Assembly: GCA_964023275.1 (NCBI GenBank)
Contig: OZ029918.1
Coordinates: forward strand, 29,938,149-30,002,148
Direction of reading: 5' to 3'
DNA: 64,000 nt
DNA from: Norana najaformis
Taxonomy: Eukaryota; Annelida; Clitellata; Crassiclitellata; Hormogastridae
In this document: in pieces, positions 1-64,000 of the stretch
Position numbering within the stretch: the first letter of the stretch is position 1
How the letters are laid out: every line of letters starts with the position of its first letter
Notes under the pieces: model-generated
Databases searched by the model: none
What the model saw: the letters and a program-made list of their open reading frames with translations, nothing else
What the model was told of the DNA's origin: nothing
Program-made: the position numbers and the translations under genes

Positions 1-3000
1 AGAAATGACTCTTTCACCAGTTGCAGAAATTGTTTCAGCAGCCAAAGAAGCTAATGTTTCACCAGATGAAGGTGCTACTGTTCCATCTAAAACGTCAGGT
101 ATATCTGAGCTGGATCTTAGTCCACAAACACTGAAGGAAAATCTTCCAAATGCTAGTAGAAAATTACTGTTGGATGGTAGAGGAAACTTTTCTTCTTTAC
201 CTGAGAACAAATCCTTGCATGATTCTCTGTCTGAGTCATCAAATGATGCAAGAGGCAGCAGCACTGAATTAAATGACATATACTTTAATGATTTGGATGG
301 GGATTCCACAAGCACAGCAGTGAGTCTAAGCTATGAGGAGCTGTCGTCAACATTCTTTTTACATCAACTGGAAGAGAACATTGATATTGATCAAGGTTAT
401 CTTTTTTGTTCTGAATGATTGTTAGTGGTTATTTCACTTACCATATAATAAATCTGTGACAGAAAATCATTCATAAAAGTGCTTCTGAAAGCTATTACTT
501 CTTAGTTGAAGCTATTGGTTCTTGCATGTTGTGGTTGGCTTTCAGTCTCCTTATTTGTTTGAAAAGTCCAGTGGGTTACCTAAGCAAGTAGTTACTGCTT
601 TTTCATGCTTTTGGTCTGCAGAAATAACGTTTCAGTTATTATTTCTGCATTTATTAGGCACCACTACCTAATGACAGCATCAGTCGAAGGCACTGAGCAG
701 TTGTGAGTTAAGGATTTGCTCAAAGTTCTTACACAGTAACCGAGGAGTTTCGAAACCGTACTTTCCGCGTTACAAGCCGAGCATTCTCTCCAATAGGCTA
801 CCATGCCCCACATAACAGAAAATCATTCTTAAAAGTACTACTGAAAACTGTTACTTCTTAGTTGAAGTTATTGGTTCTTGCATGGCAGGTCATGGGTCTG
901 AATGAAATCTGTTGCTAAAGAGGCATTGTGCATGTGTGATCTTTAACTCCAGCTGCTTTGTATCGGAATTCATAATAGAAAGTATGTTTCATGATGGCTT
1001 TTATGTAATTTCTTATTTTTCCTGTGTCTTCATGCATACATGCATATTTATATACATACTTACACTTGTGTTTTACTGTCTTTAATGTGGTAGCTGGATG
1101 TTATTTTCTGGTTTTCAGTTTGTGGTCTTTGCATACCCATTATCAAGGAGCCCCTGGATGATAGAACATCAAAGGCACTGCTGAAGTATGCCATCTGTAA
1201 TCTGGACTTGGTCGAGGAGAATGTCTTTTCATGGCAGATCGTGGGTCTGAATGAAATTCAGATCCTAAGTATAGTTCTGCAGTTCAGTCGATATCTCAGG
1301 TCAGTTGTTTGAATACGTACATGCTCGTGAAAGGTACTTAAGGCGCTGTAATAAGTGTCTTCATGCATACATACTGACATACATACTCGTGTATATGCCA
1401 TTTCACTTGATTATTAGCAAAATATGTTTTTCACCTACCATGAATCACTCTTATTTAGGTCAGTTATAGTCTTGCTTGCTGCACTTTTGAAAGTACTTAA
1501 GGCACTGTAATAAGTGTCTTCATACACACATACATGTATGCATGCATGCATACACACGTACAATGTGGCACTTGATATGGCTCCCAAATGCAGATATAAA
1601 CACTACTCGGTAGTATTTATTCAAACTTTAATTTTTTATGTGCTGACGGTTGCATAACTCATATACTTCATTTCAAATTCTCTTTCAATCTCTGGCTGGG
1701 ATAATGATCTTCTAGCGGTGCTCTTTTCAGGGACCAAAAAGAACTAGAGTTGGTGAAGCAACTTTCTGAGCCAAAAAGATTTGATGTAAACTGTTTTGTG
1801 GACAATAAGGAATCAGTCATAGAATTTAATGTCGAAACAATTCAGCAAGAAATCAAGCAAAATTTCTCTTCAGCAGAAAAGAAGTATCGTAGAAGCGTTG
1901 GACAACTGTGTAGCATCCAGGATCTTAACATTTCTGTGGCTTTCATTATTCTCAGCAGCGCAAACGACAGTAGCACTACAGCCAGATCCAGTTTACCAAA
2001 AATTCACCGTGTTCATGAATGCAGTGAAGACACAAAATTTGTAATCTCGCACAATTTCAGTGATACCCAGAGAACGATCATTTTTGATAATGAGTATGAG
2101 AATCTGAAATGGTGGTTGAAGACTTTTGACTACAGCACAGTCTTAAGCTATCCAACGGAGAACATCCTTCAGTCTTCAAACTCTTCTTCCGTGACAAATC
2201 GACTTAAGCACTCCTTTACGCGGCGGACAGCTCCAGGGGGCGATACGAGCTTCATATTCATACAGCGCACTAACCCTGATCTGTTGACCTACCGTCCGTT
2301 CGTTTGTAAGATGTTGGCTTTTGTAAAAGAGGAACTGTTGACGTGCAATCACGATGCCTGCATAGTGTTTGATGTTGGTCAAGATTTAGGGATAAAAAGA
2401 TTCGCTGATGTTGTTATGCCATGCCTCTCCTCGGACCCGGGTAATGGGGATGGTTATTGCTTCGAAGTTGAGGCTTTTAGTGGAACAAATCCCATGTATT
2501 CACCGGTTTCTTGTCTTGTCATTCATCTGTTTTTAAGATTTTCTTAAAACTGTTTAAATCGTTTTGCTTCCATTAGCTTGTATTTTGTATACAATCGTTT
2601 TAGGTTAGCCTTATTATAAGTGCAATCATTTCAAGGGCTAAGAAGCCAGCATGAATTTTCATTTTTTATTGAATTAATTTAATTTTTAATTGAATGCTCT
2701 TAATTATTTATGAAATTTGCAAGTTATCATTATGATTGTAAAGAAATTTAATCTGTGTCCATTTATAGTGTGATCTAATCTAATAACTTCTGTTGCGTTG
2801 TTATCAGGCTTCAGCTGATGGTCGCTTGTGTTAGCAATTGCCAGATAAATGTTGAATATAAGCTTCTGTGATGCCATATCACACGACACATGGCATCAGT
2901 AAATGTTGTTCATCTGTTGCCGAAACTGTTATCAAATTTCCCGAAAACAGTGGAAATCATCTCATGTATGTATCTGTGTGTGTTGGAACATTTATGTAGT

Positions 3001-3447
3001 TCCTTGTTGGAACCTCTTAAAGGTGATCTTGTAATCTTCGTTTTACCATTATCTTAACACACAAGCTACTAACCGATGGTCGACTGGAGAGAAAATGAAT
3101 TCCATAGTCAAAATCCTTTAACAGATCCAGTGGAGATCAAGGTTAGGGAGAGAAGACAGTCTGTTGTGGATAAGCTATCCAAAATGATGAGGTCTTTGTA
3201 TTCTTCTGTGGCATTTTTGTTGGGAATTGTTAATACTGTAGAAGGTATATTTTGTCAGCAGCTCTTGCCTGTTGATTTTTTAACTTTTAGTAACATACAG
3301 TAGTTTTTTAATATAGTAGTAGTTATGCTTATAAATCTGTTGCAAGTTGCCATAACTTATGACTAACTGCGGTAGATTTAAGTGCATTTAAAGTTTTTTC
3401 TCTGGAGTGTTAATAATTTATTTGCAGACTTTGTTTTTCCTGCATAG
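1..3447 (+). CDS. 3' part of an unrecognised multi-exon gene
   Basis: I do not recognise this protein. Five exons join in phase: up to 395, 1119-1299, 1731-2440, 3125-3244 and 3428-3447 (stop TAG). Donors are G|GTTATC, AG|GTCAGT, GG|GTAATG and AG|GTATAT; acceptors end in TTTTCAG, CTTTTCAG, TTTAACAG and TTTGCAG, and every junction keeps the frame. The frame is open to the left edge, so the N-terminus is missing. The first exon is Ser/Asn/Asp-rich and looks disordered; the 710-bp exon encodes a mixed, apparently globular stretch; the fourth is basic then hydrophobic (SSVAFLLGIV). The protein would end ...TVEDFVFPA. The last 20-nt exon and the 2440 donor are the weakest parts; without that donor the frame stops at 2547. 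It is convergent with the first phospholipase B-like gene. Confidence 0.5.
457..885. repeat. Direct repeat pair around a SINE in the first visible intron
   Basis: Bases about 457-530 and 815-885 are diverged copies of the same 70-bp sequence (both contain AGAAAATCATTC and CTTCTTAGTTGAAG). They bracket a minus-strand SINE at 640-795. A second pair of short repeats, with the shared core CTGTAATAAGTGTCTTCAT, lies at about 1331-1370 and 1490-1530. Confidence 0.6.
640..795 (-). mobile_element. tRNA-derived SINE, family 2
   Basis: Read on the minus strand it starts with a tRNA-like head (GGTAGCCTATTGGAGAG around box A), followed by a diverged box B region and a tail about CCGACTGATGCTGTCATTAG. The same family is clearer at 30025-30210 (minus), at 49495-49650 (plus) and as a 3' half at 35475-35600 (plus). 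This copy is old and lacks an exact box B. Confidence 0.5.
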
Positions 3448-3771
3448 TAAGTTGGGTTTGGAAGGCAGCTCATCTGGGACTTGAAGCTGGGATCTGTGTG
3501 GTGCTGAGAAATTTTGGAGAAGTACATTACACTGTAAGTTAAATTGTCCATAGTAACAAGTGCAAGCTGTCAAACCGTTACATCTTTATATTTGCCAAGT
3601 TGGTTTACTATTTTTCGGCTTTTCTCAAGTTTTTAAACACAACGTGTAAAGAAGACTGGACTGATGCAACACTTTAACAGAATTACTTTTATTTAGGAAT
3701 ATGTTTAAAAGGCACTCAGTAGTATTAAGTGTCTAAGATAGCTAAGTATTTGTTCTCTGTCAAAGTTTGAA
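3448..3771. other. Convergent intergenic spacer
   Basis: Between the stop of the first gene and the left edge of the duplicated unit I see no gene. On the minus strand, AATAAA-type hexamers occur (reverse of TTTATT near 3686 and near 3961) and could serve the phospholipase B-like gene, whose stop is at 4815. Confidence 0.35.
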
Positions 3772-4814
3772 ACTGCATTCATTGGTGGATTGGTGTTGTT
3801 GGGTTTGAAGTAACACCAAGACAGTTCCTCTTTGAAGTGGCAAAGAGGCTCCCATTGGGGTAACACCGAGAAGGTTCCTGTTTGAATTGGCGCTACATAA
3901 ATGTCCAGTTCTGCATAAAAACAGTAGTCAGTTAGTTGATGCACCAAACTAGAAAACGGTTTTATTGAAAGCAGACAAAAGTAAAACTTAAATATTAAAA
4001 TGCAGACAAAAGTAAAACTTAAATATTACAAATGTCACAATAGCCAAGTACTGTAGATTTGTTAGGCAATTCAATAAAATATAAAATATACAACCTTTTT
4101 CAGTGTAGTATATGTCATCTTATGCAGGCTGTACTGGCAATTAATTGATGGATTTTTGCAACTAATAGTTCATCCCAAAAGAATTCTGAACATTAAAATT
4201 TGCTGTCCATTAACTTGGTGATTTAAGCAAAGATACCATAGTCATAAAGTATATTTACCACATCTATATGATGCATACATCATGTATGAAATAGGGTGCC
4301 ATAAATAATAACTAAAGGTCAACAAAGTTGTTTTAGCCAATAAAAATGTAAAAAATTTTCCAGCACATGATTATGAAATTTTACATTTTCATGGAACTCC
4401 TGCAGCATAGAATATCCAGTCCTGAACTCTTGTTCTATTTGACTGGAACTGGCTGAGCAGATATCCATTATCTTCTGAACACAAACTCCCTGTCATTCAT
4501 CTTGGTGATTAAAATAATAATACAAGTTTTTGTCTCTAAATATGCACACATATATATGAAATAGGGTGCCATATAAACAAAGTTACAGAAAATATCAAAA
4601 TCTTTCCAAAATATGTTCAACTAGCTCTCTGGCAGAGTAGATATCCAGTCATAAAAACTTGAAAATGTTTACTGGGACTATGGCTAAGCAGATGTCCAGT
4701 AGTGAAAAAAATCTTTGGTAGTTCCCCGAGACATTATATTTTACCAGAACTTTGAGAAATACTCTCCACTTAAGGAAATCTATGGAGATCTTTTTGAATG
4801 GTTTTCACGCTCGA

Positions 4815-7800
4815 TTACAACTTGGGCCGTGTAGAAATCCAGTCGAAGTTGTAAGTGATTGGAAGGCCAACGTGAGAGCTGTGTGCAAACTCACTGGTCC
4901 ATGTGAATGGCTTCAGACCGTGACTTGTTGTTGGGCCATTGATGGCAACACTTGACATCTCCAACGCCATCTTGTAATCTGCTACCTACAGTAGACCAAA
5001 ACGTCCAGTGTAAAGTAAAGCAAGGAAACTGCTTCTTTATTACAAGCCTTTATCATCAGTAGTAAACGTGTGTTGGCCAACTGGCAAAGTACAGGCCTCT
5101 ACCTCTGTGTCAAGTTCAAAATTTGCATAAATAGTCCAAAAATTCGTCATTATTATTAATTAAAAACTTCAAAGCACTTATGTGCACAGTGTGTAAACCT
5201 GAATCCGAGGTGCATTACATGTCATTCAGTTGCCAACACAGGTCGCATACTCTTATTACTGTTGCATTTTTTGACCCGGCACATGTTTTCAAAATTTACT
5301 GTTACAAATAATAGAAAAATCAACTGTCAGCAGCAGTGGTCACATGCCTTGGTGTCATAGCAACCAAATGCAGATGGTGCATTGCTACCCAGATCTCCAC
5401 GACAGCAAATCGTGTCACATGGGTTCTTCTTAGAATAGACATCATGAACATAATCTACAAGAAACAGACAGTTTAGCCATAAACCGAAATTATGCATTTA
5501 CTGATCATCCATACAAATGTGGACCTGCCAGTGTATCTAACAATGTAACAGTAAAATGTGACAGTGCATAAGTATGTGTATGTGGCTTATATATAATAGA
5601 TATCATTATTATATTTTCATTATTACTTAAATTATTATTATAATTATTTACCCAAAAGATAAAATCCAGAGGTAGTGGAAAAAAACTATTCGATGTATGG
5701 GAAAGGGCATTACTGGAACGGCTAGTGTTTGCAAATGTCAGGCTCCTTGAATATACCGTGGAACATATCGCACCGAACTGAAACTACATACCTGTAGATT
5801 TGTTTTCTCATATTTACAATGAAAGCCTTGAAATGTTAAAAATCAAAAACTGTATCAAAAACAACAGAAATAACTGATTTCCTAATAGATGCTAACCATT
5901 GTAACGCATGATTGCCTTCATGGTATTCATATCAATGACTGATCCAGCATCTCGGCGGAAGATTTTTGCCCTCGCGGCCAACTGATATGAAAAATCCGGG
6001 CCATATTTCTCAACAAGTTGAGGATATCCACTTAGATTGTAGATGCTCTCAAAGAAAGGAACGTTATACGAAGGCCAATATCCTAGTAAAACAAGACACA
6101 GCTTTCCAGTTACTTTTTATCACATCAAGGACCAACCACTTTCTCCAATGACCTACCACTCACTGGAGTAATAGGTCATTACTATATAGATATTTTAAAA
6201 TTATAGTAATTATAATTATTATCAAGAGGTTCCCAGAAAGTGGATGGCATTTAATTGTTGGAAAGCCATCAAGATTATTATTATTACTGTTATCTTTACT
6301 GGTATCATGTTTACTACTATTATTACTACAATTATCATACTTTCTGATTTTTCTGATAGTTCCTTGTGATCCTAGTTTAATTTTTGAAAGTTCTGAGGGA
6401 TCATTGGCTAAAAGGTTTTAAAGAATTACAAATTTGCTTAAAATAAAAACAGTAAATATCATCAACGTCATCATCAAAATGGCCATTATAGGAACACAGC
6501 AAGATGGCCTCTAGAAAGTTTTTTCTCTTGTTGAAAATAATTCCAATGCTAGGCAAGAAATTTCTTTCACAGCAGATATGTAACACTGCAGAAGCCCTAT
6601 ATAAATACATTGCAAAAACATCACGTGGCTCAGACAGTGCATCCAACAGGGTAACAGAACTGACCTGTACGCAAGATGGGTGTTTCGTCTTGACCCACGA
6701 CAAGACCAGGTATCTGTTCGATCACCCAAAGTGTGTCATCTTCAAGAGATTGGTTCAGCTTCACCCTCTTCAGGTCAATCACCATGTACTGATTGTTATA
6801 TGTTCCTGTTAAGAATCGTCAATCAAACTATACAGATCTGGTCGTGTCAACAGTCATCGGTCAAGGCATACCGATTGTCTTTTGCCTTAAAGTCTGTCAT
6901 CAGGTACTAATTGTTGTATGTTCTTGTTAACAATTATCCATCAAATTACATTACCCTACAAATTATGATTGTTCTTACGAAGCTGTGCTACTCCTGGCAT
7001 ATTCATTTTTAACCAGTCAATAACTACCGACACAGTTATATTCTTTACATCTACTAATGTCTCTCTTGTTTCCATATCGTTGATCAGCTGACTTATTTTG
7101 ATTAGTATTAAAAATACTTAAGTACAAACTTCTGCAACAAATAAGCAGGTACTTAACCAATAAGTCTACCCATTTAGGGCAACCTAATGCCACTACCCTC
7201 CAGCTCAATTCAAGAAAAACTCCATTATGGAAAAATCATTTTGTGTTCTCGCAATCACTCCTCCTCTTCAGACAGCTCCTATTTCAGCCTCATGTACCCA
7301 CATATATAAAAAAAACCAGTGCAGCTTAAGGTGAGAGGTTGTTGCAGAAGAAACAGACCATTTCATTTTAACCATCCCCGTATTGTAACATAACAATATT
7401 ACAGCATCTTTTGTGATCCTACCCGAGTTGTACATTTTGAATATCTTGTACCACTGGAATCCGGAATTTGCCATCATGTTGGCAATGCGCACTCGTTGCC
7501 AAGCCAGATTGGCCTGTGTTGAAACCAACTTAAAAAGGGCTGCATTGTAGACGTTGTTCGTTGTCTGGAGCAGGACGAGTTTACTGTCCATCACATAAAA
7601 GTCATCCAGTGACTCTAAGAAACCTACAATTCAATCAAATACAAACAGTAAATTCAATCAAATAGAAGCACAGTCATACAATACAAATACTACATTCTTA
7701 AACCAGCACAGAAAGGTCAAACTTACACATCAAAGCTCTCAAAAAATATTTGCTTCACAATTCTTTTAAAAATCCTGGAAGTTACAACAAAGCAAAATAG

Positions 7801-9908
7801 CCGTTCAACTGCTGCATAACAATGTAGTATACATAAATTCTTTGAAAACTATGATTAATAATAGATATAAAATCCCCACATCAGATATGAAATTTCTCAT
7901 AAAATTTCATAATAGTAATTGATCTCTAAGACTCTCTTAATGTCCTTTCATATATCTAGGGCTCTCTTACATCAAAAAAACTGTCTCCAACTTGACAAGG
8001 CTTTCCTTGACTCAAAAGGCTATGCCAGAAGCCCAGAATGTATACCAGTATGTAGATAGGCTCTATTGATTCAAATGGCTCTCCCCTATTCCTGATGATC
8101 TTTATGTTTTGAGAGAGTCTCTCCTTAACCTTAGGAAGGCTTGTCCAGATTATAGACAGGCTCTTCCTATTACCTGAAGAGACAGCCTCTTTAAGGTACT
8201 ACCATGGTTCTCCCCATTGAGTATGGTTCTCGGGCAATCAACAGCTACAGTAGTCTTGAGGGAAATGAATTGCTTACCTGGATAGCTGGAAAAGGAGGAA
8301 CTGTGTGAGGCAGTGCTCGGATCTTTCACATTCAAATGGTAATGTTTGTAAATGCGCATAGTCGCTGCATATACAAACCAACTGGAATGCGACATGAACA
8401 GATTCTCATAACCCCCAGTCACCTAAAACATCAGATATTTTTATTTCAGTCACCTACAACATCAGAAAGTTTAATTTCAACAATATCTAGCTTAGTAGCA
8501 TGTTAATCATTTAATTATTGACACTGCTAAAACCGTTACTACATACCAAAGAATTATTCAACTTCAGAGCTAATCTGTCAATGAACAGAAGCTTTTCTTG
8601 ATGCATTACAGAGGTTTGCGCTAACAAGTCGGAGTTTGTAAATGCTTCACACCAGTTGTTTTACATGAGAAACTCCTAGTAATGTTTTTGTGTTATACTG
8701 ATATATAAAAAAATTGGGATATGAATCCCAAATTTTAGTTTTTCAGAAAACCACCTATCTACTATAATAGAAACCTGCTAAAACTCATTTGTTACATAGC
8801 GGTCATATATAAAAAATTAAACTCTATTATACCATAAATTCTTATATAACAAGGTTAGGAACAGAATTAGTTAAGCCATAGAAAACAACCTCATTAGTTT
8901 CTTTGTTGTGGCTCCTAATACAGCAATGTCTGGTGTATGACTTTCAAAGAAAGTATTATAAGAAAGATTTTGAGTTACTTACTTTAACCAGAACTGAACA
9001 GTGACTGTTGGCTAGCATGTATTGCTGAAGTTCCTCACGAGAGAACTTGAAGAAGTCCGGCGGACCAGATGGGTTGATGACATGTCGTATGTCAATCATA
9101 TCCCCAAGTGCATTCAGCATCTGAATCACAAAGACGTCCGTATCCTGAAAGATCAGAAAAACCCAACAAGTCAAGCCTTGAATATCATAGAGCCTACACA
9201 CACCAATAGTATCACTTTGTAGTACACTTTGACAGCTGTTTGACCAGGTCGGCCCACGTGAGTCAACTCGTTCGGGGCTGTTTCTATCAACTGCGTCGTA
9301 TAAAATCCATCCGCAGACTGATTCCTACCTCGACGGCCATCACCTTCGTTAACAGCTTCATAGTTTCCAGGGTTGACTACTGCAACAGCCTACTAGCGGA
9401 GCTGCCTGCTTGCCAGCTAGATCGGGTGAAGTCAATGCTGAACTCTGCCGCACGTGTCATCTACGGCCGGACACCATCCGATCATATTAGTGACCTGCTG
9501 CGCGACAATCTGCACTGTGCATTCCTCAACAGATCACATACAAACTGTCTGATCACCTACAAAGCACTGTATGGCTTCATGCCAGACTACATCTCTGAAT
9601 TTTGTATTCGAGTGGGAGACAATGAGAACAGATGTCGGCTGCGGTCCTCGTCGAGGAACCTACTGCAGGTTCCGAGGTCTTCCACGCGGTTTGGTGAAAG
9701 CTCTTTCTCGATTGCCGGGCCCACCACGTGGAATAACCTTCCTGACCATGTGAAGAATGCTATATCATTGGATACCTTTAAGAAAGGGCTTAAAACGTTT
9801 CTATTTAAATTATCGTATGACTGTAGTTAATTTTCTATTGTCGCTTGAACTTATGTACAGCGCCCTTTTCTTCGGCCTCGGCCATGTTACGGCGCTATAG
9901 AAATTGTC

Positions 9909-9944
<36 letters not shown>

Positions 9945-12900
9945 AATTCAATAATATGAAACGAGTGAAACAGTATTTGCAGCAGACTTCATGAAACATT
10001 GGCCTATGCGAGCAACAACCTCGTCCAAGCCAGTCCCAAGGCTGGATAAAGAGGAGGGTCAGACAAATGGGTGCAGATACTGCACACGTAAAATAAAAGA
10101 TGATAGACACCTATGGCACATGACATCACAAAATGCAACATCAGTTCAGACGTCATCCGAATCTACAGTCAGCAAAACGATTAAATTCCAGTGGACTCCT
10201 GCGGCTTTCAAGCCTTGGACACAAGTTAGGATGATAATTAAATGTTAAGACAAGTAAAAAGTGTAGATCTAACAGACTAACAAGATATAATGAGAAAACA
10301 AAGCAAAGTAGTTATAACTGGCTTAGACATATTAAGGATATTTACAGATTTTTCTCCTAGCTGGAATTAATCCCTCCTAGGGATTGATGATATTTACAAA
10401 TAAGCTACCAAGAGTTACAACAGTAGTTACAAAATATTAAGCGTTAACAAAACACAGAAGCAGATCTTTCTAATAAACCTGTAATTCATATATTCATCTT
10501 CTGCTTATTTCAATCATCTGATGAGTTTCATTAAAGTGGTGCTATATAAATTTGCAATTACAGTTACAAGCACCTACCCAACCACTTTCCGCTGTTGCTT
10601 TGTAACCAGCATGCAGGCCATCGAACTGCGAAATGATGTACGACGCATGTCGCCAGTAGGGATCGCTAATTCCGTATTTCTGAATCAATTCACGGGTCCA
10701 TGCATCCTGCTTCGTAAAGAACTGACGATATCGTTTTTCAAGCTCCTTTTCAGCTGGCTTAATGAAGAATGGCTTGACATTAAGATAATGCTGCCAAATT
10801 TGCCTACAGTCAACAAAATGTAAACAGATAGTTACACGGTCATTTTTCACCCTTTCAGAAGCAATGCTCAGTCACATGGCAAACGGGCTTGGATCATAAC
10901 TTTCGTAGGGCATCGGCGTTGCAACTCCCAGACCTTCACTATTTGGGGGACGTGTATCTCAGGCTTGTGCAGACAGTACAAGGGTACCTCTGTAGGCCGT
11001 TTCTGTGTCATCTGGGACTGCCCTCTTAGCTGTTTGACCGGACACACCATGGAATTTGGCTTGCACAATGATTTTGCTGAGCAGCGACCATTGACTGATG
11101 CCCTGAGCATAATTACAGTGGCGCAACAGAAGTTCTTAGATTAGATAAAAATTGTGAGGCACCGATTCAAATGGGCAGCAAAAAGAACCATACACAATAA
11201 AATCATTCAGTTATAAGCAGGATCTGTTCCTATAAAAACTATATACATACAAATCGTAAGAATAGCATTCCCTGTAAACTAACCCCAAAGGGTAATCTGC
11301 CATGTAGCAACTTAATTTTCTTAGCCATGGCACATGAAAGCTGGTAGCTAGTCCTCTCTCTCACTCTGATCTTCCCACTGACTGCACACACATGATGTAC
11401 TCATTTTATAAGCTTAGTTGAGCTTCCAGAGAAACAGAAATCCTGAAATATCTTTCTGTCTTCTCTGTCCTGGTGAGAATTTTAAGCGCTGGGTTAAAAG
11501 TCCAGCATGCCAACGACTATACTGAGATGTTAATCAGAAATTTTTAAAACATGCCATTAAGCAGAAGCAAAATCAAGGCACAAACACATTAAACTGAAAT
11601 TTTTATGCACATACAAACATACTGCTGATTGAGAGTGCTAAGACCTTTCATTTACTTATTTACTTATTTAGTCACTCACAGTTAGGATGGAATTCAATGC
11701 ATGAAACATTCTTAACCATCATCACTATTTTACAAATCACAAATATTACAAAAGATTAAACGGAAGGGTAAAATATTTGACTAAATAGAACTTTGATTAC
11801 GACTTCTTATTGGCGTGAAGACATTTTTCACACTTGGATGCAGAATAAGTATGTACCTCGATGTAAGAATGCCCTCCAAATAACCAGCACCAAACATGAC
11901 AACGGTGTTGTTGCAATCATCTTTGTTGCATTCTGCCTTCACCTCAAGAACTCCCCAGCCAGTTGCATTCAGTGTGTTGTTATAGTAACCGTAGGCCACA
12001 CCCTGCTTGTCCATCACCCCCAGCTTATAGGTGAATGTGCCACTGGCCTTGTTGTAGTAAACAGTACACTCTTGGTAGCCATCTGTCGTCAAGAAAGGAA
12101 ATGAATGCTATTTCATTAGCATAATATAAATCCCATTAATAACAAATTATTAAATTATTATTAACGATGGCACATTGAAAGTACCTAAAAAGATAGCAGC
12201 AGTGCTTGATGTAGAATATTTTGAAATGCATACTTTTATGCAGATATGTGTTTCATGTGAAAAAACTTCTAAAAACACTTCATTACAAGAATTGGTAGCA
12301 GAAACTTCTTGGTTAAAATATAAAAATATAATGTGATATTCCTACTTAATAAAAATACTGATTTGATGCATCTTGGATGCAACACAACAGGCTTGCTTGA
12401 TAGTATAGCTAATCCAAAACAATTGGTCATACTACATGCATTTTATCCTGAACAATCAATTTGTCATGCTAGAAGCATCTTACCCTGAACAGTCAATTTG
12501 TCACACTAGATGCATCTTATCCTGAACAACCAATTTGTCATATTAGATGTATCTCATCCTGAACAATCAATTTGTCATGCTAGATGCATCTTATTCTGAA
12601 CAATCAAAATGCATGATTTATCATAAAGTTTCAAAATAGATAACATTTGATGGAGAGGCCATGCGAATTATACTCAGTGCTGATATTTAGGATTCATGGA
12701 ATAATGCCAGTGAAGATCAAACGAATGGTCGTGCAGAATAACGTGCAATTGGGTGATATCAATCCAAATCATACTTTTCAAAGTAGAAACGGTAAAAACT
12801 AGGAAATCAGTGCAAAATCAACAGCAATTTCACAAACACTAAAGTTGAAGTAAATGCATCACCAAAATATCTTTATGTCAAGAAAGGAAATGCCTTTATG

Positions 12901-15900
12901 TTGGGGCAAACAATGACTGTCTTATGTAGTCCTTTTAGGGATAAGACCTTGTAAGTCTATGAATTGGACGTCAATATCGTTGAAAGTTTGCAGTTATGTT
13001 TCCCTCCCAAATCATAGAAAAGTCATACAAGCTTTTAATCTAATTCCAATTTGGAAGTGAACAGCATGCCATCAACGTTCCCTAGTGGAAGTAAATAACG
13101 TTGCCATCTCAATATTAAACTTAAATGCAGTCTTCACATAAATTATGTACCTGCAAAATAAGAGCAAGCAATCTACTGTGAGATTTATGTATGTATGTTA
13201 GTATGCAACTAATTTAGTATCTATGTATGTATATGAGTATATTATACATATTAGTCAGTGAATGCAAAACTTTCCAGTCTTACACTTGCTGTATTGGGTT
13301 AGAAATAAGAAAATTACAATTGTGTTGAAAAGTGCTTTCAGCTAAAAGCAAAGTTGTCGTATGTACCCTACAACACTTTTGCTCTCAGACCAGATTTATC
13401 TCACATTCATCTGTATCGTTTACACAACAGCTTCGCATTAAAGCAAACCAAACTTAGACAGAGCGTAAAATAACAAAAACAACTTTGTACGAATAATATG
13501 ACAGACTTTACTAGTTGACAAAAACCAAACTAAACTAACATCATAAATAATCTGAGTAAGACAACTGCAGATCAAGTGACATCCAAAAAAACAATTTTGC
13601 ATTTCTTTCAGTAAGAATGTTACAATTTGCACTTTGCACATGGTGATGCGCAGTTGTGTCGGTGAATGCAACTGTGTCGTGTGAACCAAAATGTCATATT
13701 GAACACTATTTCGGATGCCTTTCTATCTCGCAATAAATGGGGAAATTGATCTCCTGTCATCTTATAATAATTTTTGCTACTTAATTAAGCACAATATTGA
13801 GATGACAATATTGGGTGTTACCCTATCGGGTATGTTAAATTTTGATTCTCATATTGATCGAATTCATAGTCTTTGTATGCCATACGAATTCTTGTAGCAA
13901 TGGCCTCACTGGCCTTCGGCTCTACGACGTTGTCCGAGCCACAACACTGGCCAGGATGCTGTACGCCTCTCCCGTGTGGTGGGGCTATGCTGGGGCGCAG
14001 GCTCGGCTCCAGGCTTTGATGCGGAGACTTGTGCGTCTCCGCTGTCTTCCTGGGAACTCCCAACGATCGATGAACTCTGTGGCATAGCAGATGCTTGTCT
14101 CTTTAAAGCAATCTTGAACAACCCAAATCATGTCTTACATCAGCTACTCCAGCCAGTTAAAACCCTCAGTTATTCCCTACAGACCCACACCCATGATCGT
14201 ACTATTCCTCCTGCTGACAATTTAACGCGTAAATGTTTTATTATTAGGATGTATGAATATTAAGTTTTCTTGTGTTCTTAAATACTTGTAAACCGATGTG
14301 CGATTAGCCATTGGTTATTAAAGAATATACTTACTTACTTACTTACTTACTTACAACAACTTAAATTAAAACTCATTATTATCTTTAGACTGACAGAGCT
14401 GTGTCTTGGTGCAACAATGTCCCTTATCACATGAGATAATTCACTTCAATGCAAAGTATAATGTGTAGCAGAATGCAAAAATCAAAATAGTGACACTTTA
14501 TGATGCAAGCCGCTTAAAATATGAATGAGAACTACTGTGTACTATAATTTATTCCAAATGGTCCTCGGCAAATGTGGTTTGACAACAAACAGCGATTGGT
14601 TACGTCCGCTAGTAAAACTGTCATAGCTTGACATTTCCATTCGCCATTGGAGGCATAAACAACAATTTCTAATTCATATGCAACACCAAATTTAACGTAT
14701 TAAGAAAATTACACAACATCTCGTGACAGTCTCCTAAAAGTGATGTTTATGAATTAAACAAAAGTCATGTGATTTACATTCCAGTTATGTTTTAATTACT
14801 AGAAGGCATTTGCTCATCACATGATTTCTGTGTAATTTTACGTCCATAGTACCTGTAATTTGTCATTAGCTGAGCCCATAGCTGGTGTGGCAAGTGCTTA
14901 TTCCTATATTATCAGTGCATTGCTATCATTTGAGCAATTTATTTGTAATTAATTACATTAATATAGCCATCATGTGATTTCTAAAACACCATGCGAATCA
15001 ATTTAGTTGAACTAGCCTGATTTCTGTGCTAAGTCTAGCATTTGATCTGTAAATGTAACATCTGTGCCTCACATCACCTTGACATTAATTAATTGGTTGC
15101 TTTATGAGGGTTCCTTCTCATCATGTTTCCCTCTTTCATTAGACTACCCTTTGCTGAAGAAACCATATTTAGATCCTGATACTATGTCAAACTAATGACC
15201 AATCTCAAACTTTAATTTCATTTCTAAACTTCTTGTATGCAATGTTAAAATTTGACTGGAGGCATACTTGTCTTCAAACTCCTTACTTCTCCCATTCCAG
15301 TTAGCAAATTGCAAATTCCATATTCAGCTGAGACAGGTCTTCTCTCTCTCCACTGTGACATTATCTGCTCTAAGGCAAATGGCAAAATAAATGCACTTGC
15401 TCTTCTTTACCTTCTGCCACCTTCGATAATATCAACCATGCTATCTTGCTCCATCGCCTTGAGCACTGGTTTGGCATATCATAGTCTGTTCCTAAATTGG
15501 TTCCAATCATTTCTACCCCCCCCCCGTACTCAATCTGTTTTAAACAGTGGTCCAATGTTGGACCGGGAACCAATCATCTGAAGGCATCCCTCAAGGCTCA
15601 GTTTTGGGCCCATGGTTTTCTCCTTGTAAACCACTAAGCGTTTTACTGAAGCAAAGTTGTCTGAGGCACCATCTTTACGCTGATGATATTAACTCTACGT
15701 TTCCTTTGATAATTCCACTTCCTCCAGGTCTCTCACTCTATTATCTGACATCTTTAACCAGTTCAGTCTTGGATAGCAGGAATGCTCTTAAACCCACTGT
15801 CCAAAACTGAGTTTCTCCTTTTTGGAACTTAACAGCAATTGGATAAATTTAACTCTTTGAATTCAGTCCAACTAGGCATATCTGTCAAACAACACAGCTG

Positions 15901-16621
15901 TTCATCCTGCAATTTTGGTGCTCTGTTTGACTCCAACCTGTCATTCAGTGAACACATTAACTCTGTATGTAGGTCTGCCCATTACCACACCCATGATATC
16001 CATAAGATTAGGTGCCACATTCCTATTTCTACGCTGTTTTTATTTGGTTAATGCCCCTAGTATCCAGCCATCTTGACAATTTCAACTCATTTCTTACTGG
16101 CATTCCTAATGCTAATTTCATGAAGCTTCACACAGCTCTCAGCAGAATCGCCCATTCTGACGCTGGCCCTAAATTCTGGAACTCTTCTGGCAATGTTCGC
16201 TCTGCAAAGTCTGTTTTGGCCTTCAGATCTCGACTAAAACTCATCTCTTCCTGGACTCATTTCCTCAGTAGGCCGTTTCTGTGTCTTCTCGGATTCTCTT
16301 CGTTTTTTCAACCGGACTCACCATGGAGTTTGTCTTGCACAATGACTTTACTAGCGACCATCCTCTGATGCTTTAAGCATTACTACAGTGGCGCTGTAGA
16401 AGCTTCAGGTTATTATTATTATTATTATTATTATCAACTTGTCGCCATAAACAGTTGCGAATAACGATATCATAATTTACTACCGAAAACAGTTATTAGA
16501 TACGTTATTACACAATTTGTTAAAAGTTAAAATCTTGTTTTATACCTCCGTATAATGCATCTGCGAGTTGACAAGAGAAGCAGAAAACTCCTAAAAGTAG
16601 AATCACTGCACGACAAGCCAT
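4815..16621 (-). CDS. PLBD1: Phospholipase B-like 1 precursor, copy A
   Basis: Lysosomal or secreted N-terminal-nucleophile hydrolase of the PLBD/laminin-ancestor family, thought to deacylate phospholipids. Ten exons: 16621-16546, 12082-11857, 10803-10578, 9144-8983, 8422-8278, 7623-7423, 6805-6665, 6082-5897, 5454-5348, 4985-4815; all phases match and total 546 codons plus stop, close to the usual family length. Residues 1-22 form a signal peptide (MACR then a hydrophobic core, cleavage after ADA). Family landmarks follow: [26 protein letters not shown] with Cys about 225 (by homology the autoprocessing nucleophile), [78 protein letters not shown] and YNFDW. Several N-x-S/T sites are present. 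The last intron is GC-AG. The C-terminus ([14 protein letters not shown]) fits PLBD1 rather than PLBD2. Confidence 0.93.
4986..5348 (-). other. GC-AG intron 9 of copy A
   Basis: Exon 9 must end at AAG (5348) because the next exon resumes the family sequence with VADYKMALE and AINGPT. The intron therefore starts GCATGT rather than GT and ends CTACTGTAG. The only nearby GT, four bases inside, would put the next exon out of frame. If the intron is retained the protein ends six residues later (ACDHCC, stop). Copy B has the same arrangement. Confidence 0.85.
9208..9940 (+). mobile_element. 5'-truncated CR1-like LINE (family TTA), unit A only
   Basis: An open frame to a stop at 9830 encodes the C-terminal part of a CR1/L2-type reverse transcriptase protein: [59 protein letters not shown] short 3' UTR with CAGCGCCC and GGCGCTATAGAAATTGTC leads into an (ATT)n tail. 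In the other unit the sequence is uninterrupted at about 23535 (CCAATAATGAATTC), which is an empty site. The element lies in intron 3 of copy A, antisense to it. The intact frame suggests a fairly recent insertion. Confidence 0.88.
10960..11160 (+). mobile_element. 3' end fragment of a CR1-like LINE
   Basis: GTAGGCCGTTTCTGTGTC through ACCGGACACACCATGGAATTT to CAGTGGCGCAACAGAAG matches the 3' UTR of the LINE ending at 16435. It lies in intron 2 of copy A just upstream of exon 3, and an equivalent copy is at 24570-24735, so it predates the duplication. Confidence 0.7.
12435..12610. repeat. 37-bp minisatellite, about five copies (intron 1, copy A)
   Basis: The unit CATCTTATCCTGAACAATCA followed by ATTTGTCATACTAGATG repeats about five times with point differences. 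The same place in unit B (26020-26096) holds only about two copies, the first one shortened. Confidence 0.85.
13690..14360 (+). mobile_element. Non-LTR retrotransposon remnant with (TTAC)n tail
   Basis: Frameshifted pieces of a jockey/CR1-type reverse transcriptase C-terminus: [18 protein letters not shown], then [20 protein letters not shown], then the end [10 protein letters not shown], finishing with a short 3' UTR and (TTAC)n. It sits within a block of intron 1 of copy A (about 13170-14355) that unit B lacks. Confidence 0.75.
15260..16435 (+). mobile_element. CR1-like LINE remnant, reverse transcriptase to 3' end
   Basis: Broken frames carry reverse-transcriptase landmarks: a [11 protein letters not shown] block, LEHWFGIS-like residues, IPQGSVLGP and the catalytic HLYADD box, then a C-terminal [16 protein letters not shown] block, a 3' UTR (GGCCGTTTCTGTGTC, CAGTGGCGCTGTAGAAG) and a (TTA)n tail. 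Unit B keeps only the first third (27310-27690) at the equivalent place, so the insertion predates the duplication. Confidence 0.85.
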
Positions 16622-16869
16622 TGTGCGCTAAACTGTAGTAGCCTTCAACGAATCCAGGTTTTACTGAATTCAAAAGCTCTCCTAGACCACACAAAACTGT
16701 GCCGATAATCTCAACTCAGAGGCTAAAATGTAGTTTAGTTCGCTTTTGAAAACATACGCCTAAGCCGAAGGCAGCTGGTCTGTGCAACAGATAAATCGCA
16801 TCTCGTAGGGTAAGAAATATAACCACAACAACAGCACTTATTTAAGTAAATTGTAAATTGTACACGATT

Positions 16870-17085
16870 TTCTACAGCGACCGTATGGCCTCGACCCTAA
16901 CGGGTGAGATCCTTAACCACCGCTATACGCCATTTAAGGCCCCCGTGCACAGACCGTGCTAGCCAGATTCAAATTTCTGAAATAAGCCATGATCGGGACG
17001 CGAACCGAGGATCCTCACGCACAGGGGCTCCCTTTGCTTACGCGTTTACCGATGTAGCTAACTAAGCCAATCTTTAGTAAGTACT
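16870..17085 (-). mobile_element. tRNA-derived SINE, family 1
   Basis: On the minus strand: tRNA-like head with TTAGTTAGCTACATCGGTAA (box A), then CGGTTCGCGTCCCG (box B), then a unique core with CACGGGGGCC and GGTTAAGGATCTCACCCG. Paralogous to the copy at 28405-28625 in unit B, so it predates the duplication. It lies about 250 bp upstream of the copy A start codon. Confidence 0.85.
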
Positions 17086-17339
17086 TATTTACAAATAACT
17101 GGAAAGAATTCCAGGTAATAAAAACGAAACAACGTGCTTTTCATTGTGCATCCTCTGCCAATACTGACGCTGAGACTGATGGATTACCCTACCCAGTAGA
17201 TTTTTCATTTTTATGTAAGCATGTGACCGAGAGTCACTTGCTACGACAATTGCAATCGGAAACCCGAGATTTATTCACTGTCCAGTGAAAGCAAAGTCGA
17301 GGAAACTAGCTTATTCATCGGCGCTCAATCACACAAAAA

Positions 17340-18140
17340 AAGCTGCACCACACTAACTTACCTTACATACGAAATTTAGGTTTTCGCATACATTACATGC
17401 CACAAATGAGCGTTGTTAAACGACGGAGCCGCACCCTATTTTGCCCAATGAGTGCTGTCACCAAAACCCCCAAACACCATCACATCACCCCTGTTCTCAA
17501 ATCACTGCACTGGCTTAAAATACCAGAACGAATAGAGTACAAGGTCTTATCCCTCACCTACAACACACTTCAATCCTCCCAACCCTCCTATCTTCGTCAA
17601 TTATTTACTATCCAACCACTCCGTTCAACCCGCTCCTCATCTGTCCTAACACTTCTTCGCCCTCCCGTCACCTCATCCTTAAAATTTGGAAATCGCTCGA
17701 TAGCCATAGCTGCCCCACCCCTTTGGAATAAACTCCCGCCAGAATTGCGACAGTTGTCTGGTCCATCATACGAACTCACCAACACTTCACCTCTTTCAGT
17801 TTCTGCGCAGGTCTTTCACTCAAGACTGAAAACACTTCTTTTCCAAAAATCTTATCCTGATTCTTCCTCTTCCTCTTATCTCTATTCTCGCTTCAATTTC
17901 AAACAGCATCCACCGTAGCCGTCCGACTGTCTGAGTGCCTGACTCCTGGATCTTGACCCTTTTGCCTATCGATTTTGTTTTGACTGAGCGCCTGTGAATA
18001 AGCTGGTTCCAGCGACTTAGCTTTCGTTGAGCGCTGTAGAAATCTCGAGATTACGATTACGATTCAATTTTCGCATCGATATGTGAAATAATTTTGTCTA
18101 ACCAATCACAGTTCAAAAGAAGAGTTCTCAGAGACCGTTT
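17340..18140. repeat. Old interspersed repeat split by a LINE
   Basis: Bases 17350-17455 and 18062-18140 together match the continuous repeat at about 41925-42110 (shared CACACTAACTT, AACTTAGGTTTTGGC-like and TTTGTCTAACCAATCA blocks). Everything between is a LINE 3' fragment, so the LINE inserted into an older repeat. The element separates the two duplicated units. Confidence 0.7.
17456..18064 (+). mobile_element. CR1-like LINE 3' fragment with ATTACG tail
   Basis: The frame reads HHITPVLKSLHWLKIPERIE, YLRQLFTIQP, APPLWNKLPPELRQ, RLKTLLFQKSYPDSS, a standard CR1/L2-type reverse-transcriptase C-terminus, stopping at 17918. The 3' UTR ends GAGCGCTGTAGAAATCTCGA followed by a GATTAC-type repeat. 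Relatives are at 29470-29935, 32355-33290, 46570-46640 (minus) and 61415-61500. Confidence 0.85.
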
Positions 18141-19172
18141 GACACTCCATTCATTGGTGGATTGGTGTTGTTGGGTTTGAAGTAACACCAAGGCAGTTCC
18201 TCTTTGAACTGGCAAAGGCTCCTAATTGGGGTAACACTGAGAAGGTTCCTGTTTGAATTGGCGCTACATAAATGTCCAGTTCTGCACAAAAAAAGTAGTC
18301 AATTAGTTGATGCACCAAACTAGAAAATGGTTTATTGAAAGCAGACAAAAGTAAAACTTAAATATTAAAATGCAGACAAAAGTAAAACTTAAATATTGAA
18401 AAGTCACAATAGCCAAGTGCTGTAGATTTGTTTGGCAATTCAATAAAATATACAAACTTTTTCAGTGTAGTATATGTCATCTTTTGCAGGCTGTACTGGC
18501 AATTAATTTATGGACTTTTGCAACTAATAGTTCAACCTAAAAAATTCTGAACATTAAAATTTGCTGTCCGTTAACTTGGTGATTTAAGCAAAGATACCAT
18601 AGTCATAAAGTATATTTACCACATCTATATAATGCATACATCATGTATGAAATAGGGTACCATAAATAATAACTAAAGGTCAACAAAGTTGTTTTAGCCA
18701 ATAAAAATGTACAAATTTTTCCAGCACATGATTATGAAATTTTACATTTTCATGGAACTCCTGCAGCATATAATATCCATTCCTGAACTCTTGTTCTATT
18801 TGACTGGAACTGGCTGAGCAGATATCCATTATCTTCTGAACACAAACTCCCTGTCATTCATCTTGGTGATTAAAATAATAATACAGGTTTTAGTCTCTAA
18901 ATACGCACAAATATATATGAAATAGGGTGCCATATAAACAAAGTTACGGAAAATATCAAAATCTTTCCAAAATATCTTCAACTAGCTCTCTGGCAGAGTA
19001 GATATCCAGTCATAAAAACTTGCAAATTCTTACTGGGACTATAGCTAAGCAGATGTCCAGTAGTGAAAAAATCTTTGGCAGTTGCCTGAGATTATATTTT
19101 ACCAGAACTTTGAGAAATACTCTCCACTTAAGGAAATCTATGGAGATCTTTTTGAATGGTTTTCACGCTCGA

Positions 19173-22100
19173 TTACAACTTGGGCCGTGTAGAAATCCAG
19201 TCGAAGTTGTAAGTGATTGGAAGGCCAACGTGAGAGCTGTGTGCAAACTCACTGGTCCATGTGAATGGCTTCAGACCGTGACTTCTTGTTGGGCCATTGA
19301 TGGCAACGCTTGACATCTCCAACGCCATCTTGTAGTCTGCTACCTACAGTAGACCAAAACGTCCAATGTAAAGTAAAGCAAGGTAACTGCTTTTTTATTA
19401 CAAGCCTTTATCATCAGTAGTGAACGTATGTTGGCCAACTGGCAAAGTACAGGCCTCTACCTCTGTGTCAAGTTCAAAATTTGCATAAATAGTCCAACAA
19501 TTCGTCATTATTATTAATAATAATATTTGCAATAGTGTTAATTAAAACCTTCAAAGCACTTATGTGCACAGTGTGTAAACCTGAATCTGACGTGCATTAC
19601 ATGTCATTCAGTTGCCAACACAGGTCGCATACTCTTACTACTGTTGCATTTTTTGACCCGGCACATGTTTTCAAAATTTACTGTTACAAATAATAGAAAA
19701 ATCAACTGTCAGCAGCAGTGGTCACATGCCTTGGTGTCATAGCAACCAAATGCAGATGGTGCATTGCTACCCAGATCTCCACGACAGCAAATTGTGTCAC
19801 ATGGATTCTTCTTAGAATAGACATCATAAACATAATCTACAAGAAACAGAAAGTTTAGCCATAAACCGAAATTATGCATTTACTGATCTGCCATAGAAAT
19901 GTGGGCCTGCCAGTGTATCTAACAATGTAACAGTAAAATGTGACAGTGCATAATTATGTATGTGTGGCATGCATATAAAAAGGTATTATCATTATTATAT
20001 TTTCAGTATTACTTAAATTTTTATTATAATTATTTACCCAAAAGACAAAATCCAGAGGTAGTGGAAAAAACTATTCGATGTATGGGAAAGCGCATTACTG
20101 GAACGGCTAGTGTTTGCAAATTCAGGCTCCATGAATATACCGTGGAACGTATCGCACCAAACTGAAACTACATACCAGTAGATTTGTTTTCTCATATTTA
20201 CATTGAAAGCCTTGAAATGTTAAAAATCAAAAACTGTATAAAAAAAACACAAATAACTGATTTCCTAATAGATGCTAACCATTGTAACGCATGATTGCTT
20301 TCATGGTATTCACATCAATGACTGATCCAGCATCTCGGCGGAAGATTTTTGCCCTCGCGGCCAACTGATATGAAAAATCCGGGCCATATTTCTCAACAAG
20401 TTGAGGATATCCACTTAGATTGTAGATGTTCTCAAAGAAAGGAACGTTATACGAAGGCCAATATCCTAGTAAAACAAGGTAGAGCATTTCAGTTACATTT
20501 ATTCACCTCCACGACCAATCATGTTCTCCAATGACCTACCGACGACCTACTGGAGTAATAATAGGTCAAATATTTTTATAATTATAGTAATTATTATAAG
20601 TTATTATCATGAGGGTCACAGAAAAGCAGATGGCATTTAGCTGTTGGAAAGCCATCAAGATTATTATTATTACTATTATTTTTATTGGTAAATAGTGGTA
20701 TTATGTATACAGATTATTACTACAATAATCACACTTCCTAACTTTCCAGATATTTCTGTGATCCTAGTTTAATTTTTGAGAGTTCTGAGGGATATTTGGC
20801 TAAAAGGTTAAAACAAATTACAAATTTGCTAACAATAAGAACATTAAATATTGTCAACATAATCATCCGCAAAATACCCATCATAATAAGAACACTGCAA
20901 GATGGCTTCTGGAAGTTTTTTCTGTGCTTGAAAATATTTCAGTGCAAGACAAGAAATCGCTCTCACTGCAGATATGTAACACTGAGAAACCCTATGTGAC
21001 TACATTGCAAACACATCATGTGGCTCAGACAGTGCATCCAAGAAGGTAACAGAACTGACCTGTACGCAAGATGGGTGTTTCATCTTGACCCACGACAAGA
21101 CCAGGTATCTGTTCGATCACCCAAAGTGTGTCATCTTTAAGAGATTGGTTCAGCTTCACCCTCTTTAGGTCAATCACCATGTACTGATTGTTATATGTTC
21201 CTGTTAAGAATCGTCAATCAAACTATACTGATCTGGTCGTGCCAACAGTCATCGGTCAAGGCATACTGATTGTCTTTTGTCTTAAAGTCTGTCATCAGGT
21301 ACTAACTGTTTTATGTTCTTGTTAACAATTATCCATCAAATTACATTACAAATTATGATTGTTCTTATGTACCTGTACTACTCCTGGCATACGGATTCAT
21401 TTTTAAGCAATAACTACAGACAGTTATATTCTTTTCATCTACTAATGTCTCTGTTGTTTCCTCTTTGCTGATCAGGTGACTTATTTTGATTAGTATTAAA
21501 AATACTTAAATACAAACTTCTGCAACAAATAAGCAGATACTTAACCAATAAGTTTACCCATTTAGGGCAACCTAATGCAACTACCATCTTCAGATCAATT
21601 CAAGAAAAACTCCATTATGGAAAAATCATTTTGTGTTCTCGCAATCACTCCTCCTCTTCAGACAGCTCCTGTTTCAGCCTCATGAACCCACTTTTATAAA
21701 AAAAACAGGGTAGCTTAAGGTGAGAGGTTGTTGCAGAAAAAACAGACCATTTCATTTTAACCATCCCCATATTGTAACATAACAGTAATACAGCATCTTT
21801 TGTGATCCTACCCGAGTTGTACATTTTGAAGATCTTGTACCACTGGAATCCGGAATTTGCCATCATGTTGGCAATGCGCACTCGTTGCCAAGCCAGATTG
21901 GCCTGTGTTGAAACCAACTTAAAAAGGGCTGCATTGTAGACGTTGTTCGTTGTCTGGAGCAGGACAAGTTTACTGTCCATCACATAAAAGTCATCCTGCG
22001 ACTCTAAGGCACCTACAATTCAATCAAATCCAAACACAGTCAAGCAAATATCACATTCTTAGATCAGCACAGAAAGGTCACACTTAAAAATGAAAGCTCT

Positions 22101-25100
22101 CAGCATTAGTTACTTCACAAATCTTTTAAAAATCCTGGAAGTTACACCAAAGCAAAATAGCTGTTCAACTGCTGCACAACAATGTAGCATACTTCAAATT
22201 CTTTTAAAACTATGATTAATAATCGATATAAAATCCCCACATCAGATATGAAATTTCTCATAAATCTTCATAATAGTAATTGATCTTTAAGGCTCTCTTA
22301 ATGTCCTTTCATATATCTAGCTAGGGCTCTCCTATATAAAAAAACTGTCTCCAACTTCACAAGGCTTTCCTCGTCTCAAAAAGCTCTGCCAGATGTCAAG
22401 AAAGTATACCAGTATGAAGGTAGTCTCTAGTGATTCAAATGGCTCTCCCCTATTCCTGATGATCTTTATGTTTTGAGAGAGTCTCTCCCTTACCTTAGGA
22501 AGGCTTGTCCGGCTCTTCCTATTACCGATACAGACAGCCTCTTTAAGGTACTACCATGGTTCTCCCCATTCACTATGGTTCTGGGGCAATCAGCAGCACA
22601 GTAGTCTTGAGGGAAATGAATTGCTTACCTGGATAGCTGGAAAAGGAGGAACTGTGTGAGGCAGTGCTCGGATCTTTCACATTCAAATGGTAATGTTTGT
22701 AAATGCGCATAGTCGCTGCATATACAAACCAAGTGGAATGCGACATGAACAGATTCTCATAACCCCCAGTCACCTAAAACATCAGATATTTTTATTTCAG
22801 TCACCTACAACCTCAGAAATTTTAATTTCAGCAATGTCTACTTTAATAGCATGTTAATCATCTAATTATTGACACTGCTAAAACCGTTACTGCATGCCAA
22901 ACTTCAGGGCCATTCTGCCAATGATGCATTATAGAGGTATGTGCTAACAAGTCAGTTTGTTTATGCCTCACACCACACGCTTTACACGAGAAACTCCTTA
23001 TAACGTGTTTTTTGTGTTAAGCTGGTACAAAAAGTTGGGATATGAATCCGAAATTTACGTATTTCAGGAAACAACCTAACTACTACAACAGAAACTTCTT
23101 ATAACACATTTGTTACATAGCGGCCAGATAGAGACCTTATTACACTCTATTATACCATAAATTCTTATATAACACGGTTAAGAACAAAATTAGTTCAGCC
23201 ACAGAAAACAACCTCATTAGTTTCTTTGTTTTGACTCCAAAAGACAGCAATGGAAAGACTTTCTGGTGACTTTCAAAGAAAGTATTATAAAAAAGACTTT
23301 GAGTTACTCACCTTAACCAGAACTGAACAGTGACTGTTGGCTAGCATGTATTGCTGAAGTTCCTCACGAGAGAACTTGAAGAAGTCCGGCGGACCAGATG
23401 GGTTGATGACATGTCGTATGTCAATCATATCCCCAAGTGCATTCAGCATCTGAATCACAAAGACGTCTGTATCCTGAAAGATTAGAAAACCCAATAAGTC
23501 TTGAATATCATAAAGTCTACCCGCACCAATAATGAATTCAATAATACGAAACAATTGAAACAGTATTTGCAGCAGACTTCATGAAACATTGGCCTATGCG
23601 AGCAACAACTTCGTCCAAGTCAGTCTTATGGTTGGATAAGGAGAAAGGTCAGACAAAATGGGTGCAGATATTGCACACGTAAAATAAAAGATGATAGACA
23701 TCTAGGGCACTTGACATCACAAAAATGCAACATGAGTTCAGACGTCATCCGAATCTACAGTCAGCAAAAACGATTAAATTCCAGTGGACTGCTGCGGCTT
23801 TCAACACTTGGACACAGATTAGGATGATAATTAAATGTTAAGACAAGTAAAAAGTGTAGATCTAACAGACTAACAAGATATAATGAGAAAACAAAGCAAA
23901 GTAGTTATAACTGGCTTAGAAATATTAAGGATATTTACAGATTTTTCTCCTAGCTGGAATTAATCCCTCCTAGGGATTGAGGATATTTACAAATAAGCTA
24001 CCAAGAGTTACAACAGTAGTTACAAAATATTAAACACAGAAGCGGATCTTGCTAATAAACCTGTAATTCATATATTCATCTGATAATTTCAATCATCTGA
24101 TGAGTTTCATTAATGTGGTGCTATATAAATTTGCAATTACAGTTACAAGCACCTACCCAACCACTTTCCGCTGTTGCTTTATAACCAGCATGCAGGCCAT
24201 CGAACTGCGAAATGATGTACGACACATGTCGCCAGTAGGGATCACTAGTTCCATATTTCTGAATCAATTCACGAGTCCATGCATCCTGCTTCGTAAAGAA
24301 CTGCCGATATCGTTTTTCAAGCTCCTTCTCAGCTGGCTCAATGAAGAATGGCTTGACATTAAGATAATGCTGCCAAATTTGCCTACAGTCAACAAAATGT
24401 AAACAAATAGTTACACCATCATTTTTCACCCTTTCAGAAGCCATGGTCAGTGACATGGTAAACTGGCTTGGATCATAACTTTGGTAGGGCATCGGCGTTG
24501 CAACTCCCAGACCTTCACTATTTGGGGGACGTGTATCTCAGGGTTGTGCAGACAGTACAAGGGTACCTCTGTAGGCCGTTTCTGTGTCATCTGGGACTGC
24601 CCTCTTAGCTGTTTGACCGGACACACCATGGAATTTGGCTTGCACAATGATTATGCTGAGCAGCGACCATTGACTGATGCCCTGAGCATAATTACAGTGG
24701 CACAAAAGAAGTTCTTAGATTAGATAAAAATTGTGAGGCACCGATTCAATGGGCAGCGAAAAGAACCATACACAATAAAATCATTCAATAATGAGCAGGA
24801 TCTGTTCCTATAAAAACTATACACATACAAATCATAAGAACAGCATTTCCTGTAAACTAACCCAAAGTGCAATCTGTCATGTAGCGACTTTATTTTCTTA
24901 GCCATGGCACATAAAAGCTGGTAGCAAGTCCTCTCTCACTCTCTGATCTGCACACACATGACGTACTCAGTTTATAAGCTTAGTTGAGTTTTCCAGAGAA
25001 ACAGAAATCCTGAAATATCTTTCTGTCTTCTCTGTCCTGGTGAGAATTTTAAGTGCTGGGTAGAAAGTCCAGCATGCCAACGACTATACTGAGATGTTAA

Positions 25101-27876
25101 TCAGAAATTTTTAAAACATGCCATTAAGCAGAAGCAAAATCAAGCCACAAACACACTAAACTGAAATTTTTATGCACATACAAACATACCGCTGATTCAG
25201 AGTGCTATGACCTTTCATTTACTTACTTGCTTATTTATTCACTCAAAGTTAGGCTGGAATTCAACGCATCAAACATTCTTAACCATTATCACTATTATCA
25301 CAAATCACAAATATTACAAAAGGTTAAACGGAAGGGTTAAAATATCTGACTAAATAGAACTTTGGTTATGGCTTCTTTTTAACACTTAGATGCTGAATAA
25401 GTAAGTATGTACCTTGATGTGAGAATGCCCTCCAAGTAACCAGCACCATACATGACAACGGTGTTGTTGCAATCACCTTTGTTGCATTCTGCCTTCACCT
25501 CAAGAACACCCCAGCCAGTTGCATTCAGTGTGTTGTTATAGTAACCGTAGGCCACACCCTGCTTGTCCATCACCCCCAGCTTATAGGTGAATGCGCCATT
25601 GTTGTAGTAAACAGTACACTCCTGGTAGCCATCTGTCGTCAAGAAAGGAAATGAATTCTACTTCATTAGTATAATATAAAAACCATTACTATTAAATTAT
25701 TATTAACACTAGAAGGACGGCACACTGAATATACCTAAAAAGATGGCAGTGGTTTAACAAAATGACCCCAAAAAAGGCAGCAGTGCTTGATGTAAGACAT
25801 TTTGAAATGCATACTTTTATGCAGATATGTGTTTCATGTGAGGAAAACTTCGGAAACACTTCATTACAAGAATTTGTAGCAGAAAATATTTGGTTAAAAT
25901 TTAAAAATATAACGTGATATTTAAATTTAATTACCAAAAATACTGATTTGATGCATCTTGGATGCAACACAATAGGCTTGCTTGATAGTATAGCTAATCC
26001 AAAGCAATTGGTGATACTACATGCATCTTATCCTGAACAATTTGTCATATTAGATGTATCTTATCCTGAACAATCAATTTGTCATACTAGATGTATGACT
26101 GCCATAGTCATTTTAGGGATAAAATGGGGGTCAATATTGTTGAAAGTTTGCAGTTATGTTTCCCTCCCAAATCATAGAAAAGTCATACAAGCTTTTAATC
26201 TAATTCCAATTTGGGTGTGAACAGCATGCCATCAACATTCGCAAACAGTCATAAATAACGTTGCCGTCCTAGTATTAAACTTAAATGCAGTCTTCACATT
26301 AACTATGTACCTGCAAAATAAGAGCAAGCAATCAATCAACATTCGCAAACAGTCATAAATAACTTGAATAAATAAATAAATAAATAATGTTATATTTTTG
26401 TCATAAATAAAGTGATGTGGCTTGGTGCAACATAAGTCCCTTATCACATGAGATAATTCACTTCAATGCAAAAGTATAATGTGTAGCAAAATGCAAAAAT
26501 CAAAATAGTGAAATTTTACAGTGGAAGTTGCTTAAAATATGACTGACAACTACTGTGTACTATAATTTATTCCAAAAGGTGCTCGGCAAATGTGGTTTGT
26601 CAACAAACAGCGATTGATTATGTCAACTAGTAAAACTGTCATTGCTTGACATTTCCATTCACCACTGGAAGCATAAACAACAATTGTTAATTCAAATGTA
26701 ACACCAAGTTTAACATATTAAGAAAATTACACAGCATCTCGTCAAATGCTCTCAAAAGTGATGTTAATGAAGTTTAGTGAATTAAACGAAGTCAAGTGAT
26801 TTACATTCCAGTTATGTTTTAATTACTTAAACCATTTGGAAACCATTTGCTCATCACATAACTTCTCTGTAATTTTATGTCCATAGTGTCTGTTACTTGT
26901 CATTAGCTGAGCTCATAGCTGGTGTGCACTGTGGCTAGTGCTTATTCCAATATTGTCAATGCATTGCTATCATTTGAGCAATTTATTTGTAACTAATTAC
27001 ATTAATATAGCCATCATGTGATTTCTAAGACACCATGCGAATCAATTTAGTTGAACTAGCCTGATTTCTGTATTAAGTATTAGTATTGATATTCATTTCA
27101 CGTTTGATCTGTAAATGTAACATCTGTGCCTCGCATCACCTTGACATTAATCAATTGCTCGTTTTTCTGAGGGCTCCTTCCCATCATGTTTCTCTCACAA
27201 AATATACTCTACCTCTTGCTGGAGAAACCATATTTAGATCCTGATACTATGTCAAACTAATGACCAATGTCAAACTTATTTTCATTTCTAAACTTCTTGT
27301 ATGCATTGTTAAAATTTGACTGCAGGCATACTTGTCTTCAGTCTCCTTCCTTCTCCCTTTCTGGTCAGCAAATTGCAAATTCCACATTCAGTTGAAACAG
27401 CTCTTCTCTCTCTCCACTGTGACTTTATATGCTCCAAGGAAAATGGCAAAGTAAATGCACTTGCTCTTCTTGACCTATCTGCTATCTTCGATTTTGATAA
27501 TAACAACGATGCTTTCTTGCTCCATCGCCTTGAGCACTGGTTTGGCATATCAGGTCTATCCCTAAACTGGTTCCAATCATATCTTACCCCCAATACTCAA
27601 TCTGTTTTAAACAGTGGACCAATGTTGAGGCATCCCTCAAGGCTCTGTTCTGGGCCCAATGTTTTCTCCTTGTAAAACACTCCACTAGGCGTTTTAAGTG
27701 TCCATAAATAGCTGTGCATAACGATATCATAACTTACTACCAAACAGTGATTAGATAAGTTATTACACAATTTGTTCAAAGTTAAAATCTTGTTTTATAC
27801 CTCCGTATAATGCATCTGCGAGTTGACAAGAGAAGCAGAAAACTCCTAAAAGTAGAATCACTGCACGACAAGCCAT
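19173..27876 (-). CDS. PLBD1: Phospholipase B-like 1 precursor, copy B
   Basis: Tandem paralogue of the gene at 4815-16621 with the same ten-exon structure: 27876-27801, 25632-25413, 24382-24157, 23473-23312, 22773-22629, 22012-21812, 21200-21060, 20465-20280, 19836-19730, 19343-19173. The exons sum to 544 codons plus stop; the two-residue difference is a short deletion in exon 2 ([10 protein letters not shown] against [12 protein letters not shown]). The signal peptide and the processing SHCSVLVKV motif (Cys about 223) are kept and no frame is broken, so it looks functional. Replacements include K to E and I to T in exon 3, S to T in exon 5, and [10 protein letters not shown] to [10 protein letters not shown] at the start of exon 6, a normally very conserved block. 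The last intron is again GC-AG. A SINE sits about 90 bp upstream of the start codon. Confidence 0.92.
19344..19730 (-). other. GC-AG intron 9 of copy B
   Basis: Same noncanonical arrangement as in copy A: exon ends ACCAAG, intron starts GCATGT and ends CTACTGTAG, next exon begins GTAGCAGAC (VADYK). Retention gives the same early stop after ACDHCC. Confidence 0.85.
24570..24735 (+). mobile_element. 3' end fragment of a CR1-like LINE (unit B copy)
   Basis: Counterpart of 10960-11160 in intron 2 of copy B, with the same GTAGGCCGTTTCTGTGTC and CAGTGGCACAAAAGAAG landmarks. Present in both units, so inserted before the duplication. Confidence 0.68.
26020..26096. repeat. 37-bp minisatellite, two copies (unit B)
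   Basis: Same unit as 12435-12610 but about two copies, the first lacking a few bases. It lies in intron 1 of copy B. Confidence 0.8.
27310..27690 (+). mobile_element. CR1-like LINE remnant, truncated (unit B copy)
   Basis: An almost continuous frame reads [53 protein letters not shown], that is, the middle of a CR1/L2 reverse transcriptase. It is better preserved than the unit A copy at 15260 but ends abruptly near 27690, after which the sequence corresponds to 16443 of unit A. Confidence 0.85.
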
Positions 27877-27969
27877 TATACGCTCAACTGTAGCAGCCTC
27901 AGAATCGATCCTTCAACGAATCCGGGTTTTACTGAATTCAAAAGCTCTCCTAGACCACACAAAACCGTA

Positions 27970-28235
27970 TTGGCCTAGATAGGTACAACTGGCCTAGTTA
28001 GCTACATCAGTAAGCGCGTACGCCAAGGAAGCCTCGGTGCGTGAGGATCCCAGGTTCGCGTCCCGGTCGTGGCTTATTTCGGGCTAGTACGGTCCGTGCG
28101 TGGGGACCTTAAATGGCGTGTAGCGGTGGTGAAGGATCTCACCCGTCCGCGGGTGTAGGCCATATGGTCGCTATAGAAAAACGTATACAATTTACAATTT
28201 TTTACCGATAGCCAAAATCGTTCTTCTGTTAGCTC
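27970..28235 (+). mobile_element. tRNA-derived SINE, family 1, unit B only
   Basis: Best-preserved copy of the family. The head reads GGCCTAGTTAGCTACATCAG (box A region), box B is GGTTCGCGTCCCG, and the core contains GGGGACCTTAAATGGCG and AAGGATCTCACCCG. In unit A the flanking sequence (ACCACACAAAAC to TCTCAACTC) is continuous near 16695, so this insertion followed the duplication. It lies about 90 bp upstream of the copy B start codon, in the opposite orientation. Confidence 0.88.
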
Positions 28236-28404
28236 GTTGGTCTCAACTCCGAAGCTAAAGTTTTCTTAAGTTCGCATCTATCAACAGAAGCATACGCCTA
28301 AGCTGAAAGCAACTGTTCTGTGCAACAGATAAATCGCATCTCGTAGGGTAAGAAATATCACCACAACGACAACAGCACTTATTTAAGTAAATTGTAAATA
28401 GTAC

Positions 28405-28625
28405 ACGTTTTTCTATAACGACCGTATAGCCGCGACCCTGATGGGTGATATTCTTCACCACCGCTACACGCCATTTAAGGTCCCCGTGCACGGACCATGC
28501 TAGCCCGAGTTTCAAATCTCTGAAATAAGCCACGATCAAGACGCGAACCGGGGATCCTCACGCACAGAGGCTTCCTTGTCGTACGCGTTTACCGATGTAG
28601 CTAACTAGGCCAGTCTTTAGTAAGT
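28405..28625 (-). mobile_element. tRNA-derived SINE, family 1
   Basis: Minus-strand copy with TAGTTAGCTACATCGGTAAA and GGTTCGCGTCTTG, and the same core as the copy at 27970. Counterpart of 16870-17085. Together with the SINE at 27970-28235 it forms an inverted SINE pair about 170 bp apart in the copy B upstream region. Confidence 0.85.
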
Positions 28626-28984
28626 ACTTATTTACAAATAATTGGAAAGAATTCCAGGTAATAAAAAACGAAACAACGCGCTTTTCATTGCGCATCCTCT
28701 CCCAATACTGATGCTGAGACTGATGGATTATCCTACCCAGTAGATTTTTCATTTCTATGTAAGCATGCGACCGAGAGACGCTACGACAACCGCAATCGGA
28801 AACTCGAGATTTATTCACCGCCCAGTGAAAGCAAAGTCGTGAGGACCAGTATATTCACCCGCGCTCAATCAAAACAAAATCCATAGGTAAGAAGGGTTCT
28901 GTACCTGTCAAGATACAACTTTAGGTCAGGCAGTTTCAAGCACAAAGACATTAATAGTTTCAAGCTACAGTGTAATACATTCGA

Positions 28985-29400
28985 CTACGTATAGAATATT
29001 TTATCCGGGTTTGGAGTCCCTATTACAAAAAAGACATCGAATGCCAGGAAAAGTACAAAAAGAGCTACTAAACTCATCAGAAGTCTAGCTAGGTTGCCAC
29101 ATGAACAAAGGCTTAAAAAGCTGGGTTTATTTTCCTTAGAAAGAAGAAGATTGAGAGGTGACCTTGTACATGGACTCGAGAATATAGACGAGCAAACCTT
29201 CTTCCAGAAGGCAGCAATGAGACATCTAAGAATACACAGACTGAAACTGTCTTATAAGAGATTGGACACTAGAAAATTCTTCTTCAGCCAGAAGATTTTA
29301 GAGCACTGGAACGGGCTACCAGAAGAAGTTATATCTGCACCAAGCTTGAACAGTTTTAAAATACAACTTGACAGTCGAATGGAGAGATATAGGCAATAAG
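28985..29400 (+). mobile_element. Non-LTR retrotransposon C-terminal fragment
   Basis: The frame ending at 29399 reads LPHEQRLKKLGLFSLERRR, LRGDLVHGLENI, then KLSYKRLDTRKFFFSQKILE, HWNGLPEEVISAPSLNSFK. This is the usual C-terminal pattern of jockey/CR1-type retrotransposon polyproteins (LxSLExRRxRGDLI, FFSxRVVxxWNxLP). No tail can be defined. Not a host gene. Confidence 0.75.
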
Positions 29401-29469
29401 AGTCTATATAGCCTATTAAATGTAATCGTAGAGAGTGAAATGGTGTTTGGAATTGAAGCGGCAAGATAG

Positions 29470-29935
29470 ATATTTAAGTCAGTTATTTACAATCCGATCA
29501 CTCTTCTGCCTAAACACTTCTCTATCCTCCCATCACCTCATCCTTAAAATTTGGAAATCGCGCCAACTCTCTGGAATAAGCTCCCACCAGAATTATGACA
29601 ATTAACTGGACCATCTGCGAACTCACCAACAGTTCACCGCTTGCAATCTCTGCGCAGGTCTTTCATTCAAAACTGAAAACATTTCCGCAGGTCCCATCGT
29701 TCCTCTTCTTCCACTTATCTATCCTGATTATCAAGTACGAAACACCATCAACCATAGCCGTCTGACTGCCTGCCTTACTGCCTGACTCGTGGATCCTGAC
29801 CTGGAACCGATTCTGACCTATCCTGTCTATATCGATTTTGTTTGACACAGTCTGTGAATAAGCTTGTTCGTGAGACTTATCTTTCGTTGGGCGCTGTAGA
29901 AATCTCGAGATCACGATTACGATTACGATTATGAT
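29470..29935 (+). mobile_element. CR1-like LINE 3' fragment with ATTACG tail
   Basis: Degraded relative of 17456-18064: CTCATCCTTAAAATTTGGAA, TGGAATAAGCTCCCACCAG, then the 3' UTR GGGCGCTGTAGAAATCTCGA and a GATTAC-type tail. Frames are broken. Confidence 0.75.
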
Positions 29936-30024
29936 TGTTGGGTCAGTTTCCTCTCCAGGTCACACTGATTACACTGCGATACTCATCGAAACAAAAATAG
30001 CATGCAAGCAATGCGTCTTTATTA

Positions 30025-30210
30025 TTATTTCTGCAGTTGTTAAACGCCTCTCTCTAATGACTAAGCATCAGTCGATGGCATTGAGCAGTTGTGACTTGCA
30101 CAAGACTTGTTCAAGATTCCTACACAGTAAACGTCTCAGAGAAATCTTGAACCCGTCAAAACCGTGTTACGAAGCAAGCACTCTAACCAATCGGCTACCG
30201 TGCCTTTTTA
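30025..30210 (-). mobile_element. tRNA-derived SINE, family 2
   Basis: On the minus strand: CGGTAGCCGATTGGTTAGAG (box A), then GGGTTCAAGATTTC (box B), then GTCTTGTGCAAGTCACAACT and a tail with GACTGATGCTTAGTCATTAG. This is the clearest copy of the family and shows it to be tRNA-derived. Confidence 0.82.
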
Positions 30211-30404
30211 GTTACTTAACGGAGCAAAAATTACATTTTGCGCAATTTTCTAAAACTGTAGTTAACTTTAAATGTATGGATTATGTTACTTAAATTCGCT
30301 CTGTTATCAGCGCTGGGAAGTTATCGTCATGCACTATTTAGCAGCACTACTTACTCATTTAACAGGCGTCGTCCTTGAACTTGACATATTTTGTGTAGGC
30401 ATTA
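30211..30404. other. Presumed ancestral 5' flank of TMEM65
   Basis: If the P-like element is removed at its target duplication, this DNA joins directly to the TMEM65 start codon (ATTA-GGTAGAAT-GTTGACG). It may therefore hold the original 5' UTR or promoter. I see no clear TATA box or other motif in it. Confidence 0.4.
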
Positions 30405-30412
30405 GGTAGAAT

Positions 30413-30443
30413 CATAGATATAATAACACTGGATACAGCATAC
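30413..30443 (+). repeat. Left 31-bp terminal inverted repeat of the P-like element
   Basis: Matches 33527-33557 in inverse orientation at all 31 positions. It is preceded by the 8-bp target duplication GGTAGAAT (30405-30412). Confidence 0.95.
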
Positions 30444-30609
30444 AGCCCGATTTCTATGCTATGCGGTGAAGCCGACATCTCTCTATGTTAATGACGTCAT
30501 GGGGGGCAGAAAGCTGAGCTTTACACGGTAGTGATGGGTGCTGTAGAGGAAAGTTGAACGTTGTTTATCGGAACCAAATTCGTTATTTGGAGCATACATT
30601 TTTGCAAAA

Positions 30610-31240
30610 TGACTAAATCTGTGAGATGAAAGAATAAAGTCAAGTCCCCGTTGCGTACATTTGCCCTCACTTTGCATGTTCATTCAGCAAAGGCCTGCGA
30701 ATATGCGAGGAAAACTTTTAAGACATGGCTCCCAGACCAAAATACATTGACGCGTTGGTTTAGCAGTATGAAAGTCCAACCTGGTTTCATAAAGCGGACT
30801 TCAAAATGCCAGCAACAGGACACTAATGAAATTTTCTGTGGTCTTCTAATGGACGAAAAGTCTTACGGAAACATGTTAAATGGGATGGTCACAGATCATA
30901 TGGATTTGTTGATTATGGAACTGGTTTTGATGATGTCTGCGCTGGAGTTGCTAGGGAAGCTGTTCTTCTGATGCTGGTTGTTGTCAATAGACGCTAGAAA
31001 TTACCAGTTGGATATTTAACTCTTGGCCTATGTGCTAAGGAGAAAGCAAACATGATTAATTAAAACCTATCATCAAATCTGTTGATGTTGAAAATTTTGG
31101 GTTTGCAGACCTGTTTAATGTCCATAATATGAAGACTTGGTTCCCTCATCCAGGCAATGATCAACCAATTAATTTGATTATTGATTCTTATGTTGATGTT
31201 AGGGTTCACCATATCAGAAGCACAGAAACAATTCAACTCC
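30610..31240 (+). pseudogene. P element / THAP9-type transposase remnant
   Basis: The frame covering about 30636-30970 contains LRTFALTLHVHSAKACEYAR, KTFKTWLPDQNTLTRWFSSM and FCGLLMDEKS. This is the pattern of the P/THAP9 transposase catalytic region, and the MDE aspartate is the probable first catalytic acidic residue. Beyond about 30880 the similarity continues only with frameshifts and stops (VVVNRR, LPVGYLTLGLCAKEKANMIN, LFNVHNMKTWFPHPG). No THAP DNA-binding domain is seen and the N-terminal part is missing. It cannot make an active enzyme. Confidence 0.8.
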
Positions 31241-31369
31241 AAAGGACCCCAGGTTGAAACAGTTTCACAAAACTTATTCTTTTTAAGTTCATTAAAGTAG
31301 GTTCATTAAATCAGGCATAAGTTCAACTACACAAGTAGACTTGGTGAACAATGGTTTTCTACATCATAA

Positions 31370-32352
31370 ACTTTGCTGTAGCACTTAATTCTTTCTATTC
31401 ATTTTCACCATTCCACCTTCAAATCTCTTGTGCCCGAACTCACCTAAAACTGGATTCCTACTTGTTGGCCTACACGATCACCTCAAGAAATTCCTGATCC
31501 TTCAGTCTCCCTCAGCCTGGATTCTGCTTCCACTCACACCGTTAACACTAACTCTCCTGTCTGCAATATAGGTGTAATATTCTACCAACACCTCACCTTT
31601 TCTGATCATAACACCCATCTTCCCATTCTTACTTTATGCATATCCGTGACCTTTGCAGAATGTAAATGGTATTTGTAAGTCAACATACATGCATATTCGT
31701 GACATGCCCAGAATTAGGCATTATGCCCCTATGTCTTCCAGAATATCCTTAGCTAACGCACTGGTCTCCAGTCGCCTTGACTATTGTAGCTCAATTCTTG
31801 TTGGTATCACTACAAGTCAAACATGCAGATACTCCAAAGAGTTCAGAACTCCTTGGCTAGAGCCATAACAAATAATTCAAAATATAAGCATATAACCCCT
31901 GTGCTTAAATCTTTGCATTGGCTTCCTGTTCAGCAAAGGATCTCAAATTAGTACTTACAGTCTATAAAACATTGAACTACGGCCAACCACATTACTTAAA
32001 ATCAGTTCTTATTCCCCAGACTTACCATTACTCTGCAAGGTCATCTGATAGTCTTTCTCTGGTCATACCTTGGACTAGAACTGTTCTGGGTAAATGAGCA
32101 TTTTCGGTTGGTGGACCAAAATTCTGGGACTCCCTCCCTGTGTCTGTTCATTCTGCTCAGTCGCTTCTACCATTTCGTTCTCAATTTAAAACTTGCCTGT
32201 TTCAAATTGCTTATCCACCATAGACTGCCTCTCTGTCTTGCAGACTGACCTTCTGGATATCGACCTGATTGTGGCTTGGTTCTGGTGTGCCATCGGTTGA
32301 TGCCTTGTGCATTAGACACTGGCGCATTAGAAGTTGCTAATTGTTATTATTA
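31370..32352 (+). mobile_element. CR1-like LINE remnant nested in the P-like element
   Basis: Broken frames read LANALVSSRLDYCSSILVGI, ITPVLKSLHWLPVQQRI-like, GPKFWDSLPVSVHSAQS, and end with a 3' UTR (GCCATCGGTTGATGCC, CACTGGCGCATTAGAAG) and a short TTA tail. It lies wholly between the transposon ends. Confidence 0.78.
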
Positions 32353-32354
32353 AT

Positions 32355-33290
<936 letters not shown>

Positions 33291-33481
33291 TGTATATTTT
33301 TATTATAATTTTAAAAGCCTCATTATGGTCATTTTCTGCGATTAGCCAAAACATATTGCATTATTAAACTTATCCGTTAAAATATTTGTGTATATAAATG
33401 TCTCTGTAAAGACGATTCACAAACACGAACTTGCAGTTCTTTCATGCATTTCTACCGTACACGACTGCTTTCTGCCCCCCA

Positions 33482-33489
33482 TGACGTCA
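33482..33489. promoter_or_regulatory. CRE-type TGACGTCA site upstream of TMEM65
   Basis: A perfect palindromic cAMP-response/ATF-type octamer, about 75 bp upstream of the TMEM65 ATG and inside the right subterminal repeat of the P-like element. The mirror copy at 30492-30499 has it too. Binding is an inference from sequence only. Confidence 0.5.
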
Positions 33490-33526
33490 CTGACTAAAAT
33501 TAGATGTTGGCTTCACAAATCTGGTC

Positions 33527-33565
33527 GTATGCTGTATCCAGTGTTATTATATCTATGGGTAGAAT
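33527..33565 (-). repeat. Right 31-bp terminal inverted repeat and target duplication
   Basis: 33527-33557 is the inverse of 30413-30443; 33558-33565 is the second GGTAGAAT. The last two bases of the duplication are the A and T of the TMEM65 ATG at 33564-33566. Confidence 0.95.
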
Positions 33566-36500
33566 GTTGACGAAGTGTTTTCAGTGGTTGCCGGCTCGGT
33601 TTCAGTCCTCCATTTCGCCGTTTCTGTTTTATAGGACAGATTTTGGCGCATGGAGATCGGTGCGATTCTATGTTAAAAACGGTAAAGGTCAGACTTTTAA
33701 GTTCGGCAGTCCGAAATTGTCATGGCCTCGACACCCGCACCATCGGATGCCTTCGTCTTGGCCATACATGGTTGCCGTGACGACACCAGAAGAGGCCCAC
33801 GACGTTGTTGTACATCTTGATGAAAATGGAAGGAACCTTCTGTTGGAACAGCTAAAGAAGTTTCAAGAGGAAAAGGCCACAAATGCAGGTAATAAGGCAG
33901 TGATTATTAATTTTTGGTAATTGCAATTGTCAACACAATTACGCATCGGCAATTACAAGTAGTTACTTTAAAACTAACGTACGGTGATCATTTATTAAGA
34001 TGTGAATCATGGGTCAGTAACTCATTTGGCGGAAATGCCACTCATTATTTGCTCAGGAGCAATGCAACTACAGAATAATTTTTAATTTCATTTTGCTTGC
34101 ACTGGTTTAAAGTGTTAGCAACTTCACGTTCATAACTAAAGTATATGTGGGTGGGTGGGTGGCAAGTAAGAGGAATATGACAGTGCAGAACTACATTACA
34201 GTATAAAATGAGCATTATCATCAGTAACTGATGCAAACCATTTACAATCAAAGGGTGCAAATGGATGATCTCCAAGTATTTGGGCATTTATCTAACGTGA
34301 AGGTATTTAATGATGCAAGGATCAAATAACATTGAATAAATTTGCATTAATTTAAAACCCAGTAAGCATAATTTGTAGTTGAGTTTGGTGCAGAGAAGTT
34401 GAGAAGTCTTGCATTATTACACCTGCAGTCCCTCACGCTAGCTATCACTTTTAACAAAGATTTGACAATTCAGTCATGCAGTTGAGTTTGAAATGCTTAT
34501 GCGGTGATGAAAGCCCCATCATTTGGCTGAACCACTGCTACACATGGTTATCTTCTATACAAATAATATACTAGAAACTCATTACAATGCTGTCTGGAGC
34601 CATGCCTAGTACCACCTTATAACGCGACCATATTGTAATGAGATCAAAGGAGTGAGAACTAAGGAGTGAAAGATATAACTAGGAAGACATTTAAGACTGT
34701 GAAATTGAAATTGAAGAGTTGGTTTTAATTAAGAGTAAAATATATTTTTGAACATGTCTTGACACAGACAGATAATAATTGGTTAAATTTGTTTACATGA
34801 GTTGAATTTTGCTAGTTGTGTTGAGCTAATGTTGTAACACGTTTGTCAGCGGGTGGGGCAGATCTAGTTTGATTCCTGAAGCAAAATGGCTACAAGAAAG
34901 CAGTTGATGCAGATGTTCCCAAGTTTTTCCATGTTTATTTGAATAAAAAAACAAGGATCAACCATTGCATGCACAGGAATAACTCAAAACAGAACAAATG
35001 ATTAACAGTAATTAAGTTATGAATTGTTAGATATACACTGAAGAACTATTGTTTTAGCTTGCCAACGATGATTCTTCTAGTTATCTTATCAATGTTTACT
35101 AACGGATGAATGGGTTCTGTTCTTAATGACATTTAACACCATTCAGGTTAGCGCAGAGAGCACCTCTGATTAATTTTTCTTGAAGAGTCGCAATACAACT
35201 TTCTGATTACAGTTACCAGGTATTGGTCGGTACTAAACTAAGGGATTTGAGCTAGCAGGGGTAAATTGCTAGTGAGCTTATCAAATCTGTCTTGCAGAAT
35301 ACTGAAGAATTTAGGTGCATATCTTAGACTATCATATATGTCCAAAATATACAAGTGCTAAAGCGATTTAATGTTGAAATTATGAAACATTGTAATGAAA
35401 GAACAAAATAAAACATTTATAGTGGGTTTTAAATGATGCCAGAGTTTATAATCTTAACATATACACTGTGTGCAGGTTTAAGGCTCCCTGAGACGTTTAC
35501 TATGTAGGGACCTTGAGCAAGTCCTTCACTCACAATTGCTCTGTGCCATCGACTGATGCTTAGTCATTAGAAAGTGGCGCTTGACAAATGCAGGAATAAC
35601 AATATTAATCTTAAGATTTGTAAGTAATGAATTCCAGTGCTCAGTCCGAGTACAGTTACAGGAAATAGACAGGTGTTGGTCCCACAAGGTTCTACGAACT
35701 ACTTGGCGAATAATTGCCCCAGGATAATTGACCAATTGATTCCTTGCAAGTGTATATGCACCTCTTTTCAAAATCATCCCTTTTTATGTAGCTAGGCTTG
35801 AATCTTGTATAGACCAGCGTATGCTTTACAACGGTTGTAGAAGGTCAGGTTGATGCCGAAGTGAAAGTGCAACTGCAGCCATGTGGCAATTAAACCAGAC
35901 CCAGCATCAGCTGCTACATTCATTTATTTCCAACCCTTCTGGAGTCACACAAGGACCTTTTCCAATTCTACAAGTTCTACTGTTTGGTCACAGAGGCAGT
36001 CTTTCTCAAATTGATCCTTGCAAGTGTTTTTGCACCCATATTCACAGAGTTTTTGCAAGGAAACCACTTGCCCAAAGTTTGTTACACAGAGTTCACTCAG
36101 CAATCATCAGGCCATGATTCAAGTGCATTACTAATTGGTGTACCGCATCACCCAGTAAACAATATAAGCGAGAAACAAGTCATGTTATGATTAACGAGTG
36201 TTTGTCGGGTTGGGTTTTTCCAGGTGACGTAGCAGAGGTGCCGCCCACTGTTACAACTTCACAGCTGTTCGATGGTATGCAATACAGAGTGTTTTATTAA
36301 TTCTTTTATTGCTACTGGTGTTGTTTATTTTTTTAGCAGATGTTCTTTGTTTTATGTTAGAAGCTGGTAGAAGGAGATATATAAAGTACTTTATAAATGT
36401 CTGCCAACATTGCTTTACCTTGGATGACGAACTTCTAGTTAATCAATTGGATAATTAATTTTTTAACTGCATTAGTTAAATTTGATGGAGAATTTCCAGT

Positions 36501-39500
36501 TTCTGAGCCATACTCCAAAGACAAGAATATGTCAGCATATACATTTTATGTTTTTTTGGGGGGTTTGTTAATCCTTTAAATATTTGAAATTAAGCAGAAT
36601 TTGAGGACCGTTTTGCTGTTTGTTAATGTCATAATACTAGTTATCTTTAAAAAGTTCTGTTGTAGTTTGGTGAAGCTATTTATTAAACGTTTATCATTTA
36701 TATTGATTCTCATTATGCTTATATTTTGTTCTTAATTTACAATGATTTCATTTATGGTAATTAACATAATTTTTGAATATAAGTGTAAGATAACCTAATT
36801 GTGTCACGAACAGATTTTCTTTGCAGTTTGATATCATACAGATTCTTTTCAGCTATTTACTTTTTAAGTCATCTGCCTCACTTGATGTCTGATTTCTGTT
36901 TACTTTTTAAGTCATCTGCCTCACTTGATGTCTGATTGCTTTATGTGTATATATTTTGCATCATTTTTCAGTATTCGTGTTCAATGGGTTGCCATTTATT
37001 GGATTTGGGATACTTGACAATGGAATAATGATAGTTGCTGTAAGTGTTCGTTGTGACATAAAACAGTAGCTATTTAACTCTTGCCTCTCACTGCATTAGA
37101 CCTTGCAACAACCAGTCTGTTGTTTTGTCAGAAATCAGTATAATAATATGGATTAGATAAGGTAATGTAAATTATTCACTACAACCGGTCAATTGTTTGA
37201 TCTGCTATCTGGGTGTCAGATAAAGTCAGGCAAATTTATTACGTGCCTTACTGGTCCTGACTATTATGTTTCTGAGGTTGATAGATTATTTGGTTGAAGC
37301 ACAGATATGACTGCAACTATGCAGTAATTAAACTACCTTTTTATGCATGCATATGTGTGTATGATTGTATGTATGCAGATGTTTAGTTATGAAGATGTTT
37401 AGTTATGAAGTTCATCAAAAACTTTAATTTTAACTGAATTTTATATCTAATCGCATCTAATGACTTCTGTGTTGCCATTGTCGTAATTTAGTGAAACCGT
37501 ATTAAAAACTGCCATAATCTGCTGAAAAAGCCTTGTTGAAAACTGATAGGTCAGTCTGTAGTGGGTAGGCTAGTTGAAACTGTTGAGTAGCACCATTTTA
37601 TTGAGCACCAAATTCCTTTGCAAATGTGTAGCATACATGTGTATAACTGTGCAAATGATGCAAATCTCAAAAGGGACGGATTGTTCTGCTAATTGGGACA
37701 CAACGTTTCATTGCATAATTTGGTTATTGATCTGAATAAATCTGGCTGAGAGAATTCTTAATTAATAAGCTTGGCCTTGTGAATTGATGTTTGAATACAG
37801 GGTGAATATATCGATGTCACGATTGGAGCCGCTTTAGGAATTTCAACAATGGCAGGTTGATTCAAGTCCTTTGTATTTTGTTTCTTTGGTTTTATGTATT
37901 TTTGCAGTGTTGCCACATTTTTGTAAGTTAGTTGCTTAGTTATTTAGACACTTAATAATGTGTCTTTTAAGTACATCACAAAGCACTGCCTGTGCAAGCC
38001 TTTAGATCATTAAGAACAAAAAGTTTATCAGCAAGCGAACAGTGCTCAGATAACTAGAAGAGTTACCACTGGCAGGCTTCCACACACATGGATTCCCATC
38101 CAAAGTTGACGTCGTAGACCATGCTCAGAGTTCCTGGACCATGCTGATGATGAGGAAAGACGATGGCTGATGGAGTCTCAGTATACAGTTACCTTCAGCA
38201 TTCCCTTGTAGATGGGAGAAGGTAGATTTTTCTTCCCTAATAAACAAATTTGAAAATAAAAATTAAATAAATAAATACCAAATAAATAAATACCAAATAA
38301 ATAAATTTATATAAATAAATAAATTTATATTTATAAATTTTAAATAAATTTAAATAAATAAATTTGAATAAATTTAAATTTTATCTGTTAGTCTTTTGGA
38401 ATCGTATTATTCAGAGACCTTGTAAGGAAATAACTTCTAATTGGTCAGTGATTTAAGATGTCCTGATTATTCATCGGTCCTGAACTTCCGCAGTGCAGCA
38501 TGAAAGTTTTACATTGGTCAGTCCCTTGTGAAATTGGTTGCCTAAGAACTTCAGCTTCTGCTTTCTTTGCATCTGTTTGATTTGGTTTTGTGTTGCCTGA
38601 GGTGTTTCCCTGGAGGAGGTTGTGTCTATTTTTTTGGAGGGCTCAAGATTAAGACTGGATTCAACAGTATACATTGCATGAGTGAATAGGCTATTAGATT
38701 AGATCAGATCAAATTGTTGTCTTTATTTATTTATTTATGTATTTATTTATTTGTTGCATTTATTATGTGCTGAAGGTAAGTAAATCTAAAATCTGAGGTG
38801 CAAGACAAGTTTATGCGAACAACTTGTCCCAGGTCGTTACTGGGAGTCCATAATCATAGGATTACAGTCTCTTCCCTTATCTAATCCATGTTATTATACT
38901 GATTTCTACTGTATAGAGCACAATGCCACACAGTCTGATCTCAGCTGAAAACTTAACCTGCTTTGACATGCTTATCCTGCTTATCTTATCTTCTCTTATC
39001 TGATGACTTCTACAGCACCATTATTACAATGCGTAAAGCATCAGCTGATGGTCAGTTCAAGTGAAACCAACGTAAAAAGCCTTAGGCTGACTCTGTCTGT
39101 CTTACCTTCTGGAACTGAAGATATTGTGGATGAGCCTTGATTGTTGTATTTAGTATTTGTAACAGTGCTACAGAAGTTGCAAAATTAAATTAAATTAACA
39201 GTTTCTTCATTGAAAATGTGTTTGTGTTTACAGCTGCTGCTTTGGGTAACCTCATCTCTGATGTGGCTGGAGTTGGGTGAGTCAGGCCACTAAACGATTT
39301 TCATTATTTATTCCTAGTACCAGATAATTGTTTTACTTAGACATGTTGCTCTTACTATTTTTATTATTGTTATTATTATCCTTATTTAAATTAGTTCTAT
39401 AAACTTAAAAGAACTTGTGGAAATTTAGCAATGACAGAGATTGGTTGTACTGTGACGTACGTTGGTTATTTTATTGTTTTTACTTCGGTTTTTTAACCCA

Positions 39501-41251
39501 AGGGAGAAAAGACGATTTTTAAAAATCTTTCAGGAAATGGTGATTTGTGCTGGCATCTGGTCTCATAAAGTTACTTTAGGAAACATTTTATTATTATTAT
39601 TAAATTATTATTATTCCTTTTATTATTCCTGTTATTGACCTTTTTTATCTTTTAACCAGAGTTATTGTAGTTTTGGTTATAAGTGTTTTGGTTATTGCTT
39701 GTTTAGTTTCTTATTTTTCATTAGCTGCCCTTGCTTTATATTCTGATTTACTGACTGAACATGCAATAAATGTTTTAAATGGAAGTAATGATAAAATGCT
39801 AAATTCTTGGTAAATTTTGTCGTTTTCCTGTGCTGCAGGTCTGCTGGTTTCATAGAAAGTCTTTTTAGTAAGATTGGGTTTCGAACGCCAGACATAACTC
39901 CTGAACAATCAGATCTGAGGGTCGTCCGGTGGGCAACTGCTTTCGTTAGTATTCTCTTGCCTTTCTTGGAGTTTATGAAATATGCACTACATTACGAATT
40001 AGATTATGAATGGGTCTTCTGTTCAGTTCTTGTGTTATATTGTTACAGAACATATCGATAACACCTCTCGAAACACCTCTGAGGGGTTACATACATATGT
40101 ACCGTCTCGGCTGGTCTAATCTAGTGATCTGTGTAGCGCCATTATTATAATGCACAAGGCATTAATGATTGATCACTGTAGGTTAAGCCATTGTCAGAAA
40201 TGACAATCTGTTGAAGTCAGGATGAAACTCAGTGGGTCAGAGAAACCAGAAGTAGTCAGGCTATGATGGATATGCAAGTCGAAACAGGTGAGCCTTAAGT
40301 TTAGACCTGAATGACATTAAAGAGCTAATGGAACACACAGAAATCGGCGGTGAAAGCTTCAAGCCGTCCACAGGGAATGCCAGGGAGCCCAACACCGTTC
40401 TTGTGCAAGGTATAACAAGAGTCAACGTGTACGTCATTATCAGTGAGATGGAAACGGTGTGTCTTTAAAGCTTGTGGGAATTTGAAATACCAGTAATGTG
40501 GTAAGTCGAGATGGGTTTTTGGATTGCTTAGTTGCTAACTGCTTACATGTTAGTTTTCTCTGCTGCACATAAGATGAAATGTGAAACGATAGTCATTGTG
40601 GGGCTTTGTATCCCATAAGCAAGGTTTTTGCACTGTTGAGCTGTAATCCAACTTCATTTGATTAATAATAATAATAATAATAATAATTACAATAACAATA
40701 ACTAACAATAACAACAACAACAATAATAATAATAATTTACATTTAGTCAAATGAAGTTGGATTACTGTTGTCTTGTTTGTGCTTCAGCCCTTAAAATTTA
40801 AGGTGAAGTTAAGCTCCTATATTCCGTAGTCAAATGTAGGGGAAGCATTCATTTCTGACTCTGTGGCCCTAGAGCTGGCAATGGATGAATCCCAAGGTCC
40901 TGAACATGGAACCGGCACATTGCAAGACATGCTATTTACGTCACGGCCTATGCTGGTACCAAATTCTGCTTGATGACAGAAACACGTTTGCATAAACAAC
41001 TTGCCTGGGGTCATGACATGCAGGCCGCTCAGTAGGCTTGAGCCTGCAGCTGTTAGATCAAAGACCAAGTGCACTTCTGATCGGCCACCATGTCTTGCCT
41101 TAAGATGGAGCTTCATTCCTTATTTTAGGGTCGTGCTATTGGCATATCACTGGGATGCCTTATTGGAATGCTTCCACTTCTATTCTTCAAGAAAAAGGAA
41201 ACATCTGAGAACGAGTCAAGTCCTGAGTCTGGGTCACCTGCATCTGGCTGA
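33564..41251 (+). CDS. TMEM65: TMEM65 mitochondrial inner-membrane protein
   Basis: Seven exons: 33564-33888, 36224-36274, 36972-37039, 37801-37855, 39234-39276, 39839-39944, 41129-41251. Phases match throughout and total 256 codons plus stop (human protein about 240). The N-terminus (MLTKCFQWLPARFQ..., basic with few acids) fits a mitochondrial presequence. Family core: FNGLPFIGFGILDNGIMIVA, then GISTMA, AALGNLISDVAG, the loop with TPDITPEQSD, and the last membrane segment GRAIGISLGCLIGMLPLLFF followed by a KKK-acidic tail. Three hydrophobic segments fit the known three-pass topology. Exon 6 uses a weaker TTC|GTTAGT donor, required by frame and homology. TMEM65 is linked to mitochondrial calcium efflux and cristae function in vertebrates. 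In-frame ATGs at 33504 and 33555, inside the transposon end, could extend the N-terminus by 20 or 3 residues. Confidence 0.93.
33889..36223 (+). other. TMEM65 intron 1
   Basis: No coding exon is visible. It holds a plus-strand 3' half of SINE family 2 (about 35475-35600: GAGACGTTTACTATGTAGG, GACTGATGCTTAGTCATTAG) and otherwise unremarkable AT-rich DNA. The intron starts GTAATAAG and ends TTTTTCCAG. Confidence 0.75.
35475..35600 (+). mobile_element. SINE family 2, 3' half
   Basis: Matches the minus strand of 30025-30210 from the CTGAGACGTTTACT block to the CATTAG..GTGGCGCTTGACAAATGCAG tail. The tRNA head is missing or unrecognisable. Confidence 0.6.
36856..36942. repeat. 43-bp tandem duplication in TMEM65 intron 2
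   Basis: TACTTTTTAAGTCATCTGCC followed by TCACTTGATGTCTGATT occurs twice, 43 bp apart (starting at 36858 and 36901), with no visible difference over the shared core. It ends about 30 bp before exon 3, near the branch-point region. Confidence 0.85.
38265..38380. repeat. AAATAAATA-rich simple repeat
   Basis: Interrupted AAAT/AAATAAATACC repeats in TMEM65 intron 4. Nearby, 38690-38890 has a TTAGATTAGATCAGATC LINE-tail-like run, a (TTTA)n stretch and a diverged piece of SINE family 4 (CAACTTGTCCCAGGTCGTTA). Confidence 0.75.
39000..39185 (-). mobile_element. LINE 3' tail fragment
   Basis: ACTTCTACAGCACCATTATT, AATGCGTAAAGCATCAGCTGATGG is the reverse of the CR1-like 3' end seen at 52280 and 40120 (CAGTGATGC...TGGCGCTACAGAAGTC). 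Short and old; it lies in TMEM65 intron 4. Confidence 0.5.
40090..40500 (-). mobile_element. CR1-like LINE 3' fragment in TMEM65 intron 6
   Basis: On the minus strand it encodes SSLMSFRSKLKAHLFRLAYP then a stop, preceded by a diverged WNSLP-type region. The 3' UTR ends near TGGCGCTACACAGATCACT. A close relative is at 52280-52720. Confidence 0.72.
40665..40742. repeat. (AAT)n/(AAC)n microsatellite
   Basis: Runs of ATA, ACAATA and ACA triplets within TMEM65 intron 6. Confidence 0.9.
40826..41045 (-). mobile_element. SINE-like repeat, family 4
   Basis: Shares TGTAGGGGAAGCA, GATGAATCCCAAGGTCCTG and AACAACTTGCCTGGGGT with 55315-55580. In the longer copy a tRNA-like head follows on the minus strand. 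It ends about 85 bp before TMEM65 exon 7. Confidence 0.65.
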
Positions 41252-41608
41252 CGCCTCGTTCTTTTAATCCACAGAACCCTTCCCACTGCTCAGCTTCGCA
41301 TCAAACTACCTATCGCCACAGCTTAACACCAGTCACCAAAGAGGATTTGAACCACCTGTTAAAAGAGTTAAAGGCAACTGCAGATTGGTACGTTTTGATG
41401 ATCTGACCATGTTTAGAGATTTCCTAATCAAGCTGTGCCATGACATCTTCAGAATCTGTTGAAATTTAAACTAGTTTCTTCTGTCAAGCAACTTTTTATC
41501 TACACAGCCAGTGTTTAGATTAGATAATGATATAGTAATTGGAATTTTTTGTAGCACCAGTTTAGGCATACGTTATGGTATTCTGCCCCTGAAAAACTGA
41601 ACTGATTT

Positions 41609-41639
<31 letters not shown>

Positions 41640-41640
41640 T
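41252..41640 (+). other. Probable TMEM65 3' UTR start
   Basis: Unique sequence directly after the TMEM65 stop, with no ORF and no clear repeat until the TACA run at about 41620. The first plain AATAAA hexamer I see downstream is near 43124 (AAGAAATAAAAGC), so the 3' UTR could be long. The end is undetermined. Confidence 0.4.
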
Positions 41641-41649
41641 TACATATGT

Positions 41650-42039
41650 ACATGCTTACATACCCATACTAAATGTGTACACATACATACATCTTACATA
41701 TACACATGTGCTTCTGCACAAACAAATGATGCATCACACTAACTTGCCATATATATGAAACTTAGGTTTTGGCATAACTTGCCCCACTGAGCGTTTTTAA
41801 ATGATGGACCATCACCATATTGTCCAGTGAGTCCATTTAATTTTACATGCTTACATACCCATACTAAATGTGTACACATACATACATCTTACATATACAC
41901 ATGTGCTTCTGCACAAACAAATGATGCATCACACTAACTTGCCATATATATGAAACTTAGGTTTTGGCATAACTTGCCCCACTGAGCATTTTTAAATGAT
42001 GGACCATCACCATATTGTCCAGTGAGTCCATTTAATTTT
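41650..42039. repeat. 195-bp near-perfect tandem duplication
   Basis: 41650-41844 and 41845-42039 are copies; I find one difference (G at 41793, A at 41988). The unit contains the older interspersed repeat also found at 17350-17455, so a recent local duplication acted on an old element. Sequence 42040-42110 continues that repeat. Confidence 0.92.
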
Positions 42040-42110
42040 CACATTCATATGTGGAATAATTTGTCTAACCAATCAATCACAGTTCAAAGGAACAGTTTCT
42101 GAGAGACTGT

Positions 42111-44790
42111 TTGATAAAAGTGTTCAGTCTCTTGTTTCGAAGCACCTTGTCACTACACGTTTTTCTAAAATTGGCAGGGCATAGTACTTTTTGCTAGACA
42201 ACTCATTTCTTGTATGTTATTTTGTTTTATTCTGAAAATGAATGCACTATGCACTGATGTTGGCTAAAAAAAACTTGAATTAGTTTTAAATATCTTATTT
42301 GGTTTTTTGGCAAGTAGTTAATGGAACCTTTGTGGGCCTACAGTTCCTTGCTCAGTCAGTGGACGTATGGCGTGTTAACAAATGTGTTACTTACTTAGTA
42401 GCCTTTTAGCGCTTGAGGAGCCCATTTGTTCTTCTGGCTGGACCTTCTTGAATTCCCTTAGTGCTGAAACTGACTACACATTGCTTGTGCAGACTCAGTG
42501 GAGAAAGCCACTTTCAGTTAAAGCTTTTCTTTGGTGCTGGGAGACTTTATGTTTCTTGCAGGTAGTTTTGAACCTGGGGCGTACTTGCTGTGCGCTTTTT
42601 TGTTGTCTTTGTCTAAATCCACCCTTGCATTCGTTGACGTCTTAGCAAATGAGTAGTCGGAGGCTCAGAGATTATTTGAGGCAACATTTCTGGTGCATCA
42701 TTTGTTTTAATAACCATGTCAGTTTTTCCAGATGAGTTTGTTACTTTTTATTCTGTTGGGTCTACCGTAAACAGTTTTATGTTTTGATGGTGTTAGGCTG
42801 TTGATGTTTAAAGTTTTGAGTGGTTACTAGTTTATTATTGCTAGTATTAGTATTATTGTTAGTTCTATTGTTATCATTATAATTATTATAATTTCTATAT
42901 CATCTTTTTATTGGTGTAACATCTTAGTTTTGTCTGTGAAACTAGATCAGAAGAGTAAGACGTACTGGCAGTTCCTCCGTATGGTACAGTTTAAGAATGT
43001 ATGAATGATGGCTGACATATCCAGCAGTGCTTATGGTAACCAGTGTAATGAATTGCTGTCACAAAATTGAAGTAAATTGCTGAATTGTTCTTTGACCAGA
43101 CTTGGTTTTGCCTCATATGAAGAAATAAAAGCAGATGGAAGTATGGTTTCAGAATTGTGATGGAAATACTCTTGTGCCTTTCATGCGTTCATTTGTTTAT
43201 TTGCCAAATCGCAATGGCTGCTTCCTGCAGTTTTAATTCTGCTTGGTACAGTTGCATTTGAATTTCATAGGATATGTTACATGGATTTCTGAGAAGGATT
43301 TGGTTTGATTCTTTGTGAACTGATTGTAGAAATGAATGTCAAATTCTAAACAAATATTTTATGTCTTCAATTACTTGGGTTTCATCAGTCATTTAAATTT
43401 GATCCCGTTATTTGGGGATGAATGATGGAAACCTTGCTTATGGCTAATTGGTGGTTGAAATGAAAGTATTTTGCAATCTGTTGTTGTTTGTTGTCAAGAT
43501 ACACTGGTGGGAGACTAGCAAAATAGCTAGGTGGCCGCCTTGTTCACGTGATGTTGTGTTGTAAACGGTTTTGTGCTATTCGTTTTTGTGCATGTACGGG
43601 TATGTTTATAAGCATGTATGGGTATGCTTATAAGCATGTATGGGTATGCTTGTAAGCATGTATGGGTATGCTTATAAGCATGTATGCAGCTGAATGGTTT
43701 GGCGTTGGTGTGCGTTTTTGGTCCTTTCCTGTTGTAATCAAAATTTTGAGGTTTTACTTGTACAAGACTCGGGTTTAGCTTATTAGCGATGTTTCTGATG
43801 ACTATTTGTAAATGCATGAAACACTTTTTAGCCTGTCTTTGTGTCTGAATTTGTTAGAGTTTGGATTTCTCTGGAAATTTTCTATTTGAGGGATAGCACA
43901 GTTTTTGCTGCGTCCCTACTACTGTAAGCTGCTTTTAAAGTGTCTGTCTATATTTGCAAATATTTACAGTGTATCTAAGGGGCTTGGAGAGAATTTGTTT
44001 TCCCAAATTTTCAGACCAATTAATCATTATGGGGTATCATGCTGCAATGAGTTAAAAATTTATTTATATTGAAAATTACTGATAATTTATTACAGTATCA
44101 TTGTACAGCTGTTTCCAGAATGTTAAGAATTGCTGTCAGTTATTTTTATCCCAACCTTTACCAACTGTACTTAGAAGTACCAGGAGGTACCTGATTTTAT
44201 TGCAACTTTTCATTTCGATTTGATTTGCTTTTTATGTTATCCTTTGTAGAATGGACTGTTAATTGTCAGTTTTATATTCTGGCTGCATGGTTGGATTTAC
44301 AGAAATACATGTGCATAGGGCCCCAGTGTTTGGGGCTCTAGCCCTGTACAAACAAATTAAATTAGGTTCATTATAAATGCTGGAAAGTGGGCAGTTTGGT
44401 TTGTGGAAAAAATATTCACTTGGGGTTCATGATTTTGAGTTCATAAGTTTGAGTCCAAATGACTGGAATTTTTCATTGAGCAGTGTGAAACTTTCCTTCG
44501 TTTGGTGTTAGAGAATTGTAAATTTTACTGTACAACTTTATTATTTGACTTGGTTTTTGAGAGGAAGTTTTCTTTACTCACTCGTGCAAAGCCTTGCTAT
44601 AAGGGAGAGCTTGGGAACAAAACCTGGAACTGTGTTGAAACAATGAACGATCTTTACACATATACAGTAGTTGTATACCATAATGTAAGATACCTGTATT
44701 TGAAGCCACAATATCAACACCAATAACGTTTTGTACGCTAAACTTAAGATTCACCGCTAATATACCTATGAGCATATGTTTATGTGGCGG
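42111..44790. other. Intergenic stretch downstream of TMEM65
   Basis: No exon set or conserved protein is visible in either direction; short ORFs here lack family features. It contains the 22-bp minisatellite at 43590-43686 and AT-rich triplet runs around 42835-42895. Part may be TMEM65 3' UTR. Confidence 0.5.
43590..43686. repeat. 22-bp minisatellite
   Basis: Unit GCATGTATGGGTATGCTTAT followed by AA, about 4.4 copies starting at 43590, 43612, 43634 and 43656, with a few substitutions. Confidence 0.93.
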
Positions 44791-44794
44791 CACA

Positions 44795-44950
44795 GTGGTC
44801 TAACGTGCATCGTGGTTATCTAATCGGTAGAGTGCTGGGTGTGTAAACTAACAATTGCGGGTTTGTGCCTACTGAGCAGACTCCGTCTGACAAGTTGTTT
44901 ACAACACTTAACTTGCATCTCGGCATCAAATTTACTTCTGTTGCATGCTT
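44795..44950 (+). mobile_element. tRNA-like SINE, family 4
   Basis: GGCACAGTGGTCTAACGTGC resembles a tRNA head with box A; GCGGGTTTGTGCC is a weak box B; then GACAAGTTGTTTACAACACT and an AATAAATGCAATGAATGAAT tail. It shares the CAAGTTGTT block with the minus-strand copies at 55315 and 62330. Confidence 0.55.
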
Positions 44951-46569
44951 AATAAATGCAATGAATGAATGAGTAAATACATGTTAATATATAGCAAGGT
45001 TTGTTTATTTTATTGTCAGATGTTCTGTTGACAGATGTAGTACTTGCTAGGGCAGTGAAAGATAGGTTGAAGAATTAGCAGATTTAAACTGTTTGTTTCT
45101 TCACTACCATCAGTAATTCTCCTGCACTAACGTACAAAGACAAAAGCATTCTGAATTTCCGCAGTTCTGTCTTTCTGTGTTTTTTAAACGAGTTACACAA
45201 CAACATTTCTGTTTTGTAACTGTTTTAGCAAGGAGCAAATTTAGAACCATTTCTGTGTTTTCGTTGTTTTAAAATTCTGAATGTTTATAATCTTTTTATC
45301 TGTCTGTTGCGATTACAAATGATACAATTGGGCACAAACGTTTCATTGATGTTTTGAATAAGAAAAAGTATCCAAATATTGTATGAACTTTTCTGTTTTG
45401 ATACAGGTTTCTTGTGGTTTAGATATTCAAACATTTTGGTCCTTAGTCTTGACCTTTTGTTAGTAATATATACCTTGTAACAGTAATCTTTTAAAAATAA
45501 GTCTAATCTTTTAATAGTAATAGTAACCTTTTAATAGAAATTCTGATCTTCTGATTGTAGTACTATTGACCTTTTAACAGTAATTGTAACTGCACATTTA
45601 TGGAGCTCCTCATTGGTAAATTCCACTTAAGCTCTCATTCCAAGCATGGCTATTGTGCCTATTCAAGACTCTACTCAGCGGTGTTACCCCTGGACATTGT
45701 TTTGTTATATACTCAATTTAGTTACGTGGCACTCCCTACCTGACACACAAAACCAAAATTTAACCAAATTGTTTTATTTACCAGATACATTTAGAATTAA
45801 ATACTCTGATTTTTGCAGCTTCTGTTATTAATTAATTATTAATTAGAAACTTCTGGACCACTGAGTTTGAAAAGTTGACTAGATATTAAAGCAGACACAG
45901 AAATCATTAGACAAATTAAAGACCTGGAGGAAAAAATAAGACATTTTAAAATGTTGACCAGATGTTACCTGTAACTGAATTTTAAATGTCGATGGTTGTA
46001 TTGAGTTTTTGGGATTCTGGATATAACTGGCCACAGATCATGAATAGAAACTGATAGCAGAAAATAGAATCATTGTTATACAGTTTGTAGTGTTGTTGTT
46101 TATAGAATAGCTTGTGGATTGTTGACTTTAGTGTTATTCATTAACAATTGCAGAATTATGTTGTGTATGTTTTATTGTCACTTTAGAAGCAATTTTTTAG
46201 ATCAAGAGCTTGTTGATGTAATGTTAGAGCTTTTACTTGATTTAGGTGTTGGTGTTGGCATTTTTAAACAGGTAATGGCATTTTAAAATAGGTTTGGTGG
46301 TTTTAATTAGTTGTTGGCATGTTTAAGTAGGTGTTTACATAATTTTGCAATTATCTTTCAGGATGGCCATACGTTTCATTCTGATTCTGATTATGTTTTG
46401 TGTTTTATTGTCTTTTGTCTAGTGTCTGTTTGTGATACACGTTGCAACTGTTACTGATGGTTGCTGAAAAGATATTTCCTAGTTACTGGTTGCTTCTCTG
46501 AGGGACAAAATTTGTGTCAGCTTCCATTCTTCCATAAGTGTTTGGTGTCGCTGTCTGTTGGTATCAATC

Positions 46570-46640
46570 ACATCGTAATTGTAATCCCGAGATTTCTACA
46601 GCGCCAACGAAAGCCACATCATGGAGACCGGCTTGTTCAC
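46570..46640 (-). mobile_element. LINE 3' tail with ATTACG-type end
   Basis: GTAATCCCGAGATTTCTACA, GCGCCAACGAAAGCC is the reverse of the 3' end at 18020-18064. Confidence 0.7.
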
Positions 46641-46795
46641 ACATGCCTCCATTTCTTTGACCATCCAGGTGTTATCCCTCCTACAGTACATGTGTAATCC
46701 GGATTATCACTGCACACTCCATACCTCCATTTCTTTGACCATCCAGGTGTTATCCATCCTACATGTGTAATCCTGATTATCGCTGCACACTTCAT
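46638..46795. repeat. Two-copy 75-bp tandem repeat
   Basis: CTCCATTTCTTTGACCATCC, AGGTGTTATCC.TCCTAC and TGTGTAATCC.GATTATC.CTGC occur twice in succession (starts about 46638 and 46714). Confidence 0.88.
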
Positions 46796-48969
46796 CATAT
46801 CCATCCACACCTCCATGCTGCATACTGCCCAAACAAAGTCATAAACATGTGGAAAAGAAACAATCTGACCTGGAGAAATCAAACAACTCAAGGGATCAAT
46901 GGACTACAGTGCAGAAATAACTGTTGAATTGTATTGTGCATTCACAGTAGATGGTTCCGCCATCTTGAATTCTGTACATCCTTATGTTCATGACCACCTT
47001 GCTGAGCGGATCATTCGTTGTAAGCTGAAAACAACCTCTTTCAGTTGTCCTGTGGTTTATAACATTTCCTGTTGCAATGCATCAAAGTGCACAGCTAAGC
47101 TGTTTATTGTCAAGTTTCAGTTGTATTGTGTATTGTGTAATTCTGTTAATTGTGTATTGTGCAATGTATTGTATTTTATTAAATAGTCCTATAGGGAAAA
47201 TAATTCACAGTTCAAAGGAGTAACCAGAGAAATTCAGTTGTATTTGTCAACACTTAAAATTATATTGTTTAGGCCTAATTAATTAGCAGGTGATGAAACT
47301 TTCAACTTTTTAACATGGTTTCCCTTCACATTTGTTAAATATTTGATGAAAATAACATTAAAAGATGGAAGAAAGTAACTTCTGTTGAGCAGTGAATATT
47401 GTTTGTTTGTCATGTATTGGATTGTTTGCTGTGCATCTTGTAAGACATTATTTTGTTTTTCAACGTATGTTTCAAATTAGTGAATGAACGTAGCACGATT
47501 TGCTTGGATCTATGATTAATCTTATTATTAATCTGCTTTGGCTGCACAACAGATTGAAAACCGTATTAATGTTAATACATCGCACATTTTGTTTTTGAAT
47601 TTAGGTTTGTTTTGGTAAAAACAAAACGTTCAAATGCTTTTAGAATGTGTTTGATTTTGCTTTCTGTTGTTGTCAGGGAGATGTTTTAGTACACTTAAAG
47701 TCTTGATCTGTACCATTTAGTCTGTAATCCAGTGATTGCAAGTTTGAGCCCAGGACCTTGGGATTCAATCAATGGTCACTTTAAGTGAAACCATAGTCAA
47801 AAATCATAATCGACTGGAGCACTGCAGTCAAATCTGACAGGTAAACGTAAGGTTAAGCTACTTTCTCCAGAGCTTTACAGCTGAACCTTTTCCATCAGAC
47901 TGAGCTCTGCATGATCTCTTGACTCAGAAAGAGATTACCAGATGTGGTGGTAGTCCTGCGTATGTTCTGTTGCTGCTACCAGTATCTCAATACAGTGCCT
48001 TTTATTGACCTCTCATATTTAGCTTAAAAGGCGAAACGTTAGCAATGGAGTAAACGGTGAATGCCATCTGGTGCTTTTGACGGCATTTTATTTTTTATTA
48101 ATGTAACTCTTAAGACTTTAATGCTTTGCATTGATGAACTGAAGTCACAATGCTTGAGGATTCAGTTCAGTTCAGCACTGTGCTGATGTCTGCCCTGGAG
48201 GAAATGTAAATAAACAGTCTATGCTCCTGGCATGCATGTACATGAACTGGCATTCCGTGTGAAATGATATAAAGCAGCTTTTTACTTTGATGCAGGATTG
48301 TGTAGGTCAGATGAGGTAATTGTTTAACGGTGTTTGCGAACCATGTTCATCATGACCTCCTCCTTGTTCCAAGTTGTAGCAGGGTGTGCTCAGGGTATAC
48401 TCGGCTCCCTCTAGGTGTACATCAACGAATACTCTGGCATATGTGTGTGTACATGCGTGCGTGCACTTTGAATGGGGTAAAGGGCATTGTTGCCAGGACT
48501 GCACTTACATGCAGAGGAGAAGGCAGAATGATGTGTGAAGTCATTTTATGTGTAGTTGATGCTTAACGACGCTGTGTCATAACGAAGATGATTAGCGTTG
48601 CCCTCCTCCTTTATCCTGGCTTGTGACAGAGTTAAGTCATTTTACATATTTGTTTGTTTATGTAGGATGAGATTTAGGGAAGGAGGTCTTTGCCCCAGTG
48701 ACAAACCATTGAGTCGCTTGTGTCTGTCTGTATCTTTTGTTCGTCCGGCCGTCCCACCGTCTGTCTTGCTGCCTCTCTCCGGGTCTTTATGATTGATCGT
48801 TTCATGGTAGGCTTTACGAGGGAGCCTGCAGAGTTAAGTCTGTTCACAAAGAGCTACATAGCTAATTAGAGGGGAGGCTATAGTAATTAACACAGCTTGG
48901 GAGCCGACTGAGTCATACCAAGCCATATAATGCAGTCAGACAATTATGTAAATGTACAAGTTTTTCTCT

Positions 48970-49195
48970 AGGGACCGGACTGTCTCGACCCTGCTCGTTT
49001 TTCAATGAATTAATCGGGCGAAGTCCTTCACCACTGCTGCCCGTGTGAACGTACACCACACCATTTAAGGTCCCCATGTACGGTGCTAGTCCGATATTTA
49101 ATTATCTCAATTGTCGATATGCGAACGGGTGTCCTTGTGCATAGAGGCATCGTGATGTACGCTTTAACCAATGTAGCTATCCAGGCCAGTAGCGA
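48970..49195 (-). mobile_element. tRNA-derived SINE, family 1 (diverged)
   Basis: Minus strand: TGGATAGCTACATTGGTTAA (box A), GCATATCGACAATT after a degenerate box B, then GGGGACCTTAAATGG and GAAGGACTTCGCCCG of the core. An internal insertion of about 15 bp separates core parts. Confidence 0.7.
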
Positions 49196-49459
49196 TTATT
49201 CATCCACTACTAGCGTTATTTTCAACCGAGGATAATAAATCGCGTTGATTGGCCTGGAGACGCCATGACAGACAATGTGTCGAGGACATAAAACTCATCT
49301 AGTCGACTTGAGTACATATTTCTATGGAGTACATGTACCGTGTACATTGGCATTCAGGCCCAGTCGTCATCCAGCGTGCAGGGTCTAAGAGATGACGGCC
49401 GGCAGAGCATTTATCTGGAGCAAAAATAATTCAAAACTAACCATTGCCTTAATCAAATC

Positions 49460-49500
49460 GTCTGTCTGTCTGTCCGTCCGTCTGTCTGTCTGTCTGTCGG
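49460..49500. repeat. (TCTG)n microsatellite
   Basis: TCTGTCTGTCTGTCCGTCCG-type run directly before the SINE at 49495. Confidence 0.85.
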
Positions 49501-49650
49501 CGAGGCACGTTAGCCGATTGATTAAAACGCTCAGTTTGTAATGCGGAGAGTGTGGGTTCAAGATTTCCCGAGACGGTTATAAATGCTTTTCGCCTCAGAT
49601 TTACTGACCTTGAGCTCGGAATAAATGCAATATTGAAATAAATCTGTCTA
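49495..49650 (+). mobile_element. tRNA-derived SINE, family 2
   Basis: GTTAGCCGATTGATTAAAAC (box A), GGGTTCAAGATTTCC (box B), GAGACGGTTATAAATGC and a tail with GGAATAAATGCAATATTG. Head and box B match the minus strand of 30025-30210, while the 3' tail differs, so two subfamilies may exist. Confidence 0.68.
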
Positions 49651-49899
49651 ATACCGACAGATCTTCTAGGGCGAAGCATTCTTGAAACCCAATCGTAAGA
49701 CTAAGAGGCCCACATTTAGTGCAATAAGTCCTACTTCTTACTGGACGGTAAATAGCAGCTTGAAAAGAATTTATTTTTATTATTCGGTTAGTGATAGTTT
49801 CTGAGTAAGCCACTGTTATTGTGTTCCGCTGCGCTGAATAGGTAGGCATACATAGGCCGATTATTCAGCGCGAAAGACATGCCTTGCATTAAGAAATGA

Positions 49900-50432
49900 G
49901 CATTTAAACTTGCTTGGCCTTCCAGTTAGAAAAAGCGACAAACGTATCGGATAACATTAGGTTCAGTTATCATGGTTATCGTTTCGGTTAAAGTTTCATA
50001 CCGTTATTGAGTTTCACGCGGTGCTTCTTCTTACTCCATCCGGTGTGTTTTATCCAATTACTTGCGTCGCAGCCTCGGAGTTCCGGCCAGCAGAGCAGAG
50101 CAACCACGATCGACCAACCGACCGACCGACCCGAGTTACGGTGGGGACTAGCTCGGTGCTTGGTCTGCTGGGCCCCCGAGGTTATAGCATGAAGTCTTTG
50201 GTGATCGGTCATCGGGTCTAGGCCTCTCTGTTTTAATAGACTAGAAAGTTTCAGTTTACACCTGCACCGGCAGCGTTTTGTTGGCGCAACGTAAACCAGA
50301 CAACAAAGTCCTAGGCACATTTTCGCATTCGGTGGAGGTGGTATAGTTCGGCTGGTTGCACCGCTAGCGTCTGGATTGGATCGTTCAGAATATAATTTTC
50401 CATCGGCGCTGTAAGAAGTTTGGAAGAAGGAA
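49900..50432 (+). promoter_or_regulatory. Probable KANK promoter and 5' UTR
   Basis: Richer in G+C and CpG than its surroundings (CGACCAACCGACCGACCGAC, GCACCGGCAGCG) and placed directly upstream of the first KANK exon. No TATA box is obvious. A long antisense ORF across it has no family features and is not called. Confidence 0.45.
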
Positions 50433-53400
50433 ATGGCTGGTCTGGCCAGGAGGATTACGACTACTACTAAGACCACTTCGTCTGCTGCTTCGTCGAGATT
50501 CATTGGGGGCGGAGACGAAGGGGACGGGGTCATGATGATGGAGCGGATTGGGAGTGATGAGGGAGGAGGAGCGATGATGTTTCGAGGCGGAGGATCTACT
50601 ACTGGAATGCCAGTCCAATCTCTGAGATATGAGTCAGCGGGAACGGCTGATGGTAGGTGGCTTTAAAAAAGTTAGATTGAATCTTATTTTTAGTACATCC
50701 TTATAACTGTAATCGTCGCCTATGTATGTATGTATATATGTATTATATGTATGTGGTTATGTATATATGTATGTACTGTATGTATGTATGTATGTATGTA
50801 TGTATGTATGTATGTATGTATGTATGTATGTATGTCTAGACACAATACGGTGCCTTTTATTACCATGCTAGCTGAAGTGGTGTTGAAGTTCATTAAGAAC
50901 AAGAAGTCCATCTGTAATCAAATAATAACCAGAATGCCAGAAAAGTCACCACAGGCGGACAGTTGCTCACGTGTGGAGCCCAAGCAATGGAGCCCATCAA
51001 AAGTTGGCAGAGGCCCAACTAGAGTCTTCATTGTGACAAACATTATCATCATCATCGTTTACAGCAGCTACAACAGCAACAATGGCAACAGCAGCAGCAA
51101 CAACTACAGCAATAACAACAACAACAACAATTGGCATCTGCGATCCGAATTTGAATCCTGGACCTTTCACATGAAATCAATGTAGATTGCATCACTGAAC
51201 TGTGTGTATGTGTGTATGTATCACTCAACTTGTATAGAATCTTTCAAGTTACTTGCAAAGGCATTGTGGAATATCAGTGAGCACCATCTTAGACATAATT
51301 ACACGAATGCATCCGCATTCATGTGTACACATCATCCCCACCACCATCAGCAATAACGCCAAATAAAAAATCTGGATGACTCATTATTAGAGATAGAGTT
51401 AGAATATCAAGTGATGTTATTAGGCCAGACAATGTTCTGTAGGCATTATTACCTTGGCGCAGCTGCTGTTGTGTATGAACATTTGTATCTGGATGTGTTT
51501 TTATAGTGTCTTTTAAGATCCACTCGAAGGAGATAAGAAGTGGCTGCTGGACAGATTTTAAAAGGTGCTTTTTAAGATAAGTTAAGCTGTAATTTAGAAT
51601 TGCTGTTGATGACAAAGTAGGGCTTCATTGGAGGCCTACAGTATGGTAATTGTTACCCAGTTAGCCTAGCTTCTGGTATCTCTGGCCTGTAGGAATTTGA
51701 CCTAGCTTCTCCAATAGATTATGATTTTTTTGTCTATGATTTCACTTGAAGCGACGATCTATTGATGCCGTGGACATTATGATAACAGCACTACAGAAGT
51801 TGTTAGATTAGATTAGATTAGATTGTTTGTGGAGAGAGTGCAGTCCAAAGTTGTTGCCAGCTGTGATCCACTTTATTGTATTGCATGCAGCTGTGCTGAT
51901 TTATGGTTGAAACTCAGGTAGTCAGATGGATTGCATGCAGACAAGCCTTGATCTCATCTTCTTACTTGCAAAGGAAAGACGACCTTTGAGTAAATCTCAC
52001 AGGGTGTGATTTGTGAGGGAAAGAGGAAACTTCCCCTTCGTTTGAGCAGAATTTCCCCACTGGGATGCAGTTTTCCCAACCGTTGCATAAGCTTGTTTTT
52101 TAAAGGTCTTTTCTGTTCTCTTCTTAAAACTGTGCACTGCACCTTAAATATTTGATACAGATTTTCTATGGCATGCAGAGAATTTTTGAAAGCAGCTACA
52201 AGGATACAGTAATTTGTAGTTTTCATAATTAGGTCAAATCTGTTCTCATCATGTTCAATTTATTTGGCAGTCACTGCTGAGCAGAAATCTAATCTAATCG
52301 AGAAGACTTCTGTAGCGCCTTTATCATAATGCCCAAAGCATCAGTGGATGGTTGCTTCAAGTCAAAATTGCAATCCAAAATCATAATACATTGGAGAAGC
52401 AGGTTCAAATTCCGGTAGGTCAGAGAAACCAGGAGCCAGGCTACGGTGGGTAAGCAACCTGAAAGAGATGCATCTTTAGTTTAGACTTGAATGACTTCAA
52501 AGAATTGACTGAATGAACTGAAATGGGCAGTGAATTCCAAAGCTCTGGACCAGTTACTGAGAAGGCTTAGGAGCCCAACATTGTGGGGTAGGTGGCACGG
52601 CATGAATCACAATGCCCTTTGATCCAGTGTAATATCTGTTAGTGTGAGGGGTGAGCATGGAACGTAGATAGTTTGACAAAATACAGATGAATTTATTTTT
52701 GAGGTTCACTGCGAACAGAGAGCTTCTTGTTGTGGGGCACTGTTAAATGGATTTATGTATTTGTTGTAGGGTACTTATGAACCGATTTATGCATTTCTTT
52801 TTCTTTATGTACACACACTTACATACATACATACACACACTCACGCAAACAACAAAAACCAGTACTGTAGTTGCTTTTGAGAGCTTTTCATGCGTGCTGT
52901 TATAGCTTATAGGCCAAAAGAGCAAATCTGATAGAGCACTGTCAGTCAGCTTTGTCTTCACAACTGTTGTGTCTTTGAAAAGACGCATTTGCTTAAAGAG
53001 GTGCGATACAACTTGTGATTACAGTTACAGTTACAACTGTTATTACTAGTACTATATATGTCTGTATTTATATAGTGCCACTCCATAGTGATGATCAGCT
53101 ATCAACAGTGATGGACAATTGTACATAATGACCTGCTCTAAGTTCTTAAATAATGACCAGCTAAAGGGCTTCTTGGACTTTTTCTCTTTCTTTTCCAAAT
53201 CAAACACTCAGTTCGATTCAACACGATGTAACAAGATACAATACCGTATTTTCTAGTATGCCATTTACACCTAAAGCACATTACTTAGTCACTCCGTAAG
53301 CCACTCCAAACAAGTACGTCTTGAGCCCGCGCTTGAACACTGTTTGTTGGCTCAACCCGTGAGCTGCTGCCCTATACAACTGCTGTGAAGTTGTTGAGCT

Positions 53401-56400
53401 TTACCAGCAGCTGCACAAATTCATCCTGATGTGGGTGGGCAGATTGATGTATTGGAGGGTAAGAAAACCTTCTGACCTTGTACAAGGATTTAATTAATCT
53501 TTGACAATCCAGCCCCACAACCTATAGACTGTTGCTCACCCTCTGCCATTAAGGAGTGTGCAACAGTCTAATGGGTAGCATGCTGGACTGTCAAGGGTCA
53601 GAAGTTCAAATCTCCACCAGGGCAGAAAGGTACTTAAGGATTTCTGCTCTACTTCTGCCCCATAGTGAAATCAACTATAAAATGAATACACTGTACAGCA
53701 CCCTTTTTTGCCTCGACCATATTCCGGCGCTCTATAAATTGTCTTGTTATTATTATTAAAGACAGTACACTGTTGTGGAAGGATCTAGTGTTGAGGAAGA
53801 GCATTGGCTATCCATCCCCAGACGCACAGGCTAAGAAAGTGACATCACTAACACTTGATACACATGGCTGCTTCTTGGTTTGGCTTTAGGGTCTATTCTT
53901 CTTCTTCTTCTTCTTCTTTTCCCATTATATGGATAGTTCCTGCCATTTTAAGGGTCATAGTTGACTCACCAGTTGTGTTTGCTCTGTCAATTCATTCCTG
54001 TCATTCAAGTCTGACTCAAAACTTGCCTTTGCAGGTTGCTTCCTCATCACTTCCTCGTTTTGCTCTCTCGAATCTTTGTATCGACTGGCTTTATTTGAAT
54101 GCAACCATTGATTGATGCCTTGTGCCTTATGGTAATGGCACTATAGAAGTCGTTTGAATAGATTAGATTGTGGTATGACTTTGAAGCAATCACTGACTGA
54201 TGCCTTGTCTGTTATACCGGTGCTATAGAAGTCCGGTTGGATTAAACAGCTGAATGCCTGTGAGCGTCAGAAGAGAGATGAGACTGTGATGAGAGTGTCA
54301 TATATCTAGCGATTTTAGTTGTTCTGTCTGCCACTTCAGTTTAATTGCATTTTTTCACCACTTGAGATGAAATATCTACGTCATCCTGATGCTTAGTCAT
54401 GTCAAGAGCAGGCGAGGAAATAACTCTGTAGGCATCAAGTGTCTGGTAATGAGGGAAAGCCACGATGGTTTTTATAGTTCTAGAAGGATTGTGGCATTTT
54501 GTAGTACTTACCAGGTACTGGTATACCCATGGATATATGTCTGGCTATAGACCACACTGCTTCCAAGACACACTACAGTTTAGGTGCATGATTGCTCTAG
54601 AGACATTAGTGTTTGCAGGTAGCAGACATTTGTTGAGTGCATTCTGCGTATGTATATACGTATGTATGTTTGTAAATTTGTTTTATCTCAAAGCTTATGC
54701 AGCACCTTTAAAGAGCCACTCAAAAGCACTCAAGTTCCTTACAAAGTACTGCCTTTGGTTAGGTTTTGAACTTGTATTTTCTGTGTAACAAAGGGACCGT
54801 GCACTGATTGAACACCACATCTGAGATCGAGTTGTATTTTGCATCTGCCTTGCCACAAATTCATTGGTAAATTCATATAAAATATAAAACGTAACTTTAG
54901 CTTTCATGGGTTTTCGCATCTTCTGTAATTATTTGTCTATTTATTTCATATTTATTTCTTTATTTATTCATCTTGTTTTTTATCCAGTCTAATTTTTTTT
55001 CCTTTAGCAAATTCTGGAGCAACTTATGACTGTATTCTGGTACTAATTGCTGTTATAGGAGGCGATGGCCATTAGGCTCATTGGCTGACCTGGCCTTATT
55101 GTCGGCCTTTTGCTTCTAAGCTTCTAAGCATTTTTGCTGAATTGTTATCAGTAATTGATGTTGATCTTTAAAAGTAAGGCACAGTAGTATATTATAATTG
55201 TTAACTCATTACATTTATGTGTTAAAGCTTTGTCCTTACGACCTTGGTCTTGTGGATGTATGTATGCTTGTGGATGTGTGTATAAATAAAAGGTATCCCT
55301 TTTCTCACATGTGTGTGAGATGTAGGGGAGGCACTGATTTCCTTTTCTTTAAGCCCTTGAGCCAGCAGTGGACGAATCCCAAGGTCCTGGACATGGGGCC
55401 AGTGTATCGCAGGACTTGCCGTTTACTTGCCAACTTACGCCAGTAACAAATTATACTGCATGGAGACAGAGGCACAGGGTGCGCAAAACAACTTGCCCAG
55501 AGTTGTTACATGGAGTCAATCCCGCAACCGCATGATCATTGACCAAACGCGTTAACGATAGACCATCGTGCTGATCTGATGTGTATGCATGTATACTTAT
55601 GTATCTGTGTGTGTAAGTACCTAAATAAGTATGTATATATGTACTAGATTAGCTCTTCAAGCTTTTTCTTCTTCCATTTTCTCTGTATTATCTTTTTCAT
55701 TTTTGCTTTGGTGTCTAACTGCTATTACATTTAGTTATTTTGTTAACTGCTGCTTATTGTAATATTTGTTTCTTGTATGAGTCATGTAACTACTGTAATA
55801 TTTAACTACAGTTTTGTTATATATATTCAGATTGAATCGAATGAAATGAAAATGAAATGAAATGGAAATATCTGCATGTATGTATATGTGTGTGTATGTA
55901 TCTATGTATGCATGTATGTACGTATTTACGTAGTCTTATATTCATGTATGTGTTCATGTATGCATGTATGTATTTCCAATCCAAATTGTTGGTGATATTG
56001 GTTGCAGAGTTAGGCAACACTAGCAGAGGAATAAATTGCTTTGCTTCGGCCTTTCTCTTCCATCATGTGCCTTGGCTTCCAGACCATTAGGCAGGAATTG
56101 CCTAGATGCAGCGGTGCACCATCATGGAGGCCGTGGCCTTATCCTCAGGTAGGAAGAGCTGAGGCCAAAGGTGCTTTGGCTGCTGCAGCTGGTGTACCCT
56201 GCCTAGTTTTCCAAGTAAAACCATCTGCAGTGGCCGACTTTCCGACTCTGGAAAAAAGTCCTCCGACGAAGAACCTCGTAAAATGCTCTATCCAATGCAT
56301 TTTAGTACTGTTGATATAAACAACACCACTTACTTCTATATATACATATGTAACGGTATGCTTCCATATATCCAGGAGATATATGCCTATTTATCTGATA

Positions 56401-59400
56401 TATATAACATAATATACATGAGATAATATATATATATATATATATATATAACTTTTTAAAGTTATTACTTTATTTTACAGGAAAATACAACTTATAATTA
56501 AAACATTTCAAGCTGTAGTTTTGGGAGTCCGTTTTTGTGGTAGTCTGGTTGAGAGGGTGTGGGATAATTTGGTGGTTGGTGGCCTGGGCTGTCAGCTCAA
56601 AGGTCAGGTTTTCCTATCCCCAACAGGGCAGAAAAATGTTTCGCTGTTTCTGCTCCACATGCATCCTGAACAAATTCTACTGCAAAATGAGTACACTGAC
56701 CGTACACTAGATGATCAGTGGGATGATCAGGTGGTGAGGGAGAGGACTGGCTTCACTGACAATTCTTACCATTGGCTGCTTCTCAGGGTTAGCTCAAGGT
56801 ACTCCTCTTAACTTCTTTTGCTAGTGGGTAGCATGCTGGATACTTAGCCCAGGAGTCGTGGATTCAAATTCCATCCAGATATCAACGGTTTGCAAGTTTT
56901 CTGTTCCACTAGTGACCTCTATCGAACTAAGCTAGAAAACAAGTACATTGATAGCACACAGGATTCGATGGAAGAATCACGCAGCGAAAGCGGTCTAGCC
57001 ACCCGCCCACATATGCCGAGACTGAGAAAACTAGGTCACTAATACTTCTCACTCATGGCTGCCTCACAGTGTTAGCTGAAGTGACTGATCTCTACTGCAG
57101 CCGAGTACTAGAGGAATTTGGCCTGTTTATTTCCAGCTCGGAGTCAGTATGAGTGTTTACCAGTTACCTATGTTGATGTGGGTGTACCGTAGGCACTAGT
57201 CTGATTGCCTAAAGGCATTTCTATAGGCCCCGATCAAACCGTGTAGCTCATGTTGGCTGGCTGGGTACCTATGAAAGCAACGACGTCTAACTAACACATT
57301 GTGTGCCGACTTCATCAGCTACTGCTCACACTACGCTAACGTATCGAGAAGCCTGTATGATAGTTGCGCCTGAATTCTCAGTCAGGTCGTGGCCTTTCTA
57401 AGGTGTGGACCGTTCTGTCTGCCTGTCTGTGCAGCTGTCTGCTTGTGGGGATTGCTCTGTCTGCCTGTTTCTGCCTACTCTACTCTAGGCGCTTGCTGGT
57501 TGGCCGTTGTTTGTTTGGCTGTTATCCAATTGAAGATCTATTTTGAAAGCCTCACGATCAGACTGATGACCTATTATCGCGACCAGTAATAATGCTGTGT
57601 TGGGTTTTCAAAAGCCTGTGATTGTCTCATATGGTAGCGATGATGAAGCCAACTAAAATGGCTAGGATGAGGTGATGATGAAGATCAGAGTGATGACGAT
57701 AAGCTGATGAAGAAGAGCAGTCCCTTAACTCGGTCCTTAGTGGCAGCCTTGGGTATGAAGTGGTAGCAGTGACTTCATTTTCTTAGCCTCGGCATATGAG
57801 GGTGGGTGACCAGTCTTCTCCCTAGCCGCCTGATCTTCTCACAGGCATTGAATAATTTTTCCGCTCTGTGGATTTTTGCTGTGGGTGAAACAATAACATT
57901 AATAATAATGAAAACACTAATAACAATTTTTCCTCTTGTTCTTAGGATGTAATCTTTTTGGATTTAAAAAAATAACAGCAATAATAATATAAGACTTGCC
58001 AAGCTTTGAATCCTAGCTGCACTTGCAAGTGATTCAGCTGACTACTACGCCACTGCACAACTGAAAATAGATTTGGAGAGAAAAAGATGCAAAGAGATTT
58101 GAATACAATGTTGCTGTCCCTTCAGTGAGGCCTTAGTTGACCGGGAACCTGAGGATTTTGAATGTTCGAGGTTACTATTTGTCCGAAGGGGGGTGTTTTA
58201 CTGCTGCATAATTTGTTTGTGAAGCTCTGCATTAAGTGGTTTGGGTGGCGTTGAGCGAGGAAAGGAGAGACGCAGGCAGGGAGAAAGAAATGGAGAGAGG
58301 TACATAGGGAGAGACAGAGGGAGGGAGAGAGGGGACCTTGAAGGCGACTGGTCGTAAATCATTGGTGGATGAACCAGGCATTTCTTCGGTGGGATGACAT
58401 AAGTGGATGACTAAACCATGATCTCCTCCTGTCTGCTTTGTCCTTTTTCGTCTGTTTGTAGCCATGCATTCCTAATTAGGTGTACAGTAACTACACCCAG
58501 GTGCCTATAATATGAGACACATGGCCAGATATTAATGTTGGACGGTGGGGGAGGGCGAGTATTTGGCCCAGGCTTTTTTATCTGTGAGGTTCTGACCTTT
58601 TCTGACCATACCTGCCTCATTGATTTCATTTTTGACTAAGAGCTTGTGAATATGCTGGTTCCCATGACTTTTATTCCAGAAAAAATCTGGAAATAAACAA
58701 CGGTTATGATTACAAAATTAACTTCCAAATTTCAGTATATATCCACAGACATTGGGCTCAGAATCCAAAAACTCCATGGCCTCTGTTACCTAGAAGGGAG
58801 TTGGATGGTAGTACCAAATAGAGAGGTCATTTTGTGGGGTACCTACCTCATAAGTGATGATTTCAGTGACTTTGATTCAGTGCTTCTGATGCAGTTTGTA
58901 TTAAGTGATTTGGATTCATTTAATTGAATTTGGTGATTTGGATTCAGTGATTTTATTTGGTGACTTGGATTTGGTGACTTTAAAGTAAGTCATTTTAGTG
59001 ACTGGGTTTCCGTGAATTTGTGTAGCATCGTCTCTGCAGTCAGCCTCTGTACCACTCTCTTCCATGCACTCATTATTCCTTGGATATGTTTTCCTCTTCA
59101 GAAGGTGACACCGAGGATCTGATGGAGCCTGACTTGTCCGACACGAGTCACATGCAGTTTGTCGACGGCCGTTGCAGCTGCTGCCCCTATGGTTACCACG
59201 TTGACCTTGACTTCCTTCAGTACCTTGACTCTGTGAACAACGGCGAGTACCTGAACAGCCTCAAGAAGATACACCACAACAAAGTCCAACTGAGGAAGTC
59301 GATGGAGTCATACCTCCAACAACAAGAGATGGCTGGCAGGGGCGTTCCTCCAGGTTCCCTTCATCCTCAGAGTGTTCTACCAGCTGAACAGTCCACGGAG

Positions 59401-62400
59401 AACTTCATGTCGACGGTCGAGAAGGAGAATCGTGCTGCCACAAGGGTGTTGGACAAGATCGACAAGACGATCGAAGGTCACCTTTCGACCCTTGATCACA
59501 GCGCTGCAGTTCCTAGTGTCAGGACGCACAGAGTCTTGACAGATGGAACAAATCGTTTGTCTGATGTCACGTATGACAAGACATACACAGAGACGATCGA
59601 ACTGCGCAAAATACGTCACCAGCGCAACCAGGAATTCGATTCGGGAAGCTCACTGTCAATCTCCAGCGGCCCTTCGTCACCGACTTTACCATACTCTTCG
59701 GTTCCAGGAATAGAATCGGTTGCACCCTCTGGATTGGGGAGTAGGACTGTCCCGGAAACAACCATGACGAGCACCACATCGTCGATTCCACCAAAGCAGA
59801 AACGGCTGTTGGAATTGGAACAGCAGCTGCTGGAGATCAAGCCCATTCCGCCAACGGATCAGTTCCAGCGAACGTACATCAACTCTGCGGAGTTTGCTTC
59901 CAACATGGCCGGGCTTCTGCCTTCTGACCACGAACAGGATCGTGCCACGCCAACAAACGAAGGGGTGAACGGAGTGGGACGGCCGAGGCAGTCTTCTTCC
60001 CCGGAGATGACACGTATCAGTGCTGCCACCTTGCAGGCAATCCGGGAACAAATGGCGGCCAGTCTTCAGCGAATGCACGAGCTGGAGGAGCAGGTCAAGG
60101 CCATTCCTGTGCTACAGGTACCCATCTCGTTTCATTGAATTTATGCTTCACATTTTGATTTCTTGAAAAACAAATAATTACATTGGGAAATCCTCTATAC
60201 CCTGACTAGTTTTGATTTATAAATGTTGAATTGTTTGTGTTCTTACTTAATAAGTTATTTATTTATGTAATTCAAACAGATTTTTTATTTATAAAATTCC
60301 ATCTCACCTTTCTATGCAATATGAATCGTCTTGTCCAGTTCAGTGGATTCAATTCCAGTATTGCCGATTCCTAACATGTGCAAGATTTGAAGGAAAGAGA
60401 AGCAGAGGAAGGCCAGGACTGGATGGACAATGTAAACAAAAACTTAACAAGACTGAATTTGAGAAAAGCACTAGATTTGGCAAATGATAGAAAAGAATGG
60501 AGCTCATTGCTGATGATAACTCTGATAATGGAGCTGATTACTTATAAAATATTAATTTCTGACATAATAAACCTACTGTTTTTGAAGTGTGATCAAGTGC
60601 TCATTTATCTTGAACAAATATTGATCAGAGTCACGTTTTACAATGAGGATTTTGTCTTTGAGAGGGTTCTTTATGCTTCACTTGACAGGAATTTGTCTCT
60701 GCACTGAATGTTTAAGCATATTAAAAATCCAGTCATGGCGATGACGATGACTAAGATGATGATAATCAAGTTAAAGATAATTATGGTGATGGTGATTATT
60801 ATCGGTATATTGACAATTATGGTCATGAAATTATAAGGCATTGGAGAAATCCAAAAGGTCAGGGAAATTTAATCTATAGAGGGTTATGATGATTTAGGAT
60901 GTTGTTGGTAGTGAATTGGCTGTGTACGCTTGGCCAGAAATTTTGCGTGTTACCAGATTTACGATGAGAATTAGGTTTGTATTCAGCTGTAGTGAAAAAA
61001 ATACGTTTTCGCTGATTTATGATACCGATTAGCTGGCTTTGGGTGTGAGTTGGTCTTTGGCTGGATCGAGGTCAACTGGATTAAGGGCTTCTGGAGGTCC
61101 AGTCGTTATGGTACCTGGCACATGTGGTGTGGTAGTTTAGGCAGGGATGGAGTTGCTGATGGAGATGATTATATGAAATGCAGACGTGGTGTGGCTGTTA
61201 TGGTAATGAAATAGTGCTGGTTGTGAAGGCACTGATGCCATTCCCTATTTTCCAGTAATTTCAGGATCAGGAGAACTGGTAGAGAGTTCATATTTGCCGG
61301 CCTTCAACGTCGGCGGATTAAGAAGTGTACAGAGGGGTGACATGGGGGTGTGCGGTTAGAGCTCAGTTAAGGTTTGGGGGGGGGGCAAGCCCAAGGCAAA
61401 TCTCAGGTCTAAAAAATACTATTCTGATTCCTCCTCTTCTCCTTATCTTTCTCACCACCAAATTCCGAACACCATCCGCCACAACCGCCTGCACGTCTTA
61501 GGGTTTTAAGAATTCTGAGAGTGTAAAGTTGCATTTAATATAAAAATGAAAATGTTATTGTGGCCAGCCACTGATGTGTCCTGTTGAGGTAACGAGAGGT
61601 CTCTGAAAGGTGCTACAAAGAAATTCAGATTCAAGCTTAGGCTCAGACAAACTTGTTTATAACAGGAGCGATAGACTACAATGAGTGCTGAGTACAGTGT
61701 TCTCTCTAAGCTGTGTGCCTGCATGACACGCAGCAGTTTTGTGGCTACGCACACTGAAAAAAATGGTCAAACGTTGTAAAGTCATCCCCAGAAATATTTC
61801 AGCTCAGCATGTTCAGAAACCCACACACTGAATTTTCAGTTTAGAGGGAACTTTACACATGACGGCTGATGTCTGTCAGTATTCCAGCAATGTTAGTGTA
61901 TGCTGTCAGCAGACTTTACTAGCAAGTAATGTGACCTTTGCTAATGGTGTTTGCCTTCAGTGAAATGTGAGCTTGTTGTATGGGTTGTCCCAATGTTAAT
62001 GTGACAACTCTGTAGTGCCCCTGCAGAAACATGGATTCACTAGATACAGAAGCACTAATTAAGTTTAAAATGAGAAGGACGGATGTTTTACCTGTGTGTG
62101 CCTGTCTGGTGTGATCAGGTTTTATATATTTATTTAATTATTGCACTTATACTGGAAACTCATTATATTGCTGCCTTTGAGAACCATGTAATGAGATCCT
62201 TTTGTAAAGCCGAACTACATTGGTATCCATGTCCAGGATCACATTATATCAGAATTTTTATTATGATGGAGTTTGTTATTAGGAGTATCTGGTGTATACA
62301 TGCACAAGGTCAGTAATTCAGAGTCTGAGGAATGAGACTAGTTTGCTTGAATAACTTACTTATCCAGGTTTGTTAGACAGAGTCTGACTCGAACATGGAG

Positions 62401-64000
62401 TCGGTGGATTACGGACACTGGGTGTAGACCATCGTGCATCACGGTGTTGGATCACGTGGCTGAGCTTCCATTTTTTCCTGTCTGTGTGTACGTCCAAAGT
62501 TTTTTGCTTCTGTCACTCAGGCTTGATCTCGATTTTTATGACATCTGTTTCTGCGAGTCATGTGTTTCCAAAGGCAGTTCGTGTTTAAGGCCAGTTTCCT
62601 AACGTCTGTCTCCTTTCTAGCTAAGAACAGCTGCTAATGCATCCGCCTTTCGCCTCTGGGGTCTCCAACCAAAGCAAGATTTTAAAAGCATGTTGTTAAG
62701 TCACTTAATTGGTAAGGAGAGGTTTCCATTTGTTGGATTGTTATTGTCACCAACATATATGTGTGTGTGTTTGTGTGTGTGTTTGTGTGTGTGTTTGTGT
62801 GTGTGTGTGCTTAAGCCAAAACATATTTCAGTCCCAGGTCCTTACCTCTGAGGAAAAATGTTGAAAGAGGTTCACTAGTAACAAATGAGCGACTGCTTTC
62901 CTTACCTTTTGCCACCTCATTTCACCTCACTTTATTTTACCCTATCTTAATCATTCCCTCTAATTAGAAAATTCAGTGTGAAAGTTTCTGAACATGCAGT
63001 CAAAAAGATTACTTTAGATGAATTTATACTGTTCGACCATTGCATCATGCACCCACAAAGCTGCTGCACAGCTTTGAGGGAACACTGCTTACCTTACCTA
63101 CGCTTACCTCACCTTACCATGCCTTACTTTTTTGAACTGCGGTGCTTTTTTGCTTTACTGACAGAAATTTTCTGAGATACTGCGTCACGAAAATGTTTCA
63201 GGTACGAAATTCAGTCCTGAAGGAAGAGAAGCGAATGCTGGAACTGCAGATGCAGTCGAAAGCTGATCGCATGAGGAGCATTGGAGTTGGTGACTATTCA
63301 GTGGACGAGAGTGACTTCGATGAGAGAAGCGAGCTTTCCTACCGACGAACCTTGACATCGGGTTCCGAAATGGATCGGCTGAGGATGTCAGGGTCGAGAA
63401 GAGAGGGCGAGGGTACGGATGAAGAAGGGACCTTTCGCAGCACAACAACGGTGTCGCTTGGGTATGGTGTGGATGGGGACCTGATCCCAGTGAGGGTGCA
63501 CGAAAAGGAACTCAAAACGGAGGAAAACACTGAGATCCACGAGAAAGAGGTCAAAACCATATTCCTTGGTGGTGATGGAGATGTCTTGACGACAGATCTG
63601 AGCGGCAATCGCCAGGGAAGAGAGCCAAAGGTGGTTGGAAGAGTGGTAAAGAAGGACATGAGGAGCATTGGAGTTGGAGAGGGAAACGTTTTCGATACTA
63701 CGGGAGGCGTGGAGGTGCACCAGAAGGAGTTGCGAACTGTCTACATCGGCGACGCCGGAAAGGAAAACAAGGCAACAAGGAACGTTGGGATCTTATGCAA
63801 ACCAGCCATGCGCGACGTCGGCATGGTACACATGACCGACAGTGAGCGACCTATGCAACGTACGATTGCTGTAGGGGTTGGAGAGGTTGGTGTGGGTGAA
63901 GGCGGAGGAGGGTACTACGTAGCAGATGATGGAGTGGAAGGAGGAATATCACAGGCAATGGCCATGAGCCAAATGACCGTCTCTGCTTACCAGACTCGGT
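50433..64000 (+). CDS. KANK: KANK family protein (KN motif and ankyrin repeats), 5' part
   Basis: KANK proteins bind talin through the KN motif and connect focal-adhesion edges to the cell cortex. Exons: 50433-50652, 59102-60117, 63202 to beyond the edge; about 678 residues visible. Exon 1 (phase 1, donor GATG|GTAGGT) gives a Thr/Ser then Gly/Met-rich 73-residue leader. Exon 2 follows the strong acceptor TTTTCCTCTTCAG and carries the KN motif at residues about 101-120 (CPYGYHVDLDFLQYLDSV), then a Ser/Thr/Pro-rich linker. The coiled coil spans exons 2 and 3 (about 383-435: ELEEQVKAIPVLQ joined to VRNSVLKEEKRMLELQ), as in vertebrate KANKs. Exon 3 has repeated MRSIGVG and H(E/Q)KE(L/V) motifs. 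Ankyrin repeats are not reached. The start could instead be an ATG at 59086, used from another promoter; the paralogue is not assignable. Confidence 0.9.
50725..50835. repeat. (TATG)n microsatellite
   Basis: Interrupted TATG/TATA repeats, pure from about 50779 to 50834, about 75 bp after KANK exon 1. Confidence 0.95.
51060..51135. repeat. CAA/CAG triplet-rich tract
   Basis: Runs of AACAGCAGC, ACAACAACAACA in KANK intron 1. It would code poly-Asn/Ser in one frame, but there is no sign that it is coding. Confidence 0.8.
51745..51830 (+). mobile_element. LINE 3' tail with TTAGA repeats
   Basis: ACGATCTATTGATGCCGTGG, AACAGCACTACAGAAGTTG then (TTAGA)n, the same class of 3' end as at 54110-54170. 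Confidence 0.6.
52280..52720 (-). mobile_element. CR1-like LINE 3' fragment
   Basis: On the minus strand: VTGPELWNSLPISV, then VNSLKSFKSKLKMHLFQVAY and a stop, then a 3' UTR ending GGCGCTACAGAAGTCTTCTC and a TTAGATT tail. Same family as 40090-40500. Confidence 0.82.
53550..53757 (+). mobile_element. tRNA-derived SINE, family 3, with LINE-like tail
   Basis: AGTCTAATGGGTAGCATGCT (box A), AGAAGTTCAAATCTCCACC (box B), a body with AGGGCAGAAAGGTACTTAAG and AAAATGAATACACTGTACAG, and a 3' end CAGCACCCTTTTTTGCCTCG, CCGGCGCTCTATAAATTGTC with a (TTA)n tail. The last 65 bp closely match the 3' end of the LINE at 9855-9940. Confidence 0.85.
53870..54180 (+). mobile_element. CR1-like LINE 3' fragment
   Basis: A FKSDSKLAFAGCF-like piece of the conserved C-terminus (SFKSxLKTxLF), then CCATTGATTGATGCCTTGTG, GGCACTATAGAAGTCG and a TAGATTAGATTG tail. 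Confidence 0.6.
55315..55580 (-). mobile_element. tRNA-derived SINE, family 4
   Basis: Minus strand: AGCACGATGGTCTATCGTTA and ACGCGTTTGGTCAATGATC (head with box A), GCGGTTGCGGGATTGACTCC (box B), CTCTGGGCAAGTTGTTTTGC, and a body with GGACCTTGGGATTCGTCC. This is the most complete copy of the family. Confidence 0.75.
55875..55978. repeat. ATGT-rich microsatellite tract
   Basis: Imperfect ATGT/GTGT repeats in KANK intron 1. Confidence 0.85.
56425..56452. repeat. (TA)n microsatellite
   Basis: About 13 TA units, within a wider AT-rich TATATG region from 56335. Confidence 0.9.
56575..56960 (+). mobile_element. Two SINE family 3 fragments
   Basis: 56575-56715 (TGTCAGCTCAAAGGTCAGGT, CCAACAGGGCAGAAAAATG, AAAATGAGTACACTG) and 56822-56960 (AGTGGGTAGCATGCTGGATA, GTGGATTCAAATTCCATCC, AACAAGTACATTGATAGCAC) both match the body of the SINE at 53550 but lack the LINE-like tail. 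Confidence 0.62.
60365..60530 (+). mobile_element. Retrotransposon C-terminal scrap
   Basis: Two frames, shifted near 60415, read EGKRSRGRPG and then DNVNKNLTRLNLRKALDLAN with DRKEWSSL. This is the RGRPRKxWxDNxxxDL ... AxDRxEWRSL ending typical of many animal non-LTR reverse transcriptase polyproteins. The frameshift marks it as dead. Confidence 0.7.
61415..61500 (+). mobile_element. LINE 3' UTR piece, ATTACG-type family
   Basis: ATTCTGATTCCTCCTCTTCT, CCAAATTCCGAACACCATCC, GCCACAACCGCCTGC resembles 17855-17935. Confidence 0.55.
61696..61856. mobile_element. Possible hAT-type MITE
   Basis: The left end CAGTGTTCTCTCTAAGCTG and the right end CAGTTTAGAGGGAAC (inverse GTTCCCTCTAAACTG) form imperfect inverted repeats about 160 bp apart. 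The CAGTGTTCCCTCTAA-type end is known from hAT miniature elements. The right terminus has lost its outer bases, and no target duplication can be defined. Confidence 0.45.
62330..62460 (-). mobile_element. SINE family 4 fragment
   Basis: Minus strand: GTGATGCACGATGGTCTACA (head with box A), CCACCGACTCCATGTTCGAG (around a degenerate box B), CAGACTCTGTCTAACAAACC. Matches the heads at 44795 and 55580. Confidence 0.55.
62755..62812. repeat. (GT)n microsatellite
   Basis: GTGTGTGTGTTTGTGTGTGT-type run in KANK intron 2. Confidence 0.92.

Follow-up and report, generated by a model that had tools for sequence, protein, structure and literature searches.

A non-autonomous P-superfamily element of a young family, inserted in the 5' leader of TMEM65 at its start codon

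Within the window (the whole stretch of 64,000 nucleotides analyzed from Norana najaformis), a P-like element of 3,145 bp occupies 30413-33557 on the forward strand, immediately upstream of the TMEM65 gene. We explain this arrangement, with high confidence, by the insertion of a non-autonomous P-superfamily element of a young family into the TMEM65 5' leader, accompanied by duplication of 8 bp of target. It is a real, fairly young insertion of a known transposon kind at an unusually exact position, and no new mechanism is required. Judging from the DNA, three outcomes for the gene are possible: takeover of its promoter by the element, splicing past the element, or a damaged allele. These give different, testable predictions at TMEM65, and a single datable insertion at a start codon, in a gene whose exon 1 is single in the genome, makes the locus a clean natural experiment.

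The boundaries proposed in the original prediction were confirmed base for base. From 30405 to 33566, the order of the site is GGTAGAAT, the 3,145-bp element, GGTAGAAT again, and G. The two copies of GGTAGAAT (30405-30412 and 33558-33565) form an exact 8-bp target-site duplication (TSD), and the last two bases of the right copy are the A and T of the TMEM65 ATG (33564-33566), so the insertion lies exactly at the start of the gene, as had been claimed. The terminal inverted repeats (TIRs) at 30413-30443 (+) and 33527-33557 (−) are identical over exactly 31 bases (31/31) and then diverge, with the end-to-end match persisting at 93% up to 41 bases. The left TIR was taken as the 5' end from the direction of the transposase remnant. 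Further inside, an additional, subterminal inverted repeat (28 nt, 93%) pairs 30487-30514 (+) with 33467-33494 (−), each arm containing the octamer TGACGTCA (at 30492 and 33482-33489, respectively).

To the left of the element lies the former TMEM65 5' flank and leader (30216-30404, +), now displaced by 3.1 kb, in line with the original prediction. This sequence is unique: the 197-bp stretch 30216-30412 matches the genome only at itself. When the flanks are rejoined, an in-frame TAG appears at 30396-30398, four codons before the ATG, indicating that 33564 is the native start if the leader is unspliced. The duplication covers six leader bases plus the AT of the start codon and re-creates GGTAGAAT on the right, so the six bases preceding the native ATG, and with them its immediate start context, are preserved. 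The CpG ratio is 1.16 in the left flank, 1.03 in exon 1, and 0.44 at the start of intron 1, and was discarded as a promoter mark because values of 0.9-1.3 occur elsewhere in the window. A tRNA-like stretch was noticed at approximately 30000-30215, left of the former flank, and an Rfam scan of the 64-kb window found nothing.

The downstream gene is complete, with 239 codons (a 717-bp coding sequence, CDS) in six exons on the forward strand: 33564-33888 from the native ATG, 36972-37039, 37801-37855, 39234-39276, 39839-39944, and 41129-41251 to the stop codon. Exon limits were chosen by comparison with the human protein and by the GT-AG rule. The predicted identity was borne out by a match to the TMEM65 domain PF10507 (E=4.7e-44, profile 2-108 of 109), and the gene body is intact as described. 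Exon 1 matched the genome only at its own locus (E<=0.1), which speaks against a second TMEM65 that would make this gene dispensable, as far as exon 1 alone can tell; a genome search with PF10507 missed even the known TMEM65 and hence says nothing on paralogues. TMEM65 is a mitochondrial protein. The first 40 residues of the native N-terminus carry a net charge of +5, which is no more than suggestive of a mitochondrial location.

The interior of the element is only partly P-like. The transposase remnant described in the original prediction was recovered as a match to PF12017, covering the helix-turn-helix (HTH) region, at 30630-30968 (+, E=3.7e-12); it is partial (profile 34-73 of 73), and its frame is broken by one TGA in the wider PF12017 match. 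Neither of the two remnant ORFs gave a THAP match in the Pfam scan, and, apart from the ORF with the PF12017 match, the five other element ORFs scanned gave no Pfam match. Past element position 955, no P sequence was recognized by Pfam in four centre ORFs, leaving more than two-thirds of the element length without recognized P sequence by this measure. Some of these five ORFs resemble, by eye, putative tails of LINE reverse transcriptases. The filler also contains a 4-bp microsatellite of 287 bp (32934-33220, +).

We searched the 608-Mb genome with the 31-bp end, as the original prediction had proposed. Allowing one mismatch or fewer, 160 matches were obtained (84 forward, 76 reverse), and the reversed 31-mer used as a control gave none, which excludes chance as the source of these P-like ends. 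From the 160 end matches, we infer a family of about 80 copies. We read 20 further copies, picked from paired ends among the first 100 of the 160 matches. Fifteen of the 20 have the same interior as the window copy, the long pieces matching at 93-99% once the microsatellite part is set aside; some of these copies carry their own insertions or small gaps. All 15 keep about 468-478 bases that are missing from the window copy, placing the junction of a ~470-bp loss at 31366-31367 (element positions 954/955). Among the others, L049 is short and internally deleted, L045 resembles the window copy mainly at the ends, and L041, L054, and L055 are of a divergent type in which parts of the interior still match at 75-86%.

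Because the centre is common to 15 of the 20 copies, the family was amplified as a unit including its centre, and because centre parts are still shared at 75-86% with L041, L054, and L055, this centre is old. Thus, the P-like ends and remnant of the original prediction stand, but the element is more than the decay product of a single P element. From these copies, it is non-autonomous and one of a young P-MITE-like family; its 3,145 bp, rather than hundreds of bp, make it P-MITE-like and not a strict MITE.

The same comparison bears on whether the arrangement could be an assembly artefact. The element is repetitive and holds the 287-bp microsatellite, features that could mislead an assembler, but the flanks are unique on both sides, the TSD is exact, and the window copy has a deletion absent from the 15 interior-sharing copies. 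We consider these observations to rule out an artefact, which is highly improbable.

We then considered how the element came to be there. It presumably moved in trans, probably through cut-and-paste by a THAP-type P transposase encoded elsewhere in this genome. The original prediction had proposed a search for an active transposase: among the PF12017 matches scored in the genome, and in L074, we saw no intact transposase with the ends of the window element. PF12017 matches numbered at least 150, and the five with the longest open frames (535-859 aa) belong to other P families. In L074, the left 31-bp end is the same and a THAP domain is present (PF05485, E=1.7e-15); across its length it gave no PF12017 match within a single open frame, and its right end is decayed, with different outermost bases and no exact TSD.

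An exact 8-bp TSD was found in 17 of the 22 copies examined (the window copy, the 20 copies read, and L074), and five had none. The first base of the TSD is G in 9 of 17 (p=0.002 against base composition, at a position chosen post hoc), a weak hint of a target preference for sites starting with G. Landing in the TMEM65 leader may have come about because P elements favour promoter regions. An excerpt of PMC7776569 describes Drosophila melanogaster P insertions as lying mostly around promoters, where P elements are highly prevalent, and on that account a leader insertion would be typical behaviour. Counting against this, a passage of PMC1562414 reports very few P copies in exons of Anopheles. 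Our own flanks were uninformative: a Pfam scan of 108 of 110 flank ORFs beside other copies (two from the window's own locus were dropped) gave five families, each in 1 of 108 and one of them a reverse transcriptase.

The element shares with the Drosophila melanogaster P element the perfect 31-bp TIRs, the 8-bp TSD, subterminal inverted repeats, and the existence of internally deleted non-autonomous copies; it differs in its subterminal repeat (28 bp versus 11 bp) and in lacking recognized P sequence over more than two-thirds of its length. It also resembles the Anopheles P-MITEs, which combine P ends with an unrelated centre according to the part of PMC1562414 consulted, where TIRs of 27-31 bp are given for the master P elements of Anopheles gambiae. 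The centre of the window element may likewise be unrelated to P, judging from the Pfam scan. Members of the window family are 3.1-3.5 kb long, whereas Anopheles gambiae P-MITEs have a few hundred bp, and the window element retains an HTH remnant of the transposase. Zebrafish Pdre and THAP9 elements are likewise reported, in an extract of PMC10983969, to have an 8-bp TSD and internally deleted copies, and the Pdre2 TIR also begins with CAT, as in the window element; Pdre differs in its 13-bp TIR and distant 12-bp subterminal repeats.

To date the insertion, we counted private substitutions. Over 2,745 compared sites, the window copy shows 18 (0.7%), some of which may predate the insertion, as the sampling covered a part of the family: 5/940 in segment A (18 distinct sequences, the window copy being joint third), 12/1,540 in segment B (14 sequences, second), and 1/265 in segment C (15 sequences). 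Excess CpG decay was tried as a clue to methylation and dropped, with 3 of 19 private changes being too few. At the rate of the window copy, a dead 717-bp CDS would be expected to have gained approximately 4.7 substitutions and would still be stop-free with a probability of 0.83 (indels left out). An intact frame therefore has little power to show expression, and the step in the original prediction from an intact gene to one still expressed does not hold.

This weakness of the intact CDS as proof of function also leaves room for the insertion being a damaging or segregating allele, with little or no TMEM65 expression from this haplotype. The insertion is young and the sequence covers one haplotype, so that a segregating or damaging allele is possible. 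Loss of TMEM65 is severe in mice, as stated in a portion of PMC13254257, and a null would therefore be expected to be rare or heterozygous. However, the window copy is among those with the most private substitutions, meaning that newer copies exist and that this one may be fixed. On balance, we regard a damaged allele as a minority possibility to be taken seriously.

If the gene is expressed, TMEM65 transcripts would begin in or near the right end of the element, or at the old promoter with subsequent splicing to remove the element, and translation would then begin at the native ATG or at either of two in-frame ATGs of the element. These routes can co-exist, and we give them jointly a chance slightly short of even. 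The element ATGs lie at 33504 and 33555 in an open stretch (33504-33563, +; MLASQIWSYAVSSVIISMGR) in the TMEM65 reading frame, and no stop separates them from the native ATG. An N-terminal extension of 20 residues (MLASQIWSYAVSSVIISMGR) or 3 residues (MGR) before the native methionine is thus possible. With the longer one, the first 40 residues would carry a charge of +3 instead of +5, and a hydrophobic stretch would be added.

One reading of this arrangement is that the right end of the element acts as the promoter and first exon of TMEM65, a transposon ATG adding the 20-residue extension. The two in-frame ATGs, stop-free up to the native ATG, are in its favour. Further, the TGACGTCA octamer is present in 15/15 distinct right ends, and an outward-facing TATA-like motif, TATATAAA (33391-33398, +), occurs in the window copy alone among them; the segment reads TACATAAA in 13 and TTTATAAA in L039. 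But this match was noticed post hoc: of 795 possible single changes, 6 would yield such a motif, the window copy has two changes in the segment, and L039 also has TATAAA there. We therefore rejected the motif as proof of a promoter; a post hoc box with a related box in L039 gives slight support to right-end starts.

The element ends themselves provide ATGs. Since they begin with CAT, an intact insertion sets an outward ATG flush at both boundaries. Read outward, 57 of 57 distinct ends in the fetched DNA finish in ATG, although this is partly by construction, the ends having been found via the 31-mer (two mismatches or fewer); the decayed right end of L074 is the exception. This suggests that intact P ends carry a portable outward ATG. 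When distinct ends were read outward over a maximum of 600 bases, the terminal ATG at TMEM65 opened a frame of 121 codons, and none of the remaining 56 ends exceeded 56 codons, which would agree with takeover. However, a long frame is simply what results when an element lands where an ORF begins, with a one-in-three chance of phase; approximately one-third of such insertions would be in frame, and there is no sign of selection. Taking both sides together, we consider it doubtful that the right end has taken over as promoter and first exon. The fuller version, in which the transposon would have made the promoter, leader, start codon, and MLASQIWSYAVSSVIISMGR extension of TMEM65 and possibly altered its mitochondrial import, is improbable.

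Alternatively, the old promoter left of 30405 may still drive TMEM65, with the element spliced out as a new intron. Candidate donors are found at 30406 (top 14% of window GT sites) and 30466 (top 4%), and 33542 is a candidate acceptor (within the top 12% among AG sites). They score within the range of TMEM65 itself, where five acceptors fall in the top 0.1-15% and four of the five donors scored in the top 0.5-18%. However, the weight matrix used has little power, many other sites reach comparable scores, and donors within the element at 32285 and 31297 score higher. Such splicing is therefore rather unlikely in our estimation. The AG before 33504 was rejected as an acceptor for its poor score (top 66%). 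Use of the acceptor at 33542 would retain the ATGs at both 33555 and 33564.

A search of the whole genome returned at least 150 matches to the P-transposase HTH family (PF12017), among which near-equal scores recur, and 291-aa open frames were found at such matches on many contigs. Judged by the match number, the recurring scores and these frames, the genome looks rich in P-like elements.

Among the fetched loci with P-like 31-bp ends, three on contig C7 (L056, L057 and L058) each hold a copy whose left and right flanking octamers differ. The left octamer of L056 is the one on the right side of L057, and the right flank of L056 is common to L058; ectopic recombination between copies would give such a pattern. 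A 24-base partial end also adjoins L057. Another locus, L046, was found to be a composite copy carrying an additional right end internally, and together with it we noted a composite-type copy on contig C4 (2748346-2751916). Because genome matches to the 31-bp end have identical spacing on contigs C3 and C4, the composite may itself have moved or been duplicated.

The P-ended element at locus L045 (1501-5077) is 3,577 bp long. This locus contains a minus-strand ORF of 567 aa, which by eye looks like a ZBED/hAT-type transposase and is possibly nested or captured.

Beside the TMEM65 insertion, a stretch at about 30000-30215 of the window resembles a tRNA by eye and is possibly a SINE. If so, the unique old TMEM65 flank adjoining the insertion shrinks to about 190 bases.

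Elsewhere in the window, two minus-strand sets of phospholipase B-like ORFs, at 7271-12107 (likeness judged by eye) and 21648-25657 (Pfam match to PF04916 in 21648-22019, minus strand, E=4.2e-23), resemble each other closely and apparently originated by tandem duplication. A plus-strand ORF at 59026-60135 carries a KN motif (PF12075, E=2.1e-7) and is KANK-like.
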